Position numbers and translations under genes: made by a program. Shown in pieces: positions 1 through 64,000 of a stretch of DNA of 64,000 bases; within the stretch, counting starts at the first letter, position 1; every line of letters begins with the position of its first letter. The DNA is from Pedobacter puniceum (lineage in GTDB: Bacteria > Bacteroidota > Bacteroidia > Sphingobacteriales > Sphingobacteriaceae): contig NZ_WKJI01000001.1 of the NCBI RefSeq assembly GCF_009674685.1, forward strand, positions 930,001-994,000. The letters run 5' to 3'. The notes under the pieces are model-generated. The model was not told the origin of the DNA. It was given only the letters and a program-made list of their open reading frames with translations, and did no database searches.

Positions 1-114
1 GAAAAGTATCAGTTTGATGTGAAAGAAATTGTGCTTGAGAAAATTAAGCGAAACGCTGAAAAATACCCCGTTGAAAAGGCAAAAGGGTCAGCAAAAAAAT
101 ATAATGAGTTATGA
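1..114 (+). CDS. C-terminal fragment of a MazG-like nucleotide pyrophosphohydrolase (5' end outside window)
   Basis: Frame 1 open to TGA at 112-114: EKYQFDVKEIVLEKIKRNAEKYPVEKAKGSAKKYNEL*. The KNAxKYPVEKAKGxAKKYxEL tail is typical of MazG-like pyrophosphohydrolases. Confidence 0.75.
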   Translation, partial: EKYQFDVKEIVLEKIKRNAEKYPVEKAKGSAKKYNEL

Positions 115-1727
115 CAGAACAGGTAATGATATATGAAGTAAAAAGTGCTGCTTCATCAAACGCAAAAGAACTTTTCAGTGATGATTCCAAATATTTTTAC
201 TGGAATGAAACCAAATTCAAAAATTTAAATTTAGGTGACTTCGTCTTTGTTGTTAATAGAACAGATCGTTGGGTTTTATTGAGTAAGCTTGACAATATTG
301 ACATTCCAACAACTGAAAGGGGTGACAAAACAATATTCAGCGATTTAGGGAAAGATTTTACTGTTAGTGGAAAGTGGAACAAATTCATACGATTAGAGAT
401 TCTGAATAATTTATCAATACCAAACGACTGGCAATGGCAAAGTTTGGGGAGCAGTGAGACAACATATTTAAATGGTCCACGAATTGGGTTGGACAGTTCT
501 GAGAACAGATTAAAAAACATCAGTCAATTATTACAATTATCTCAAGACGATACAATAGCACAAATACTTGAAAATTGTAAACTTAATTTCAATGGAAGCA
601 CAACTAAGCCAACTCCAATCAAACCGATTCAAAAACCTAAAGAAAATAATCAGGATGACATGAATATATTAACAGCCATAAAAACTAAACCTTTTATTCT
701 TTTAGCAGGAATATCAGGAACTGGGAAATCAAGGTTAGTTAGAACTCTTGCCTACAAAACTTGCAGTAAGGAAGAATTAAAAAAAGACCCTAAAAAACCT
801 GGCAATTTCGAACTAATTCCTGTTAGACCTAATTGGCATGACTCTTCGGAACTGATGGGATATGTTAGCAGAATCAATGGCGAAAAATATATCACTACTT
901 CTTTTTTGAAATTCATAGCTAAAGCATGGAAGCATATAGATGTCCCATTTTTCCTTTGCCTTGACGAAATGAATCTTGCTCCTGTTGAGCAATACTTTGC
1001 AGAGTATTTGAGCATCATTGAAACAAGACAAGTAAAAGATGGGAAACTGGTTACTGATTATATTATTTCTAAAGAAAGTTTTGAGAATCAAAATCTTTAT
1101 AATCAGTTATTAACCGATTTGGAACTTAGCGGAAACGAGTTCTCTGAAGGTATTAGTATTCCAAGCAATCTTGTTGTCATAGGAACTGTAAACATGGACG
1201 AAACAACACATTCGTTTAGCAGAAAAGTTCTTGACAGGGCAATGACTTTTGAAATGAACAATGTTGACCTGACTGGTGGCTTGGAATTGAATAAAGAATA
1301 CTGGAATTATCCAAAATCAGAAGATGAATATTATAAATCAGAAGACCTGATTGGAAAATATACATCAGGGGCTGAAGTATATTCTCAAGATTTCAAAGAG
1401 AAGGAAGAAATTATAGGATTCCTTCAGAAAGTAAATAATGAACTTGAGGGAACACCATTCAAAATTGCCTACAGAGTTAGGGATGAATTTTTGATTTATT
1501 GTTTTTATTCCGGTCAAAATAAAGCAGCTAATTGGTTAACAAATGCTTTAGACGAAATGACAAGTATGAAGATTTTGTCAAGAATCGAAGGGGATGAAAC
1601 AAAAACAGGAAATGTTCTAAAGAATTTACAAAGAATAATAACAGCCGATTTTAAAAAGTCATATGCGAAGATTAAGGAAATGGAGTCTCGCCTTCAATCA
1701 AACGGTTACACCTCATTCTGGTCATAA
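111..1727 (+). CDS. McrB-like AAA+ NTPase of a McrBC-type (type IV) restriction system, with a non-canonical N-terminal domain
   Basis: Walker A LLAGISGTGKSRLVRTLA, Walker B-like FFLCLDEMNLAPVEQYFAEYLSIIE, VVIGTVNMDETTHSFSRKVLDRA; followed by an McrC/DUF2357-type gene; ATGA overlap with upstream gene. Confidence 0.85.
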   Translation: MTEQVMIYEVKSAASSNAKELFSDDSKYFYWNETKFKNLNLGDFVFVVNRTDRWVLLSKLDNIDIPTTERGDKTIFSDLGKDFTVSGKWNKFIRLEILNNLSIPNDWQWQSLGSSETTYLNGPRIGLDSSENRLKNISQLLQLSQDDTIAQILENCKLNFNGSTTKPTPIKPIQKPKENNQDDMNILTAIKTKPFILLAGISGTGKSRLVRTLAYKTCSKEELKKDPKKPGNFELIPVRPNWHDSSELMGYVSRINGEKYITTSFLKFIAKAWKHIDVPFFLCLDEMNLAPVEQYFAEYLSIIETRQVKDGKLVTDYIISKESFENQNLYNQLLTDLELSGNEFSEGISIPSNLVVIGTVNMDETTHSFSRKVLDRAMTFEMNNVDLTGGLELNKEYWNYPKSEDEYYKSEDLIGKYTSGAEVYSQDFKEKEEIIGFLQKVNNELEGTPFKIAYRVRDEFLIYCFYSGQNKAANWLTNALDEMTSMKILSRIEGDETKTGNVLKNLQRIITADFKKSYAKIKEMESRLQSNGYTSFWS

Positions 1728-3940
1728 TGCAAATTATAAGAGTAGATCACATAGACTTTACTTTGGTTATTGAATGCAATAACCTAGAATCTACTTTTAG
1801 TAAAGCAAGTAATCGGCAATCACAAATTTTGAATGCCACCTCCTACTCGGTTAATGAAGGAGATATATCAATTTACAATTTCGAATCAAGGACACTTCAG
1901 AAACTTATCGATAGCAAAACCTATCCTTTAATCTTTGAGAACAAAGATTATTTTATTGGGATTACCTTCAAAGATAAAGCCGTAGTTAAATCACCTTACA
2001 TTTATTCCAAGCTCAAAGAAGTAGAAGAGAAATTTTTCTATCGTGAAGAACTTGGTTTTTTAGCGGGAACGATAAACTTCGGTAATGATCTTGGTAAAAG
2101 TCATCTGGTAATAAGATTTACAAAAGATAATTTACTCAAAGAAATTAATCTTGAATTTGAAGTCTTCCCGACCAAACTCAACTACAGAAGCGATTATGAA
2201 AAAATTGTTTCAGACATTGAAAAAGAGTATCCTTACCTAGTTCTTGATTTCCTTAAAAAAACCTATACATCATTTAAAACAGGTAGCACACCAAACACAG
2301 ACCTGATTTGGTGGCAAGTATTTGGCGGTCTTTATGCTGATTTCCTCCATTCATCAAAGTTCATTTTAAACAAGCCGCATAGCCGAATAATTAGGCAAAC
2401 CAAGTATTTAAAAGCTGACAGAATTCAAAAATGGACTACTGCTTTAGAAGAAGAATATTCACAGTTCAAATCATTTCCAAATAAGAATTACCGTTCGGCG
2501 TATAAAACGTCAAGCACAAACACTTCCGAAAACCGTTTTTTTAAACACGCTGTTTTTCAAACTCTAAGGCGATATAAAAAGGTTAAATCATTTATAGAAA
2601 GACGTTTTTCAAATTCAATAACTGAGAACTACAAATCGGAACTCTCTCAAATTGAAAAGCAACTTGAAATAATTTCAGTAAATCCTTTTTTCAGAACAAT
2701 AGACGATTTTCATGGCATAAAGCAAGAATCACTTGTTTTGCAAAAAGCTACTGGCTACAGCACAATCTATAAGTCATGGATAATGCTGAACAGTGGACTG
2801 AAGTTTTTGGATGGCATTCAGAAAATAGAACTAAAAAATATCGCTGACTTATATCAAATTTGGTGCTTCCTAGAAATAAAAAATGTTTTACAAAATCTAT
2901 TGGGCAAAGAAAATCCTGATGATGTTGATTTAGCAGAGATTCAAATTGATGATTTCGTTTTCAAAATTGAACGTGGGGTAAAGTCTAAAGTCTCTTTCTT
3001 CAATAAAGATGGAGAAATAATCGACTTGTTTCATGACTTCTCATATGATACTTCAGAATCACAAAATGTCAAATCATTTACAGTAAATCAACGCCCCGAC
3101 ATAGTTCTAAGGATAACAAAGAATGATTTGAAGGAGAACTATGTTCTCACTTATTTGTATGATGCAAAATACCGACTTGCATCAGACGACAAAGAAGGAT
3201 CTCCTGATTTACCAACTGAAGACTCTATCAATCAAATGCACCGATATAGAGATGCTATATATTATGTAAACAAGGACAAAGCAAAACCTGAAAAAGAAGT
3301 AATTGGTGCGTATATACTTTTCCCTGGCTCAGGAGAGATTGAAACCATAAAAAAACTTGACTACTATAAATCAATTGAATCTGTAAATATTGGAGCATTT
3401 CCTTTAAGACCAAACGACTATTCAAACAGAGCTTTATTAGAAGACCATTTAAGAACAATAATTGGACTTGATACTGAGTCAATTTTGAATGATGTCTCAC
3501 CACAGAAAGAAAGTGCTTACGAGTCACCAAACCCATTTGTTTTAATTGGTTTTGTTCCAACAGAAAATCATATGCTTTGTTTTACAAATAGCGCAACACC
3601 TTTTTACTTTTCAGGAAAGAAAAAACCATCCAAATTTGGTTTTAGAAACTTGAAATACTTTGCTCCTTACATCAAAGAAAAAGGAGTAAAAGAATATTAT
3701 GAGATTGTTGATTATCAAATAATACCACGTAAACAAATTTTCAAAATAAACCATCCATTATATAAAGACCAAGAAGACGAACGACTCCTAATACGACTAG
3801 GTCGACGAGTTTTTATTGACAACGGAAAATACCTTAAAATTTCAGATGGCAGTATAGGACAAATTCCATATAGATATACAAATTTGAAAAATATCAGAAC
3901 ACCAAAAGACAATAAGATCGAAGTATTAAAAGTAAGTTAG
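1727..3940 (+). CDS. McrC-like / DUF2357 PD-(D/E)XK nuclease subunit
   Basis: Follows McrB with 1-nt TAATG overlap; C-terminal RPDIVLRI...YLYDAKYRL resembles the PD-(D/E)XK core. Confidence 0.8.
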   Translation: MQIIRVDHIDFTLVIECNNLESTFSKASNRQSQILNATSYSVNEGDISIYNFESRTLQKLIDSKTYPLIFENKDYFIGITFKDKAVVKSPYIYSKLKEVEEKFFYREELGFLAGTINFGNDLGKSHLVIRFTKDNLLKEINLEFEVFPTKLNYRSDYEKIVSDIEKEYPYLVLDFLKKTYTSFKTGSTPNTDLIWWQVFGGLYADFLHSSKFILNKPHSRIIRQTKYLKADRIQKWTTALEEEYSQFKSFPNKNYRSAYKTSSTNTSENRFFKHAVFQTLRRYKKVKSFIERRFSNSITENYKSELSQIEKQLEIISVNPFFRTIDDFHGIKQESLVLQKATGYSTIYKSWIMLNSGLKFLDGIQKIELKNIADLYQIWCFLEIKNVLQNLLGKENPDDVDLAEIQIDDFVFKIERGVKSKVSFFNKDGEIIDLFHDFSYDTSESQNVKSFTVNQRPDIVLRITKNDLKENYVLTYLYDAKYRLASDDKEGSPDLPTEDSINQMHRYRDAIYYVNKDKAKPEKEVIGAYILFPGSGEIETIKKLDYYKSIESVNIGAFPLRPNDYSNRALLEDHLRTIIGLDTESILNDVSPQKESAYESPNPFVLIGFVPTENHMLCFTNSATPFYFSGKKKPSKFGFRNLKYFAPYIKEKGVKEYYEIVDYQIIPRKQIFKINHPLYKDQEDERLLIRLGRRVFIDNGKYLKISDGSIGQIPYRYTNLKNIRTPKDNKIEVLKVS

Positions 3941-4091
3941 TAATGTTCTAGCCTCTAATAAATAGGACAGTTATTGACAAAGTTGCGAATTAATAAATAA
4001 CTTGATAATGAAACATTTATTAAACCTTATCGTTTTTAAGATGTTATAAGTTTACATCATCAATAATAAAGGAAAGCATATCCTCTATATC

Positions 4092-4721
4092 ATGAAAGCA
4101 AATTATTTAATAACGCTGGGTTTTTGTATCCTTTTGCTGAATAGCGTGAATGCCCAAAGTTTAATCATCCCAGCAAAAGGAAAACACATTATAAAAGATA
4201 AATCCATTAAAGAATTAAGGTTAGACTCTTTGGTGCTCAATAAAAAGTCATCTTTAGAAATACAGGGCAAAAAAGATTTTACCATTTATGCTAATCATAT
4301 CATCTTGGCAGATAAAACTTTTATCACTGCACATGATGATAAAAATAATGGAACCAATCTTATACTATCTGGTAAGTTTATAAAAATTGGTAAAACGGTT
4401 GTAGATGTATCTGGTAGAACTTACGAAGTAGGAAATAAAACCGAAGCAAATGGTAATGGTGGTAAGTTAACCATTGTGTATGATAGCGATGGTTTAAAAC
4501 CTCAGCACTTAGACAACAAAGAAAAAAATTACATCGAAACTTTAGCTAAAGGAGCTTCAACCAGTACAAACCCTTATGTTGATGTTCAAAATTTATGGTA
4601 TCGGGTAGCTTTAGGCTCCGGAATTGGTCGCTCGCCAATGGGTTTACCACAAGGAAAAGTATATGATGCCAGCGAAGGTAAGGATGGAGAAGTAGAAATT
4701 AAGCCTTTAAATGAAAATTAA
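4092..4721 (+). CDS. Secreted hypothetical protein
   Basis: N-terminal signal peptide-like MKANYLITLGFCILLLNSVNAQS; no family recognised. Confidence 0.55.
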   Translation: MKANYLITLGFCILLLNSVNAQSLIIPAKGKHIIKDKSIKELRLDSLVLNKKSSLEIQGKKDFTIYANHIILADKTFITAHDDKNNGTNLILSGKFIKIGKTVVDVSGRTYEVGNKTEANGNGGKLTIVYDSDGLKPQHLDNKEKNYIETLAKGASTSTNPYVDVQNLWYRVALGSGIGRSPMGLPQGKVYDASEGKDGEVEIKPLNEN

Positions 4722-4801
4722 TTTCTCTTTAATTTCTATTTATTAACTCGAATAATCAATTGAAAAAAAAACAAAAAAAATCTGTTAAAATTTTATAAAT
4801 A

Positions 4802-4833
4802 TTTTGGTAATAATAAAAATGTTCCTACATTTG
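4802..4833 (+). promoter_or_regulatory. Bacteroidota-type promoter
   Basis: TTTG (4803-4806), 19 nt, TACATTTG (4826-4833); matches TTTG-N19-TAnnTTTG. Confidence 0.65.
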
Positions 4834-4837
4834 TAAT

Positions 4838-4905
4838 GCCCTCCCAAAGGGCATGTTTTTCATAGGTAGATGTAGGGTCGAATACTTGTTATTCGGCCCT
4901 TTTTT
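4838..4905 (+). ncRNA. Candidate short structured RNA or leader upstream of ubiX
   Basis: Downstream of a consensus promoter; hairpin ATGCCCT/AGGGCAT (4836-4854) and terminator-like hairpin AGGGTCGAATA/TATTCGGCCCT (4874-4900) followed by TTTTT. Confidence 0.5.
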
Positions 4906-4943
4906 ATTTCAAACTAAATCTTAGCTTAGCCGTTAATATAATC

Positions 4944-5516
4944 ATGAGAAAAAGAAAGATTGTTGTAGCCGTTACCGGAGCCAGTGGTGCTATTTATGCA
5001 AAACTTTTGTTAGATAAATTAGTGAAACTGCAAAATCAAATAGAAGCTGTAGGTGTTGTGATGTCTGATAACGCTAAAGACGTATGGCAATACGAGTTGG
5101 GTCATCAAGATTATCAAAACTATCCTTTTACTTTTTATGCTAAATCAGATTTCATGGCTCCATTTGCATCTGGCTCTGCCAAATACGATACCATGATTAT
5201 TGTACCATGTTCTATGGGTACAATGGGGCGCATTGCAGCAGGAATATCAAACGATTTAACCACCAGAGCTGCTGATGTTATCCTTAAAGAAAGAAGAAAA
5301 TTAATCTTAGTTGCCCGCGATACGCCTTTAAATCTTATTCATATCACCAATATGAAAACCGTAACAGAAGCAGGGGGTATCATTTGCCCAGCTATACCAT
5401 CTTTTTACAGTAAGCCCCAAACTATTGAAGAAGTAGCTTTAACCGTGGTGAACAGAATTATTGATTTAGCTGGTTTAGATGATGATACTTACCGCTGGGG
5501 AGAAAATCAAGCTTAA
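4944..5516 (+). CDS. ubiX: UbiX family flavin prenyltransferase
   Basis: VAVTGASGAIYAKLLLDKL, PCSMGTMGRIAAGISNDLTTRAADVILKERRKLILVARDTPL. Confidence 0.95.
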   Translation: MRKRKIVVAVTGASGAIYAKLLLDKLVKLQNQIEAVGVVMSDNAKDVWQYELGHQDYQNYPFTFYAKSDFMAPFASGSAKYDTMIIVPCSMGTMGRIAAGISNDLTTRAADVILKERRKLILVARDTPLNLIHITNMKTVTEAGGIICPAIPSFYSKPQTIEEVALTVVNRIIDLAGLDDDTYRWGENQA

Positions 5517-5555
5517 AGCTGATGCTGATTTAAAATACCTTTCAACCAAAATTAG

Positions 5556-5563
5556 TATCTTTG
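5556..5563 (+). promoter_or_regulatory. -7 element of the mtaB promoter
   Basis: TATCTTTG, 15 nt upstream of the preferred ATG at 5579. Confidence 0.5.
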
Positions 5564-5578
5564 CCGCCATTAATAGAG

Positions 5579-6898
5579 ATGAATAAAAAAGTTGCTTTTT
5601 ACACTTTAGGCTGTAAGTTAAACTATTCTGAAACTTCAACCATTGGCAGGCAGTTTAGTGCGGCTGGTTTTGATACGGTAGATTTTACCGATCAAGCTGA
5701 TATATATATTATCAATACTTGTTCTGTAACAGAAAATGCCGATAAAAAGTGTAAGAAAGTAGTTAAGGAAGCTTTAAAGCACTCGCCATCTGCATATATC
5801 GCTATTGTTGGCTGTTATGCACAACTAAAACCTCAGGAAATTGCCAATATAGAAGGTGTAGATGTGGTTTTAGGTGCTGCCGAGAAATTTCAGCTGATAG
5901 AGCATATTACCGATTTAACTAAGAAGCCTAAAGCAGAAATTTATAATAAACCTATACAAGAGGATACAAGTTTTGTATCTGCCTTTTCTATTGGCGACCG
6001 TACCCGTACTTTCTTAAAAGTGCAAGATGGTTGCGATTATTCTTGTACTTTTTGTACTATTCCATTAGCCCGTGGTGAAAGTAGAAGCGATACCATTGCC
6101 AATGTTGTGAAACAAGCCGAAGAAATTGCAGCTTCTGGTATTAAAGAAATTGTACTTACAGGTGTGAATCTTGGAGATTTTGGTATTCGTGATGGCAAAA
6201 GAGAAGATAAATTCTTTGATTTGGTTAAAGCTTTAGATGAAGTGGAGGGTATCAACCGTATTCGTATATCATCTATAGAGCCTAATTTGTTAAGTACCGA
6301 GATTATTGAGTTTGTAGCACAGTCTAACAAATTTGTGCCTCATTTCCATATTCCATTACAATCTGGAACCAATAAAATATTAGCCTTAATGAAAAGGCGT
6401 TACCGCCGAGAGCTGTATGCGGATAGGGTAGCTACTATAAAAAGTATCATGCCCAATTGCTGTATAGGTGTTGATGTTATTGTTGGTTTTCCCGGAGAAA
6501 CTCGTCAGGATTTTTTAGATACTTATGAGTTTTTAAATCAATTAGACATATCATATTTACACGTTTTTACCTATTCTGAAAGAGAAAACACACCTGCCGC
6601 AACTATGGAAGGTGCTGTGCCTATGCATGAAAGGGCAGAACGTAGTAAAATGCTCCACATCTTATCAGATAAAAAAAGAAGGGCTTTTTACGAAACCGAA
6701 GTGGGCAACATAGCCGAAGTTCTTTTTGAAGGAGATATTAAAGAAGGTTTTATGCATGGTTTTACCAGAAATTATGTAAAGGTAAAAGCTAAGTATGACC
6801 CTATTCTAGTAAATGAAATTAAAACCGTTAAGTTAGAACAAATCAGTGCCGATGGGGATATGGAAGTTACTGAAGTTCAAGAAATTCTTACCCACTAA
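5579..6898 (+). CDS. mtaB: tRNA t6A37 methylthiotransferase MtaB (radical SAM)
   Basis: FYTLGCKLNYSETSTIGRQF and radical SAM CDYSCTFCTIPLARG; start moved to MNKK at 5579. Confidence 0.93.
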   Translation: MNKKVAFYTLGCKLNYSETSTIGRQFSAAGFDTVDFTDQADIYIINTCSVTENADKKCKKVVKEALKHSPSAYIAIVGCYAQLKPQEIANIEGVDVVLGAAEKFQLIEHITDLTKKPKAEIYNKPIQEDTSFVSAFSIGDRTRTFLKVQDGCDYSCTFCTIPLARGESRSDTIANVVKQAEEIAASGIKEIVLTGVNLGDFGIRDGKREDKFFDLVKALDEVEGINRIRISSIEPNLLSTEIIEFVAQSNKFVPHFHIPLQSGTNKILALMKRRYRRELYADRVATIKSIMPNCCIGVDVIVGFPGETRQDFLDTYEFLNQLDISYLHVFTYSERENTPAATMEGAVPMHERAERSKMLHILSDKKRRAFYETEVGNIAEVLFEGDIKEGFMHGFTRNYVKVKAKYDPILVNEIKTVKLEQISADGDMEVTEVQEILTH

Positions 6899-6913
6899 AA
6901 ACCAAAATTATTT

Positions 6914-8077
6914 ATGTTTCCTACGCTATCTTATCTTATCGAGTATTTAACAGGTGTAAATATTCCTTTGCCAATACAAACTTTTGGTTTTTTTGTTGCC
7001 TTAGCTTTTATGGCAGGTTATTGGGCTTTCTCAGAAGAGTTTAAAAGAAGAGAGAAATTAGGCGAGGTACATCCTTTTCAAAAAACGGTAGTTATAGGAA
7101 AAGGGCTTAGCACCAATGAAATTATCTTGAACGGGATATTTGGCTTTTTGATAGGCTTTAAACTGGTATACGGTATTTTTAATTATGCCGAGTTTGTAAA
7201 CAGTCCGCAAGACGTTTTATTATCTACCAAAGGGAATTTTGCTGCTGGTTTTTTAATTGCCATTTTATTTATTTATTGGGCTTATACCGAGAATAAGAAA
7301 CAAAAACTTGCTCAACCTAAAACAGTTGTTCAAACGGTTCATCCACATGAATTAATGGGAACTTTAATTGCTTGGGCTGCCATTACAGGTATTTTAGGGG
7401 CAAAAATTTTCGATAATTTAGAATATTGGGATCGCTTTATGCAAGACCCTATTCAAAACCTATTATCATTTAGTGGTTTAACTTTTTACGGTGGCTTAAT
7501 TTGTGGTGGAGCAGCAGTATTGTATATCGCCAATAAAAACGGTATCAAACCAGTTCACATGTTAGACATTGGCGGACCGGGTATGATGTTAGCTTATGGC
7601 GTTGGGCGTTTAGGCTGTCAGTTATCTGGTGATGGAGATTGGGGAATTGAAAACTTAAACGCAAAACCTAATTGGTTAACTTGGTTGCCAGATTGGGCTT
7701 GGGCTTCCAAATATCCGCATAATGTGATTAACGAGGGTGTGCCAATTGCCGGCTGCGAAGGTAAGTTTTGTTTCGAGTTAGCTAATCCTGTTTATCCCAC
7801 ACCATTATATGAAGCTTTTATCTGCATCCTACTTTTTGCCTTTCTTTGGGCTATAAGAGATAGAATTAAAGCTCCGGGTTTGTTGTTTTCTATTTACCTG
7901 ATTTTAAATGGTATAGAACGTTTTTTAATAGAAAGTATTCGTGTAAACTCTAAATATGAAGTTGCCGGACTTTCCTTCACACAAGCCGAATTAATTTCAT
8001 CAATTATGATATTAGCAGGTATAGGAGGCATTATTTGGTCTGTAAAAAATTATAAGTCGGGAAGGGCGGTAGCCTAA
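6914..8077 (+). CDS. lgt: Prolipoprotein diacylglyceryl transferase
   Basis: Multi-spanning; [43 protein letters not shown] motifs of Lgt. Confidence 0.93.
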
Positions 8078-8538
8078 TGCCTGTTTTATTAAAATCAGAG
8101 ACTTTAAATGCTTTTTATCAACATAAAATGGTGCGTTTTTTCCTTTCTGCAGGAATTGCCACCATTACAGATGTTTTGGTGTATTATACCATCATCAATT
8201 ATGTATTAAAGAATCAAAGTATACAATTTAACCAGTTTAGGGCTAGTGCCCACGAGTTTACTTTAACCATTTCTTACTCGGTTGGTATTATTGTTAATTT
8301 CTTAATTACCAAATACACCGTATTTAACGAATCTAGTCTGAAAGCCAGAAAGCAATTTATACGCTTTGCTACCATAGCTTTTATTGGTTTTTTTGCTAAT
8401 TACGCTTTATTAAGATTTTTTGTAGAGCTGTGTGGTTTTTGGCCTACGGCCGGGCGTATTAGTTCTGCTTTAAGTTTAGGTTTTGCCAGTTACTACATCC
8501 ATAAATTATTTACGTTTAAAGTTCGTACCCATGCTTAA
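8077..8538 (+). CDS. GtrA-like membrane protein
   Basis: VRFFLSAGIATITDVLVYYTI...NFLITKYTVF, four predicted TM segments. Confidence 0.75.
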   Translation: MPVLLKSETLNAFYQHKMVRFFLSAGIATITDVLVYYTIINYVLKNQSIQFNQFRASAHEFTLTISYSVGIIVNFLITKYTVFNESSLKARKQFIRFATIAFIGFFANYALLRFFVELCGFWPTAGRISSALSLGFASYYIHKLFTFKVRTHA

Positions 8539-9325
8539 CTATCAGGAATTGTGTGATGAAGTTATCCGTATTGCTAAAGAAGCCGGAGCTTTTATCAGAA
8601 AAGAATCAGCATTATTTCAATCCTCAAAAATAGAATATAAAGGTACCAATGATATGGTTTCTTACGTGGATAAAACCTCTGAAGAAATGATTGTATCAGC
8701 CTTAGCAAAAGTTTTACCTGGTTCTGGCTTTATTGCCGAAGAAGGAGAACATCAAAAAGCCGAAACTTTTAATTGGATTATAGACCCTTTAGATGGCACT
8801 ACCAATTTCATTCATGGTATTCCGGCTTTTGCGGTAAGCATAGCTTTGCAAGAAGGAGATGAACTGGTTTTAGGTGTAGTTTATGAAATTGGTAAGGACG
8901 AATGCTTTTACGCTTGGAAAGGAAGCGCTGCTTTCTTAAATGGTAAAGAAATAAAAGTCTCTGCTAGTACTAAAGTAGCCGATAGCTTGCTAGCAACAGG
9001 TTTTCCTTATTATGATTTTACCCGTAAAGATGCCTATATGGCATTATTTGGAGATTTAATACAAAGCTGCCACGGTTTAAGAAGGATAGGAGCTGCTTCT
9101 GTAGATTTAGTTTATACAGCTTGTGGTCGTTTTGATGCTTATTTTGAATACAATTTAAAACCTTGGGATATTGCAGCAGGGATGTTTATTGTACAACAAG
9201 CAGGCGGAGAAAATTTTGATTTTGAAGGAGGGAAAAATGCTTTAAAAAATTGCGATATTGTATCCACAAACGGACACATATCACAAGAATTATTAAGGGT
9301 TATAAACAAGTATTTTAAATCATGA
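8531..9325 (+). CDS. Inositol monophosphatase family protein
   Basis: GFIAEEGE, WIIDPLDGTTNFIHGIP, LKPWDIAAGMFIVQQAGG; start chosen at MLNYQELC (8531). Confidence 0.92.
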   Translation: MLNYQELCDEVIRIAKEAGAFIRKESALFQSSKIEYKGTNDMVSYVDKTSEEMIVSALAKVLPGSGFIAEEGEHQKAETFNWIIDPLDGTTNFIHGIPAFAVSIALQEGDELVLGVVYEIGKDECFYAWKGSAAFLNGKEIKVSASTKVADSLLATGFPYYDFTRKDAYMALFGDLIQSCHGLRRIGAASVDLVYTACGRFDAYFEYNLKPWDIAAGMFIVQQAGGENFDFEGGKNALKNCDIVSTNGHISQELLRVINKYFKS

Positions 9326-9807
9326 AGAAGAAAATTTTATTAGGCTTATTGGCTGTTTTGGTGATTATACAATTTATTAAACCAGAAAAAAATGTAAGCT
9401 CTACACCATCTGTTAACAGTATACACAATAAGTTTCCTGCAAATGAGGAAACCATGCAGATTTTAAAAACTGCTTGTAATGATTGCCATACCAACAATAC
9501 CGTTTACCCTTGGTATGCTCATATACAGCCAGTGGCTTGGTGGTTAGATAGCCATGTAGATGATGGTAAAAAACATTTAAATTTTGATGAGTTTTTAACT
9601 TACAAACTTAAAAAGCAAGACCATAAACTAGAAGAATTAATAGAGTCTCAGGAAGACCATTGGATGCCTTTAGATTCTTATACTTGGATACATAAAGATG
9701 CTAAGTTAGATGAAAAACAAAGACTTGCATTGGTTAATTGGGCTAAAGAAACACGTTTAAAAATTCAAAGCGACCCTGCTTTTGCATTAGAAGAAGATAA
9801 AAAATAG
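9322..9807 (+). CDS. Haem-binding domain (c-type, CxxCH) protein
   Basis: ACNDCHTNNTVYPWYAHIQPVAWWLDSHVDDGKKHLNFDEF; N-terminal signal anchor. Confidence 0.85.
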   Translation: MKKKILLGLLAVLVIIQFIKPEKNVSSTPSVNSIHNKFPANEETMQILKTACNDCHTNNTVYPWYAHIQPVAWWLDSHVDDGKKHLNFDEFLTYKLKKQDHKLEELIESQEDHWMPLDSYTWIHKDAKLDEKQRLALVNWAKETRLKIQSDPAFALEEDKK

Positions 9808-9818
9808 AAAAATGTATA

Positions 9819-10970
9819 ATGGCTTCTATGCAATACTCCCCAAAGTATCAGTCGGCAAAAATTGTTGCTCCTAAAATAGAGGAGCACTTTCTGCATCATA
9901 TTGCTTTAGCAAGCCATAAAGGAGAGCAGGATATTGCTACTATACCGCAGGTAAGTATCATAGAAGCTATTATTGATGTTTGTTTCTGGGCGAGTTTTAG
10001 AAGTGAAGAAGGTAAATATCCACGTATTTCTTTAGCTTTTTTATCTCCAGAGCAAGCTTTACATCCGGTAGTATTTCAAGAGAAATTAAGTTTAAATGCT
10101 TATGTACTTTCTAAATTAGCCCCAGGTATAGAAGGTGCCGGTATACATTTAGGCGTTTGGTATCAGGATGGTGAGCTTTATGTTTGGGGCTCTACCACCA
10201 GCATTCCCGATTATTGTTTCGTTTTAGATGTTTCTGAACCTGGCTTATTGGTAATCAAACATAAGCGTATTAATGGTTACGGAAAATTTACCAACGTTGT
10301 CATCCTCAAGGGTGATGAAATTAAAATTGTGAATGAAGATAGTGGTATGCTACCTGATAGTCCGCAAATTCTGAAATCACTTTTAGGTTTTACGGCACCA
10401 TATTTAAGAAACGATACGGCTAATATCCTGATACAATTAGCAGTTTTTATGCGCTCTCATGGTAGAGGAGGGACTTTGTTGCTTACTCCTTCCAATGGTG
10501 AACTTTGGAAATCTTCATTAATACAGCCTTTTCACTATCAGTTGAATCCACCGTTTGAAGGCTTAGCTAATTTAATTTTAAAAGACGGTGCTAACATCAG
10601 TGAAAGCTTATGGGTAAGTAAGCTAAAAAGAGAAGTTGATCATATTGCTGGCTTTACAGCTATAGATGGCGCAACGGTTATTAATGATAAATATGAGCTT
10701 TTGGCTTTTGGTGTAAAGATTGGCAAGCGAGAAGGAAATACCAGCGTAAAAAAGATAGCTTTTATTGAGCCTGTTATAGGTGGTGAGGCTTCTTTGTTAG
10801 AAGTTTCGAGATTGGGTGGTACCAGACACCTTTCTGCCGCTCAGTTTGTTTTTGATAATCATGATTGTATTGCTTTGGTAGCTTCGCAAGATGGATATTT
10901 TACAGTGTTGTCTTGGTCAGAAAGTATGAAATGCGTACAAGCGCATCGTATAGAAACTTTACTTTTTTAA
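9819..10970 (+). CDS. DACNV-type sensor plus DisA_N/DAC-like (diadenylate cyclase fold) protein
   Basis: C-terminal DGATVINDKYELLAFGVKIG and GTRHLSAAQFV resemble the DGA and (G)TRHRAA motifs of DAC domains; N-terminal region resembles the DACNV sensor. Confidence 0.65.
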   Translation: MASMQYSPKYQSAKIVAPKIEEHFLHHIALASHKGEQDIATIPQVSIIEAIIDVCFWASFRSEEGKYPRISLAFLSPEQALHPVVFQEKLSLNAYVLSKLAPGIEGAGIHLGVWYQDGELYVWGSTTSIPDYCFVLDVSEPGLLVIKHKRINGYGKFTNVVILKGDEIKIVNEDSGMLPDSPQILKSLLGFTAPYLRNDTANILIQLAVFMRSHGRGGTLLLTPSNGELWKSSLIQPFHYQLNPPFEGLANLILKDGANISESLWVSKLKREVDHIAGFTAIDGATVINDKYELLAFGVKIGKREGNTSVKKIAFIEPVIGGEASLLEVSRLGGTRHLSAAQFVFDNHDCIALVASQDGYFTVLSWSESMKCVQAHRIETLLF

Positions 10971-11117
10971 CTTCTTTTTGTTTGAGCTTTCATTGTCTGT
11001 TTCAAAAATAGAAACAGGTTTATTAGCAATCTCATCGTTTCTTTTTACCAATAAATCTCTTTTAGCTTTTAGCTTTTTCCAGTCTTTTCTATTGGCTTGT
11101 GGTTCATCAAAAGTCAT
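10959..11117 (-). CDS. Small basic hypothetical protein (52 aa)
   Basis: Reverse-strand ORF not in the supplied track: MTFDEPQANRKDWKKLKAKRDLLVKRNDEIANKPVSIFETDNESSNKKKLKK*; 4 bp downstream of the next minus-strand gene. Confidence 0.5.
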   Translation of the reverse strand: MTFDEPQANRKDWKKLKAKRDLLVKRNDEIANKPVSIFETDNESSNKKKLKK

Positions 11118-11121
11118 AGCT

Positions 11122-11397
11122 TTAAATTTTAGCATGTCTAAAAATTAATAAATTAACCGTTAAAACTGCAGCACCCAATAGAAACTGAAACATATCGCCA
11201 AAAGGCAATAATTTTAAAGAAATAATCCAGCTGCCTATACTCAAAATTGATAAAACATAGAGTAAACTAGTGTATAACACATGCTGTTTGCCTTTATTTA
11301 GTTCTTCACTTAGTCTGTGTTGATGATGATTAAAATTTGTTTGTAGTGCGCTTTTGCTTTTTAAAGCTTTTACGCTACTGGCGATATTGATTTTCAT
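11122..11397 (-). CDS. Small membrane protein (91 aa)
   Basis: Two hydrophobic segments (VLYTSLLYVLSILSIGSWIISL; FQFLLGAAVLTVNLLIF). Confidence 0.5.
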   Translation of the reverse strand: MKINIASSVKALKSKSALQTNFNHHQHRLSEELNKGKQHVLYTSLLYVLSILSIGSWIISLKLLPFGDMFQFLLGAAVLTVNLLIFRHAKI

Positions 11398-11596
11398 AGC
11401 GATAATATTTTGGTAGACTATAAACTATAATCGATAACTGTACCAAAAAATCAATAAAATAGCTTTTACAGAAAATATATCAATTTGGGAGCTTTTAACT
11501 TAATGCTATAGCTTTTTTATAAAATTTTAGCGCCTATTGTGAATTGTTTAAAAAAAAATACAGCAGTCAATTGTTTAACTGTTATCTTCGCGGCGT

Positions 11597-11770
11597 TATG
11601 GTTCTCGTTTTAGAACGAGATTAAAAGGGAATGAAGTGTAATTCTTCAACTGTCCCGCAGCTGTAAGCTCTTTAAAACTGTTTCTAAATTTTGCCACTTG
11701 TCTGGTTCTACAGATGGGGAAGGCTAGAAACGGGGAGTAAGTCAGAAGACCTGCCTAACAGTTAAAAATT
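11597..11770 (+). ncRNA. Cobalamin (AdoCbl) riboswitch
   Basis: AAAAGGGAAT, ACTGTCCCGCAGCTGTAAGC (B12 box region), GCCACTTG, GGGAAGGC, AGTCAGAAGACCTGCC; directly upstream of a btuB-like receptor. Confidence 0.93.
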
Positions 11771-11873
11771 CATAGCTTTCGGGGATTGAAGCGTTTGAAT
11801 GAGAATACTACCATAAGGTATTTCAATTTCAAAACCAATTTTCTGTTTGCTGTGGGCTAAAACTCACAACAAA

Positions 11874-13790
11874 ATGAAAAGAAAAAACATTTACGTTGCA
11901 GCAGGCCTAGGGCTTGTTCAACTGGCATTAACAGATGCCCGGCTTTATGCACAATCGCAAAAGCCTAGTTCTTTAAACGAGGTAGTGGTTACAGCATCTC
12001 GTTCTCCAAAAAAAATCAGTGATATTGGTAAAATGGTTAGGGTAATCTCTAGAGAAGAGATAGAGCGCTCTCAAGGTAGGACTTTACCAGAATTGTTAAA
12101 CACTGTTCCAGGTTTAAATGTTACCGGTAGCGGTAGCGCTTTAGGCGAAGTAAAATCAGTTTATCTAAGAGGTGCATCAACAGCTAATACGCTTATTTTA
12201 ATAGACGGTATTCCGGTGAATGATGCATCAGGAATTTCTGGTGAATATAATTTAGCAGCTATCGCAATAGACCAAATAGAAAGAATAGAAGTATTAAAAG
12301 GTGCTAGCTCTACTTTATATGGTTCAGATGCTGTAGCAGGTGTTATCAATGTCATCACTAAAAAAGGAGAGGGCAAGCTTAAAACAAATGCCTTGTTAAG
12401 TGGTGGCTCTTACAATACTTACAAACAAGCTGTTGGTCTTAATGGTAATATCAATAAAACAGCTGTAGCTTTAAATTTTTCTAATTTAGATAGTAAAGGT
12501 TTTTCGTCTGCCCAGCCTTTAAATGCAGCTTCTCTTTTTGAGAAAGACAAATTTAGTCAGCAAGGTTTAAGTCTTAATTTATCTCAATACCTTAACAACA
12601 CCGTAAAAATATTAGGTGGTTTACAACTTAATAATAATAAATCTGGTTTAGATGGTGGAGCTTTTCAAGACAATACTAATTATAACTACAATAAAGTAGC
12701 TTTATTAGGAAATATTGGCGTTAATGTAGCTTTAAGAAAAGGTAATTTAAGCTTAATAGCTAGCCAAAATAATGTATCTAATAAGTTTAATAATAACGGC
12801 GCTAATAGTTATTATAAAGGCAGTATTACCAATGTAGAAAGTATATTCTCATACAAAGTGAATAACTTTTTAGATTTAACATCAGGGGCTAATTACAAAT
12901 ACAGTGCTACCGACCAATTTAGTGGTTTTGGTGCGCCACTTACTGCAGGAAATGCTAATAACAATATCGCTAGTCTTTTTACCTCTCTATTCTTTAACGT
13001 AAAAGATGTTTTTAGGATGGAGCTAGGTGGTAGATACAATAACCATAGCGCTTTTGGAGATAATTTTACTTATACTTTTAATCCTTCTGTATTACTATTC
13101 AATAGTATTAAGGTTTATGGTAATATTTCTTCTGCTTTTAGAGTACCAAGTTTATATCAGCTTACTTCAGAATATGCAGACCCTAATGGATTAAACCCAG
13201 AAACATCTTTTAACTATGAGGCTGGCTTTAGTACAGATTTATTCCAGAATAAATTAAACATCAATACCAGCGTCTTTTTTAGAGAGATTGATGATGTGAT
13301 TGATTTTGGCTCTAGAGCAGATGGTAGCTTTGGTTATTTAAATCAGAATCAGCAAAATGATGAGGGTATAGAAACCGAAATTGGCTTTAAACCTAGCGAT
13401 AAATTAAGCATCAGTGCATTTTATGCTTATGTATATGGTAGGGTAATTAAATCTCCGGGTACGCCAGGAGCTTTTAATCTTTCTAGAAGACCAGTAAATT
13501 CATCAGGCGCTAATGTGAGCTATAACTTGAATAAAAACTTAAGTTTTAGCCTATTATACAAATGGACAGATAGTAGAAGAGATATTTATTACGATACCGA
13601 TTTTAACGAACAAAATGTAGTTTTAACATCGTATCATAAGTTTGATGCCTATGTACAGTATAAAACAAAGAAAAATGTTACGCTTTTCGCGGATGTAAAA
13701 AATCTCTTTGATGCCAGATATAATGATTTTGCAGGCTATAATACCATGGGTACAAACTTTAATGTAGGTATAAGCTTTCTTTTTCAATAA
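11874..13790 (+). CDS. btuB: TonB-dependent vitamin B12 receptor
   Basis: Plug domain SLNEVVVTASRSPKKISDIGKMVRVISREEIERSQGRTLPELLNTVPGLNV; behind a cobalamin riboswitch; start at MKRKN (11874). Confidence 0.9.
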   Translation: MKRKNIYVAAGLGLVQLALTDARLYAQSQKPSSLNEVVVTASRSPKKISDIGKMVRVISREEIERSQGRTLPELLNTVPGLNVTGSGSALGEVKSVYLRGASTANTLILIDGIPVNDASGISGEYNLAAIAIDQIERIEVLKGASSTLYGSDAVAGVINVITKKGEGKLKTNALLSGGSYNTYKQAVGLNGNINKTAVALNFSNLDSKGFSSAQPLNAASLFEKDKFSQQGLSLNLSQYLNNTVKILGGLQLNNNKSGLDGGAFQDNTNYNYNKVALLGNIGVNVALRKGNLSLIASQNNVSNKFNNNGANSYYKGSITNVESIFSYKVNNFLDLTSGANYKYSATDQFSGFGAPLTAGNANNNIASLFTSLFFNVKDVFRMELGGRYNNHSAFGDNFTYTFNPSVLLFNSIKVYGNISSAFRVPSLYQLTSEYADPNGLNPETSFNYEAGFSTDLFQNKLNINTSVFFREIDDVIDFGSRADGSFGYLNQNQQNDEGIETEIGFKPSDKLSISAFYAYVYGRVIKSPGTPGAFNLSRRPVNSSGANVSYNLNKNLSFSLLYKWTDSRRDIYYDTDFNEQNVVLTSYHKFDAYVQYKTKKNVTLFADVKNLFDARYNDFAGYNTMGTNFNVGISFLFQ

Positions 13791-13825
13791 GATTTAATAA
13801 ATTTACCATTCATAATTTATAACAT

Positions 13826-14404
13826 ATGTCTTTAAATAAAATAAACGTAAGAAACTGGGTATTGGTAGTGATGATTCTTGCCGCAGCTGCTACAAGATTT
13901 TTTAGCTTAGGCGAACAAACTGCTTGGTCAAATTTTACCCCTGTAGGTGCAATTGCTATGTTTGGTGGTACTTATTTTACCAATAAATACAAAGCTTATT
14001 TAGTTCCTCTAATTACCCTTTTTATAAGTGATATTTTTGTAACCTATTCTTACACAGGAGAGTTTACTTTATTTTACGATGGTTTTATTTGGGTTTATAT
14101 CTGCTTTGTAGCTATGGTATTTATTGGAAGTTTAATTAAAACAGTTAATGTAAATACTGTTTTATTAGGTTCATTAGCTGGTGTTTTAATTCATTGGTTA
14201 GTTACTGATATTGAACCTTGGTTAGGTGGCACTTTATACAATAAAGACATTACAGGTTATTACCAATCTTTAATTGCAGCAATTCCTTTTGAGAAAAACC
14301 TATTGTTAGGAAACTTAGTATTTGGTGCAGTTTTATATGGTGGTTTTGAATTAGCAAAATCTAAATTCACTATCTTAAAAAGTCAAAAAGAATTGGCATA
14401 CTAA
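13826..14404 (+). CDS. DUF6580-like membrane protein, putative ECF S-component-like transporter
   Basis: AAATRFFSLGEQTAWSNFTPVGAIAMFGGTYFTNKYKAYLVPLITLFISD; several TM segments; between btuB and cobU. Confidence 0.7.
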   Translation: MSLNKINVRNWVLVVMILAAAATRFFSLGEQTAWSNFTPVGAIAMFGGTYFTNKYKAYLVPLITLFISDIFVTYSYTGEFTLFYDGFIWVYICFVAMVFIGSLIKTVNVNTVLLGSLAGVLIHWLVTDIEPWLGGTLYNKDITGYYQSLIAAIPFEKNLLLGNLVFGAVLYGGFELAKSKFTILKSQKELAY

Positions 14405-14423
14405 TGCCAAATGGTATACCTTA

Positions 14424-14546
14424 AAGAGGTTGTCTAAATAATCGTATTTGTCACATTGAGCGGAGTCGAAATGTACTCTGAATTACTCAAAAAAGGCTTC
14501 GACTCCGCTCAGCCTGACAAAAAATGATGTTGTAAGACAACCTCTT
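14424..14546. repeat. MITE/REP-like element with perfect 12-bp terminal inverted repeats
   Basis: AAGAGGTTGTCT (14424-14435) and AGACAACCTCTT (14535-14546); nested inner repeat GAGCGGAGTCGAA (14458-14470) and TTCGACTCCGCTC (14498-14510). Confidence 0.75.
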
Positions 14547-14574
14547 TTTTTGTGTTTAAAATTTAAGAAATATC

Positions 14575-15078
14575 ATGATTTACTATATATCTGGGGGTGC
14601 CCGTTCTGGGAAAAGTAGTTATGCACAAAATCTTGCTTTATCTTTAACCAATAAGCCTGTTTATTTGGCTACGGCCCGTAATTGGGATAAAGATTTTGAA
14701 AAACGTATCATCAGGCATCAACAAGACCGAGATGAGCGCTGGGAGAATATAGAAGAAGAGAAATATCCCGCTAAAATTGATTTTACAGGCAAAGTAGTAG
14801 TTATAGATTGTGTAACCTTATGGCTTACCAATTTTTTTGTAGATACTAAATACGATGTAGAAGCATCTTTAGAACAAATAAAACAAGCTTTTGATGATTT
14901 AACGCAACAAGAGGCTACTTTCATCATCATCTCTAATGAATTAGGAATGGGCTTACATGCCGATACAGAATCCGGAAGGAAGTTTACCGATTTGCAAGGT
15001 TGGTGTAATCAATACATTGCTAAAAAATCGGATAAAGCTATCTTTATGGTATCAGGTTTACCACTTACGCTAAAATAA
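14575..15078 (+). CDS. cobU: Adenosylcobinamide kinase / guanylyltransferase
   Basis: MIYYISGGARSGKSSYAQNLA, YLATARNWDKDFEKRIIRHQQDRDERW, ISNELGMGLHADTESGRKFTDLQGWCNQYIA. Confidence 0.95.
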   Translation: MIYYISGGARSGKSSYAQNLALSLTNKPVYLATARNWDKDFEKRIIRHQQDRDERWENIEEEKYPAKIDFTGKVVVIDCVTLWLTNFFVDTKYDVEASLEQIKQAFDDLTQQEATFIIISNELGMGLHADTESGRKFTDLQGWCNQYIAKKSDKAIFMVSGLPLTLK

Positions 15079-15086
15079 ATTGCCTT

Positions 15087-15779
15087 ATGAAAAAGAAAAT
15101 CATTGTTTTAACTGGTGCCGGTATCAGTGCGGAAAGTGGCTTAAAAACTTTTAGAGATGCCGATGGCTTGTGGGAAGGTTATGCTATTGAAGATGTTGCT
15201 ACACCAGAAGCTTGGCAAAGAAACCCAGCCTTAGTACAGCAGTTTTATAATGAAAGAAGAAAAGGTGTTTTAGCAGCAGAACCTAATCCTGCACATTTTG
15301 CCTTGAAAAAATTAGAAGAAAAGTTTGAAGTCCTAATCATCACCCAAAATATTGATGATTTACATGAGCGAGCAGGTTCTTCAAATATTATGCATTTACA
15401 TGGAGAAATTGTTTATGCCCGCTCTTCGCAGAACCCGGCCTTGCTATATAAATTAGATAAGCCTGAAATAGAAATGGGAGAATTATGTGAGTTAGGCAGT
15501 CAGCTACGCCCACATGTGGTGTGGTTTGGCGAGGCTGTACCCATGATTACCAAGGCTATGCATGAAATGCCTTTGGCGGATATAGTTATCTTAATTGGCA
15601 GCTCATTAGCTGTGTATCCCGCTGCGGGTTTATTAGAGCTTGCTCGTAAGGAGGTACCTGTTTATGTTATAGATCCTAAAATACCTGAAGTTAGAATCTC
15701 CAATCCACTTATTAAAATAGAAGAGAAAGCTAGCCTTGCTGTTCCTCTTTTAGTTGAAAAACTGTTGAAACATGAATAG
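15087..15779 (+). CDS. cobB: SIR2-family NAD-dependent protein deacylase
   Basis: VLTGAGISAESGLKTFRDADGLWEGY, ITQNIDDLHERAGSSNIMHLHGE, RPHVVWFGEAVP. Confidence 0.92.
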   Translation: MKKKIIVLTGAGISAESGLKTFRDADGLWEGYAIEDVATPEAWQRNPALVQQFYNERRKGVLAAEPNPAHFALKKLEEKFEVLIITQNIDDLHERAGSSNIMHLHGEIVYARSSQNPALLYKLDKPEIEMGELCELGSQLRPHVVWFGEAVPMITKAMHEMPLADIVILIGSSLAVYPAAGLLELARKEVPVYVIDPKIPEVRISNPLIKIEEKASLAVPLLVEKLLKHE

Positions 15780-16494
15780 GAAACCATGTATTTTTAATTG
15801 GAGCGGGGGTAAAGACTCGGCTTTAGCTTTATATTACTTATTGCAAAATCCAGATTATGAGGTTAAATATTTGGTAACTACTATTAATGATAGTTTAAAT
15901 CGTATTTCTATGCATGGAGTACGAGAATCACTCTTGTTGCAACAGGCAGCAAGCTTAGGTATTCCATTATATCAAATTAGATTACCGGAAATGCCAGGTA
16001 TGTCAGTATATGATGAAATCATGCATCATCATTTAACCATTCTGAAAGAAGAAGGAATTACACATTCCGTTTTTGGAGATATTTTTTTGGAGGATTTAAA
16101 AGCTTACCGCGAAGCGAAATTACAAGAAGTAGGGATGGAGGCCGTATTTCCACTGTGGCAAAAAGATACTAAAAAATTAATTCACGACTTCTTGAATTTA
16201 GGTTTTAAAACTGTAATAGCTTGCACACAAGAAAATTTAGGAGCTTATGTAGGGAAAGTTATTGATATAGCTTTAATAAACAGTTTGCCAGAAAATATAG
16301 ACCCATGCGGAGAAAACGGAGAATTCCACACTTTTGTGTTTGAAGGCCCGATATTTAAAAACGCTATTTCTTATACTTTAGGCGAGAAAGTTTTTAAAAG
16401 CTATCCAACTCCCAAAAATGAAGATGATGTTTGCTTTACAAAAGACGATAAACCTAAAAACCTAGGCTTCTGGTATGTGGATTTGGTGGGGTAG
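15772..16494 (+). CDS. PP-loop ATPase related to diphthine-ammonia ligase (Dph6-like)
   Basis: NWSGGKDSALALYYLL PP-loop and VFGDIFLEDLKAYREAKLQEVGMEAVFPLWQKDT. Confidence 0.85.
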   Translation: MNRKPCIFNWSGGKDSALALYYLLQNPDYEVKYLVTTINDSLNRISMHGVRESLLLQQAASLGIPLYQIRLPEMPGMSVYDEIMHHHLTILKEEGITHSVFGDIFLEDLKAYREAKLQEVGMEAVFPLWQKDTKKLIHDFLNLGFKTVIACTQENLGAYVGKVIDIALINSLPENIDPCGENGEFHTFVFEGPIFKNAISYTLGEKVFKSYPTPKNEDDVCFTKDDKPKNLGFWYVDLVG

Positions 16495-16499
16495 ATGTA

Positions 16500-16610
16500 C
16501 TAGTTTGTTAGGTGGTTAGTTGGTTAGTTTGTTAGGTGATTGATTTATTAGTTTGTTAGGTGGTTAGGGGTTAGTTTTTTTGTTCATTGGTTCACTAGTT
16601 GATTAGGGCC
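16500..16610. repeat. Degenerate TTAGTTTGTTAGGTGGTTAG repeat
   Basis: Repeated (TTAGTTTGTTAGGTGGTTAGTTGG) units; a related tract occurs at 50777-50840. Confidence 0.7.
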
Positions 16611-16640
16611 TATAAATTTGTATAATTAGTCTTAAAAACA

Positions 16641-16676
16641 AAAAGTGCTTAAACTCTACAGAATTTAAGCACTTTT
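16641..16676. terminator. Bidirectional rho-independent terminator
   Basis: AAAAGTGCTTAAA/TTTAAGCACTTTT. Confidence 0.75.
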
Positions 16677-16714
16677 AACTTATTACTTTTGAATTTTCAC
16701 TTTTGAATTTTCAA

Positions 16715-18106
16715 TTAAATATATCCCAGAATCTTCAAAACTTGTTTACTGTTTTGCTCTTCGCCAAAAACCTCATAGTTAAAAGTTTCGTCTCTATTTC
16801 TTCTGATGATGACATGCTTAGGAGAAGGTAATAAGCAATGGTGTATACCACCGTATCCACTTAAAACTTCTTGATAAGCACCCGTATGGAAGAAACCCAA
16901 ATATTGTACTTTACGTGTTTTAGGCATAAAAACGCTGTTCATGTGTGCTTCTTGGTTGTAATAATCTTGTCCGTCGCAGGTAATACCACCTAAGTTAACA
17001 CGTTCATATTCAGCATCCCAATTATTAATAGGTAATAAAATATAACGCTGATTTAATGCCCAAACATCAGGAAGGTTAGTGATAAAAGAACCATCAAGCA
17101 TTAACCACTTTTCACGATCGTTTTGTTGTTTTCTACCTAGTACTTTGTATAGGATACCAGAAGCTTCGGCACAAGTGTATTTGCCAAATTCGGTAATAAT
17201 ATCTGGTTCCATTACCTCATGTTCGGCACAAATTTCTTTAATACGTTTTACAATCTCATTGATCATGTATTCATAATCAAAATCAAATACCAAAGAATCT
17301 TTAAATGGCATACCACCACCAATATCTAAAGTATCTAATTCTGGATTGATTTTCTTGAACTTACAATATAAGGTAACGTATTTTTCTAACTCGTTCCAAT
17401 AATAAGGTGTATCAGAAATACCAGAGTTGATGAAAAAGTGTAGTAGTTTAACTCTAAAATTAGGGTTTTTGCTGATTTTAGAATTATAAAAGTCTATAAC
17501 ATCTTCTTGTCTTATTCCTAAACGTGAGGTGTAGAACTGAGAATCTGGCTGCTCTTCTGCTGCAATTCTAATTCCTAAGTTACAAGGGATATCTAGCTCA
17601 ACTTCATCATCATATAAATTAAACTCTTCTTTATTGTCTAAAACAGGGATAATATTTGTAAAACCATCATGCAACATATCTATAATATATTGCTTGTATT
17701 GAAAAGTTTTAAAACCGTTACAAATAACCGTAATATCTTTAGTAACTGCACCTTTCTTCTCCAAAGCATCAATCATAGGCATATCAAAAGCTGACGATGT
17801 TTCTAAGTGAATATCATTCTTTAAAGCTTCCTCTACAATATGCTTAAAGTGCGAGCTTTTGGTACAATAGCAGTATTTATAACTACCACGATAGTTGTTT
17901 TTAAGAATAGCAGTTTGAAATAGAATCTTGGCCTGCTGAATTTTTTTACTGATGATAGGTAAATAGGTGAAGCGCAGGGGAGTACCGTACGTTTCAATCA
18001 TCTCCATTAGGTTTAGATCATGAAAATATAATTCATCATCAATAATGTCAAAACCTTCTTGTGGGAAACCAACACTGAGGTCTAAGAATTCTTCGTAACT
18101 CTGCAT
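16715..18106 (-). CDS. speA: Biosynthetic arginine decarboxylase (PLP fold III)
   Basis: YCYCTKSSHFKHIVEEALKNDIHLETSSAFD, LDIGGGMPF, MLDGSFITNLPDVWALNQRYILLPINNWD. Confidence 0.85.
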   Translation of the reverse strand: MQSYEEFLDLSVGFPQEGFDIIDDELYFHDLNLMEMIETYGTPLRFTYLPIISKKIQQAKILFQTAILKNNYRGSYKYCYCTKSSHFKHIVEEALKNDIHLETSSAFDMPMIDALEKKGAVTKDITVICNGFKTFQYKQYIIDMLHDGFTNIIPVLDNKEEFNLYDDEVELDIPCNLGIRIAAEEQPDSQFYTSRLGIRQEDVIDFYNSKISKNPNFRVKLLHFFINSGISDTPYYWNELEKYVTLYCKFKKINPELDTLDIGGGMPFKDSLVFDFDYEYMINEIVKRIKEICAEHEVMEPDIITEFGKYTCAEASGILYKVLGRKQQNDREKWLMLDGSFITNLPDVWALNQRYILLPINNWDAEYERVNLGGITCDGQDYYNQEAHMNSVFMPKTRKVQYLGFFHTGAYQEVLSGYGGIHHCLLPSPKHVIIRRNRDETFNYEVFGEEQNSKQVLKILGYI

Positions 18107-18197
18107 TCTTTAGAATAAAATTTTCGCAAAAATGTAATTAAAAAATGAAAAAATGTTAGTCTTATTGTAAAATTAATTTGAATATACTTTTGCGCTA

Positions 18198-19112
18198 TTA
18201 TAGAGACGGTAAATGAACTTCAGCTATCATGCATCGGGCACTTCCACCACCGTTTTTTTCTATGGTTTCTAAAGGCGCTTCTACTATTTTTACAAACTGT
18301 TCTATTTCTTGTATTTGTTTAGGGTTTAAGCTATTGTAGGCACTTCTAGACATCACCAAAAGGTGCTCGCCATTTGTGTTTTGTAACGCTAACATGTTTC
18401 CTGCAAATTGATTCATTTGTGCTAAAGAAATCTCTATCAGTAATTTGCCAGTTTTACTTAAACTGTCTTTTATAAGTTGTTGCTCTTTTAAATCTTTAAC
18501 AGCAGCGAGACAAACTACAGCAAATTTTGGAGCTACGCACATCATCACGTTAGTATGGTAAATAGCTAAGCCTTTATCATCTTCTGCATGAAACATCATA
18601 GCTGTGTAACCGCTTTGTTTACAAAATTCATGTAAAACTTCTTGATGCGTTCTGGCAGATAAGCAAGCATAAGCTATTTTATTTTCACGGTCTAGCACCA
18701 TGCTACCCGTACCCTCTAAAAATTTATGCTCTTTCTCATAAAAGCTTAAATCTTTTAATGCTTTAACCTGATAATGCTTTTTTAAACTTTCAATAATATC
18801 TAATCTTCTTTCTTGCCTGCGGTTTTCTGCTAGCATTGGGTAAAGAAAAATTTCACCGTTTTCATGAAAAGAAATCCAGTTGTTGGGGAATATAGAGTCG
18901 GGGGTGTGTGGCTCTAAAGTATCTTGTATAATATTAATATTAAGTTTATTAGCTCTCAATACTTCAACAAAAGCATCAAATTCTTTTAAAGCTTTTTCTT
19001 GTACTTCTTCTTGAGCAGTTTGTGCATCCTGAAAAGCATTACTATCTAGTGTTTGTTGGTTAAGCGCAAAGGCAACGGGCCTAATCATTAATATCTGAGA
19101 TGTGGTTTGCAT
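18198..19112 (-). CDS. ctlX: Citrulline hydrolase / amidinotransferase-fold protein CtlX
   Basis: ILMIRPVAFALNQQT, DSIFPNNWISFHENGEIFLYPMLAENRRQERR, GGGSARCMIAEVHLP. Confidence 0.85.
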   Translation of the reverse strand: MQTTSQILMIRPVAFALNQQTLDSNAFQDAQTAQEEVQEKALKEFDAFVEVLRANKLNINIIQDTLEPHTPDSIFPNNWISFHENGEIFLYPMLAENRRQERRLDIIESLKKHYQVKALKDLSFYEKEHKFLEGTGSMVLDRENKIAYACLSARTHQEVLHEFCKQSGYTAMMFHAEDDKGLAIYHTNVMMCVAPKFAVVCLAAVKDLKEQQLIKDSLSKTGKLLIEISLAQMNQFAGNMLALQNTNGEHLLVMSRSAYNSLNPKQIQEIEQFVKIVEAPLETIEKNGGGSARCMIAEVHLPSL

Positions 19113-19134
19113 GGTGTCTCTTATTGATGAATCA

Positions 19135-20577
19135 TTAAATATCTGCTCTTAGTAAAGGCATACTCATACAGTGGAAACCACCACGAGCTCTTGATAGCTC
19201 TGCAGATGGCATAGTAATGAAAGTATCTGTTAAATCTTCTACCTGTAACTCGTTGTTTTCTAGCTTTTGCAGCAGTTTCTTTACTGGGATAACTTTAAAT
19301 CCTTTTTGCTTAAAAGCCTCAATGGTATGGTCGTTTCTATCATAACCCAAAACAACACCTTCTTTAATGGCAAGCAGGTTACAAGAATCTGTCCATTGCT
19401 CACGAGAATCAAAAGGAAATTTTTGGTTGCCAGAATAAATAAACTCTACTTTTTCTGTTGATTTTAAATCGTTTACACTGATATCTTCTAGTAAATCTTC
19501 AATACAAGCAAATCTTTTAGGATATTGAACTTTACCTTTAACAAATTGCGTAATTTCTGCTTTTTCTGATACTTGTTCTTTTAATAAATGGTCTATAGGT
19601 TCAGAACCATCGCCACTAAAATCTGCTTTACCAATAGCGTGTAAAATTACCCAAACATTGCGCTTAACCTGTGTAAAAACGGTATCTATGTGCATAAAAT
19701 CTCGCTTATGCGGAATTTTAACTACTGAAACTTTATCTACCACGTTCTTCTCAAATAGTATCTTTATAGCTTCGTTAATGCCACGAGCGGATGTTCTTTC
19801 GCTATGCCCAATAATCACATGGTTTTTGCTTACCACCATAACATCACCACCTTCCAAGGTGTTTTTTTCTACTTGCTCTTCACCAGGCCTCAAGAAATAT
19901 TGCAAAGAATCAGGAATTTCAATAATGTTCGCTTTATAAGCTTTAAATAAAGGGTGATTAAAGAAAATGTATTTTGCTAAAAGAGCTTCTCTGGAACGGG
20001 CTTTTTTAGCAGGTTTATTGAGTAAAACAAAATTATTGATGGTAATGCCTATATCTCTAGTAAAAATAAGATTTGGGATAGGCGCAAAAATCATAGTATC
20101 ATCATTTAAAGAACCAGAAATCATCACTTTAGCCAAATCCTCTGGTGATGTTTCTAATAACTCCTGCTGTAAAAGGTAATTGCAATCTTCTATGGCGCAA
20201 ACTGCCGCAACTAGCTTTTTCTTGATATTTTCATCAGTAAGGATGTCTTTTAATAAAAGCTGTATTTCTATTACTTTATCAGATTTATAAAAATTAGCAT
20301 GACCCGGCTTATAAAAATCTCTGCTTTTATCAGCATCAATATCTTTAAGCTTTCCTCTAATTTTAGTAGGGTCTAAAAAGTACAAGAGTAATTTTATATA
20401 ATAATCGTACTCGTCTTTTCTGATGGTATCTAAATGAACAATATCTTCAAACAACCAATCTTGCGCTTTAGATGGCACTACACGCCCCAATCCGCTATCC
20501 GGACTGTGTATGAGTAATCTTTCTAAAGTTCCAATTTCTGAGCTTACTTGTAATTTAAAATGTGGATCTAATAGCAT
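19135..20577 (-). CDS. Arginine deiminase-like protein
   Basis: EIGTLERLLIHSPDSGLGRVVPSKAQDWLFEDIVH, FTRDIGITIN, EGGDVMVVSKNHVIIGHSERTSARGI, RGGFHCMSMPLLR. Confidence 0.9.
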   Translation of the reverse strand: MLLDPHFKLQVSSEIGTLERLLIHSPDSGLGRVVPSKAQDWLFEDIVHLDTIRKDEYDYYIKLLLYFLDPTKIRGKLKDIDADKSRDFYKPGHANFYKSDKVIEIQLLLKDILTDENIKKKLVAAVCAIEDCNYLLQQELLETSPEDLAKVMISGSLNDDTMIFAPIPNLIFTRDIGITINNFVLLNKPAKKARSREALLAKYIFFNHPLFKAYKANIIEIPDSLQYFLRPGEEQVEKNTLEGGDVMVVSKNHVIIGHSERTSARGINEAIKILFEKNVVDKVSVVKIPHKRDFMHIDTVFTQVKRNVWVILHAIGKADFSGDGSEPIDHLLKEQVSEKAEITQFVKGKVQYPKRFACIEDLLEDISVNDLKSTEKVEFIYSGNQKFPFDSREQWTDSCNLLAIKEGVVLGYDRNDHTIEAFKQKGFKVIPVKKLLQKLENNELQVEDLTDTFITMPSAELSRARGGFHCMSMPLLRADI

Positions 20578-20697
20578 AAATTTTATCTATTTACTCCAAT
20601 TTAACAGATTTACCTTAAAATATGTGTTAAGCTCATATAAAATTTACAATAGTAGGTCCCTCAATCATCTAACATAAAACAATATCTTTGCAGGTAT

Positions 20698-22083
20698 ATG
20701 TCTTTACATCAAGAAGAAACCATTGTTGCTTTGGCAACACCAGCAGGAATAGGGGCAATTGGCGTTATCAGGCTATCAGGGCCAGAAGCTATAAGCATCA
20801 CCAATAAAGTATTTTATGGTAAAAATTTAGAAACCCAAGACTCACATACCATACATTTTGGAACCATAAGAGATGAGGGTTTTATTATTGATGAAGTTTT
20901 AGTTTCGCTTTTTATAGCTCCAAAATCATATACCAAAGAGAATGTGGTGGAAATTAGCTGCCATGGCTCAGATTATATCATTGCCAGCATCATTAAATTG
21001 ATGATTAAAAATGGTGCTAGAGCAGCAAAAGCGGGCGAATTTACTTTAAGAGCTTTTTTAAATGGTGGCTTAGATTTATCTCAGGCAGAAGCTGTTGCAG
21101 ATTTAATTGCTTCAAGTTCAAAATCGGCACACCAGCTGGCTTTACAGCAGATGCGTGGTGGTTTTTCTAACGAGTTGAAAAACTTAAGAGAGCAATTGAT
21201 TCATTTTGCTTCTATGATAGAGTTGGAATTAGATTTTAGCGAAGAAGATGTAGAATTTGCAAACCGCGACCAGCTTAAACAACTTATTTTGGCTATTAAT
21301 AAAGTAGTTTTAAGGTTAATACAATCTTTTGAGATGGGTAATGTCATTAAAAACGGCATACCCGTTGTAATTGCAGGAAAGCCCAACGTTGGGAAATCTA
21401 CCTTGTTAAATGTTTTATTAAATGAGGAAAGAGCCATCGTTTCTGATATTGCTGGTACTACCAGAGATACCGTAGAAGACGAAATTACTTTGCAAGGTGT
21501 GCGTTTTAGATTTATTGATACCGCTGGGATAAGAGAAACAGCAGACATTATTGAAGCAAAAGGAGTAGAGCGCACTTTTGAGAAGATAAAATCATCGGCC
21601 ATTGTGCTTTATCTGTTCGACCCAAGAGAGACATCCTTAACAGAATTAAAAGCTATTATTGATGATTTACAACAAGTTATCCAAGAAAATAATAGCAAGT
21701 TACTTTTGGTAGCCAATAAAACCGATGAAACACAGGTTAACGATGCCTTAAGTGGCTTTGAATCTTTAGGCGAGATTTTATATATCTCAGCAAAGGAAAA
21801 ACACAATATTCAATTATTAGAAGATGAGCTTTTAAAAGCAGCAAACCTTAGTCAAATCAATAAAGATGAAGTGATTGTAAGCAATATCCGTCATTTAGAG
21901 GCTTTACAAAAAACAGAAGCATTATTAAGCCGAGTTTTAAACGGTATAGATAACCCTGTAACTTCCGACTTTTTAGCTATGGATATTAAACAGGCTTTAT
22001 ACTATCTGGGTGAAATAACTGGCACCGTTACTACGGATGATTTGTTGGAGAATATATTTAGTAAGTTTTGTATTGGGAAGTAG
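20698..22083 (+). CDS. mnmE: tRNA modification GTPase MnmE
   Basis: IVALATPAGIGAIGVIRLSGPEA, GKPNVGKSTLLN, DIAGTTRDTVED, C-terminal FSKFCIGK*. Confidence 0.97.
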   Translation: MSLHQEETIVALATPAGIGAIGVIRLSGPEAISITNKVFYGKNLETQDSHTIHFGTIRDEGFIIDEVLVSLFIAPKSYTKENVVEISCHGSDYIIASIIKLMIKNGARAAKAGEFTLRAFLNGGLDLSQAEAVADLIASSSKSAHQLALQQMRGGFSNELKNLREQLIHFASMIELELDFSEEDVEFANRDQLKQLILAINKVVLRLIQSFEMGNVIKNGIPVVIAGKPNVGKSTLLNVLLNEERAIVSDIAGTTRDTVEDEITLQGVRFRFIDTAGIRETADIIEAKGVERTFEKIKSSAIVLYLFDPRETSLTELKAIIDDLQQVIQENNSKLLLVANKTDETQVNDALSGFESLGEILYISAKEKHNIQLLEDELLKAANLSQINKDEVIVSNIRHLEALQKTEALLSRVLNGIDNPVTSDFLAMDIKQALYYLGEITGTVTTDDLLENIFSKFCIGK

Positions 22084-22172
22084 ATTTTTTATTGACCTAA
22101 TTGTGTGTTGGCTTTCGCCGATGTATAAGAAGATTTATTAATGAAGTTTCTTACCTTGTAAAAATTGAAAAT

Positions 22173-22230
22173 TATATGTTATAGCATATAAATCATTGTT
22201 TTTCGTGAATTTTATATGTAAAAGCATATT
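22173..22230. promoter_or_regulatory. Two tandem dyad operator-like sites
   Basis: TATATG-TTATAG-CATATA (22173-22190) and TATATG-TAAAAG-CATATT (22213-22230), centres 40 bp apart, upstream of the candidate promoter TTTG(22261)-N20-TATATTTA(22285). Confidence 0.5.
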
Positions 22231-22336
22231 GAAAAAATAGTTTTTTTGCTTAAATCCTTATTTGCAAAACTATTAACTTAAAATTATATTTACCAAATCC
22301 CAAAATTTAATACCATCATATTATTACAGAACCTAC

Positions 22337-25300
22337 ATGGATAACCTAATAAATAATTTCTCCATTGATGCTTTACAAAGCTTTTTTTACAACAAAATAT
22401 CAAGCTTTAAACCTATTAAAGAAAATCTTTCGGACATTTTATTAAAAAATAATTTCAACCAGTTTACTGATTTATTAAAAATAGGCGAAACCACTTTTAA
22501 TGGCTCCGAAGATTTATTGGTTTTTACATGTAAAGCAAAAACTATTTTATCAGAACGTTCTTCAAAAAAACAACAGTTTGAAATTGCTAAAAAAGTCCTA
22601 AAAGAAGATTTTAAAGATGGTGCCATCTTTGTTTTTTATGATGATGCAGGTAGTTTTAGATTTTCTTTCCTCCGTAAAAACTACGGAAATAAGGAGCAGA
22701 AATTCACGACTTGGAAACGCTATACCTACTACATAGAGAAAGATAAAACTAACAAAACCTTTAAAAATAGAATTGGAAATGCCGATTTTTCCTCTTTAGA
22801 CGCAATACAAAAAGCTTTCAGTGTAGAGAAACTGACTGAAGATTTTTATAAAGAGCTTTTCGCGTGGTATCAATGGACATTATCAGAAGAAATTGGGGTA
22901 ACGTTTCCAAACAATACAGAAACACATGAAGATGACCGAGTAAAATTAGAAGAACAGATTATACGTTTGATAACTAGATTATTATTCGTCTGGTTTATTA
23001 AACAGAAAAAACTTGTTCCTGCTCATTTATTTGATACTGAAAATTTAAAAAACTATTTAAAAGATTTCAATCCTAATAGTAAAGAAGATGGCAATTATTA
23101 CAATGCCATTTTACAAAACCTATTCTTTGCAACATTAAACAAGGAAATCTCCGAAAGAGCATTCTCAAAATTAGTTAAAGAACGAGATATAAAAACATTA
23201 TACCGTTATGCAGAAATGTTTTCAATCTCTGAAACAGAAGTTTTAGCCTTATTTAACCAAGTACCTTTCCTAAATGGTGGTTTGTTTGAATGTTTAGATA
23301 AAACAGAAAAAATGAACGGTACTAACCAAGTCTTAGATGGCTTTAGTAAAAACCCTACTAAATCTGCTAATGGTAATTTTAAGCACCGGGCATTTATCCC
23401 AAATTGTATCTTTTTTGATGATAAAAAAGGTATAATTCCACTTTTAGAACGCTACAACTTTACGGTAGAAGAAAATGCTCCAAATGAGATACAGGTTGCG
23501 CTAGACCCAGAATTATTAGGTAATGTTTTTGAAAATTTATTAGGTGCTTTTAACCCAGAAACTAAAGAAACTGCTCGTAAACAATCAGGGTCTTTTTATA
23601 CTCCAAAAGAAATTGTAAGTTATATGGTAGATGAAAGCTTAATCTTTTATCTGCATAATAGCTTTCCAAATTTAAAAGAAGAAAGTATCCGAGAACTATT
23701 TACAGCAGAAGAATTACCACTTGATTTTGCTAATAACCAAGCACTTTGTGAAGAAGTATCCTTAAAATTAAAAGAAATTAAAATATTAGACCCTGCTTGT
23801 GGTTCTGGTGCTTTTCCAATGGGTATTTTAAACAGAATGGTAGAGGTATTAGAAAAACTAGCTTGTCATAAAGAAAAATCTATTTACGATTTAAAACTTC
23901 ATTTAATAGAAGAATGTATTTATGGGGTTGATATACAAACCATAGCAGTACAAATAAGCAAGTTGCGTTTCTTTATATCGCTTATTGTGGAAGAACACGA
24001 TATTGATTTTACAAATCATCAAAACAACTATGGGATTCTTACCTTACCAAATTTAGAAACAAAATTTGTAGCTGCTAACACTTTAATTGGTATAAAACGT
24101 AAACCAGCGCAACACAATTTATTCGAAAATCCACAAATTGACCAAACTAAAGAAGATTTATTAGAAATTAGAAAAGAGCATTTCTACGCTAAAACAGCTA
24201 ATCGTAAAAAAACTTTGAGAGAAAAGGATGCCGAGTTAAGAGAAAAACTATCACTACTACTTCAAAACAATAACGATTATACGGCTGAAGATGCCATACA
24301 ATTTTCAAAGTGGAATCCTTACGACCAAAATGCTAGCTCTCCATTTTTTGATGTAGAATGGATGTTCGGCTTAAAAAGTGTAAGTGCTAATGAAGGTTGT
24401 TTTGATGTTGTGATTGGGAATCCACCTTATGTTCAATTACAAAAAGACGGCGGTAGACTAGCAAAAATGTATGATAAATTAGGCTATAAAACTTTTGAAA
24501 GAATGGGAGATATTTATTCGCTTTTTTATGAAAAAGGTAATCAAATTTTGAAAAATGGTGGATGTTTAACATATATAACAAGTAATAAATGGATGAGGGC
24601 TGGATATGGAGAAAGTACAAGAAGATATTTTGCAGAAAAAACTAATCCAATTTTACTAATTGATTTTGCTGGACACAAAATATTTGATAATGCAACTGTA
24701 GATACAAATATCTTAATGTTTCAAAACGCTAAAAATGAAGGTGAAACAAAATCCTGTATAGTTAAAAAAAAATGGGATGATAGTTTACATAATTATGTTA
24801 ATGATAATCAAACTATAAATAGTTTTACCTCATCTAATAGTTGGATTGTTTTAAGCCCAATAGAATTAGGAATTAAAGAAAAAATAGAAAAAATAGGTAC
24901 ACCACTTAAAGATTGGGATGTAAATATTTATCGAGGAATTCTCACAGGTTACAATGAAGCCTTTATTATTGATGGTAAAAAGAAGGATGAGTTAATAGCA
25001 GAAGATCCAAAATCTGCCGAAATTATTAGACCTATTTTAAGAGGTAGGGATATAAAACGTTATTCATACGAATTTGCTGAATTATATATAATTGCCATGT
25101 TTCCAAGTAAAAAATATGATATTGAAAATTATCCCGCTGTAAAACAGCATCTTTTAAGTTTTGGATATGATAGATTGAAACAAACTGGAGATAAAGGCGC
25201 CAGAAAGAAAACAACCAATAAATGGTACGAAACACAAGATAGTATAGGTTATTGGGAGGATTTTTATAAACAAAAAATAATCTATCCAAACATGACTAAA

Positions 25301-25675
25301 TATCTACCATTTGTATTTGATGATAAGGGATATTTAACAAACCAAAAGTGTTTTATTATTACAGGGGAGAATATCGCTTTTTTAACTGCTTTTTTAAATT
25401 CTTCTCTTTTTAAATATTGTTTTAAAGATAACTTTCCTGAATTATTGGGAGGAACAAGAGAGTTAAGTAAAATATTTTTTGAAAAGATACCTGTATTGCA
25501 AGTTTCAGAAGATATTAATACTGAATTTGAAAGATTAATTAATCAACTTCAAGATTCCATCAATAATAGTCAAGTAACTCAACTACTTGAGATACAAATT
25601 GATAATAAAATTTTTGATTTATATTGTTTAAATAATGAAGAACGAGAAATTATTGGTTTTATTGAGATTGAATAA
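22337..25675 (+). CDS. Type IIG/PglX-like (Eco57I-type) N6-adenine methyltransferase with C-terminal TRD; currently expressed allele
   Basis: SAM motif ILDPACGSGAFPMGILNRM; catalytic VIGNPPYVQLQ; QSGSFYTPKEIVSYMVDESL; TRD IRPILRGRDIKRYSYEFAELYII...EDFYKQKIIYPNM. Confidence 0.9.
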   Translation: MDNLINNFSIDALQSFFYNKISSFKPIKENLSDILLKNNFNQFTDLLKIGETTFNGSEDLLVFTCKAKTILSERSSKKQQFEIAKKVLKEDFKDGAIFVFYDDAGSFRFSFLRKNYGNKEQKFTTWKRYTYYIEKDKTNKTFKNRIGNADFSSLDAIQKAFSVEKLTEDFYKELFAWYQWTLSEEIGVTFPNNTETHEDDRVKLEEQIIRLITRLLFVWFIKQKKLVPAHLFDTENLKNYLKDFNPNSKEDGNYYNAILQNLFFATLNKEISERAFSKLVKERDIKTLYRYAEMFSISETEVLALFNQVPFLNGGLFECLDKTEKMNGTNQVLDGFSKNPTKSANGNFKHRAFIPNCIFFDDKKGIIPLLERYNFTVEENAPNEIQVALDPELLGNVFENLLGAFNPETKETARKQSGSFYTPKEIVSYMVDESLIFYLHNSFPNLKEESIRELFTAEELPLDFANNQALCEEVSLKLKEIKILDPACGSGAFPMGILNRMVEVLEKLACHKEKSIYDLKLHLIEECIYGVDIQTIAVQISKLRFFISLIVEEHDIDFTNHQNNYGILTLPNLETKFVAANTLIGIKRKPAQHNLFENPQIDQTKEDLLEIRKEHFYAKTANRKKTLREKDAELREKLSLLLQNNNDYTAEDAIQFSKWNPYDQNASSPFFDVEWMFGLKSVSANEGCFDVVIGNPPYVQLQKDGGRLAKMYDKLGYKTFERMGDIYSLFYEKGNQILKNGGCLTYITSNKWMRAGYGESTRRYFAEKTNPILLIDFAGHKIFDNATVDTNILMFQNAKNEGETKSCIVKKKWDDSLHNYVNDNQTINSFTSSNSWIVLSPIELGIKEKIEKIGTPLKDWDVNIYRGILTGYNEAFIIDGKKKDELIAEDPKSAEIIRPILRGRDIKRYSYEFAELYIIAMFPSKKYDIENYPAVKQHLLSFGYDRLKQTGDKGARKKTTNKWYETQDSIGYWEDFYKQKIIYPNMTKYLPFVFDDKGYLTNQKCFIITGENIAFLTAFLNSSLFKYCFKDNFPELLGGTRELSKIFFEKIPVLQVSEDINTEFERLINQLQDSINNSQVTQLLEIQIDNKIFDLYCLNNEEREIIGFIEIE
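25027..25044 (+). repeat. Inverted repeat A, copy 1 (recombination site)
   Basis: TAGACCTATTTTAAGAGG; exact reverse complement at 26278-26295. Confidence 0.85.
25255..25281 (+). repeat. Inverted repeat B, copy 1
   Basis: GGAGGATTTTTATAAACAAAAAATAAT; exact reverse complement at 26047-26073. Confidence 0.8.
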
Positions 25676-26046
25676 AGTTAAATTCTTCATTTGTTAATTT
25701 GTACAAATTACTAACTAGAACTTCAATTTTTGATTCAAGAATTCTGGTGTCTTCGTTTTTTTTCTTTTTTACTATTATCTCATTTACTAATTTAATAAAT
25801 GATTTCTGCTCAATTTCAGATATTATTGGGATTGGGAACATGTTTACATTTTGTCCGCCAACTTGGACATCCCCAACACCTGTTTTATTCATGTTAGTAA
25901 TAAAGCTATACCATATTATAATTTTTGAATTCAAAATAGAAAGTAGATACTCTAATCCTTTACCTATCAGAATATAACAAGCATTATTGACTATATATCG
26001 ATCTGAATCTATGGAAAATGCCATTTGATTACCAATAATTTTCCAA

Positions 26047-26073
26047 ATTATTTTTTGTTTATAAAAATCCTCC
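26047..26073 (-). repeat. Inverted repeat B, copy 2
   Basis: ATTATTTTTTGTTTATAAAAATCCTCC, reverse complement of 25255-25281. Confidence 0.8.
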
Positions 26074-26277
26074 ATATAAGCACAATTCCTTAAATTGTAG
26101 AGTGTATCTCCCTTATCAGTCCTTTTTGCTAAAATTTCAAAGTATTGATCTAAATGTTTTTTTATTGCAGGATAATCCTCTGCCTTAATAGGTTTTATGC
26201 CTTTTTCTTTAACTCCATTGTGTATATTGATTAACCATATATCAGCAAAATCATAAGTATATTTTTTAATATCTCTG

Positions 26278-26295
26278 CCTCTTAAAATAGGTCTA
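26278..26295 (-). repeat. Inverted repeat A, copy 2 (recombination site)
   Basis: CCTCTTAAAATAGGTCTA, reverse complement of 25027-25044. Confidence 0.85.
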
Positions 26296-26330
26296 TTATC
26301 TTATACAATTTTTAACAATATATTTAAGCC

Positions 26331-26948
26331 ATGATATACGGTTACATAAGAGTAAGTACTGATAAACAAACAGTAGAAAATCAAAGATTTGAAATAAATC
26401 AATTTTGTAGCAAACAAGAATTGTTTATAGAAAGATGGATAGAAGAAACTATTTCAGGCACAAAGGAAGTTGATAAACGTACTCTCGGAAAGCTTCTAAA
26501 AAAGACTCAAAAAGGTGATGTATTAATTTGTTCAGAATTATCACGTTTAGGTAGGAGCTTATTTATGATAATGGAAGTACTCAATTATTGCATGAAAAAA
26601 GAAGTGCAGGTTTGGACTATAAAAGATAATTATCGTTTAGGGAATGATATAAATTCTAAAGTGCTCGCATTTGCTTTTGGATTATCTGCCGAAATAGAAA
26701 GAAACTTGATCTCCCAAAGAACTAAAGAAGCACTTTCAAGAAAAAAAGCAGAAGGCGTTGTTCTTGGCAGGCCGATAGGAAAAAAATCAACAAAAGTTAA
26801 ACTAACTGGTAAAGAGAAAAAAATTTCAGATTTACTAAAAAAAAATGTTTCTTACAGTGCAATTGGAAGAATATTAGGAGTACATCGCTTAACTGTTTCT
26901 AAGTTTGCACATGAAAGACTAAAATCCTTAACTAATTTAAACTTTTAA
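26331..26948 (+). CDS. Serine site-specific recombinase, DNA invertase (Mpi-like)
   Basis: MIYGYIRVSTDKQTVENQRFEI, ELSRLGRSLFMIMEVL, KDNYRLGNDINSKVLAFAFGLSAEIERNLISQRTKEALSRKKAEGVVLGRP, C-terminal HTH. Confidence 0.93.
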   Translation: MIYGYIRVSTDKQTVENQRFEINQFCSKQELFIERWIEETISGTKEVDKRTLGKLLKKTQKGDVLICSELSRLGRSLFMIMEVLNYCMKKEVQVWTIKDNYRLGNDINSKVLAFAFGLSAEIERNLISQRTKEALSRKKAEGVVLGRPIGKKSTKVKLTGKEKKISDLLKKNVSYSAIGRILGVHRLTVSKFAHERLKSLTNLNF

Positions 26949-27049
26949 TATATTGTTTTGTAAATTCATTCAAAAAGTAGTTCTCTTTATGGGGTTAAAA
27001 TTTCCCTGAAATATAGAAGAGTTCTTTAATTTTAAATTAGAAATTTGGT

Positions 27050-28882
27050 ATGCAAAGCCTTTCAGAAATTATCAATTTATTAAACAGTACAGATGAATGC
27101 GCTACCCTAGAAGCTAAAAGAGGTACGGCCATTGGTCATTCGGTTTTAGAAAGTATTTGTGCTTTTGCAAACGAGCCAGGTTTAGGTGGTGGTACTATTA
27201 TTTTAGGGGTAACCCGTGATGAAAGCTCCTTATTTCCTGTATATCAAATAGAAGGTATAAAAGATCCAGATAAATTACAAGCTGATTTAGCCAGTCAAAC
27301 CGCATCATTATTTAACCAACCTATTAGACCACAAATAGAGTTAGAAACAACGCCGAATAATAAATTAGTACTTAAAATTAAAGTACCTGAACTTCCAGAT
27401 GGGCAAAAACCACTATATTTTAAAAACGAAGGCTTACCCAAAGGTGCATACAGGCGTATTGGTTCTACAGACCAGCATTGTACCGAAGATGATTTATTTG
27501 TTTTTTACAACAAGGAAGATAGTTTAGATAGTACCATAGTTAATGATACTAGCTTAGAAGATATTAGTGAAGAAGCTATCACACTATACCGTAATTTACG
27601 TAGCAAAGTAAATGAATATGCAGAGGAATTAACTTATAGTGATATTGATTTACTTCGCTCGTTAGGATGTATAAAAAAGCATAAAGACGATTATAAATTA
27701 ACTTATACAGGTTTATTGGTTTTTGGTAATAGAATGGCTTTAAGACGCTTAATGCCAATGGTAAGGGTAGATTATATACGAGTTCCCGGCAACACCTGGG
27801 TAGAAAACCCCGACAGTAGGTTTACTACTGTAGATATGCGTGGCCCCATGATACAATTAGTGCAACGTATTTTTAGTGCCATAGCAGATGATTTACCCAA
27901 AGGTTTTCTATTACCAGAAGGCGAGTTACAAGCTACCAATATTGGTTTGCCATCTAAAGTGTTACGTGAAGCAATAGTTAATGCACTTATCCATCGTACT
28001 TACAGAGAGAATCAGCCTATTCAAATTATTAGGTATGGCAATCGTTTAGAAATTAAAAACCCAGGCTTTTCGCTTAAACCCGAAGAACAATTAGGAGAGC
28101 CTGGCTCTAAAAATAGAAACCCCTTTATCGCATCCATATTTCACGAAACAAACTTAGCAGAAACCAAAGGTAGTGGAATAAGGATTATGCGTAGCTTAAT
28201 GGAAAAATCATCACTAGCTCCACCAACATTTGAAAGTAACCATACAGCAAATCAATTTACAACAAGGTTATTACTGCACCACTTCCTTAGTGAAGCTGAT
28301 ATAGCATGGCTTAAAACGTTTGAAGTTTACCAATTAAACGACGCACAAAAAAGAGCTTTAATTTTTGTTAGAGAAACAGGAGCCATAGATAATCAAGCTT
28401 ATAGACAACTTAATGGATGTGATATTTTAAAAGCGAGTACAGAGTTAAGAGCCATGAGAGATGTTGCATTATTGCAGCAAAAGGGTAAAGGAAGAGCCAC
28501 TTATTATATTATAGATAGTGGGTTTAATGCACCACTTACATCGCTAAGTACACCAGTTAGTGTGCTTAGTGCATCAGTTAATACACAACCTAATACCCTT
28601 AATACAGAACCTCAATCGTTATTACATGAGTTTCCAGATCATTTGCAAAGTGAGATAGCTCAAATTACAGTGAGAGAGAAAGACATCAATAAGATAAAAA
28701 ATCTGATTTACAAAATATGTAAGCATAGAAGTTGTTCTGTAAGAGAAATTGCAGCGCTCATAAAAAGAAAAGAAAATACAGTATTAAGAAATTATATTAT
28801 ACCTATGAAAGAGGATAATAAACTTCAATACACAATTCCTGATATGCCAAATCATCCAGATCAAGCCTATCAATCTATTTAA
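27050..28882 (+). CDS. AlbA_2 (Schlafen-like) plus HATPase_c_4 ATP-binding protein
   Basis: ATLEAKRGTAIGHSVLESICAFANEPGLGGGTIILGV; LPSKVLREAIVNALIHRTYRENQPIQIIRYGNRLEIKNPGF...ETKGSGIRIMRSLM. Confidence 0.85.
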   Translation: MQSLSEIINLLNSTDECATLEAKRGTAIGHSVLESICAFANEPGLGGGTIILGVTRDESSLFPVYQIEGIKDPDKLQADLASQTASLFNQPIRPQIELETTPNNKLVLKIKVPELPDGQKPLYFKNEGLPKGAYRRIGSTDQHCTEDDLFVFYNKEDSLDSTIVNDTSLEDISEEAITLYRNLRSKVNEYAEELTYSDIDLLRSLGCIKKHKDDYKLTYTGLLVFGNRMALRRLMPMVRVDYIRVPGNTWVENPDSRFTTVDMRGPMIQLVQRIFSAIADDLPKGFLLPEGELQATNIGLPSKVLREAIVNALIHRTYRENQPIQIIRYGNRLEIKNPGFSLKPEEQLGEPGSKNRNPFIASIFHETNLAETKGSGIRIMRSLMEKSSLAPPTFESNHTANQFTTRLLLHHFLSEADIAWLKTFEVYQLNDAQKRALIFVRETGAIDNQAYRQLNGCDILKASTELRAMRDVALLQQKGKGRATYYIIDSGFNAPLTSLSTPVSVLSASVNTQPNTLNTEPQSLLHEFPDHLQSEIAQITVREKDINKIKNLIYKICKHRSCSVREIAALIKRKENTVLRNYIIPMKEDNKLQYTIPDMPNHPDQAYQSI

Positions 28883-28892
28883 TAAACACACT

Positions 28893-28937
28893 TAATACAT
28901 AAGCTAGCTTATGTATTAGTGCTTAATACATAAGCTA
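28893..28937. promoter_or_regulatory. 26-bp perfect palindrome plus an additional direct half-repeat
   Basis: TAATACATAAGCTAGCTTATGTATTA (28893-28918); CTTAATACATAAGCTA repeated at 28891-28906 and 28922-28937, just before the ATG at 28945. Confidence 0.6.
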
Positions 28938-28944
28938 AACTAAA

Positions 28945-31900
28945 ATGGCAAACAATTTTATCACCAATAACACTACTCATAAAAGCTTAAAAGGCAGGTT
29001 AAACACCTTAATTGGCATTAGTGAAGAATTAAAATTTTTAGTAGGTTTCTTTTATTTTTCTGGCTGGCAAGAGTTGTATCAAAGCTTACAAAAAAATACT
29101 ACTTTAAAATTAAAGCTATTAGTAGGTTTACAAGTTTGTAACCACTTAAATAAAGTTTTAGAGTATATTAATCAAGATGAAGCACTATCACAAGACGAGC
29201 ATTTTAATGAGTTTATTACCTCACTAGGTTTTGCATTAAATAATCAAGAATTAGATACAGAAGCATTTTACAACCAAGTAGAATTTTTCTTACAAATGCT
29301 TCAGGATGAACGCTTAATTATTCGTAAAACAGAAAACCCAAACCATGCTAAATTATATCTATTCAGATTAAATCAAGAACAAGCAGAAATCCAGAATATG
29401 GAAGGGCAATTTGTAACGGGTAGCAGCAATTTAACAAAAGCAGGTTTATCTGGTCAAGAAGAATTTAATGTTGAAATTAAAGATTATGGTTTCAAAGATG
29501 CAGAGAGTTATTTTGACGAATTATGGGGGAAAGCCATCCCAATTTCTGAAGTCGAAAATCGCAAACAATTTCTAATTCAATTTATACAACACAAATCCCA
29601 AGCGGCAACAATAACCCCATTTGAAGCTTATGCGCTCATTTTAAAAACATATTTAGATTTACAATTACAAAAACAAATTAAGCCAGAAGTAGAAGGATTA
29701 TTAGAAGAAATTGGTTTTAAAAAGTTTGCTTATCAAACAGATGCCGTAAACCAAGCATTAACTGTAATTAACGAATACAATGGAGTAATCATTGCCGATG
29801 TAGTAGGTTTAGGTAAATCAGTTATTGCATCACTTATAGCAAAAAACTTAGGTAAAAGAGGCATGGTAATTTGTCCTCCAGGATTAATTGGTGATAGAAA
29901 TTACCATACAGGCTGGTGGGAGTATATCGAAAAATTTAAACTTTACGATTGGGAAGTACAAAGTAGAGGTAGATTAGAAGAGATTGCAGAAACCATTAAT
30001 AATAAAGGTATTGAAGTTTTAATTATAGACGAGGCTCATTACTTTCGTAATCAAGACACCGCAGACTATGAAGCACTTCTAAATATATGCAGAGACCGTA
30101 CAGTTATTTTATTATCAGCAACACCATTCAATAATTCTCCAGCAGATATTTTTTCACTCCTAAAGCTTTTTATCATACCGGGTAAATCAGGTATTTCCGT
30201 CGATGACAATTTAGAGGGCTTATTTAGTAATTTTAATTACAGATATAAGCAGTTATCCACCATTACAAAAAATGCAAATTCGTTATATAGTTTAAAAATT
30301 AAAAAAGCAGAAGCTTTATATAAAATCATAATTGATGATCAATTACCTATTGATATAAAAAAGGTAAGAAGTGCAACAAAACACTTAGCTAATCAAATTA
30401 AGCAAATTATATCATCTGTAGTAATTCGTAGAAACCGTCTGGATTTAAAACAAGATTACATCTATGCTAAAGAGGTATCCGAGCTTTCAAAAGTAAAAGA
30501 CCCAATAGAGTTATTTTATCATTTAACACCAGAGCAAAGTATTTTTTATGATAGCATATTAAATGAATACTTCTCAGAAAATGGAAGGTTTAAAGGGGCT
30601 ATTTACCAGCCGTTTAGTTACGAGAAAAAAGTTGAAGATGAAGAAAAACTAGACGAAAAGGGAAACAGAGCCTTCCAACAACAGCGCAACTTATATGATT
30701 TTATGAGAAGATTGCTGGTTAAGCGTTTCGAAAGTTCTTTTGGTGCATTTGAAAAATCTATTGACAGGTTTTTAAATGTACACCTAACTGTTAAAGATTT
30801 TATTAATAGTTCTAATGGTAAATTTATTTTAGACAGAGACTTTATGGAACGTATTCTCGCTTTTGACGAGGAAGATATACTAGCCAATTTGGATAAATAT
30901 GCACAAGGAGATTTAAAAAAGAAAACTCCTAAAAATAATACAGTTTACGATATTAATAAATTTGAACGCAAAGAAGAGTTTCTAAATGATATTGATAATG
31001 ATATATCAATTTTCAAAGAGATTAAAAAAGCTTTAACTAATCTAAATATTGTTCAAAACGATCCAAAAAGAAAAGAGATTACAAAAGAAATCAAAAGAAT
31101 ACTAACTACTGATAAGAACCGTAAAATTATTTTATTTTCAGAATATGTAGATACAATTCTTCATTTAGAAGATTATCTAAGAGTAGAGTTTGGAAACAGA
31201 TTGCTTGTATGTGCTGGTAAAGTATCAAAAGAACTATCAAAAAATTTAAGTTCCGATTTTAACGCACAATACAAAGGTGGTCAAACTAATAATTTTGATG
31301 TAATAATTACATCAGATAAACTATCTGAGGGTTTTAATTTAAATAGGGCAGGAGCAATTATAAATTATGATATCCCATGGAATCCTACACGAGTAATACA
31401 AAGAGTAGGTAGAATAAATCGTATTGGTGCAAAAGTTTTTGACGAACTATATATTTATAATTATTTTCCATCAGAAATAGGTGCTGATATAGTTAAATCA
31501 AGAGAAATTGCACAACAAAAAATGTTCTTAATTCATAGTTCTTTGGGTGAAGATGCCAAAATATTTGATATAGAAGAAGAACCATCTGCATCTGGTTTAT
31601 ACAGTAAGTTAAACCAAAGTCCGGATGAAGATGGAGAATTAAACACAGTAACGATAGTGAGAAATACGTTTAAAGATATTGAGGAAAAATATCCAAGCGT
31701 TATTGAAAAAATAAACAATCTCCCACCTCGTGTTAAAACAGCTAAGAAGTTTGATACAAATAATTTGAATGTATTAAGAAAAAAGGGGTTAAGTCTTTTT
31801 GCTCAAGTGGTAGATTTAACAGAAAAGAGCAGTGGAGATATAGAAGAGGTAATATTCGAAGAATTACTTAAAAACGTGAAATGCGAATATGAAGAACCTC

Positions 31901-32301
31901 GCTTATCATTATCAGATGAGTTTTGGCCTACGTATGAAAAAATTAAAAACTTCAAACCTAATTTCAAAACAGGCAGAAGTGATATTGCATTAGAGTCAAA
32001 AGCATATGAAAACTTACAAGTCTATTTAAAGATTTTAAATGGGAAAGAAGAAACATTAGCAGAATTTATAAAAATGCTCCTTCTGGACATAAAGAAGTAT
32101 CATACACTTTCAACTCGTTCGATTGGTAGATTAGGAAGGAAAATAATTTCAAAAGAAACAAATGAAAAAGAGTTAAAAGCTTTTAGAGATGATATATTTT
32201 GGTTAAGAAATCATTTAGGATTAAACTATCTAAACAAGATTTTAGAACGTGTAGATAAATACCAAAATGAAGTAATTATTGCAGTTGAGAATATCTATTG
32301 A
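28945..32301 (+). CDS. PLD-like nuclease domain fused to an SNF2-type helicase
   Basis: N-terminal NHAKLYLF (HxK) and GQFVTGSSNLTKAGL; helicase GVIIADVVGLGKSVIASLIA, LIIDEAHYFRN, LLSATPFNNSP, DIPWNPTRVIQRVGRINRIG. Confidence 0.9.
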   Translation: MANNFITNNTTHKSLKGRLNTLIGISEELKFLVGFFYFSGWQELYQSLQKNTTLKLKLLVGLQVCNHLNKVLEYINQDEALSQDEHFNEFITSLGFALNNQELDTEAFYNQVEFFLQMLQDERLIIRKTENPNHAKLYLFRLNQEQAEIQNMEGQFVTGSSNLTKAGLSGQEEFNVEIKDYGFKDAESYFDELWGKAIPISEVENRKQFLIQFIQHKSQAATITPFEAYALILKTYLDLQLQKQIKPEVEGLLEEIGFKKFAYQTDAVNQALTVINEYNGVIIADVVGLGKSVIASLIAKNLGKRGMVICPPGLIGDRNYHTGWWEYIEKFKLYDWEVQSRGRLEEIAETINNKGIEVLIIDEAHYFRNQDTADYEALLNICRDRTVILLSATPFNNSPADIFSLLKLFIIPGKSGISVDDNLEGLFSNFNYRYKQLSTITKNANSLYSLKIKKAEALYKIIIDDQLPIDIKKVRSATKHLANQIKQIISSVVIRRNRLDLKQDYIYAKEVSELSKVKDPIELFYHLTPEQSIFYDSILNEYFSENGRFKGAIYQPFSYEKKVEDEEKLDEKGNRAFQQQRNLYDFMRRLLVKRFESSFGAFEKSIDRFLNVHLTVKDFINSSNGKFILDRDFMERILAFDEEDILANLDKYAQGDLKKKTPKNNTVYDINKFERKEEFLNDIDNDISIFKEIKKALTNLNIVQNDPKRKEITKEIKRILTTDKNRKIILFSEYVDTILHLEDYLRVEFGNRLLVCAGKVSKELSKNLSSDFNAQYKGGQTNNFDVIITSDKLSEGFNLNRAGAIINYDIPWNPTRVIQRVGRINRIGAKVFDELYIYNYFPSEIGADIVKSREIAQQKMFLIHSSLGEDAKIFDIEEEPSASGLYSKLNQSPDEDGELNTVTIVRNTFKDIEEKYPSVIEKINNLPPRVKTAKKFDTNNLNVLRKKGLSLFAQVVDLTEKSSGDIEEVIFEELLKNVKCEYEEPRLSLSDEFWPTYEKIKNFKPNFKTGRSDIALESKAYENLQVYLKILNGKEETLAEFIKMLLLDIKKYHTLSTRSIGRLGRKIISKETNEKELKAFRDDIFWLRNHLGLNYLNKILERVDKYQNEVIIAVENIY

Positions 32302-32480
32302 GTTAAATCTAAACTTAACTATAAATTAAGTACCAATTGTATTAAGGAAACTGAATATGTGGATGTTTTTTGTATAAAGATAAGCCTAACAGGTAATTAA
32401 CAGTTTTTTCCTGTGATTTCTTTTTTACCATTGATGTTTTTTAGATATATTATTAATTAGCGTAATTTAATTTATAACAA

Positions 32481-34097
32481 ATGCGTTTGATTTTTTTAAA
32501 GCACTCTTTTTGTCAGCCTTATACCATAATGGCCATTCTTTTCAGTATGTTCTTTGCTCAGCATAGTTTGGCTCAAAAGCTTAATATAAAGAACAATATT
32601 TTCTGGAATACCAAAGATGGAAAACCTATTTACAGTCAGGGCGGTGGGATATTTACTTTTAAAGACCCGAAAACTGGTCAGGAGAAATATTATTGGTACG
32701 GCGTTCATTATAAGGGAGGTGAGCTCTATCGTAATTCGCCTTATAAAACAATTTCAGAGGCTAGTTTTGAGTCTGTTACTTGTTACACTTCCACAGATTT
32801 AGTAAACTGGACATTCGAATCTGATGCTTTAATAAAAGCAGATGCTAATGAAAAGGGCAAAGGTGGATGGCTGGGACGCTTAGGTGTAGCTTACCTCAAA
32901 GATATCAAACAATACGCTATGTTTATTCAGCATGATAGCGGAGTGTTAATAGCTGTTGCTGATGAGCCTACAGGGCCGTTTAAATGGCATCATAAAATCA
33001 GTATGCTAGATAGAATTGGAACACCCAATACTGGAGATCAAACTGTTTTTACTGATGAAGACACTGGTAAATCTTACCTGGTTTATTCTTACGGAAGAGG
33101 TAGAAATAAAATTTACCTTTCTGAAATAGGTATAAAAGATGGTAAGGTGGATTTACTGAATGTAGAAAAGGTTTATGAAGGTGAAGGCAGAGAAGGAAAT
33201 TGTATGTTTAAATACAAGGATAAGTATTATATGGCTGCCTCTAATCTATACGGTTGGGATGCTTCTTTTGCTTACTATCTGGTAGCAGATAATATTTATG
33301 GGCCTTATACACCCAAAAACAACATGTTAGTTATAGAGGGTAGCGAAAAGGATTATGCCCATGTTACCCAAACCGGTTTTTTTGTTACGCTTAGAGGTAC
33401 TAAGCAAGAAACAGTTGTTTATTGCGGAGATAGATGGGCTGATTTTGCAGGTAATGGCTTAGGTTATAACCAATGGGTTCCATTATCTTTTAACGGAACA
33501 AAGCCTTATTTCAATTCTCTTGATTCTTGGAATCTTGATGCTAAAACTGGTGAATGGGAAGTAGCTATTAATAATAATTGGGTTAAAAACGGAAGTTTTG
33601 AAGCCGATAGAAAAAAAATGCCTAGCCCTTTTAAACCTGTGCAAACTTTTTTGATAGGATGGGAAAATACTATTTTAAAAGGAAATAAAATATCGCTTGA
33701 CAGCATTACATCTCCAATATTAAACTTTGTAAATAGTGAAGAAGATAGAAAAAGAGTTTTAGGAGAGAAAAGTTTAAATATAAGTGATAAGGTAAATTTC
33801 AAACGTCAGGTTTCGCAATTGATTAGTTCTTCTCCCTATGTTAAACTACCTGATGGTTATTATACCCTTACAGCAAACTTTAGAAATAGCAAAGGGTTCT
33901 CAAAATTAGAGATGTATACGGAGAGTTCAGGAAAACACCTAACAATTTCTATAAAAGGTACTCATCCAGAATGGGAGACCATACATTTAAAAAGGATACT
34001 CGTTATAGGTGGTAGAGTTGAGATTGGTTTTAAAGCCTACGGAAAAGCCAATGCTTATTGCCATATTGATGATGTTTCACTAATTAGAGAATTGTAG
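32481..34097 (+). CDS. Secreted glycosyl hydrolase family 43-like protein
   Basis: Signal region, then YYWYGVHYKGGELYRNSPY...CYTSTDLVNWTFESDAL...RLGVAYLKDIKQYAMFIQ, a five-bladed propeller-like pattern. Confidence 0.8.
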   Translation: MRLIFLKHSFCQPYTIMAILFSMFFAQHSLAQKLNIKNNIFWNTKDGKPIYSQGGGIFTFKDPKTGQEKYYWYGVHYKGGELYRNSPYKTISEASFESVTCYTSTDLVNWTFESDALIKADANEKGKGGWLGRLGVAYLKDIKQYAMFIQHDSGVLIAVADEPTGPFKWHHKISMLDRIGTPNTGDQTVFTDEDTGKSYLVYSYGRGRNKIYLSEIGIKDGKVDLLNVEKVYEGEGREGNCMFKYKDKYYMAASNLYGWDASFAYYLVADNIYGPYTPKNNMLVIEGSEKDYAHVTQTGFFVTLRGTKQETVVYCGDRWADFAGNGLGYNQWVPLSFNGTKPYFNSLDSWNLDAKTGEWEVAINNNWVKNGSFEADRKKMPSPFKPVQTFLIGWENTILKGNKISLDSITSPILNFVNSEEDRKRVLGEKSLNISDKVNFKRQVSQLISSSPYVKLPDGYYTLTANFRNSKGFSKLEMYTESSGKHLTISIKGTHPEWETIHLKRILVIGGRVEIGFKAYGKANAYCHIDDVSLIREL

Positions 34098-34109
34098 CTC
34101 CATAATATT

Positions 34110-34133
34110 AAAGCCGGGATTTATCCCGGCTTT
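34110..34133. terminator. Bidirectional terminator
   Basis: AAAGCCGGGA/TCCCGGCTTT between convergent genes. Confidence 0.75.
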
Positions 34134-34137
34134 ATCT

Positions 34138-35793
34138 TTAATTAGTTATAGTGAAATTATTTTCACTTACCACAGTTTGACCATTAGTAACAACCGTAAT
34201 TTTCATTTGACCTAATTGCACACTAGTTGGCACTGTAACACGCAAACTTGTTGATGTACCGCTTAAGACAATAGCATTGGTAGAGCCAAATCTAACTGTA
34301 TTATTACCATAGAAACTATTAAATCCGGTGCCATTGATGGTGACGATTTGCCCAGGTACGCCACTAGTTGGACTAAATGACGTGATGCTATGTCCTCTAA
34401 CAGTAAAATCTCCTGGCGCAGTATAAGTTTGACTTCCTTGTACTAAAGAAATTTTAACATTACCAATAGCTACTCCTGAAGGTACAGTAACAACTAATTT
34501 GGTACTAGTTGCCTGTCTTGAATAGGATTGATGAGAACCAAAATTTACATAATAATAAGCACCTGATTGAAAATTACCTGTAAGTTCTATCTCTTCACCT
34601 GGGCTACCACTTGTTGGACTAAAGCTTGTGATAGAAGGCGTTAATAATCTAAATTTTTGTGGAGCTTCGACATCAAAAGGACCTATCCTTAATCTTACAC
34701 TATGCTCACCAGCTGTTAAATTATGAGGAACAGTTGCGCTAATATTTGAACCATTAGAATAAAAGCTCATGATAACATTGCCGATAGAATAAGCATTATA
34801 ATACTGCCCTAAATGGCTGCCAAATAAAGTGATATTTGTTCCTGGATAGCCACTAGTTGGTGAAATAGAAGTTATAACAGGTGCCGATGCTGTAAAATCA
34901 TCAGCTAAAGTTGTTAAAGTACCATTTAAAGTATAAGATACTTTAAACTGACTTTTAGTAATATTTGTAGGTACAGTTACTCTTATCTCTCTAGAATTAA
35001 CAAGGCTGTAGTCTACCGGAATATTATCTAAGTAAATCCTTAAACTGTTACTATAACTTTGATAGTTAAAATTCTCGCCTGTTATGGTGATTGTAGAACC
35101 TATTGGCCCAGATTTAGGAAAATAATTTGTTACAACAGGTAATAAGAAAAAAGTATAGTTTCCTATAGTTTGGTTAGCAATTAAAACTTGAAGATTTACC
35201 TGATTACTGTAAGAAGATGTATTATTAATATTAGCGGGTACTTCAACCGTAATTCTAGTAGCGCTTACGGTTAAAACTTTTGCACTCACATTGGCAAATC
35301 TTACAGCAACTTTTGTAATATCTGCTGTATTAAATTGACCGGTTATAGTAATCACATCGCCTGTTTTTCCTATTGATGGTGATACATTAGTTAAAGTATA
35401 AGCTGGTAAAGTGATATTGATAACATCGCCAAATACGGTACCTCTATTATCTTTTAAATAGGCTCTTGCATATAAGATTCTTTGAAATTGAATGTTATTT
35501 AGATAAATATCAGATTCTATGGAAAAATCCCCAACAACAGGTTTGTTTCCTAAAGATAAATTAATTCCGCTAATTTCACTAATAGAAGGATCGGAGCTAT
35601 ATCTAAAACCATACTCTATAATTTCATTTTTCCCAACGCTTTTGATGTTTCCTTTAAATGAAACTTTTCCTGATGGTAATAGACTTAGAGATACACTTTC
35701 TAATTGCGGAAATTTTATATCATCCTTCTTGCAGGCAGATAAGAATGCAGTTAATACTATAAAAACTACAAATATACTTTTGATGTTTTTCAT
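34138..35793 (-). CDS. IPT/TIG repeat lipoprotein
   Basis: Lipobox LTAFLSACKK; recurrent SFSPTSGxPGxxVTITGxxF repeats. Confidence 0.88.
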   Translation of the reverse strand: MKNIKSIFVVFIVLTAFLSACKKDDIKFPQLESVSLSLLPSGKVSFKGNIKSVGKNEIIEYGFRYSSDPSISEISGINLSLGNKPVVGDFSIESDIYLNNIQFQRILYARAYLKDNRGTVFGDVINITLPAYTLTNVSPSIGKTGDVITITGQFNTADITKVAVRFANVSAKVLTVSATRITVEVPANINNTSSYSNQVNLQVLIANQTIGNYTFFLLPVVTNYFPKSGPIGSTITITGENFNYQSYSNSLRIYLDNIPVDYSLVNSREIRVTVPTNITKSQFKVSYTLNGTLTTLADDFTASAPVITSISPTSGYPGTNITLFGSHLGQYYNAYSIGNVIMSFYSNGSNISATVPHNLTAGEHSVRLRIGPFDVEAPQKFRLLTPSITSFSPTSGSPGEEIELTGNFQSGAYYYVNFGSHQSYSRQATSTKLVVTVPSGVAIGNVKISLVQGSQTYTAPGDFTVRGHSITSFSPTSGVPGQIVTINGTGFNSFYGNNTVRFGSTNAIVLSGTSTSLRVTVPTSVQLGQMKITVVTNGQTVVSENNFTITN

Positions 35794-35802
35794 GATGATG
35801 AT

Positions 35803-36546
35803 TTAGAAATTATAACCTAATCTTATTCCATTGAGTAAGCGGGTGCCCACATTAAAAGAAGTATATTCTGAGGAATAAAAGTTGACATTTGTAGAGCCAC
35901 TAGAGTTTATTTCTGGTGTCTTATAAGCTATATGAGCAAAACCATAACCCAGCTCATAACCAAAAAAGAAATTTTTAGAGATATAATAGTCAAACCCTGT
36001 AAATACATTTAACCCATACTGAAAGTAAGCTCTATTATTTAAACTATAAAATGTTTGTTGGTTATTAGAATTTACAATTATCCAAATATTTTTGGTGTTA
36101 AGCGTAAGTTGTTGATTATCAAAATCACTACTTGCAGAAAAGTTTTCTAAGGAAACGTCTACACCAAAATAAGGAGATAACCTTTTAGTACCTTTAAAAT
36201 GTTTTTCTAAACCAAAATTAACTGATGTTTTTGTGCTTTTCTTTTCATAATAATACCTAAAAGGGTTAGTGCCGTAAGGATTATTATTATCTTCTAAATC
36301 TTTAATAACATTAACATTAAGGCCTAGTCTTAAAGCAATTAAATCTGAGATAAAATACCTCACTTTAATTTGATTGAGCGAGTTGTTTAAATTAACCTGA
36401 CCATTAAATGGATTAACATTTAGCTCTGTTGAAAAAGTACCTTTGTTAGCTTTTAAATGCTCAGGCTTGTTTTTTGTTGAATCTGTTTTAGAAAAAACAG
36501 AAAATGAAATGGCACTACAAAGTGCTAGGGTAAAGAGTTTCCTCAT
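35803..36546 (-). CDS. Outer-membrane beta-barrel protein
   Basis: Signal peptide, alternating aromatic strands, C-terminal GTRLLNGIRLGYNF. Confidence 0.7.
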   Translation of the reverse strand: MRKLFTLALCSAISFSVFSKTDSTKNKPEHLKANKGTFSTELNVNPFNGQVNLNNSLNQIKVRYFISDLIALRLGLNVNVIKDLEDNNNPYGTNPFRYYYEKKSTKTSVNFGLEKHFKGTKRLSPYFGVDVSLENFSASSDFDNQQLTLNTKNIWIIVNSNNQQTFYSLNNRAYFQYGLNVFTGFDYYISKNFFFGYELGYGFAHIAYKTPEINSSGSTNVNFYSSEYTSFNVGTRLLNGIRLGYNF

Positions 36547-36627
36547 AAATAGAAATTAAGATTATAAATTATGTGAATTAAATTAGGTAGTAAAAGTTTT
36601 TCGTTAGGGTAGGATGGGATCAAAAAG

Positions 36628-36658
36628 AAACCCCTATCATTTTTATAGATAGGGGTTT
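36628..36658 (-). terminator. Terminator downstream of sucC
   Basis: AAACCCCTATC/GATAGGGGTTT stem; T-run on minus strand. Confidence 0.75.
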
Positions 36659-36668
36659 AAATAAATTC

Positions 36669-37859
36669 TTATGCTAATACTTCAGAAACTAAATCTGCTG
36701 CCTCTTTTAATAAGATAGCTGAGTATACTTTCAATCCTGATTCATCAATTAGTTTCTTAGCTTCTTCTGCGTTGGTACCTTGTAAACGTACAATAATTGG
36801 AACGCGAATATCACCAATTTCTTTATAGGCATCAATAACACCTTGTGCAACTCTATCACAACGTACAATACCACCAAAAATATTAATTAAGATAGCTTTT
36901 ACGTTAGGATCTTTTAAAATGATGTTAAAAGCTGCTTTAACAGTAGTAGCGTTAGCAGTACCACCAACATCTAAGAAGTTTGCAGGCTCGCCACCAGCAA
37001 TCTTAATAATATCCATAGTTGCCATAGCCAAACCAGCACCGTTAACCATACAACCTACGTTTCCATCTAATTTAACATAGTTAAGGTTAGATTCAGAAGC
37101 TTCAACCTCAGTTGGATCTTCTTCAGTAGTATCACGCATTGCTGCATAATCCGGATGACGGAATAAACCATTATCATCTAAGTTAACTTTAGCATCAACA
37201 GCCAAAATTTTATCATCAGATGTTTTTAAAACTGGGTTAATTTCAAACATTGAAGAATCTGTAGCTTCGTATGCTTTGTATAAAGCAGCGATGAATTTTG
37301 TCATCTCTTTAAAAGCATTTCCAGATAAACCTAAATTGAAAGCTATTTTTCTAGTTTGGAAACCTTGTAAACCAACTTTAGGATCTATTTCTTCTTTAAA
37401 TATTAAGTGAGGAGTGTGTTCTGCAACCTCCTCAATATCCATACCACCTTCTGTAGAGTACATGATGATGTTACGACCTTTAGAACGGTCTAACAATACA
37501 GAAACATAAAATTCTTTAGTTTCAGACTCTCCAGGGTAATAAACATCCTGGGCAATCAATACTTTATTAACTTTCTTTCCTTCTGCACCAGTTTGAGGAG
37601 TGATCAACTGCATTCCAATAATATCAGAAGCTTTTTGCTTAACCTCGTCTAAATTTTTAGCTAGTTTAACACCTCCGCCTTTACCACGTCCGCCTGCATG
37701 AATTTGTGCTTTTACCACAACCCAGTCAGAACCAAAATCTTCTTTTAACTTTTTGGCTGCTTCAACAGCTTGTTCAGGTGTATCTGCTACTATACCTTCT
37801 TGGATACGTACGCCAAAACTTTTAAGTATTTGTTTGCCTTGATATTCGTGAATGTTCAT
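36669..37859 (-). CDS. sucC: Succinate-CoA ligase (ADP-forming) beta subunit
   Basis: MNIHEYQGKQILKSFGV, VVKAQIHAGGRGKGGGVKLA, NFLDVGGTANATTV, INIFGGIVRCD. Confidence 0.97.
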   Translation of the reverse strand: MNIHEYQGKQILKSFGVRIQEGIVADTPEQAVEAAKKLKEDFGSDWVVVKAQIHAGGRGKGGGVKLAKNLDEVKQKASDIIGMQLITPQTGAEGKKVNKVLIAQDVYYPGESETKEFYVSVLLDRSKGRNIIMYSTEGGMDIEEVAEHTPHLIFKEEIDPKVGLQGFQTRKIAFNLGLSGNAFKEMTKFIAALYKAYEATDSSMFEINPVLKTSDDKILAVDAKVNLDDNGLFRHPDYAAMRDTTEEDPTEVEASESNLNYVKLDGNVGCMVNGAGLAMATMDIIKIAGGEPANFLDVGGTANATTVKAAFNIILKDPNVKAILINIFGGIVRCDRVAQGVIDAYKEIGDIRVPIIVRLQGTNAEEAKKLIDESGLKVYSAILLKEAADLVSEVLA

Positions 37860-38075
37860 CTTGTAAAAATTTGCCGTGAAAATACAAATACAAAGCTATA
37901 AATGAAATGAAAACAGAAAAATAATTGGATTATTATCCAACTTTTCTTCCTATTAATGCAAATTCTTTACATAGTATTTACTTTTCTTGTAGGTATTTCT
38001 ATAATATTTGGCATTTAGCATGTTACATTTTTTGATTTACCTATGCATCTGCTTAAAAAATTATAGTTTTGTAAT

Positions 38076-38729
38076 ATGCTGAAAGCGCAATCCATCAAAA
38101 GAAAATTTGGCGACTTATCTATCCTTAAAGGTGTTGATATAAGTGTTGCAAAAGGAGAAATTGTAAGTATAGTAGGGGCTTCCGGAGCAGGTAAAAGTAC
38201 CTTGTTACATATTATAGGTACTTTAGATAAAGCTGATGAAGGCACTGTAGAGATAGACGGAATAGTTGTAAACCAATTAAACGCTAAAGCATTAAGTAGT
38301 TTCAGAAATAAAAACATAGGTTTTATTTTTCAATTTCATCATCTATTACCAGAGTTTACGGCTTTAGAAAATATTTGTATCCCGGCTTTTATAGCTAAAA
38401 CTAGTAAAGCTGAAGCAGAGAAAAGAGCAATGGAGCTTTTAGCAATTTTAGGTTTAGCAAATAGGGCTAACCATAAACCTGCTGCACTTTCTGGTGGCGA
38501 GCAGCAAAGGGTAGCTGTTGCCAGAGCATTAATAAATAAGCCGGCTTTAATTCTGGCTGATGAACCTTCAGGTAATCTAGACTCGGCAAATGCTAAAGAA
38601 TTGCATCAACTTTTTTTTAGTTTGAGAGATCAATTTAACCATACTTTTATTATTGTAACCCATAACGATGAATTAGCCGAAATGTCTGATAGAAAAATCA
38701 CGATGAAAGACGGCTATATATTTTCTTGA
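38076..38729 (+). CDS. ABC transporter ATP-binding protein (LolD/MacB type)
   Basis: [55 protein letters not shown]. Confidence 0.9.
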
Positions 38730-39475
38730 TTTTGAAAAAAGTACTCATTACCGCAGCGTCAAATGCTAATGCTTACCAATTGGCTTATCATTTACCTCAT
38801 CATGAAATTTTATTTGCTGATACCGAAGGTCAAAAAATCATCATCCCTGAGGGAAATAAATCTTCTTTTGCGCATGAGCTATTAAGCCTATGTCTTGATT
38901 TAGGTGTTGATCTTGTTTTTCCTTTAAAATTAAGCGAGCAAAAAGCTTTAGCAGAGGCTAAAGTATTGTTTGAAGAGTACGGAATAAGCTTAGCTTTACC
39001 AAATTTGATACAAGCTCAAAAAATTCATCAACTTAAACATCTTCATTCAGAATTAAGCATTCCATATGAAACAGTAGTAGATTTTGCCTCATTTTCTAAA
39101 GCTATCCTAGCTTTAGGATATCCAGAGAAAAAGATTGCTATCAGCCAATATGAAGGCATAGGAGATTTAATTATCATTAAAGATGATGTTAAAAATGATC
39201 TTTTTAATGGTTTAAAAATGATGACGTTTACTTTGGCTAGTAAAATTTTAAATCAAAATCCATTTACTAAAATAAATCTGTATCAGGTAGAGGGTAAGCT
39301 GCAAGTTGTGCGGTTTATTAAACTAGAGGAAGATTTTATTTATGTGAATGAGGTTACTAAAGAACTTAAAATAATAATCAAAGATCTGACAAAAGATATA
39401 TCACTTTTTGGTTTTTATGAATTAATAGCTTGCGAGGGTAAAATTCTGAGATTAAATTTAGTTGCTGCTGTATGA
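38726..39475 (+). CDS. ATP-grasp/carbamoyl-phosphate-synthase-like hypothetical protein
   Basis: TTG start with 4-nt overlap; [20 protein letters not shown]...[32 protein letters not shown] resembles the N-terminal part of ATP-grasp proteins. Confidence 0.45.
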
Positions 39476-40080
39476 TAAGTTATAATGATTTAGATGCTGA
39501 TAAAAAGGCCTTTATTTTTGAATTGGATAATGTTTTAATCCCAGAAAAGGATTATGATTTACAGGTGTATTATTTGTTTGCCAACTTTATAGAGTATTTA
39601 GAAACTTTTCCGCCAGCACAAGATATGGTTGATTTTGCAAAGAAAAGATACGAGGTACATGGTAAAATCGGCATGTTTAAAGCTATTCAAGAAACTTTTG
39701 GCATTGCAGAGAAGTATGAAGAAAATTTAGCTTTACTTTTCACTAATGCTCGTTTACCCTTAAAGTTATTGTTATATAAAGAAGCTTTAGAATTGCTACA
39801 AGAAATCACTATTAACAGAAAAGAACTTTATATTTTAACATCAGGTAATCCTGCAACGCAGTTGAATAAGATTACCCAAACCGAGTGGAATGGTTTAGAA
39901 AAATATTTAAAAGTTTATTTTGTTGATGAATTTGAGTCAAAGCCTTCATACACAAGTTTTAATTTTTTATTAGAAGAAAACAAGTTGAAGAAAAGCGACG
40001 TTATTTATTTTGGTAAAAATTCTTTAGATGAGCAATTTGCTATGAATGCAGGCGTTGCTTATCAAGCTGTTTTACCTTAA
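39472..40080 (+). CDS. HAD-superfamily hydrolase-like protein
   Basis: FIFELDNVLIPEKDYDLQVYYLFANFIEY, LYILTSGNP, VIYFGKNSLDEQFAMNAGV. Confidence 0.7.
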   Translation: MISYNDLDADKKAFIFELDNVLIPEKDYDLQVYYLFANFIEYLETFPPAQDMVDFAKKRYEVHGKIGMFKAIQETFGIAEKYEENLALLFTNARLPLKLLLYKEALELLQEITINRKELYILTSGNPATQLNKITQTEWNGLEKYLKVYFVDEFESKPSYTSFNFLLEENKLKKSDVIYFGKNSLDEQFAMNAGVAYQAVLP

Positions 40081-40155
40081 TTTTTTTATTTCATAAACCA
40101 ATAAAGAAAAAACCTATTTGGTTTTTTTTCGTAAGTTTATGTAAATCTACATGAT

Positions 40156-41781
40156 ATGTTTAAAAGATTTTATACAATAGTATTATTGATAGCTTTAGGG
40201 CTTGCTTCTTGCAAGAAAGATAAGCCTGCACCAAATAATAATACAAATAATAACAACACGGGTAACGTTCCAACACCAACCACCAATAGGGCAGAGCTTA
40301 CTAAAGACTCTATTTTTTTGTATGCCAAGCAAGTTTATTTATGGAACGATGCTATTCCTGATTATAGCGTAGTTAAGCCCAGAGATATAAACTCATCAAG
40401 CAACCAATTAGATAATTTTAATGCTTTATTATTTAAAATAAGTCAATATAAAATTAATCCTTTATCAAATAAACCTTATGAATTTTATGATAGTAATAAC
40501 GATAACATATCTGATGAACCTAAATTTTCTTACATAGAAGATTTAGTTGCAAGTGGACAAATAGCTATCGTAAATCCAAAAAAATCATCTGTAAACTTGA
40601 ATGGAGAGGGAAATGACACAGGATTGAACTTGTCTTATTTCGGTAGTAATAATAGTTATATTATGGTAATCAGATATATTTCACCATCTTCTCCTGCAAG
40701 TTCAACCAGTCTTACGAGGGGCGATACAATTTTAACATTAAATGGTAGAGCCTTTGGTAGAGAGTTAAATTCAAATTTTGATAACGATATATTTTCTATT
40801 GTTAGCGCTTTAGAAAGTAATACTGTTACAATTACCGGAAAAAAAATAGGTACAAGAAGTTCTTTTTCTTATACTTTAAATAAGAATAAATACATTTCTT
40901 CTCCTGTTTTAAAAGATACTGTATTTACGGAAACTGGAGGTAAGAAAATTGGATATTTAGCTTATGCTCGTTTTTCTGATGAAACCAACTCTGTACCAGC
41001 ACTTAATGCAGTGTTTCAAAAATTTAGCTCAGCAGGTGTAACTGATTTAATAGTCGATTTGCGTTACAACGGAGGTGGCTTTGTTTCTACAGCAGAGCAT
41101 TTAGTAAATTTAATTATACCTTCTCAACACAATGGAAAAAAAATGTTTTCAGAATTTTTTAATGCCACAATGAGAGAAGGCAAAGCCATAATTCTTAAAA
41201 ACCAACAAAGAAGAGATCAAAGCGGTAACATAACAAGAGGAAATTATTTTGATGGTGTTGATTATAGTGTAGCAGGAAATACCACAAATATTGATAAGAA
41301 AAGTGGTTTAACTAATGTTAATAGAGTGGTATTTATTACAGGTCCAGGAACAGCATCATCTAGTGAATTGGTAATTAATTCTTTAAAGCCTTATTTAGGT
41401 GAAAATTTAAAAATAGTTGGAAGACAATCTTATGGTAAACCGGTTGGCTTTTTCCCTATCAGAATAGATAAGTATGATGTTTATTTTTCTATGTTTGAGA
41501 CACAAAACTCACTAGGACAAGGTGCTTATTATAATGGGTTTGTGCCAGACAGAGTAGTTCTTAATGATGATCACAGTAAGAATTTTGGTGATAAAGCTGA
41601 ACTTAATATAGCACAGGCAATCAACTTTATCAAATATGGCAGTTTTAGCTCTTCAAGTGTAGCAAGTACTAAAGGAACATCTGTAAGTAGCAGCTCTTTA
41701 AATAGCATGAAATCTTTAGATACAAAAGATGTCTTCTCGAGAGAATTTAAAGGGATGATTGATTATCCGGGCAGAAAATAG
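40156..41781 (+). CDS. S41-family (C-terminal processing) peptidase, lipoprotein
   Basis: Lipobox ALGLASCKK; PDZ-like SPASSTSLTRGDTILTLNG; DLIVDLRYNGGGFVSTAEHLVNLI; GPGTASSSELVINSLKPYL. Confidence 0.88.
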   Translation: MFKRFYTIVLLIALGLASCKKDKPAPNNNTNNNNTGNVPTPTTNRAELTKDSIFLYAKQVYLWNDAIPDYSVVKPRDINSSSNQLDNFNALLFKISQYKINPLSNKPYEFYDSNNDNISDEPKFSYIEDLVASGQIAIVNPKKSSVNLNGEGNDTGLNLSYFGSNNSYIMVIRYISPSSPASSTSLTRGDTILTLNGRAFGRELNSNFDNDIFSIVSALESNTVTITGKKIGTRSSFSYTLNKNKYISSPVLKDTVFTETGGKKIGYLAYARFSDETNSVPALNAVFQKFSSAGVTDLIVDLRYNGGGFVSTAEHLVNLIIPSQHNGKKMFSEFFNATMREGKAIILKNQQRRDQSGNITRGNYFDGVDYSVAGNTTNIDKKSGLTNVNRVVFITGPGTASSSELVINSLKPYLGENLKIVGRQSYGKPVGFFPIRIDKYDVYFSMFETQNSLGQGAYYNGFVPDRVVLNDDHSKNFGDKAELNIAQAINFIKYGSFSSSSVASTKGTSVSSSSLNSMKSLDTKDVFSREFKGMIDYPGRK

Positions 41782-41876
41782 TTAAGCTTTTCAAATATTT
41801 TTTTTACAAAAATTAGAACAAATAGTTACTATCTTGAGCGTTATAACAATAATTATAAACTCAAAAATTTTAAATT

Positions 41877-42143
41877 ATGGTAACCGGACTAATTGCAAAA
41901 GAAGACATCTTAAATTACAAAATTGTTCATGCGGTAGATCATCAAAGTGAAGAACTTTATGAAAAGTTGATGAATGCAGTGCGGTTAGGTAATACTTTTA
42001 AGGCAAAAGTAACTATTACTTTTATGACTGCCGATGGACCTAAAAAGGTAGAAACTACTGTTTGGAATGCCACTAAAGAGTATATAGAGTTAAAAGGGGG
42101 GATTTTAATAGCAACTAAAAGCTTGTTGAGTATAGAATATTAA
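41877..42143 (+). CDS. Hypothetical protein (88 aa)
   Basis: Complete ORF with isolated intergenic flanks; no family recognised. Confidence 0.5.
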   Translation: MVTGLIAKEDILNYKIVHAVDHQSEELYEKLMNAVRLGNTFKAKVTITFMTADGPKKVETTVWNATKEYIELKGGILIATKSLLSIEY

Positions 42144-42245
42144 TAAACATTATTCAGACCATGAATTTGTTAGGCTGTGCGAAGTCGAAACTTTTTTCAT
42201 TCTTTTACTAAGTTCAGGATGATTTTTCATATAAAATAACAGACA

Positions 42246-42280
42246 TAAAAAAAGCGAAATCTAATCAGATTTCGCTTTTT
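42246..42280. terminator. Bidirectional terminator
   Basis: AAAAGCGAAATCT/AGATTTCGCTTTT with flanking A and T runs. Confidence 0.8.
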
Positions 42281-42291
42281 TACTTTAATAC

Positions 42292-42786
42292 TTAGTGATG
42301 ATGACCACCTTCACCATGAACATGGCCATGGTCTATTTCTTCTTGTGTTGCAGGTCTTACATCTTGGATAGTACCGTTAAAATGTAATTCATGACCTGCC
42401 ATAGGATGGTTTAAATCAACCATAACAGCATCTTCAACAACAGATACTACTCTGCCTTGAAACTGATTACCATTATTATCCTGTAAAGGTAAAATTGTAC
42501 CAACTTCTGGTAAACCAGCTTGTGCAAACATTTCTTTAGGTAAATTAGCTATTGCAGCATCGTCATACTCTCCGTAAGCATCAGCAGCAGCTAAAGAAAA
42601 TGCATAATTATCGCCAACGGCTAGGCCGCTTAAATGTTCTTCAAATTTTGGTAACATCATACCCACACCGTATAAAAAAACTAATGGTCTTTCTGTAGTA
42701 GCGCTTTCTACGTGTTTTTTTTCTCCCTCTTCTGTAACGTATAAATCATAAGTTAATGATACTACGTGGTTGTTTTCAATTTTCAT
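42292..42786 (-). CDS. SlyD-like FKBP-type peptidyl-prolyl isomerase
   Basis: VSLTYDLYVTEEGEKKHVESATTERPLVFLYGVGMMLPKFEEHLSGLAVGD; His-rich HGHVHGEGGHHH tail. Confidence 0.88.
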   Translation of the reverse strand: MKIENNHVVSLTYDLYVTEEGEKKHVESATTERPLVFLYGVGMMLPKFEEHLSGLAVGDNYAFSLAAADAYGEYDDAAIANLPKEMFAQAGLPEVGTILPLQDNNGNQFQGRVVSVVEDAVMVDLNHPMAGHELHFNGTIQDVRPATQEEIDHGHVHGEGGHHH

Positions 42787-42820
42787 GCTGTTGTGTTTTT
42801 GAAATGGTTATCATCCATTT

Positions 42821-44827
42821 CTATTTAAATATTTGTTTAATTGCTTCGCTAACTTCGCTTAGGGGTAATTGGCAGGTTTTGTTTTTACAAACAAAAATTC
42901 TGGTGTCACCAACAAACTTGTCTTGCAGCAAAGGTAAGTTTCCTTTTTCGCCTCCTAAAATAATCTTATTAGGAATGTAATATTTTTCTAATTCTTTTCT
43001 TTTTTCTTCGAATTCTGAACCAGTAATTGCTATTTCGAAGCTTCCTTGAATCTCATCTAACAATAAAGATGCCCAATTAGAATAAGCAGAAGCATAAGAT
43101 TTTATATGAGGCTCTACTGTTTTTAGCATGTGCTGATAGATATGCTGGTAATTTTGGCAATCGTAAAAAATAGCAAGTTTTTTAAAATTCCAAGCTAAAA
43201 CCGAGTTTGAAGCCGGTATTACATTATCCATCACTTCATACTTTCTTGCTATTAAAGCTTCATCCTCATCTGAAGTATAAAAGAATAATCCTGATTCTCC
43301 ATCATGGAAATGATTGATGACAAAATCACAAAGCTTCTTAGCTTCTTGTAACCAGTTTTCATCAAAGGTAATTTCATAAACACTTATAAAAGCTTCGGCT
43401 AATAGTGCATAATCATCTAAAAAAGCATTGATACTAGCTTTACCATCTTTATAAGTCCTATACAAGCCTCCGTTTTCTTTATATAAGTTTTTGATGATGA
43501 ACTGAGCATTATTTAAAGCTAAACTTTTAAATTCTTCATCAGCGAAAGCTTTGTAAGCATCACATAAGCCTTTAATGGTTAAGGCATTCCATGAGGTTAA
43601 AATTTTATCATCTAAACCAGGTCTTACTCTGGTAGAACGTTGCTGAAACAAAATGGCTTTTGCTTGTTTTATCTTGCTATTAAAATCATCTATGGCTAAA
43701 CCAAAATGCTTGGCTACATCTTCTTTTTCTTTCCTTATCCAAGGGTTATTGATTTCTTCTTCTTCCCAATTTCCTTCTTCCGTAATTTCAAAATAGGCGT
43801 TAAATAATTCGGCATCGGCACCTAAAAGCTCATCAATTTCTGTTTTATGCCAAGTGTAAAATTTACCTTCAACACCTTCACTATCGGCATCTAAGGCCGA
43901 GTAAAAGCCTCCTTCTGGCGATGTCATCTCTCTTTTTAACCATGCTATGGTTTCATACACTATTTCTTTATAGCGTTCTTCTTTACACCATTTATAAGCA
44001 TCAGCATATAAACTTAACAACTGACCATTATCATACAGCATTTTTTCGAAATGGGGGATATGCCATTTTCCATCTACCGAGTAACGAGCAAAACCTCCGC
44101 CCAAATGATCATAAATTCCGCCAGCAGCCATTTTATCTAAAGTTAGCCTCACAATAACATGGGCTGCTTCGTCTTTAAGTAAGTGTGCAGCTTTCATTAA
44201 GAAGGCCCAGTTATTAGGCATTGGGAATTTTGGTGCTCTGTTGTGTCCGCCTTCAGAGAAATCAAAAAGTTTTTTCCAAGGTGTTAAAGCATCTTCTATA
44301 TTTTTTAAGCTATAGGGTTGATGTTCTTTAACAATAGCCAATTTGTCTGCTTGTTGGATGCCTTCTGTTAACCTTACCGCGTATTCAATGGCTTCATCTG
44401 GTTTAGTATCCCAGAAATGGGCTAAATTGGTTAATAAATTTTTCCAATCTTTTTTAGGGAAATAGGTTCCGCCATAGATAGGACGCTGGTCTGGCAAGCA
44501 AAAACAATTTAATGGCCAACCGCCTCTGCCAGTCATCAATTGTACGGCATTCATGTAAATTTGGTCTATATCTGGCCTTTCTTCTCGGTCTATCTTAACG
44601 CAAACAAAAAAACGGTTCATCAGCTTTGCTACTTCTTCATCTTCAAAGCTTTCATGCTCCATAACATGGCACCAATGGCAAGCAGAATAGCCAATACTTA
44701 CTAAAAGTAGTTTATTTTCTGCTTTGGCTTTTGTTAAAGCCTCTTCTCCCCAAGGATACCAGTCTACAGGGTTATTGGCGTGTTGTAATAAATAAGGTGA
44801 TGAGGAATGTATAAGTCTGTTTGGCAT
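42821..44827 (-). CDS. Thioredoxin-domain protein (YyaL/SPATA20-like, DUF255)
   Basis: [49 protein letters not shown]. Confidence 0.93.
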
Positions 44828-44953
44828 CGTACTGTTTTATTGAAATCGAATCAAAAATGAAACCATGTTTTAATGTTGGTAAAATAATATTTAAACAAGG
44901 AATAAAAGGAGGAATATTTTAAATATTACAATACACGGATGATGATTATTTTT

Positions 44954-45250
44954 TAGAGATTTTGAACTAATTGGCTATTGCGCTCAAGGCTTTCCGGCCT
45001 CATAGGCGGCCAGCCCTAGTCACTTTTTTCTTGAAAAAAAGTGCCTAAACATTCAAGGCTGATGAATATTTGTCGTTCCGTCTAAATAAATCTTTATCCA
45101 CAATCCTGAGTGTTCTAAAGGGTTTTGCTTGATGAAAGTATTTACAACACCCGTCGGATTGTTTCCCGCCTGTGCTTTATGAAAGTTTATACAAAAGATT
45201 TATTTGCCTTCAATCCAAATCTTCATAGGCCGTCCTCGTTCTTCGGTAAG
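44954..45250. repeat. Long intergenic repeat, copy A
   Basis: AAGGCTTTCCGGCCTCATAGGCGGCCAGCCCTAG...CAAGGCTGATGAATATTTGTCGTT...CAACACCCGTCGGATTGTTT...CTTCATAGGCCGTC shared with 58747-59085. Confidence 0.8.
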
Positions 45251-45269
45251 TTTGGTTTAATATTATTGG

Positions 45270-45400
45270 AAGTCCCTAAATATCGCTTTTTAGGCATTTT
45301 TATACTTTATACTCTGTACTTTATACTTAAAAGGCAGTTCTTAAATATCCGCTCTTTAGGGTCTTTATACTTTATACTCTGTACTTTATTCTTAAAATCC
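45270..45400. repeat. Imperfect tandem repeat of CTAAATATC...TTTATACTTTATACTCTGTACTTTATACTT
   Basis: Two units in tandem; related TACTTTCTACTYCGTACTTTCTACTT tracts at 45595-45625, 59105-59165 and 59603-59636. Confidence 0.7.
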
Positions 45401-45838
45401 CTCCCTCTTTGATTCTCCCTCCTAAGGGAGATACTGACGGCATACCTATCAAGTGTATTATAAACAGAAATCTTATTTTAAAAGACAAATCCTCATCCAT
45501 TTGCAAAGTATCCCCCTCTTGAGGGGGTATAGGGGGAGGTTCTTTATACGCTACCTTCTACTATATCTAAATTTAAGCTATTGAGGTCTTTTTACTTTCT
45601 ACTCAATACTTTCTACGTCCAGAAAGGAACAACCATTCATAAAAAAATAGATTATCCCGAAGTGCATGAGCAACAATTAGTTCATTGGTTAAATTTGATT
45701 AGGTTATAAGTCCTAAATATCCGTTATTAAGTAATAAGTATAAACTATCTAATATTTAGGCATCTTTCTACTTTGTACTTTTGACTTTAAGCACTCGTTG
45801 CAAACAAGCATAAGATGAATATCCCCAACATCTATATT

Positions 45839-46720
45839 TTAATAACTTTTCTGAATCAATAAAGTACTTAAATCTACCTCATCGCCATTAAAAACATTCA
45901 TATCTACTTTACCTTTAATACCATCTATATGGGCATTATCGGCATGTTGCCAAAAATGCCAAGCTGTTTCTGGTAGTTTAAGCTTAGGCTGATAGTAATG
46001 AGCTATCCAAATAGTATAATCGCCAAACTTTTCTTTTAAATTATCTTCAAAGAATTTATAACCCGTATAAATGATAGGTTTAGTTTTGCTTTTGGCTTCA
46101 ATTTCATTAAGAAACTCTTGTAAATTTAGTTGAAGTTCTAGTTTGCTTAATCCTCCGGTTTCTTCAATATCAATAACAGGGGGGAGGTCGCCGGCTTCTA
46201 AATTAACAGTTTGCAAAAAGAACTTAGCTTGCCATTTACCAGATTTTTTAGGTTTAAAATAATGATAAGCTCCTCTAATGATACCTGCTTCTTTACTTTC
46301 TCGCCAATTTCTTTGGAAATAACTATCTACCAAGGTAACACCCTCTGTAGCTTTGATAAACGCAAAGGATAGCTTTACGTTGTATGATTCCATTGCCACC
46401 ACTTTTTCCCAATTAATCTTACCCTGATAGGAAGAAACATCTATACCATGAACATGGTACTTACGCGGAATACGGATACCAAACTCATCATCATTTGGGT
46501 ATTCATCAAAAATAAATAAGTCTTTAACCCACCTACCTGTAGAAACAGCTGTTCTAAAAAGTTTGCCATAATATAAAGGGGAAAACAATAAAAGAACAAC
46601 CAAAGTAATGATAAACTTAAGTTTATGCTTTTGAGCAAAAGTCTTTTTGGTGCTTCTTTTCTTTCTGGTAACTGGCTTTTTAGTAGTTGTACGGCTTGTT
46701 GTTTTTCTTGCTGGTGGCAT
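45839..46720 (-). CDS. Glycoside hydrolase family 25 (lysozyme-like) membrane-anchored protein
   Basis: HGIDVSSYQGKINWEKV, FAFIKATEGVTLVDSYFQRNWRESKEAGIIRGAYHYF, WHFWQHADNAHIDGIKGKVDMNVFNG. Confidence 0.92.
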   Translation of the reverse strand: MPPARKTTSRTTTKKPVTRKKRSTKKTFAQKHKLKFIITLVVLLLFSPLYYGKLFRTAVSTGRWVKDLFIFDEYPNDDEFGIRIPRKYHVHGIDVSSYQGKINWEKVVAMESYNVKLSFAFIKATEGVTLVDSYFQRNWRESKEAGIIRGAYHYFKPKKSGKWQAKFFLQTVNLEAGDLPPVIDIEETGGLSKLELQLNLQEFLNEIEAKSKTKPIIYTGYKFFEDNLKEKFGDYTIWIAHYYQPKLKLPETAWHFWQHADNAHIDGIKGKVDMNVFNGDEVDLSTLLIQKSY

Positions 46721-46723
46721 AAA

Positions 46724-49700
46724 TTAGGCTACTTCTCTTAAATCAACTGCTACAACTCTAGAAACGCCTTGTTCTACCATGGTAACGCCATAAATAATAT
46801 CTGTACTGGCAATGGTACGCTTGTTATGAGAAACTACAATAAACTGAGATTCGTTAGAAAACTTACGTATGATATTGTTGAATTTATCAATATTGGTATC
46901 ATCTAGCGGGGCATCAACCTCGTCAAAAATACAGAATGGTGCAGGTTTTAATAAGTATAGCGAAAACAATAAAGCTGTAGCGGTTAAGGTTTTCTCACCT
47001 CCTGATAATTGATTGATAGACAATGGTCTTTTACCTTTTGGCCTGGCAATAATATCAATATCAGAATCTAAAGGCATATCCGGGTTGGTAAGAATTAAAT
47101 CGCAGTTATCTTCTTCATTAAATAATGAGCGGAAAACACGCATAAAGTTTTCTCTTACATGAGTAAAAGCTACCATGAATTTCTCTTTCGCTGTATCGTC
47201 AATCTCTTTTATAGTTTGTAAAAGAGAGGCTTTAGCTTCTGATAAGTCTTTTTTCTGAGCCTGAATAAAAGTATAACGCTCTTCCATTTCTTTATAGGCT
47301 TCCATAGCCATGGGGTTGATAGCGCCAAATTCATCCAATTGTTTTTTGATTTTATCTACCTTTTCTTTGGTATCTTGTTCTTCGGCTCCTTCAGGGATTT
47401 CGGTATCTAATAAATCTTCAATTTCTATATTAAACTCTACCGATAAACGCTCTTTTAAAGCATTTAATTCTAGTTTGAGGTTGTTTTTCTGGTCTTTAAT
47501 CTCCGTTAGTAAAACATCTGTATTTTCTTTTTTTCTTCTGATTTCTGATAGCTGATTTTCTAAATCGTTAACCAAACCACGTACCGCATAATAGTCTTTT
47601 TCTGCTTCTTGAAGCGCTTTTTCCATTTCTTCTTTTTGGTTGTACATGGCAATAAGGTCTTCATCATCATGGTCTACAAACTGTAAAGTATCTTTAATGG
47701 TAAGCTTGGTTTCTTCTAGCTCGGCACTGTGTTTATTAATTCTATTTTCCAGATTTTCTTGTTGTGATTCTCTATACTCTAAATCTTTATCTAAACTGCT
47801 AACTTTATTTTGCTGTTGGTGGAATTTGATATTCTCGGCATTAAAAGCAGAGGAACGCATGGTTAAAACCTCGCTAAGCTCGTTAAAAGCCAATTGTTGT
47901 TCTATCAATTGCTCGTTTATGATTTGCTTTTGAGCTATCAAATCGGCAATTAAAGGCTGTTTTTCTAATAATTCTGAAGCTATATGTTGTAGCTTTTGCT
48001 CAATATCCTGTTTTCTATTCTGACTGTTTTCTATAAAGGATTGATATTGTTCTTGTTTGGTTTGCACCGATATCAACTCGTTTTGTAGAAGATTAATCTG
48101 AGCTGATAAGGTATTAATCTCCTGTATTTTAGTAGCGGCTTTAAGTGTTTGTACTTTTAAAGCGCCTTCTTCTATATGGTCTTTAAGTTTTTTAAGCTGT
48201 ACTTCTGCCTCTTTAATTTCTTTATTGAGGTTTTCAAGATTTTTAGCCCTACCAATTCTTTTACCCTCAAATAAACCAACCGAACCTCCTGAAAGGGTGT
48301 ATTTACTCTTATTAAACTTTCCTGATTTTCCTATCAATACCATAGGAGAATTTAAAAGTTCAGCATTTAAATCTTGCTCTCGGCTATCATCAACTAAAAA
48401 GACATGACTAAGCAAATGGCTGAATAGCTTTTTGTATTTCTTATCTGTTTCTGTAACAGATAATACGGGTATAGCACCTTCTGGAGCTGCTAATTCTTGC
48501 ACTTCTTTATCTTCTAAATTGTTTAATATAAAGAAGTTAGCTTTTCCTCTTGAAGAATTACTTAAAAGCTGTATAGCCTCAATTGCATCGCCATATTGCT
48601 CTACTACATAATGGTTCATCAAAGGCTCTAGAAAATTTTCTATGGCTACACGATACTCCTCATTACAAAAAAGAATATCAGAAAGTAGCGGAGCCTTTTT
48701 TGTCCATTGGGTATTCTTTCGTAAAAAGCGAATAGATTCTGGAAAGCCTTCCAAATTGTCAACCATACTTTTGGTAAGGTTATATTCATTTTGTTTGGCA
48801 TCCAGCTTTCTGCTGATGCTGTTAAATTGTTCTTTATTATCGGCTAAAATAGCCTCTGTAGAAGCTAAATTTTCCTTTAATTCTTCTTCTAGCTCTTGTA
48901 AATGTTCTAGCTGATGTTTCTTACTCTCTAAACTTTCAGAAATATCGGCTATAGCCTTATTAAAATTAGATAATTCAATTTTTCTAGAGTCGGTATCGGC
49001 TATATTTCTACGCGTTTCTTGGTCTAAAGCTTCCTTTTGGATATTTAAAATCTCGATATCTTTCTCTACCTGGTAAACCTGATTTTGCAAAGCATTAGAT
49101 TGGTTTTGCATTTGGTCTAGCCCTTGTTTAGATGATTGCTGTTGTATACGCAATTCCTCTACCTCGGCTTTTAAAGCCTCTAATTTAGCGCTGATGCTTT
49201 GCAGATTTTGCTCTTCCTGTAATCTTTCCTCGTTTAAGCGTTTGATATTATAAAAAACGTGATTAAGTTGTGTTTTATCTTTCTCTAAATCATCATTAAG
49301 TTTACTCTCTTTGTCTTGTAAAAACTTAAGCTGTTCGTTTTTAATCTTTTTCTCGCTTTCGTATGCTCTAATTTTACTTACAAACTCGTTAGTAGCTTTT
49401 TGCTGAACAGATAAGTTTTTCTCTTTTGTAAGGTTGTTAAATTTATGTTTTTGGATGTCTGCATCCAACTGATCAGCTAAAGTATTGATACCTTGTTTAA
49501 CTTCTAATTGCTCTTTTTCGCGTTCATCTAAATGTGCTAACGAATCTCTAAAACCAATAATCCTGAAAGATGCCAATACAATACTTAAAGCATGATATTG
49601 TTCCTTTAATCGATAATATCGTTCTGCCTTTTTAGCCTGATTTTCTAAGGTTTTAAGGTTTCTTTCAATCTCGAAAAGTAAATCTTCAACCCGACTTAAA

Positions 49701-50260
49701 TCTGCTTCGGTATCTTTTAACTTATTAAAAGTTTGCTTTTTGCGGAGTTTATATTTGGATATTCCTGATGCCTCTTCAAATAAAGCTCTTCTTGAGTTTT
49801 CTTTGTTGGTGATGATTTCATCTATCATTTTTAACTCGATGATAGAGTAGGAGTCTGGCCCGATACCAGTATCTAAAAATAAATCGGTAATATCTTTTAG
49901 CCTACATTGTACATCGTTTAAACGATATTCTGATTCGCCCGTACGATAAAGTTTACGGGTTATGGTTACCTGCGAAAAGTCTGTCGGCAGGATGTTTTTG
50001 GTATTGTCAAAAGTTAAAGATACTTCAGCAAGGTTTGCAGGTTTTCTGGATTTTGTGCCGTTGAAGATGATGTTTTCCATTTTCTCTGATCGCAGCATTC
50101 TGGTACTTTGCTCGCCCAAAACCCATCTGATAGCATCTACCACGTTAGATTTACCACAACCATTTGGCCCTACAATAGCGGTTACGCCTTCATTAAAGTT
50201 GATGGTAATCTTATCTCCAAAACTCTTAAAACCCTTAATTTCTAATTTGTTTAACTGCAT
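46724..50260 (-). CDS. smc: Chromosome segregation protein SMC
   Basis: [47 protein letters not shown]; coiled coil; [39 protein letters not shown]. Confidence 0.97.
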   Translation of the reverse strand: [1178 protein letters not shown]

Positions 50261-50323
50261 GCGTTAATAAAAACAGTGTATCTTTTTAATTCCTCAAAAC
50301 TAATTAATTTCTTAATTTGCAGT

Positions 50324-50779
50324 ATGGAAAACCTCATATACATTTTAGCACCTATCGCACTTTTTCTCTTTAAAGCTTACCAAAACTTCCAAAAAGAGCA
50401 AGAGAAGGCTAGAAAACGTAATTTAAGCATCCCAGAACAGCCAGAAATTACGGTTAAAGATGAGGTACAAACCCAACCTATGATAGAAGAGCGTACTGAG
50501 GCTACCGAACTTAAACCTGATTATAAACTTTCTAAGCCAGAAAAATACGAAAAAGAACAGTATGAACGTATGGTTTACGAAAGATTAAGATCTACAGATA
50601 AGAAACCTGCTGATTATTATAATCCTGAAATCCCTAGTGCAGAAGTTATAGAAAACAGGGCTATCCACGAAAAACATAAACATGGTATTTCACAACCCAA
50701 AAAAGAAGAACAAGAAAGCTACGACTTTGATTTAAGACAAGCCGTTATTAATGAAGCGATATTGAAAAGACCTTATTAG
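50324..50779 (+). CDS. Hypothetical protein with N-terminal TM helix and charged tail
   Basis: Start at MENLIYILAPIALFLFKAYQNF (50324); divergent from smc. Confidence 0.55.
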   Translation: MENLIYILAPIALFLFKAYQNFQKEQEKARKRNLSIPEQPEITVKDEVQTQPMIEERTEATELKPDYKLSKPEKYEKEQYERMVYERLRSTDKKPADYYNPEIPSAEVIENRAIHEKHKHGISQPKKEEQESYDFDLRQAVINEAILKRPY

Positions 50780-50840
50780 GTGGTTAGTTAGTTATATGGT
50801 TGGTTTGTTAGTTTGTTAGGTGGTTAGATTGTTAGGGCCG
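50777..50840. repeat. Second TTAGTTTGTTAGGTGGTTAG repeat tract
   Basis: AGGTGGTTAGTTAGTTATATGGTTGGTTTGTTAGTTTGTTAGGTGGTTAGATTGTTAGGGCC, as at 16500-16610. Confidence 0.65.
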
Positions 50841-51172
50841 TTATTTCGATGAGGAACGAAGAAGTAAGCTGTTTTTATTGATTGAAGGATTGAATTTCTA
50901 TTTATTGATTTTTAAATGAGTGAATGATAGATTGGTTTTTTTGAATTTTTAATTCTCCCTTTTGAATTTCTATTGATTGGTTTTTTTTGAATTTTTAATT
51001 TTCCCTTTTGAATTTTTAATTCTCTTACATTGCGCTCGTTTGTAACGAGTGCTTAACATGGTTTAACGATTACATCGTTTATTTATTTAACCACAGAGCC
51101 GGATAAAGACTTATTGATTGATTTTTGATTGAGTGATTTTTTAATTTTTACTTTTGAATTTTTAATTTCTCC

Positions 51173-51694
51173 TCACTGCTTAGCTGCATTAAACAAAGCT
51201 TTTAGTTCTGTAGCATCATCAGGATTCATTTTTCCTGATAAGATAAGTCGTAACTGTCTGCGTCTTAAAGCGCCATCATAAAGTGCTTTTTCTTCATCAG
51301 ATTCTGGAATTAACTCTGGAACAGGAACTGTTTTACCTTCATCATTTAAAGCTACGAAAGTATAATAAGCCTCGTTAGATTTGATACGTGTTCCTGACGG
51401 AATGTTTTCTGCCCAAACATCTAACCTAACTTCAACAGAAGTATGGAAAGCCCTTGTAACTTTGGCATTTATCGTTACCACATCGCCCAATTTTATAGGC
51501 TGCTTAAAAGAAACATTATCTACAGAAGCGGTTACCACAATACGGTTGCTATGTCTTTGTGCAGAAATTGCAGCCGCAATATCCATCCAATGTAATAAAC
51601 GACCACCCATTAAATTGTTTAGGGTATTGGTGTCATTGGGTAATACCAACTCGTTCATGGTAATTAATGAATCTTTTGCTTTCTTGCCGCTCAT
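51173..51694 (-). CDS. Acyl-CoA thioesterase (hotdog fold)
   Basis: NLMGGRLLHWMDIAAAISAQRHSNRIVVTASVDNVSFKQPIKLGDVVTINAKVTRAFHTSVEVRLDVWAE. Confidence 0.9.
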   Translation of the reverse strand: MSGKKAKDSLITMNELVLPNDTNTLNNLMGGRLLHWMDIAAAISAQRHSNRIVVTASVDNVSFKQPIKLGDVVTINAKVTRAFHTSVEVRLDVWAENIPSGTRIKSNEAYYTFVALNDEGKTVPVPELIPESDEEKALYDGALRRRQLRLILSGKMNPDDATELKALFNAAKQ

Positions 51695-51699
51695 ATATT

Positions 51700-53022
51700 T
51701 TAGTTTGTTCTGGGTAATTGTCTGCTGTTTAATTCTCTAAAGGCTATTAATTCTTCAAATCTTGAAGCTGGGGCCCTATAATAAACCATTATTTGATAAT
51801 CATTCTCGGTTTCAAAAAAAGAACCATCAAAAGCATTATCATTGATGATTTTGCCATCTTCTGTAGCCCAAGTGTATTTATAATCATAAACACCTTGCTT
51901 TAAAAGCATCGTTTTTGAAAATTGTTTGCTTTCAGGATTATAAATCAATCTGCTATCTGCATTTTTTTGGTAAGCATTAAACTGCCCAATGATGTAAGCA
52001 TGTCCGTTTGCATCTGGCTCTTCGGCGTTTAAGGTAAAAGTTACAGCTGCGTAATCACCAGCATAGTCATCACTATTACCATCTTGATTGATGATGTAAA
52101 ACTTGCCATTTTCATCAAACTGATAGGAATAGTTTGGCGTATTTAAAACAGCATCAGGAAATAATAAAATTCTATATAAGCTATCTAGAACAATTTGCCC
52201 TACTCGTTCTGATTTAAACCTTAAACTTCTGGTATCAAACCTTCTAAACTCATTAGCGCCATCAAAATCATTAGTTAAATTATCTGCATAAACCAATAAG
52301 TTGTTTCTTACAAAAAGAGGTTTATTGATGGTTTTGATTAAATCTGTACGGTTATTTTTTAAGGTAACGATTCTAATTTCCTGATAAGGATTTTGAATAG
52401 CCAAACCCGGATGCGCAACATTGATATTAATTTTCTGACGCTCATCTCTTTTAGCTACAATTGCAGATTGTGTAATTTCTGCTTGTACATTAACCTTTGC
52501 TTGTACAATATATAACCTTCTGCTGATGAGTATTTTACGCTGGTCGCCATCTTCATAAACTTTAAGTAAGTAATTACCAGATATTTTAGGGATGATACTG
52601 CTATTGGGCAAGCTTAACTCGTAATGCGTATAGCTAATAAAAGTTCCAAAGGAATATCTAAAGTTATTAATACGCTCTTCGGTAAAGCTTTGCAAATACT
52701 CAATAGGAGATAAGGACGAAGGTTTCCAATCAGCATCGCAATGTTCTAGTGTGTAAAACAAATTTCTACTTCCACCACGTAAATCATCAAACTTTAAAAT
52801 AATTTGCTGACTGCTACCTAAATTTAAAACCGGAAAGCTTTGGTCTTTCTCGGCATTAAAAAACTCTACACTTTTAATCTCTGGGATATAATTTTTATTA
52901 TCATAAACCGTCACAGATTCTGGCGTAGGAGCAACAAAAGCCCTAACTTTTTTAGGTTTCTTTTGTGCAAAAGAAGATAAACTTAATAGCGTTAAAAACA
53001 GATATATCAAACTCTTTCTCAT
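51700..53022 (-). CDS. DUF5103 / type IX secretion plug-like protein
   Basis: Signal peptide; [53 protein letters not shown]. Confidence 0.8.
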
Positions 53023-53043
53023 ACCATTAAGTTTATTTAATAT

Positions 53044-54963
53044 TTAGCCTTCCAAAATTAAAATCTCATCAGCCAGTTGCTCCCAATGTAATTGTAAAGC
53101 ACCTAACTGTTCTTTTAATTGATAATAACGCTCGTTAACCTCTTTTAATTTTTGAGGATTACTATAAACTTCTTCTTTGGCAATTTCAGCTTCAGCTTCT
53201 TTCACCAATTTATCTTGTGCTGCTACATCATCTTCAAGCTTTTGCAATTGCTGATTTAGCTTTTTCAGTTGTTTAGCTTTATCATCAGAAACTTGTGGCT
53301 TAGCTTCTTCTTTCTTTGCCTTTTCTACTTTAGCATGTTTAATGCCTCCACCCGGAACAATCTCTTTTGCTCTTCTGGCTTGCCATTCTTCATACTCGGC
53401 ATAAGTACCCGGATATTCTTTAATTTGTTTATCCTCAATAAACCAAATTTTATTAGCCACATTGTCTAAGAAATACCTATCGTGAGAAACAGCTATAAAA
53501 GTACCTTCATATTGCTGTAAGGCTTGTATTAAGATGTTTACCGATTGTATATCTAGGTGGTTGGTAGGCTCATCCAGAATCAAGAAATTAGAATCCGTAG
53601 TTAAGGATTTAGCCAAGGCAACCCTAGATTTTTCGCCTCCAGATAATACCCTAATTTTCTTAAATACATCATCACCAGAAAAAAGGAAACATCCTAAAAT
53701 AGAGCGTAGCTCGGTATCAGAATGTTTAGGTGCAAAAGCCTGTAATTCTTCTAAAATAGCATTATCTAAGTGTAAAGATTCTAACTGGTGCTGTGCAAAA
53801 AAGGTTGTGGTAACGTTATGCCCGGTTTCACATTTACCGCTAAAAGCTTCTGTACCTGCGATAATTCTTAATAGGGTAGACTTACCCTTACCATTAGCTC
53901 CAATTAAAGCTATTTTATCTCCTTTTTCTATTACTGCCTCGGCGTTTTCTAAAATATCTATAGTTGGGTAGCTTTTAGATGCATTTTCTATTCTGATAAC
54001 ATGCCTTCCTGAAGGTTTAGAGAATTTAAACCTGAAGTTTACGGTAGGGTTATCATCGTCAACATCCTCAACACGCTCCATTTTATCTAAAGCTTTCATT
54101 CTGGATTGAGCCATCTTTGCTTTAGATGCTTTAGCTTTAAAACGTTCTATCAAACGCTCTTCTTGCTTAATTTTAGCTTGTTGGTTTTTAAATTCGCCTT
54201 TTTGAATTTCTGCTCTTAAAGCTTTTTCTTCTAAATAGAACGAGTAATTACCAGAATAGATGGTTAATTTACCTTTACGAGATTCTACAATACGGTTTAC
54301 AATTCTATCTAAGAAATACCTATCGTGAGATACAATCACAATTGCACCTTCAAAGCTATTTAAATAAGTTTCTAACCACTTGATAGAAGGTAAATCCATG
54401 TGGTTGGTAGGCTCATCCAGCAATAAAATATCAGGGTTCTGTAGTAATATTTTAGCTAACATGACACGCATACGCCAACCTCCAGAGAAGGTGTTTAATG
54501 GCCTGTGTTGGTCTTCTGTACTAAAACCCAATCCGGCTAAAATCTCATTGGCTCTATACTCAATATTATAACCGTCTAAAGCCTCAAATTCTTGTTGTTT
54601 ATCACTTAATTTATTGATGAGTTCGTCTGAATAATCAGTTTCAATCTTCTTAAGTAATACTTCAATTTCATCATGCAGCTGGTTTTGACGCTCAAAAGCT
54701 TCCATAGCTACGTGTAAAATGGTATGATGAGAATCGTAAGAAAGTAAATCTTGGTTAAGGTAACCTATTTTGATGTCTTTAGACATAGAAACAGTACCTT
54801 CAGAAGGCGTATATTCGCCAACGATAATTTTTAAAAGTGTAGATTTTCCGGTTCCATTAGCACCAATTAAACCTATTTTTTCTCCTGGTTTGATATGCCA
54901 GTTAGCTTCTTCATACAAAGCTCTTGAACCTATACGGAAAGTTAAATTATTTATTGCAATCAT
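53044..54963 (-). CDS. ABC-F family ATPase
   Basis: Two Walker A motifs (GANGTGKSTLL, GANGKGKSTLL), LLLDEPTNHMD and LILDEPTNHLD, interdomain linker, C-terminal coiled coil. Confidence 0.95.
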   Translation of the reverse strand: MIAINNLTFRIGSRALYEEANWHIKPGEKIGLIGANGTGKSTLLKIIVGEYTPSEGTVSMSKDIKIGYLNQDLLSYDSHHTILHVAMEAFERQNQLHDEIEVLLKKIETDYSDELINKLSDKQQEFEALDGYNIEYRANEILAGLGFSTEDQHRPLNTFSGGWRMRVMLAKILLQNPDILLLDEPTNHMDLPSIKWLETYLNSFEGAIVIVSHDRYFLDRIVNRIVESRKGKLTIYSGNYSFYLEEKALRAEIQKGEFKNQQAKIKQEERLIERFKAKASKAKMAQSRMKALDKMERVEDVDDDNPTVNFRFKFSKPSGRHVIRIENASKSYPTIDILENAEAVIEKGDKIALIGANGKGKSTLLRIIAGTEAFSGKCETGHNVTTTFFAQHQLESLHLDNAILEELQAFAPKHSDTELRSILGCFLFSGDDVFKKIRVLSGGEKSRVALAKSLTTDSNFLILDEPTNHLDIQSVNILIQALQQYEGTFIAVSHDRYFLDNVANKIWFIEDKQIKEYPGTYAEYEEWQARRAKEIVPGGGIKHAKVEKAKKEEAKPQVSDDKAKQLKKLNQQLQKLEDDVAAQDKLVKEAEAEIAKEEVYSNPQKLKEVNERYYQLKEQLGALQLHWEQLADEILILEG

Positions 54964-55017
54964 TTGGGCGCAAAGGTACGCAATTTTAGATAGCTTTTAT
55001 TTCAGATTTCTGTTACA

Positions 55018-55407
55018 CTAACACTCGTAAAATTCTATAGGTAATCCATCAGGATCAGCAATAAAAGTGAATTTTTTACCAGTAAATTCATCTATTCTAA
55101 TATCCTCAACTTTAATGTTCTGATTTTCTAGTGTTAACTTAACATTCTCCAAATCATCAACAGCAAATGCCAAATGTCTTAGTCCGCAAGCTTCAGGAAA
55201 TGATGAGCGTAGAGGAGGTTCAGGAAAAGAAAATAATTCTATACAATAATTATTTCCCAAGGCTAAATCTAGTTTGTAAGAATCTCTAGCCTCGCGGTAT
55301 ACTTCTCTTACAATTTTAAATCCCAATATTTGAGTGTAAAAATGCTTTGAAACAGAATAATTACTACAAATAATGGCAATATGATGAATATTTTTGAGCG
55401 ATAACAT
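55018..55407 (-). CDS. VOC-family (glyoxalase-like) protein
   Basis: IHHIAIICSNYSVSKHFYTQILGFKIVREVYRE...LRHLAFAVDDLE...FIADPDGLPIEFYE. Confidence 0.9.
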   Translation of the reverse strand: MLSLKNIHHIAIICSNYSVSKHFYTQILGFKIVREVYREARDSYKLDLALGNNYCIELFSFPEPPLRSSFPEACGLRHLAFAVDDLENVKLTLENQNIKVEDIRIDEFTGKKFTFIADPDGLPIEFYEC

Positions 55408-55416
55408 TAGTAAATA

Positions 55417-56391
55417 TTAATTATCTCTCAACATCAGCATATCCGCAAACTCTTTTAAAACAGATTTTCTTTCTTCATCAACTGCAATTTTGTCTAAAGA
55501 AGCTAAGCCTTTAGCTGCATAGTTTTCCATTTCTTTTTTAGCAATTTCCTGAATATTTAAACTGTTATAAATAGCGGTAACGGCTGTAACCTTCTCTTGT
55601 GGGTTAAATGTGGTTTTACTTAGCCAATTTTGAAGCTCTTCTTTTTGTGCTCCTTGCGCAAGCTCTAAAGCTCTTATCAGTAAAAAGGTTTTTTTATTAG
55701 AAATGATATCTCCGCCTACTTGTTTTCCAAATTTCTCTGGGTCGCCATAAACATCTAAAATATCATCTTGAAGCTGAAAAGCAATTCCTAGTTTCTCACC
55801 AAAATCATACAATAACTGAGCGTCATTTTCTGCTGCTTCGCCAATTAAAGCACCAATTTTTAATGCTCCGCCCAATAAAACAGCTGTCTTAAGTCTTATC
55901 ATGTTGATGTATTCATCAACTTTTACTTCCTGATAGTTTTCAAAGTTCATATCAATTTGCTGACCTTCACAAACACCAACGGCAGTATCATTAAATATCT
56001 TTAAAATATCTGGTAGGATAGCAGTTTTAACCTGCATAATGAGTTTATAAGCTTCTACCAGCATCACATCTCCGGAAAGGATAGCCACAGCCTCATTCCA
56101 CTTGGCATGTACCGTAGGATTTCCTCTTCTTAAAGGTGCTTTATCCATGATATCATCATGCATTAAGGTGAAATTATGGAAAACTTCTATCGCTAAAGCT
56201 GGTTTAATGGCCTTTTCAACATCGCCTTTGAATAAGTCTGTAGCCATTAACAACAAAGCAGGTCTTAACCTTTTACCACCTAAATTCATGAGATAGCTGA
56301 TAGGCTCATACAGTTCTGATGGGTTTACAGGATATTTTTGTTGAGCTATAGCTCTGGTGATTAATTGTTGAAGATTAGAAATGCTGTACAT
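55417..56391 (-). CDS. Polyprenyl synthetase
   Basis: GGKRLRPALLLMA, LMHDDIMDKAPLRRGNPTVH, QLQDDILDVYGDPEKFGKQVGGDI. Confidence 0.95.
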   Translation of the reverse strand: MYSISNLQQLITRAIAQQKYPVNPSELYEPISYLMNLGGKRLRPALLLMATDLFKGDVEKAIKPALAIEVFHNFTLMHDDIMDKAPLRRGNPTVHAKWNEAVAILSGDVMLVEAYKLIMQVKTAILPDILKIFNDTAVGVCEGQQIDMNFENYQEVKVDEYINMIRLKTAVLLGGALKIGALIGEAAENDAQLLYDFGEKLGIAFQLQDDILDVYGDPEKFGKQVGGDIISNKKTFLLIRALELAQGAQKEELQNWLSKTTFNPQEKVTAVTAIYNSLNIQEIAKKEMENYAAKGLASLDKIAVDEERKSVLKEFADMLMLRDN

Positions 56392-56412
56392 TTAACTGTA
56401 AAAGATAATGGA

Positions 56413-58542
56413 TTAGGAAATTAACGTAAAGTCTATTTGTCTCTTGCTTAAATCTACTCTTTTTACCCTGATACTCACTTCATCACCCAACTGATAGATT
56501 TTCTTTTTTCTTTGCCCAATAATACAATAATTTTTCTCGTCTAAGGTATAGAAATCATCAGAAATATCTCTCAGCCTAATCATTCCCTCACATTTATTCT
56601 CTTCAATTTCCACATACATTCCCCACTCAGTTACACCAGAAACTATCCCCAAATAGGTTTGCCCGATGTTATCTTGCAAAAATTCTGCTTGTTTATATTT
56701 GATAGAAGCTCTTTCTGCATCGGCAGCCTTTTTCTCCATTTGGGAAGCATGCTGACAAAGTTTTTCGTAATGTTCTGCACTGGCATTGGCACCACCGTCT
56801 AAATAATGTTGTAGTAAACGGTGTGTCATCACATCGGGGTAACGACGAATAGGAGAGGTGAAGTGCGTGTAAAAATCAAATGCTAAACCATAATGACTGC
56901 TACTTTTTGTGGTGTAAATAGCTTTCGCCATAGAGCGGATGGCTAATTGAGTTAATACATTTTGTTCTTTTTTACCTTCAATATCTGCCATTAATTTGTT
57001 TAAGGACCTGGCTGTATCTCGGTCTGATTTGGTAGAGATTTTATGCCCAAATTTTAAAGCAAACTGAGAGAAATTGGCTAAGCTTTCTGGTTTTGGCGAA
57101 TCATGAGCCCGGTAAACAAAGGTTAATTTGTTTTTTCCTTTTCCTTTTTTAGCGATAAACTCGGCGACTCTTCTGTTGGCTAGCAACATAAAATCTTCGA
57201 TAAGTTTATGTGCATCTTTACGTTCTTTGATATAAACGCCAGTAGGCTTGCCTTTATCATCAAGTTTAAATTTAACTTCGGTAGATTCAAAACTGATAGC
57301 ACCATGTTTAAACTTACGGTCTCTAAGTTTATAAGCTAAATCATTTAAAGTCAATATCTCATCAACAAAATCACCTGTTTTTTGCTCGATAATTTCTTGT
57401 ACTTCTTCATAAGCAAAACGTCTATCAGAGTAAATAACAGTTCTACCAAACCATTCATTCTGGATATTTGCTTCTGTATCTAATTCGAAAACAGCAGAAA
57501 AACATAGCTTTTCTTCTTTTGGTCGTAAAGAACATAAACCATTTGATAAACGCTCTGGCAACATTGGTATCACCCTGTCTACCAAATAAACGGAAGTTCC
57601 TCTGTCAAAAGCTTCTTTATCTAATTCTGTTTCTGGTATGACATAATGAGAAACATCTGCAATATGAACACCTACCTCATAGTTTCCATTTTCTAATTGT
57701 CGGAAAGAGATCGCATCATCAAAATCTTTCGCATCAAAAGGATCTATGGTAAAGGTGGTGATTTTTCTAAAATCTCTTCTTTTAGCTATCTCTTCTTTAG
57801 AAATCTGGTCTGATATAGCATTAGCTTCTTTTTCTACTACTTCAGGAAAAGCCAATGGGAAGCCATATTCTGCTAGAATGGCGTTCATTTCGGTGTCATT
57901 CTCACCTTGTTTTCCTAAAATACTTTTGATAATACCTACTGGGTTTTTAGCGCCATCAGGCCAATCAACAATTCTTGCTAATGCTTTTACACCGTTTCTG
58001 GCGCCATTTAAATCCTCTAAAGGGATAAAAATATCGTGAAGCATTTTTCTATCATCAGGAATGAAAAACGCAAAATGCTGAGATACTTTTACCAAACCTG
58101 TAAATTCTAATTTAGCTCTGGTGATGATTTCTACTACTTCACCTTCTTTACGCTTACCTTTTTTGCTGGCGTAAACATATAGTTTTACAATATCGCCATG
58201 TAAAGCAGTTCTTAACTTACGTGGAGCTATATAAATATCATTTTCAAAGGTATCATCAGGGATTAAAAATGCAGAGCCATCATTGGCCATATCAATTTTA
58301 CCGGTAACAAAGGTTTTAATCTCATGTAATTGATATTTGCCTTTCTCTTTTTCTATAAACAAACCTTCTTTGGTAACATCTTTAAGAACGTCGTATATAG
58401 TTTTTTTTGATTCTGGATCACTGATATTTAGTTTAGCTGCTACTTGTTTATAATTGAGAGGCTTATTACCGTTTTTTTCAAAAATATCGGTGATAAGCTG
58501 TGTAAGAACATGTTTGATATTATTTCCTTTTTGGTTAGACAT
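56413..58542 (-). CDS. rnr: Ribonuclease R
   Basis: TIDPFDAKDFDDAISF, GVHIADVSHYV, HFTSPIRRYPDVMTHRLLQ, C-terminal S1 domain. Confidence 0.96.
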   Translation of the reverse strand: MSNQKGNNIKHVLTQLITDIFEKNGNKPLNYKQVAAKLNISDPESKKTIYDVLKDVTKEGLFIEKEKGKYQLHEIKTFVTGKIDMANDGSAFLIPDDTFENDIYIAPRKLRTALHGDIVKLYVYASKKGKRKEGEVVEIITRAKLEFTGLVKVSQHFAFFIPDDRKMLHDIFIPLEDLNGARNGVKALARIVDWPDGAKNPVGIIKSILGKQGENDTEMNAILAEYGFPLAFPEVVEKEANAISDQISKEEIAKRRDFRKITTFTIDPFDAKDFDDAISFRQLENGNYEVGVHIADVSHYVIPETELDKEAFDRGTSVYLVDRVIPMLPERLSNGLCSLRPKEEKLCFSAVFELDTEANIQNEWFGRTVIYSDRRFAYEEVQEIIEQKTGDFVDEILTLNDLAYKLRDRKFKHGAISFESTEVKFKLDDKGKPTGVYIKERKDAHKLIEDFMLLANRRVAEFIAKKGKGKNKLTFVYRAHDSPKPESLANFSQFALKFGHKISTKSDRDTARSLNKLMADIEGKKEQNVLTQLAIRSMAKAIYTTKSSSHYGLAFDFYTHFTSPIRRYPDVMTHRLLQHYLDGGANASAEHYEKLCQHASQMEKKAADAERASIKYKQAEFLQDNIGQTYLGIVSGVTEWGMYVEIEENKCEGMIRLRDISDDFYTLDEKNYCIIGQRKKKIYQLGDEVSIRVKRVDLSKRQIDFTLIS

Positions 58543-58746
58543 ATTGTGACGTGTTTGTTCTAAATATAGTCTTAAAAGCTTAAATTGAGGATTAAGTTTT
58601 AAAGAATTTTTAGATTTTGGTGAAATTTAGTTAATCGATATCGTTAAATATGATATGACATATCAAAAAACCTACCATTGAAGTATTCATTAAGGTTTAA
58701 AAATAAGATGTTTTTGCTCTAGCGGCAGGTAGTGGTTTCTTTTTTT

Positions 58747-59085
58747 ATTGGCAATTACGCACAAGGCTTTCCGGCCTCATAGGCGGCCAGCCCTAGGCAC
58801 TTTTTTCTTGATAAAAATTGAACAAAAAACGAGGAACGAGTTCATGAATGCCTAAGAAAAACCATAAACAAAAAATGAATAAATCAAGGCTGATGAATAT
58901 TTGTCGTTTCGTCTAAATAAATCTTTAGCCACAATCCTGAGTGGTGTGAAGGGTTTTGCTTGATGATTACTTCTACAACACCCGTCGGATTGTTTTCCGA
59001 CAGTGTTTAATAAAAGTTTATGCAGAAGATTTATTTGACTACACTTCCAAATCTTCATAGGCCGTCTTCGTTCTTAGGAAAGATG
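58747..59085. repeat. Long intergenic repeat, copy B
   Basis: Same block order as 44954-45250, with extra sequence (GAACAAAAAACGAGGAACGAGTTC...) inserted after CACTTTTTTCTTGA. Confidence 0.8.
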
Positions 59086-59490
59086 AATTTTATGTTTATA
59101 GGTAGTTCCTAAATATCCACTTTTTAGGGTCTCTCTACTTTCTACTTTATACTCCGTATTTTTTACTACTAGATAGGAACAAACTTTGATAATAAAACAG
59201 CTTAAACCGAAGCGCATGATCAATCCCCCAGAGCCGGAAAGACGAAAAAACAGTAGCAGAAATTAAAAAATCTTGCACAACCAAGCCTATAGCGAATGCG
59301 GTTTTGCGTTCGAGTTTGTAAAAGCATTCATAAAGCACAAACGAGCAAAAATAAGCGCCAATTGTTTTTTGAGTGTGGGTAGGGTTTGTGCGACAAAGGC
59401 TCCTGCGGGATTGTTCAGGACTTTTGGTTCCTTTTGGTCCCGCAAAAGGAACGAGCCCCGCCGGCGATAGAGGCGGATATTTATGTTTTA

Positions 59491-59543
59491 TAGAGATTGT
59501 GAACTAATTGGCTGTTGCGCACAAGGCTTTCCGGTCTCATAGG
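59491..59543. repeat. Long intergenic repeat, truncated copy C
   Basis: TAGAGATTGTGAACTAATTGGCTGTTGCGCACAAGGCTTTCCGGTCTCATAGG matches the start of copy A. Confidence 0.75.
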
Positions 59544-59650
59544 TCATCGATATAATCGAAAAACCATTTTAAGCACTCGTTGCAAACGAGCGCAAGATGG
59601 TCTTTCTACTTTCTACTCCGTACTTTCTACTTCCAAGACATATAAACAAA

Positions 59651-59674
59651 AAACTCTCCTAAAAAGGAGAGTTT
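59651..59674 (-). terminator. Terminator downstream of murA
   Basis: AAACTCTCCT/AGGAGAGTTT. Confidence 0.75.
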
Positions 59675-59679
59675 GGAAG

Positions 59680-60987
59680 TTAAATTCTTCTAATATCAGC
59701 ACCAAGTGCTCGTAATCGGGTATCAATATCTTGATAACCTCTTTCTATTTGTTCAATATTGTAAATGGTAGACCTTCCAGAGGCAGAAAGTGCAGCAATT
59801 AATAAGGAAACTCCTGCTCTAATATCAGGTGAAGTCATTTCTATACCTTTTAACTGATATTTCTTATCTAAACCAATAACAGTCGCTCTGTGTGGATCGC
59901 ATAAAATAATTTGTGCACCCATGTCTATCAATTTATCCACAAAGAATAAACGACTCTCGAACATTTTTTGGTGAATCAATACCGAGCCTTTGGCTTGTGT
60001 AGCCACTACTAAAACGATAGAGAGTAAATCGGGTGTAAAACCTGGCCAAGGAGCATCAGCAACAGTTAAAATAGAACCATCAATAAAAGTATCTATTTCA
60101 TAGCTTTTCTGAGCCGGTATAAAAATATCATCACCACGCAATTCCATTTTAATACCTAATCTTTTAAAAACATCAGGTATAATACCTAATTCTTGGTAGC
60201 AAACATTCTTGATGGTGATTTCAGACTCTGTCATGGCAGCTAAGCCTATAAAAGAGCCAATTTCAATCATATCAGGTAATAAACGGTGTTCTGTACCACC
60301 TAAGGCTTCAACACCTTCTATGGTTAATAAATTAGAACCAATACCAGTAATTTTTGCACCCATGCGATTAAGCATTTTGCAAAGTTGTTGTAAATAAGGC
60401 TCACAAGCTGCATTATAAATGGTAGTAGTACCTTTTGCAAGAACTGCCGCCATCACGATATTTGCTGTACCTGTTACAGAAGCCTCATCTAATAAAATAA
60501 ATGTTCCTTTTAATTCGGTAGCATCAACATTAAAGAAATTGGTCTCTGCATTATAAATAAATTTAGCACCAAGTTTCTCGAAACCCAAAAAGTGAGTATC
60601 TAAACGTCGTCTACCAATTTTATCCCCACCTGGTTTAGGAATTGCAGCTTTACCAAAACGGGCTAAAAGCGGACCTACAATCATGATAGAGCCTCTTAAA
60701 CTACCACCTTTTGCTTTAAAAGTTTGAGATTGAAAAAACTCTAAGTTGATATTGGCTGCTGTAAACTCATAAGTATCTTTTGATAATCTATTAACTTCAA
60801 CACCTAAGTCTCCTAAAAGCTCTATAAGTTTATTGACGTCTTTAATATCGGGTATATTGCTTATGGTAACTTTTTCTGGTGTTAATAAAACAGCAGAAAG
60901 AATTTGCAATGCTTCATTTTTTGCTCCCTGGGGTATAATTTCTCCTTTTAAAGGTTTACCACCACGAATCTCAAATGCATTCATCAT
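59680..60987 (-). CDS. murA: UDP-N-acetylglucosamine 1-carboxyvinyltransferase
   Basis: FEIRGGKPLKGEIIPQGAKNEALQIL, KAKGGSLRGSIMIVGPLLARFGKAAIPKPGGDKIGRRRLD, DIRAGVSLLIAALSASGRSTIYNIEQIERGY. Confidence 0.97.
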   Translation of the reverse strand: MMNAFEIRGGKPLKGEIIPQGAKNEALQILSAVLLTPEKVTISNIPDIKDVNKLIELLGDLGVEVNRLSKDTYEFTAANINLEFFQSQTFKAKGGSLRGSIMIVGPLLARFGKAAIPKPGGDKIGRRRLDTHFLGFEKLGAKFIYNAETNFFNVDATELKGTFILLDEASVTGTANIVMAAVLAKGTTTIYNAACEPYLQQLCKMLNRMGAKITGIGSNLLTIEGVEALGGTEHRLLPDMIEIGSFIGLAAMTESEITIKNVCYQELGIIPDVFKRLGIKMELRGDDIFIPAQKSYEIDTFIDGSILTVADAPWPGFTPDLLSIVLVVATQAKGSVLIHQKMFESRLFFVDKLIDMGAQIILCDPHRATVIGLDKKYQLKGIEMTSPDIRAGVSLLIAALSASGRSTIYNIEQIERGYQDIDTRLRALGADIRRI

Positions 60988-61008
60988 ATAAAATATTTTT
61001 TGTTTTGA

Positions 61009-61743
61009 TTAGTTTGATCTTTTACCACCACCATTGTTTTGGAAATTCCTAGGGCGGTTTTTGTTGTTGTTATTTTGGTTATTATTTTGTCTTTGGCCAC
61101 CACCACCTCTATTGTTTTGGTTGTTCTTTTGTGAGCGACCATTATTGTTGTTATTGTTGCTGGATGGAGTATTTTGTTTAACATCAACTTTGTTTAACAC
61201 AACCTGACTTAAATCTAACTCGCCACCAGATAAATCATTTAAATCAGAGATGATTTGTTCATCTGCAACATGATCTTTATTCCAAAGTACATAAGCCATT
61301 TTCATAAAATTAGCTATAGAATTTACCATATGCTGTTTTTTTTCAGGCTCGGTAATTTCTTTTGCTCTTTTAATCATGAGCTCAATGGTTTTTCCGTAAT
61401 GCTTAAATTTAATACGGTTTTGAGGATAACTTAAAACTTCTGGTTTGAAATTGATGCCTTCTTTAGTAGGAGTAGGGTAAGGCGAATCAACATCTATCCT
61501 GAAACCCGAAATGATATGTAAATGATCCCAAAGTTTATGTTTAAAATCTGGAACATCTCTTAAATGAGGATTTAAAAATCCCATCATATCTATCACCACT
61601 TGGGCGTATTTATTTCTTTCTTCTTTGGTGGGTAACTCGCAGATATACTCAACCATATTCTGCACATTTCTACCATACTCTGCCAAGATGAGTTTATCTC
61701 TTGAAGTATTGTAATCAAATTTATTTTCAACAGTGTTATTCAT
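61009..61743 (-). CDS. DUF4290-like protein with Asn/Gly/Arg-rich low-complexity tail
   Basis: FDYNTSRDKLILAEYGRNVQNMVEYICELPTKEERNKYAQVVIDMMGFLNPHLRD; tail NNNNNNGRSQKNNQNNRGGGGQRQNNNQNNNNKNRPRNFQNNGGGKRSN. Confidence 0.85.
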   Translation of the reverse strand: MNNTVENKFDYNTSRDKLILAEYGRNVQNMVEYICELPTKEERNKYAQVVIDMMGFLNPHLRDVPDFKHKLWDHLHIISGFRIDVDSPYPTPTKEGINFKPEVLSYPQNRIKFKHYGKTIELMIKRAKEITEPEKKQHMVNSIANFMKMAYVLWNKDHVADEQIISDLNDLSGGELDLSQVVLNKVDVKQNTPSSNNNNNNGRSQKNNQNNRGGGGQRQNNNQNNNNKNRPRNFQNNGGGKRSN

Positions 61744-61961
61744 TTTTGAATTATTAAAGCTAAATGGTGTAAGCTTTCTTTCTATACTGATAATGTTTTT
61801 TATGTATGATTAACTTATCCGTTTGATTATGAGATTATAACAATCAAAATAATTTAATAAAAGCGGGTTAAAAACAGTATGTAATTTTAATTTTTGTAGC
61901 TAAAAGCTGCAATTTAAGAAAATAAATAAAATTGCAATGTTTTTATTTATTCCTCTTCACG

Positions 61962-64000
61962 TTAATTTTTAACAATCCTCAGTTTTGCAAATTTCAGTAG
62001 TAATTGTTTTTGCCCAATCTCTTTAAAGAAAATAGTTGCTTTGATATCGGGCTTAGAGCCTTCTAAATTAATCACTTTTCCAAAGCCAAAGCGTTCGTGT
62101 TCTACCTCTTCGCCTACTTGTAGGTTAGAAGTATCATCTGGTGTAAACCCTTCGGTAGGCACATGTGCTTTTGCTAATAGGGAAGTAGTTTTTACTTTGC
62201 CAGCTACCGGTGGTTTAGGCTTAGAAAAATAATCTCCGCTACTAGTATTACTAGAACTGGTTTTACTTTGCCATTGTGTACGTTCATTCTCAAAAAACGG
62301 ATTACCTGCTGGGGCCTTCTTAACAAAATCTAATTCTAAATATTTAGGGTCTATTTCATCTAAAAACCTAGAAGGCTCACAATTAATTAAGCTACCAAAC
62401 TTAAATCTAGATGTTGCATAGCTCATATGCAATTTCTTTTCGGCCCGGGTAATCGCTACATAAAATAAACGACGTTCTTCTTCTAAATCTGCTCTAGAAT
62501 TTAAGGCCATTTGAGATGGAAACAAGTTTTCTTCTAAGCCTACAATATAAACTTGCGGAAACTCTAAACCTTTAGAAGAGTGTATGGTCATCAAGGAAAC
62601 GGTATCTTTATTGTCTCCTTTATCATTATCATCATTGGTAAGTAAAGCTACATCTTGCATAAAAACATCTAAACCTTTGTCTTCGATATCTTCACGTTCA
62701 GAAAATTCTTTAATACCATTTAACAACTCTTGGATGTTTTCATATCGGCTTAAGCCTTCTACAGATTTATCATCATATAAATCTTTTAGCAAGCCAGAGT
62801 GCTGGGCAATATGCAAAGCAGCATCATAAGCATTGCTGTTTTTAGCAACAGCGGCAAAACTTTTAATGGTAGTAGCAAAATTACTAACAGATAATGCTGC
62901 TCTATTATCAAGGTGTTGAGAAGCATTACTGATGATTTCAAACATGGTTTGATTTTGCTGATCTGCAGCAACGATAATTTTATCTATCGTAGTTTTTCCA
63001 ATTCCCCTTGCCGGATAATTGATAACTCTTTTAAAAGCTTCTTCATCACTAGGGTTAAATGTTAATCTGAAATATGCTATTAAATCTTTAATCTCTTTTC
63101 TTTGATAGAAAGATAAACCGCCATAAATTTTATAAGGGATATTTAGCTTTCTTAGAGCCTCCTCCATAGAACGAGACTGAGCATTTGTTCTATATAAAAT
63201 GGCAAAGTCATTCCAATTTAGAGCGTTATTACTTCTTTCTTGTAAGATAGATTCGGCAACACTTTTTCCTTCTTCATTATCAGAAAAAGAGCGAGTAATT
63301 TTTATTTTATCGCCGATATCGTTTTCAGAGAAAACATTTTTATCTAACTGGTTTTTATTGTTTGCAATAATGCTATTGGCAACATTTACTATATTTTGAG
63401 TAGAGCGATAGTTCTGCTCTAGCTTATAAATTTTAACGTCTGGATAATCCTTTTGGAAATTTAAGATATTTTGAATGTTAGCACCTCTAAAACCATAAAT
63501 ACTTTGCGCATCATCACCAACTACACATAAATTATAATTTACAGCAGCTAGCTTTTTTACAATCAGGTACTGCGAGAAATTAGTATCCTGATACTCGTCT
63601 ACCATTAAGTATTTAAACTTATGTTGATATTTATGTAAAACGTCTGGATGTTCTTTTAATAAAACATTGGTTTTAAAAAGTAAATCGTCAAAGTCCATTG
63701 CTCCAGCTTTAAAACAACGGGCAGCATAGGTTTCATAAACTTTACCCAACATACCTCTACCGGTAGAAAAATCTTCGGCCTGTATTTGCTCGTTCTGGTT
63801 ATACTCAGCGGCTGATATCAAATTGTTTTTGCACATTGAAATTCTTCCATATACAAAATTTGGGTTGTATAGCTTATCATCCAGATTCATCTCTTTCAGA
63901 ATAGCTTTAATTAAGCTTTTGCTATCATCAGTATCGTAAATGGTGAAGTTATTAGGATAGCCTATTTTATGTGCTTCTACACGGAGTATTTTGGCAAATA
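61962..64000 (-). CDS. UvrD/PcrA-type ATP-dependent DNA helicase (5' end outside window)
   Basis: MVDEYQDTNFSQYLIVKKLA, VVGDDAQSIYGFRGANIQNIL, LEQNYRST, LMTIHSSKGLEFPQVYIVGLEENLFPS, LFYVAITRAEKKLHMSYA; frame open upstream of 63890 (FAKILRVEAHKIGYPNNFTIYDTDDSKSLIKAILKE-M). Confidence 0.95.
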   Translation of the reverse strand, partial: FAKILRVEAHKIGYPNNFTIYDTDDSKSLIKAILKEMNLDDKLYNPNFVYGRISMCKNNLISAAEYNQNEQIQAEDFSTGRGMLGKVYETYAARCFKAGAMDFDDLLFKTNVLLKEHPDVLHKYQHKFKYLMVDEYQDTNFSQYLIVKKLAAVNYNLCVVGDDAQSIYGFRGANIQNILNFQKDYPDVKIYKLEQNYRSTQNIVNVANSIIANNKNQLDKNVFSENDIGDKIKITRSFSDNEEGKSVAESILQERSNNALNWNDFAILYRTNAQSRSMEEALRKLNIPYKIYGGLSFYQRKEIKDLIAYFRLTFNPSDEEAFKRVINYPARGIGKTTIDKIIVAADQQNQTMFEIISNASQHLDNRAALSVSNFATTIKSFAAVAKNSNAYDAALHIAQHSGLLKDLYDDKSVEGLSRYENIQELLNGIKEFSEREDIEDKGLDVFMQDVALLTNDDNDKGDNKDTVSLMTIHSSKGLEFPQVYIVGLEENLFPSQMALNSRADLEEERRLFYVAITRAEKKLHMSYATSRFKFGSLINCEPSRFLDEIDPKYLELDFVKKAPAGNPFFENERTQWQSKTSSSNTSSGDYFSKPKPPVAGKVKTTSLLAKAHVPTEGFTPDDTSNLQVGEEVEHERFGFGKVINLEGSKPDIKATIFFKEIGQKQLLLKFAKLRIVKN

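What the first reader, a model, noticed from the sequence alone, without database searches (positions are those of the whole stretch)
22337..26948. Phase-variable type IIG-like methylase: invertible TRD segment flanked by 18-bp inverted repeats beside its own serine invertase
Seen directly: TAGACCTATTTTAAGAGG occurs inside the methylase CDS (25027-25044) and inverted at 26278-26295, 35 bp before an Mpi-like invertase ATG. Between them a second TRD 3' end lies tail-to-tail on the minus strand, overlapping the expressed gene's end by 17 bp (25659-25675). Frame arithmetic fits: from the repeat centre the expressed tail is 213 codons including stop (protein 1112 aa) and the silent tail is 209 codons including stop (predicted 1108 aa), both read RPILRGRDIK across the repeat. 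The repeat core CCTATTTTAAGAGG is an imperfect dyad with an asymmetric central TT, as expected for serine-invertase crossover sites. Established: serine invertases drive inversion-based antigen, promoter and hsdS/pglX switching. Inference: cells toggle between two methylation/restriction specificities.
Basis: partly seen in the sequence, partly recalled or inferred. Interest (0 to 1): 0.92.

Follow-up and report, generated by a model that had tools for sequence, protein, structure and literature searches.

The report
Self-inverting DNA methylase specificity switch
A bacterial DNA-marking defence gene sits beside its own DNA-flipping enzyme and a backwards spare end; related genomes carry the same ends swapped whole or by halves, so the cell can probably change which DNA sequence it marks, with up to four settings rather than the two first proposed.

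Summary
An exact 18-bp inverted repeat (site A) joins the methylase gene to a silent, tail-to-tail second TRD end beside an intact Mpi-family serine invertase. Together A and B allow four in-frame methylases (1112, 1108, 1110, 1110 aa).

Related loci support switching. Three pairs carry the same two tails in swapped positions; two more pairs have only the C-terminal halves swapped (site-B exchange). N- and C-half identities are uncorrelated (r=0.05). Within a locus the arms are codon-identical at A, B and an outer site far above background, and site A uses CGA-CCG-ATT in 28, 24 and 29 of 31 loci (3.9, 5.4, 13.9 expected), so these look like DNA-level recombination sites. Invertase and reverse tail co-occur.

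'Type IIG' is only partly right: no nuclease site is recognisable in the methylase; a neighbouring HKD-SNF2 helicase has invariant motifs (66/66).

Caveats: switching in this strain is not shown; its site A is off-consensus and it lacks the outer site. Inversion of Type II R-M genes was, as I recall, already predicted (Milman 2023, not readable here). New variant of a known kind.

The parts
22337..25675 (+). Expressed N6-adenine methylase, 1112 aa (Eco57I MTase core, TaqI_C specificity domain)
   Evidence: CDS read directly
25027..25044 (+). Site A, left arm, TAGACCTATTTTAAGAGG, encodes RPILRG
26278..26295 (-). Site A, right arm (exact inverted copy)
25255..25281 (+). Site B, left arm, GGAGGATTTTTATAAACAAAAAATAAT, encodes EDFYKQKI
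26047..26073 (-). Site B, right arm (exact inverted copy)
25659..26294 (-). Silent second TRD tail, 211 codons plus stop, no start of its own at the repeat
26331..26948 (+). Mpi-family serine invertase, 205 aa, intact
   Evidence: NCBIfam NF009949 335 bits, cut-off 272; Pfam Resolvase
27050..28882 (+). Schlafen/AlbA_2 plus RecG-C/HATPase-like protein, 610 aa; present only in some related loci
28945..32301 (+). HKD (PLD-like) nuclease plus SNF2 helicase, 1118 aa; presumed nuclease-translocase partner
   Evidence: HxK, GSSN, Walker A conserved in 66/66 loci
22295..32347 (.). About 10-kb island between mnmE and a GH43 gene; not present at this place in close relative G001

Best explanation
This is a self-contained specificity switch of a modification-restriction defence island. 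The Mpi-family invertase recombines inverted sites embedded in the coding sequence of the methylase. Inversion at site A exchanges the whole C-terminal TRD; inversion at site B exchanges only its C-terminal half. Two N-halves and two C-halves thus give up to four methylases of different DNA specificity, always with exactly one expressed. The HKD-SNF2 helicase is the likely nuclease that cuts DNA lacking the current mark. Shown: anatomy, frames, repeats, family-wide swapping and codon-level constraint at the sites. Inferred: that the invertase is the agent, that inversion occurs in this strain, that specificity changes, and that the helicase is the nuclease.
For: Four in-frame products from two repeat pairs. 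Reciprocal whole-tail swaps in three pairs of loci: L049/L080 crossed 0.87/0.84 against parallel 0.35/0.32; L079/L087 0.79/0.73 against 0.30/0.29; Lactococcus plasmids L115/L117 0.61/0.56 against 0.28/0.28. Site-B swaps: L079/L090 N parallel 0.73/0.82 and C crossed 0.67/0.57 against 0.27/0.25; L058/L064 N 0.87 and C crossed 0.67/0.76 against 0.21/0.18. N-half and C-half identity uncorrelated, r=0.05 over 2602 pairs. Codon identity between arms 51% in general against 85% at B, 72% at A (about 91% for its R-P-I codons) and about 97% at the outer site. CGA-CCG-ATT bias at A. Invertase and reverse tail: 34 both, 6 neither, 4 discordant, p=1e-4; 27 of the 30 top Mpi-family loci in the order lie beside such a tail, and 2 of the 3 others stop at a contig end. 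Contig ends pile up at the region: 21 in the first 500 bp against about 1 per 500 bp further on.
Against: No read data; the assembly shows one orientation. The window's site A reads AGA-CCT-ATT instead of CGA-CCG-ATT, and the outer site used by most relatives is missing. Swapped pairs are between genera, so cassette transfer could contribute. Part of the repeat identity is protein conservation: the chance of identical codons is about 0.009 at A and 0.03 at B. The contig-end pile-up can also come from long repeats alone, and the 80 best loci are a selected set.
Confidence: 0.75

Rival explanations
1. Two-state switch only: recombination happens at site A alone, and site B is simply a conserved protein motif (EDFYKQKI) that looks repeated because both TRDs need it.
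For: EDF-K-K is conserved at protein level in much of the family; the synonymous identity of B within the window alone is only p about 0.03.
Against: Across loci the codon identity at B between arms is near complete (for example 25/25, 24/24, 23/23) against 65% between loci and 51% background. Free-standing C-half cassettes begin at B in L058, L064, L083, L101 and L102. C-halves are swapped alone in two pairs.
Confidence: 0.2
2. Locked remnant: the locus descends from a working switch but no longer inverts here, because the outer site was lost and site A drifted from the consensus.
For: Outer site absent and A off-consensus in the window; decayed relatives exist, such as G007 whose invertase has two stops, and loci with a reverse tail but no invertase found (L062, L101).
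Against: The invertase frame is intact and over the family cut-off. Both arms of A share the same departures. B is 27 bp exact and close to consensus. The silent tail is fully open.
Confidence: 0.18
3. General homologous recombination (or horizontal exchange of cassettes), not the invertase, produces the swaps.
For: Some loci carry repeats of 100-310 bp; pneumococcal hsdS recombination goes on without any known site-specific recombinase (PMC6620402, title and abstract).
Against: The window repeats are only 18 and 27 bp; invertase and reverse tail co-occur strongly; the repeats carry a synonymous-site consensus shared by A, B and the outer site, which homologous recombination does not need.
Confidence: 0.12

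Closest known systems
Gene-altering programmed inversions in Type II R-M genes (Milman, Yelin, Kishony, NAR 2023, doi 10.1093/nar/gkac1166)
   Same: As I recall the abstract: inversions that swap gene ends, predicted across bacteria, with Type II R-M as a new target and long-read support. The paper exists in reference lists but is not held.
   Different: I could not check whether it contains this family, the two-site half-TRD scheme, the codon-embedded sites or the HKD-SNF2 partner.
Phase-variable Type I hsdS shufflons (Streptococcus pneumoniae cod/spnIII, PMC4948785; Bacteroides fragilis)
   Same: Inverted repeats inside a specificity gene, silent partner, half-TRD combinations, nearby recombinase.
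   Different: Here the TRD is fused to the methylase; no HsdS, HsdM or HsdR; serine (Mpi) rather than tyrosine recombinase.
Mpi master DNA invertase of Bacteroides fragilis
   Same: Same NCBIfam family, over its cut-off.
   Different: Mpi is known for many distant promoters; here the sites are local and coding, two copies each in the genome.
Type-2 BREX-related (BR) systems (PMC12839542)
   Same: N6-methylase with HKD-SNF2 helicase nuclease; Schlafen proteins as accessories in BREX and BR systems.
   Different: No DUF499 ATPase and no DUF3780 in the island; no invertase found by a word search of that paper.
TRD domain movement (DOMO) in Helicobacter pylori (PMC3077401)
   Same: Specificity pieces move by recombination at repeats, including a Type IIG S subunit.
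   Different: Between positions or alleles of S genes, with no dedicated invertase known.

Membership tests
Type IIG restriction-methylase | N6-methylase motifs and a C-terminal TRD in one chain | tested here: met
   Eco57I 128 bits, TaqI_C 53 bits; DPACGSG and NPPY invariant; PADLOC REase_MTase_IIG 469 bits
Type IIG restriction-methylase | Own nuclease active site in the N-terminal part | tested here: inconclusive
   No conserved D-E-x-K in the alignment, only R108, R128, T141 invariant; a confident model (pLDDT 88.5) has no match at E<0.001
Mpi-family serine invertase | Score over the curated family cut-off, intact frame | tested here: met
   335 bits against 272
Mpi-family serine invertase | Inverts DNA | not testable with these tools
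   No reads and no bench
Inversion-based specificity switch | Inverted repeats in frame within gene and silent partner, both products open | tested here: met
Inversion-based specificity switch | Alternative configurations found in nature | tested here: met
   Met for the family between related genomes; not for this strain
Type I R-M (hsdS) switch | Separate HsdS, HsdM, HsdR | tested here: not met
   TRD fused to the methylase; no such genes in the island
BREX | PglX over cut-off | tested here: not met
   95 bits against 500
Type-2 BR system | DUF499 ATPase and DUF3780 | tested here: not met
   Not among the island's genes; definition from PMC12839542
DISARM | DrmD over cut-off | tested here: not met
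   135 bits against 610

The most novel reading that the evidence does not exclude
A widespread class of modification-based defence island (HKD-SNF2 helicase plus methylase plus dedicated Mpi-type invertase) in which one invertase acts on two or three short sites hidden in conserved codons of the methylase, shuffling N- and C-half TRDs independently so that a single locus encodes four or more DNA specificities.
Probability: 0.5. Interest if true: 0.72.

Novelty: new variant of a known kind. Interest (0 to 1): 0.6.

Why it matters
If true, cells of one clone differ in both what they methylate and which incoming DNA they cut, in more than two ways from one gene, which would hinder phages that carry the right marks from a previous host cell. 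It also gives a natural set of interchangeable half-TRDs with known joints, useful for asking how such enzymes read DNA and for making new specificities. The codon-embedded sites give a simple sequence signature to find more such loci.

Tried and rejected
BREX/PglX, DISARM and Type-2 BR membership were checked and not met. The near-identical pairs L035/L045 and L040/L041 are cut at contig ends and carry the same tail. L085/L089 share both N-halves but have new C-halves, so they show replacement at B, not a flip. Structure: the full model is only fair (pLDDT 70, the TRD N-half poorly modelled) and finds CamA, BrxX and MmeI; the N-terminal domain finds nothing, so I do not claim a nuclease fold. 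Promoter and terminator scans gave nothing above chance. Simple repeats with 1.5-kb flanks were too short to contain the outer site.

Full report
Check of the observation. The 18-bp repeat TAGACCTATTTTAAGAGG is at 25027-25044 (+) and 26278-26295 (-), exact, with no third copy within 3 mismatches in the window and 0.11 matches expected. In the whole genome the two copies stand alone; other 3-mismatch matches are as frequent as in the reversed control. Inverting the segment in silico gives a 1108-aa protein identical through residue 907. The silent tail is open for 211 codons (chance about 3e-9) and is homologous to the expressed tail (35% identity, E=1.8e-25).

What was missed. A second inverted repeat, longer than the first, lies inside the TRD: GGAGGATTTTTATAAACAAAAAATAAT, 27 bp exact, 25255-25281 and 26047-26073. 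It encodes EDFYKQKI in frame in both tails and occurs only twice in the genome, with none in the control. Inversions at A, B, or both give four different open proteins of 1112, 1108, 1110 and 1110 aa, and the silent partner stays open in each.

The genes. The methylase has Eco57I and TaqI_C domains and best matches PADLOC type IIG models. The invertase exceeds the cut-off of NCBIfam's Mpi family. Downstream are a Schlafen/AlbA_2-ATPase protein and an HKD-SNF2 helicase. In close relative G001 (mnmE 97% identical) this place holds about 1.3 kb of other DNA between mnmE and the GH43 gene, so the four genes form an island. By identity of tails in genomes of the same family with named Pedobacter and Sphingobacterium records, the host belongs to the Sphingobacteriaceae; its genus was not named.

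Relatives. A scan of named genomes gave 80 loci in Bacteroidota and a few bins labelled as other phyla. Many share the layout: methylase, reverse tail, Mpi-family invertase, HKD-SNF2 helicase. Among 44 loci with enough sequence downstream, 34 have both invertase and reverse tail, 6 neither, 4 one of them (Fisher p=1e-4). In the window's order 36 of 400 genomes have an Mpi-family invertase over the cut-off; of the 30 best loci 27 lie beside such a TRD tail, two others stop at a contig end, one is a real exception.

Evidence that swapping happens. Three pairs of loci carry the same two tails in exchanged places: Pedobacter sp. AJM (L049) and Sphingobacterium lumbrici (L080), Alloprevotella tannerae (L079) and Porphyromonas canoris (L087), and two Lactococcus plasmids (L115, L117); crossed identities are 0.56-0.87, parallel ones 0.28-0.35. 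Split at site B, the N-half and C-half identities are uncorrelated across 2602 tail pairs (r=0.05); of 356 pairs with N-half identity of at least 0.7 only 22 have a C-half identity of at least 0.5. In L079/L090 the N-halves are parallel (0.73, 0.82) and the C-halves crossed (0.67, 0.57); in L058/L064 likewise with a free-standing C-half cassette. L079, L087 and L090 thus show three of the four arrangements of the same four half-cassettes. Free-standing C-half cassettes starting at site B occur in five loci.

Evidence that the sites are DNA sites and not only protein motifs. At residues identical in both tails of one locus, codons agree in 51% in general, 72% at A (82 of 90 at its R-P-I codons), 85% at B (near 98% in its core) and about 97% at an outer site near residue 817. 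Between loci the figures are 50% (A) and 65% (B). At A the codons CGA, CCG and ATT are used in 28, 24 and 29 of 31 loci against 3.9, 5.4 and 13.9 expected from the same genes. Consensus strings are outer GAGCGnTTTtGTnCagCA, A GACCgATTnTncGnGGCa, B GGAgGATTTtTntAAGCcaAAAAT; they share a G-rich left part and a TTTT-like centre, which suggests one enzyme for all three, an inference I did not test statistically. The window departs from this at A (AGA-CCT-ATT in both arms) and has no outer site; its B is canonical.

Assembly hint. Of the 80 contigs, 21 end within 500 bp after residue 817 and 6 in the next 500, against about one per 500 bp beyond. Mixed orientations would do this, but so would long repeats, and the 80 are a selected set; I treat it as supportive only.

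Where the cutting may be. The methylase N-terminal domain has no conserved nuclease residues and its confident model matches no solved fold at E<0.001. The helicase keeps HxK and GSSN of an HKD nuclease and the Walker A motif in 66 of 66 loci and the other helicase motifs in 65. I therefore take the helicase as the likely nuclease; this is inference.

Comparison and novelty. It works like hsdS switches of Type I systems but is built on a fused methylase-TRD and a serine invertase. It is not BREX, DISARM or a Type-2 BR system by their defining parts. A 2023 study of gene-altering inversions (cited in PMC11892184; not held) reported, as I recall, Type II R-M genes as a new target, so the kind is known. 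The two-site half-TRD scheme with codon-embedded sites and an HKD-SNF2 partner was not found in the papers I could search, which is weak evidence of novelty because most subscription papers and that study were out of reach.

What is not shown: inversion in this strain, the invertase as agent, a change of methylation motif, and restriction.

Noticed in passing
L118 (Prevotella nigrescens second replicon) 9001-17131: Larger version: invertase, two partial TRD genes with an ATP-binding protein gene between them, then the methylase and helicase on the other strand; looks like a multi-cassette shufflon.
   Followed up: no
L053, L070, L083, L102: Loci with three or more TRD tails or C-half cassettes, implying six or more possible methylases.
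   Followed up: partly
G007:C11:464714-468218 (L114): Same genus, second locus of this layout with a different methylase; its invertase frame has two internal stops.
   Followed up: partly
L062 (Prevotella vespertina) 9483-9732: An N-half fragment in the wrong orientation and no invertase found; may be a product of recombination between unlike sites.
   Followed up: no
window 44970-45397 and 58747-59165: Intergenic direct repeats (74 nt 92%, 167 nt 86%, and 65-nt units) on both sides of a 14-kb stretch; no Rfam match.
   Followed up: partly
window 11582-11771: Cobalamin riboswitch (105 bits) just before a TonB-dependent receptor gene.
   Followed up: no

Follow-up and report, generated by a model that had tools for sequence, protein, structure and literature searches.

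A methylase and an HKD-SNF2 motor as a probable two-subunit restriction-modification system with switchable specificity in Pedobacter puniceum

An island of about 10 kb lies 3′ of mnmE in Pedobacter puniceum, and its gene content raises the question of which of its parts act together and as what kind of system. The window that we analysed is a 64,000-nucleotide stretch of contig NZ_WKJI01000001.1, and the island within it holds a methylase gene with a reverse-strand alternative target-recognition domain (TRD), an invertase gene, an AlbA_2/HATPase gene and a PLD-SNF2 gene (Table 1). Its limits were set by comparison with a relative, G108, whose mnmE protein is 97% identical; G108 is collinear with the window to 22294 and resumes at 32462, with a weaker match already from 32348. 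In close relatives this position is taken by other small genes, some of them TA-like. The original prediction had grouped four co-directional genes here into a composite defence system. An ORF check found the large reading frames where that prediction had placed them, and a Pfam/NCBIfam profile search upheld its domain calls.

Table 1. Features of the variable island, in window coordinates
Feature	Coordinates	Strand	Evidence
Variable island, mnmE to glycosidase-like gene	22295..32461	.	Collinearity with relative G108
N6-adenine methyltransferase fused to target-recognition domain (M~S), 1112 aa	22337..25675	+	Pfam, Foldseek, alignment
TRD in current expressed position (aa ~897-1112)	25025..25672	+	TaqI_C 899-1053
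Outer inverted-repeat core, left arm (TAGACCTATTTTAAGAGG)	25027..25044	+	18 bp exact
Inner inverted-repeat core, left arm (GGAGGATTTTTATAAACAAAAAATAAT)	25255..25281	+	27 bp exact
Silent alternative TRD cassette, tail-to-tail with methylase	25659..26297	-	TaqI_C 1e-10 on ATG-started part
Inner inverted-repeat core, right arm	26047..26073	-	Pairs with 25255..25281
Outer inverted-repeat core, right arm	26278..26295	-	Pairs with 25027..25044
Mpi-family serine DNA invertase, 205 aa	26331..26948	+	Pfam Resolvase, NCBIfam NF009949
AlbA_2 / HATPase_c_4 / winged-helix-like protein, 610 aa	27050..28882	+	Pfam SLFN_AlbA_2 and HATPase_c_4
PLD (HKD) nuclease-SNF2 motor protein, 1118 aa; predicted restriction subunit	28945..32301	+	Pfam PLDc_2, SNF2-rel_dom, Helicase_C
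HKD half-site H134-x-K136 ... G159-S-S-N162 ... E173-x-N175	29344..29469	+	Invariant in 55/55 aligned relatives
Walker A of SNF2 motor, ADVVGLGK, aa 284-291	29794..29817	+	55-row alignment

The pairing of the methylase and the PLD-SNF2 gene is near-obligate. Among 395 genomes drawn at random from the phylum (Bacteroidota), the PLD-SNF2 gene occurred in 24 (~6%). Besides the window's own genome, 23 carried it, three of them with the locus cut by contig ends, and an Eco57I-type methylase lay beside it in all 20 that had enough flanking DNA. The reverse search recovered the methylase in 27 other genomes, with a PLD-SNF2 homologue adjacent in 22, cut off in one and absent in four. Neither gene order nor intervening genes were conserved between the two partners, and their order was reversed between clades; on plasmids of Thermus and Allomeiothermus, split M and S genes adjoin the same PLD-SNF2 motor.

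Pfam assigned the methylase to Eco57I (5e-37) and TaqI_C (4e-14), Foldseek matched it to CamA (1e-29) and BrxX/PglX (4e-22), and its closest PADLOC match was the type IIG model PDLC03596 (468 bits). In an alignment of 42 methylase relatives, the DPACGSGA and NPPY motifs were invariant or nearly so, and no PD-(D/E)xK (D...ExK) motif was found in the N-terminal domain of the window methylase. A D...E-x-K(K/R)P motif was present in none of 55 methylases with a PLD-SNF2 partner and in all four without one, as part of a DUF7149 domain; the contrast has a Fisher p of 2e-6, uncorrected for relatedness. Those four type IIG relatives may belong to one clade, in which case a single event may account for the contrast, and the N-terminal domain of the partnered methylases could have an activity that we do not recognise.

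The PLD-SNF2 protein is the candidate source, in trans, of the nuclease missing from the methylase. Both the HxK (H134/K136) and the GSSN (159-162) elements named in the original prediction were invariant across 55 relatives, as were K291, D362, E363, H365, R820 and R823; rows from plasmid records were left out of this alignment and of the 42-relative methylase alignment, and some distant or fragmentary homologues have no clear HKD match. The predicted structure (pLDDT 80.9) matched RapA in Foldseek (9e-16). A second structural look covered mainly the motor (residues 239-900), and the absence of PLD structures there is uninformative. PADLOC matches to DrmD, HmaA, BrxH and DpdE all lay in the SNF2 motor (72 bits for HmaA, covering the motor only), and matches in phages were weak and confined to the motor region. 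The protein is probably the R subunit, an HKD/PLD half-site carried on an SNF2 translocase. The original prediction had cast the PLD-helicase as effector and the methylase as the source of self-marking; the near-obligate pairing supports these roles of likely cutter and likely self-marker.

Specificity appears to reside in an invertible cassette at the 3′ end of the methylase gene. The predicted silent TRD is present and is longer than first described, extending past the ATG-started ORF (25659-26075) as an open frame of ~213 codons to ~26297, inside the outer inverted repeat, where it has no start codon of its own. It matches the expressed TRD at 71 of 205 aligned residues. The outer 18-bp core is embedded in a 64-nt region of 80% identity. 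By simple arithmetic, a 27-bp exact match between stretches of ~1 kb and ~0.65 kb is expected by chance at a frequency on the order of 1e-8 or less, so the inverted repeats are not random. Inversion at either the 27-bp or the 18-bp repeat is predicted to leave a full-length, in-frame methylase (1110 aa at the inner repeat), and in seven relatives the repeat arms are identical within each genome and not between genomes. The adjacent invertase scored 335 bits against NF009949 (cut-off 272) and is the sole match of its kind in its genome; across relatives, an invertase lies next to the cassette in both major clades, with at least five changes on the tree. The single orientation seen in this species is the one given in Table 1. 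Inverted repeats, silent TRD and recombinase, the features of restriction-modification systems with invertible TRDs, thus co-occur at the locus, and we infer that inversion of the TRD would occur in living cells and change specificity.

The pairing, the invariant motifs, the in-frame switching geometry and the methylase lacking a nuclease motif together lead us to read the locus, with good though not full confidence, as an ATP-dependent restriction-modification system of two subunits, M~S and an HKD-SNF2 restriction motor, with switchable specificity. In the M~S subunit, a single chain would hold a gamma-type N6-adenine methylase and its TRD; no working nuclease is recognisable on it, and the subunit would mark the host's copies of the target site. 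On unmarked incoming DNA, its TRD would recruit or license the SNF2 subunit, which would translocate at the expense of ATP, after which paired HKD domains would break the DNA. With one HxK motif per R subunit, the enzyme is expected to cut as a dimer or where two molecules meet; in SauUSI (PMC7913695) and in CglI and NgoAVII (PMC4267653), a PLD dimer forms the active site. The Mpi-type invertase would flip the segment between inverted repeats and thereby replace all or part of the TRD. The proposal that switching alters the specificity of the whole system holds in graded form: the marked sequence would change, and the restricted sequence probably would too, because no TRD is recognisable in the R subunit. 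Methylation, recruitment, translocation, cleavage and the anti-phage effect are all predicted from sequence.

The original prediction made the AlbA_2/HATPase protein an essential third component of a four-gene composite, and AlbA_2/HATPase genes do lie within two genes of PLD-SNF2 in three other loci spanning both clades (L088, L061 and L107). We nevertheless consider this quite unlikely, given that most pairs have an empty slot or unrelated genes between methylase and motor, including AbiEi/AbiEii, AAA_14/DUF4143 and BRO-N, with at least 14 changes of occupant on the PLD-SNF2 tree (29 scored rows), and that the AlbA_2 protein finds its closest homologues (63-69%) in type III loci, between mod and res. 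No relative of the gene was found on viral contigs. Being absent from most relatives, its place filled by unrelated genes, the AlbA_2 gene is not supported as a core component and is better seen as an accessory that occupies the M-R slot and may serve in regulation or sensing. Of the three large genes expected to co-occur, methylase and PLD-SNF2 therefore do so and the AlbA_2 homologue mostly does not, and the co-directional four-gene set was rejected as a conserved unit after neighbourhood comparison across relatives; what stands is the conserved pair with a recurrent invertase. The other small genes at this site in relatives and the four unpartnered methylases would also fit a methylase that switches and works on its own, as a type IIG-like enzyme or an epigenetic regulator, and that sits by chance beside a functionally independent PLD-SNF2 gene in a hotspot for defence genes. 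Adjacency in both search directions, across many families and with order reversed between clades, makes such a coincidence very improbable, as does the finding that the unpartnered methylases bring their own nuclease domain.

BREX/Pgl-like exclusion, in which the methylase marks self and the SNF2 protein either blocks phage replication without cutting or cuts within a larger complex encoded elsewhere, draws on the BrxX/PglX-like methylase fold and on a RapA-like motor remotely homologous to the helicases of BREX-related (BR) systems. We judge it unlikely in view of the invariant HKD residues, the absence of DUF499 and DUF3780, and the location of the sole PglZ-domain protein, a 525-aa frame on another contig. 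An inactive remnant, retained as nothing more than a methylome switch, is extremely unlikely given the intact frames and complete catalytic residues in both subunits.

The two-subunit restriction-modification reading corresponds to no system named by PADLOC, which matched the locus in pieces, and a literature search made without REBASE and most subscription papers found no description of the methylase/PLD-SNF2 pair. The original view that this is neither DISARM nor BREX is borne out, the resemblance being limited to common domains. DISARM was rejected on the absence of drmA, drmB and drmC from a fully accounted-for island, the DrmD match being to the motor only; the genome's sole MZB protein lies 214 kb away. 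For BREX, neither PglZ nor BrxC lies beside the methylase, which scored 95 bits against PglX (cut-off 500). Type-2 BR systems, proposed as restriction-modification, share an N6-adenine methylase and an HKD plus Swi2/Snf2 effector with the window, and comprise a DUF499 ATPase, DUF3780 and a DUF1156 methylase (PMC12839542). No DUF499 AAA+ ATPase or DUF3780 match was found in the whole genome and no DUF1156 match in the window methylase (Pfam); DUF3780 occurred in 3 of the 395 sampled genomes and in none of the 24 with the window-type PLD-SNF2. BR helicases from three Bacteroidota loci scored 96-120 bits against the PLD-SNF2 model, compared with >700 for full-length members, and the methylases of those loci did not match the window methylase family model.

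Among restriction systems, type IIG enzymes (Eco57I family) likewise carry methylase and TRD on one chain, but their nuclease is on that chain too, whereas the window has a separate ATP-driven nuclease gene. The Type ISP enzymes LlaGI and LlaBIII (PMC3874165) resemble the window as half-type-I enzymes combining a translocase, a gamma-methylase and a single TRD, but do so in one polypeptide with an Mrr-like nuclease rather than in two genes with an HKD nuclease. In SauUSI, CglI and NgoAVII an SF2 ATPase drives a PLD nuclease, as predicted here, although SauUSI bears an SRA domain and depends on modification, and CglI and NgoAVII combine a cytosine methylase with R (PLD-B3) and helicase proteins encoded by different genes. 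As proposed here, inversion swaps TRDs and changes specificity in those type I systems whose hsdS is invertible (PMC4948785, PMC5903667), but in the window the TRD is the methylase's own C-terminal end and the neighbouring invertase belongs to the Mpi serine family. Type I itself was rejected because no separate HsdS exists, the TRD being fused to the methylase, and the nuclease is HKD, not a PD-(D/E)xK HsdR. MORC/paraMORC operons (PMC2292703) also place a GHKL-type ATPase gene alongside an SF2 helicase and a methylase, but the window's protein is AlbA_2/HATPase_c_4, not MORC, and optional.

Somewhat more tentatively, we propose that the locus represents a widespread class lacking a name, in which a methylase~TRD chain lacking a working nuclease has an HKD-SNF2 motor acting in trans as its obligate partner, Mpi-type invertases are repeatedly recruited, and a dedicated slot exchanges regulatory or abortive-infection modules. 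Such a class would be a compact two-gene restriction architecture, carried by about 6% of sampled Bacteroidota genomes and labelled piecewise by PADLOC. It would offer a natural contrast between type IIG enzymes that contain their own cutter and relatives in which a separate motor would do the cutting, and would add further examples of invertase-driven specificity switching beyond type I hsdS. It also opens to experiment the question of how a cell stays alive after a switch, when its genome would carry no marks at the newly recognised site.

All four genes that follow mnmE were found where the original prediction had placed them, and the domains it had assigned to the methylase, invertase, AlbA_2/HATPase protein and PLD-SNF2 protein were recovered by domain search. 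In a near relative whose MnmE is 97% identical (G108), collinearity with the window extends to 22294 and resumes at 32462, with weaker matching already from 32348, and the collinear stretches enclose ~1.3 kb of other small genes; a second relative (G018, MnmE 99% identical) carries yet another gene set after mnmE. Some of these replacement genes look TA-like, as judged by reading. Since both relatives carry other genes there, the genes at 22337-32301 occupy a variable site after mnmE. The locus is an island, and its A+T content is higher than that of most of the window.

Features of the window, in window coordinates
Feature	Position	Strand	Product	Domains or family
Methylase (with TRD)	22337-25675	+	1112 aa	Eco57I, TaqI_C
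Silent TRD cassette, end at outer inverted repeat	near 26297	-		
Invertase	26331-26948	+		Mpi family, serine recombinases
AlbA_2/HATPase gene	27050-28882	+		SLFN_AlbA_2, HATPase_c_4
PLD-SNF2 gene	28945-32301	+	1118 aa	PLDc_2, SNF2, Helicase_C
Repeat family, first stretch	44949-45397			Intergenic-looking
Repeat family, second stretch	58726-59543			Intergenic-looking

Elsewhere in the window, two stretches 13.8 kb apart belong to one repeat family, of which G108 holds more copies (L123, 10813-15923). The same genome as the window has, 214 kb away, a 1604-aa frame encoding a protein with an MZB domain (L181, G000:C1:1208249-1208500), possibly a DrmA/YprA-like helicase.

Full-length PLD-SNF2 relatives were gathered from a genome-contig scan, a family sample and an even phylum sample, in the last of which the gene is present in 24/395 genomes, and neighbourhoods were judged from ORF calls and models built in this analysis. 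With the window's own genome excluded, 23 genomes of the phylum sample remain, three with flanks cut off by contig ends, and in 20/20 decidable genomes an Eco57I-type methylase lies close to PLD-SNF2, bearing out the association proposed in the original prediction. One of the 20 (L089) has a methylase matched by a related model, with three or four ORFs between it and PLD-SNF2. The search in the other direction, starting from the methylase, gave 27 further genomes: eight had already turned up in the first sample, 14 others have an adjoining PLD-SNF2 homologue, one is cut off and four lack the partner. The pairing is thus near-obligate. The closest clade has the methylase before PLD-SNF2, with a slot between them, and more distant clades have PLD-SNF2 first. 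One genome holds two pairs ~22 kb apart (L048 and L049, G176:C3) with neighbouring genes similar in size. Pairs 46-55% identical occur outside Bacteroidota in a Brachyspira murdochii MAG (L036) and a Desulfobacterales MAG (L030), suggesting horizontal spread or binning error.

The AlbA_2/HATPase gene, also proposed as a conserved member, did not behave as one. The slot is empty in most loci and otherwise holds DUF6088 with AbiEii, an AbiEii variant, AAA_14/DUF4143, BRO-N or AlbA_2/HATPase, with at least 14 changes of occupant across 29 scored rows on the PLD-SNF2 tree (short search, midpoint rooting). AlbA_2/HATPase lies beside PLD-SNF2 or one gene off in three other loci (L088, L061, L107), and the two closest homologues of the window protein (63-69%) are flanked by mod and res in type III systems. 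Our reading is that this gene inserts itself between M and R genes in several kinds of system; a regulatory or sensing role is a guess based on its domains. In L063 (G142:C1:2642500-2662000), such a gene lies between type III mod and res, and another HKD-SNF2 protein follows directly, matched over its whole length by PADLOC C3a139 (384 bits).

The methylase gene and the silent cassette are joined by two exact inverted-repeat cores of 27 and 18 bp, the reverse-strand TRD extending past its own ATG-started ORF to the outer repeat. Inversion at either core would give an in-frame product (1110 or 1108 aa) with the TRD partly or wholly replaced, a geometry legible in the sequence itself. Seven relatives each have arms that match one another exactly over 19-111 bp, whereas the cores are not the same from genome to genome, and the arms of several lie at other places in the methylase gene. 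Such a pattern is the signature of recent recombination inside the individual genomes and not of protein conservation. The invertase, the sole Mpi-family member found in the window genome, occurs in relatives of both major clades, and its occurrence changes five or more times along the PLD-SNF2 tree. L176 (G013:C3, methylase at 329-4075, invertase adjoining) encodes a type IIG enzyme that stands alone and carries a DUF7149 nuclease domain at its N-terminus; this locus too has a reverse-strand TRD and an invertase of the Mpi type, indicating that switching does not require PLD-SNF2 as a partner. Cassette arms in L107 (11705-15863) are identical over separate blocks of 111, 96, 32, 29 and 29 bp, as if by several crossovers or gene conversion.

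Across 55 PLD-SNF2 sequences, H134, K136, G159-N162, E173 and N175 are invariant, as are the SNF2 residues K291, D362, E363, H365, R820 and R823. The protein has a single HxK motif, so its active site should form from two chains, as in SauUSI and BfiI (PMC7913695). The predicted methylase structure (mean pLDDT 82.4) matches CamA, BseCI, BrxX/PglX and MmeI, and no conserved PD-(D/E)xK motif was found in its N-terminal domain. D-x-hydrophobic...E-x-K-(K/R)-P is present within DUF7149 in 4/4 unpartnered relatives but in the first 330 residues of 0/55 partnered methylases (Fisher p 2e-6, with relatedness ignored; the four may be one clade), and a looser E-x-K scan of the latter gave a few scattered matches at no conserved position. 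Judged by these motifs, catalytic residues are intact and the methylase has no nuclease motif of its own. The difference between partnered and unpartnered methylases is the one that a nuclease supplied in trans predicts.

The original prediction had recognised no named system, and we likewise found none in PADLOC, NCBIfam and the literature searched (REBASE and subscription papers lay outside the search). The likeness it drew to DISARM and BREX stands for shared parts, but each fails at least one defining feature, as do type I, type IIG, type ISP, SauUSI and CglI/NgoAVII, which also have parts in common. Among published architectures the Type-2 BR system comes closest, combining an HKD-SNF2 effector with an N6-methylase (PMC12839542). 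However, while the three Type-2 BR loci examined had genes sized as expected surrounding DUF3780, their helicases scored just 96-120 bits against the model of the window's PLD-SNF2 family, their methylases gave no match to the window methylase family's model, and neither DUF499 nor DUF3780 was found in the window genome. Plasmids of Thermus oshimai (L060) and Allomeiothermus silvanus (L059) carry separate M and presumed S genes beside the same motor (PLD-SNF2 protein 38-41% identical), supporting our reading of the methylase as M and S on one chain. We file the system under a known kind, ATP-dependent restriction-modification, and not as categorically new.

In the mechanism we propose, the methylase would lay an m6A self mark, its TRD would direct recruitment of the SNF2 motor, the motor would translocate driven by ATP, and paired HKD domains would cut the DNA, in a putative anti-phage role. 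Because domain search found no recognisable TRD in the PLD-SNF2 motor, modification and restriction should switch together, and after a switch the host would be briefly unmarked at its new sites, the same problem that invertible type I systems face.
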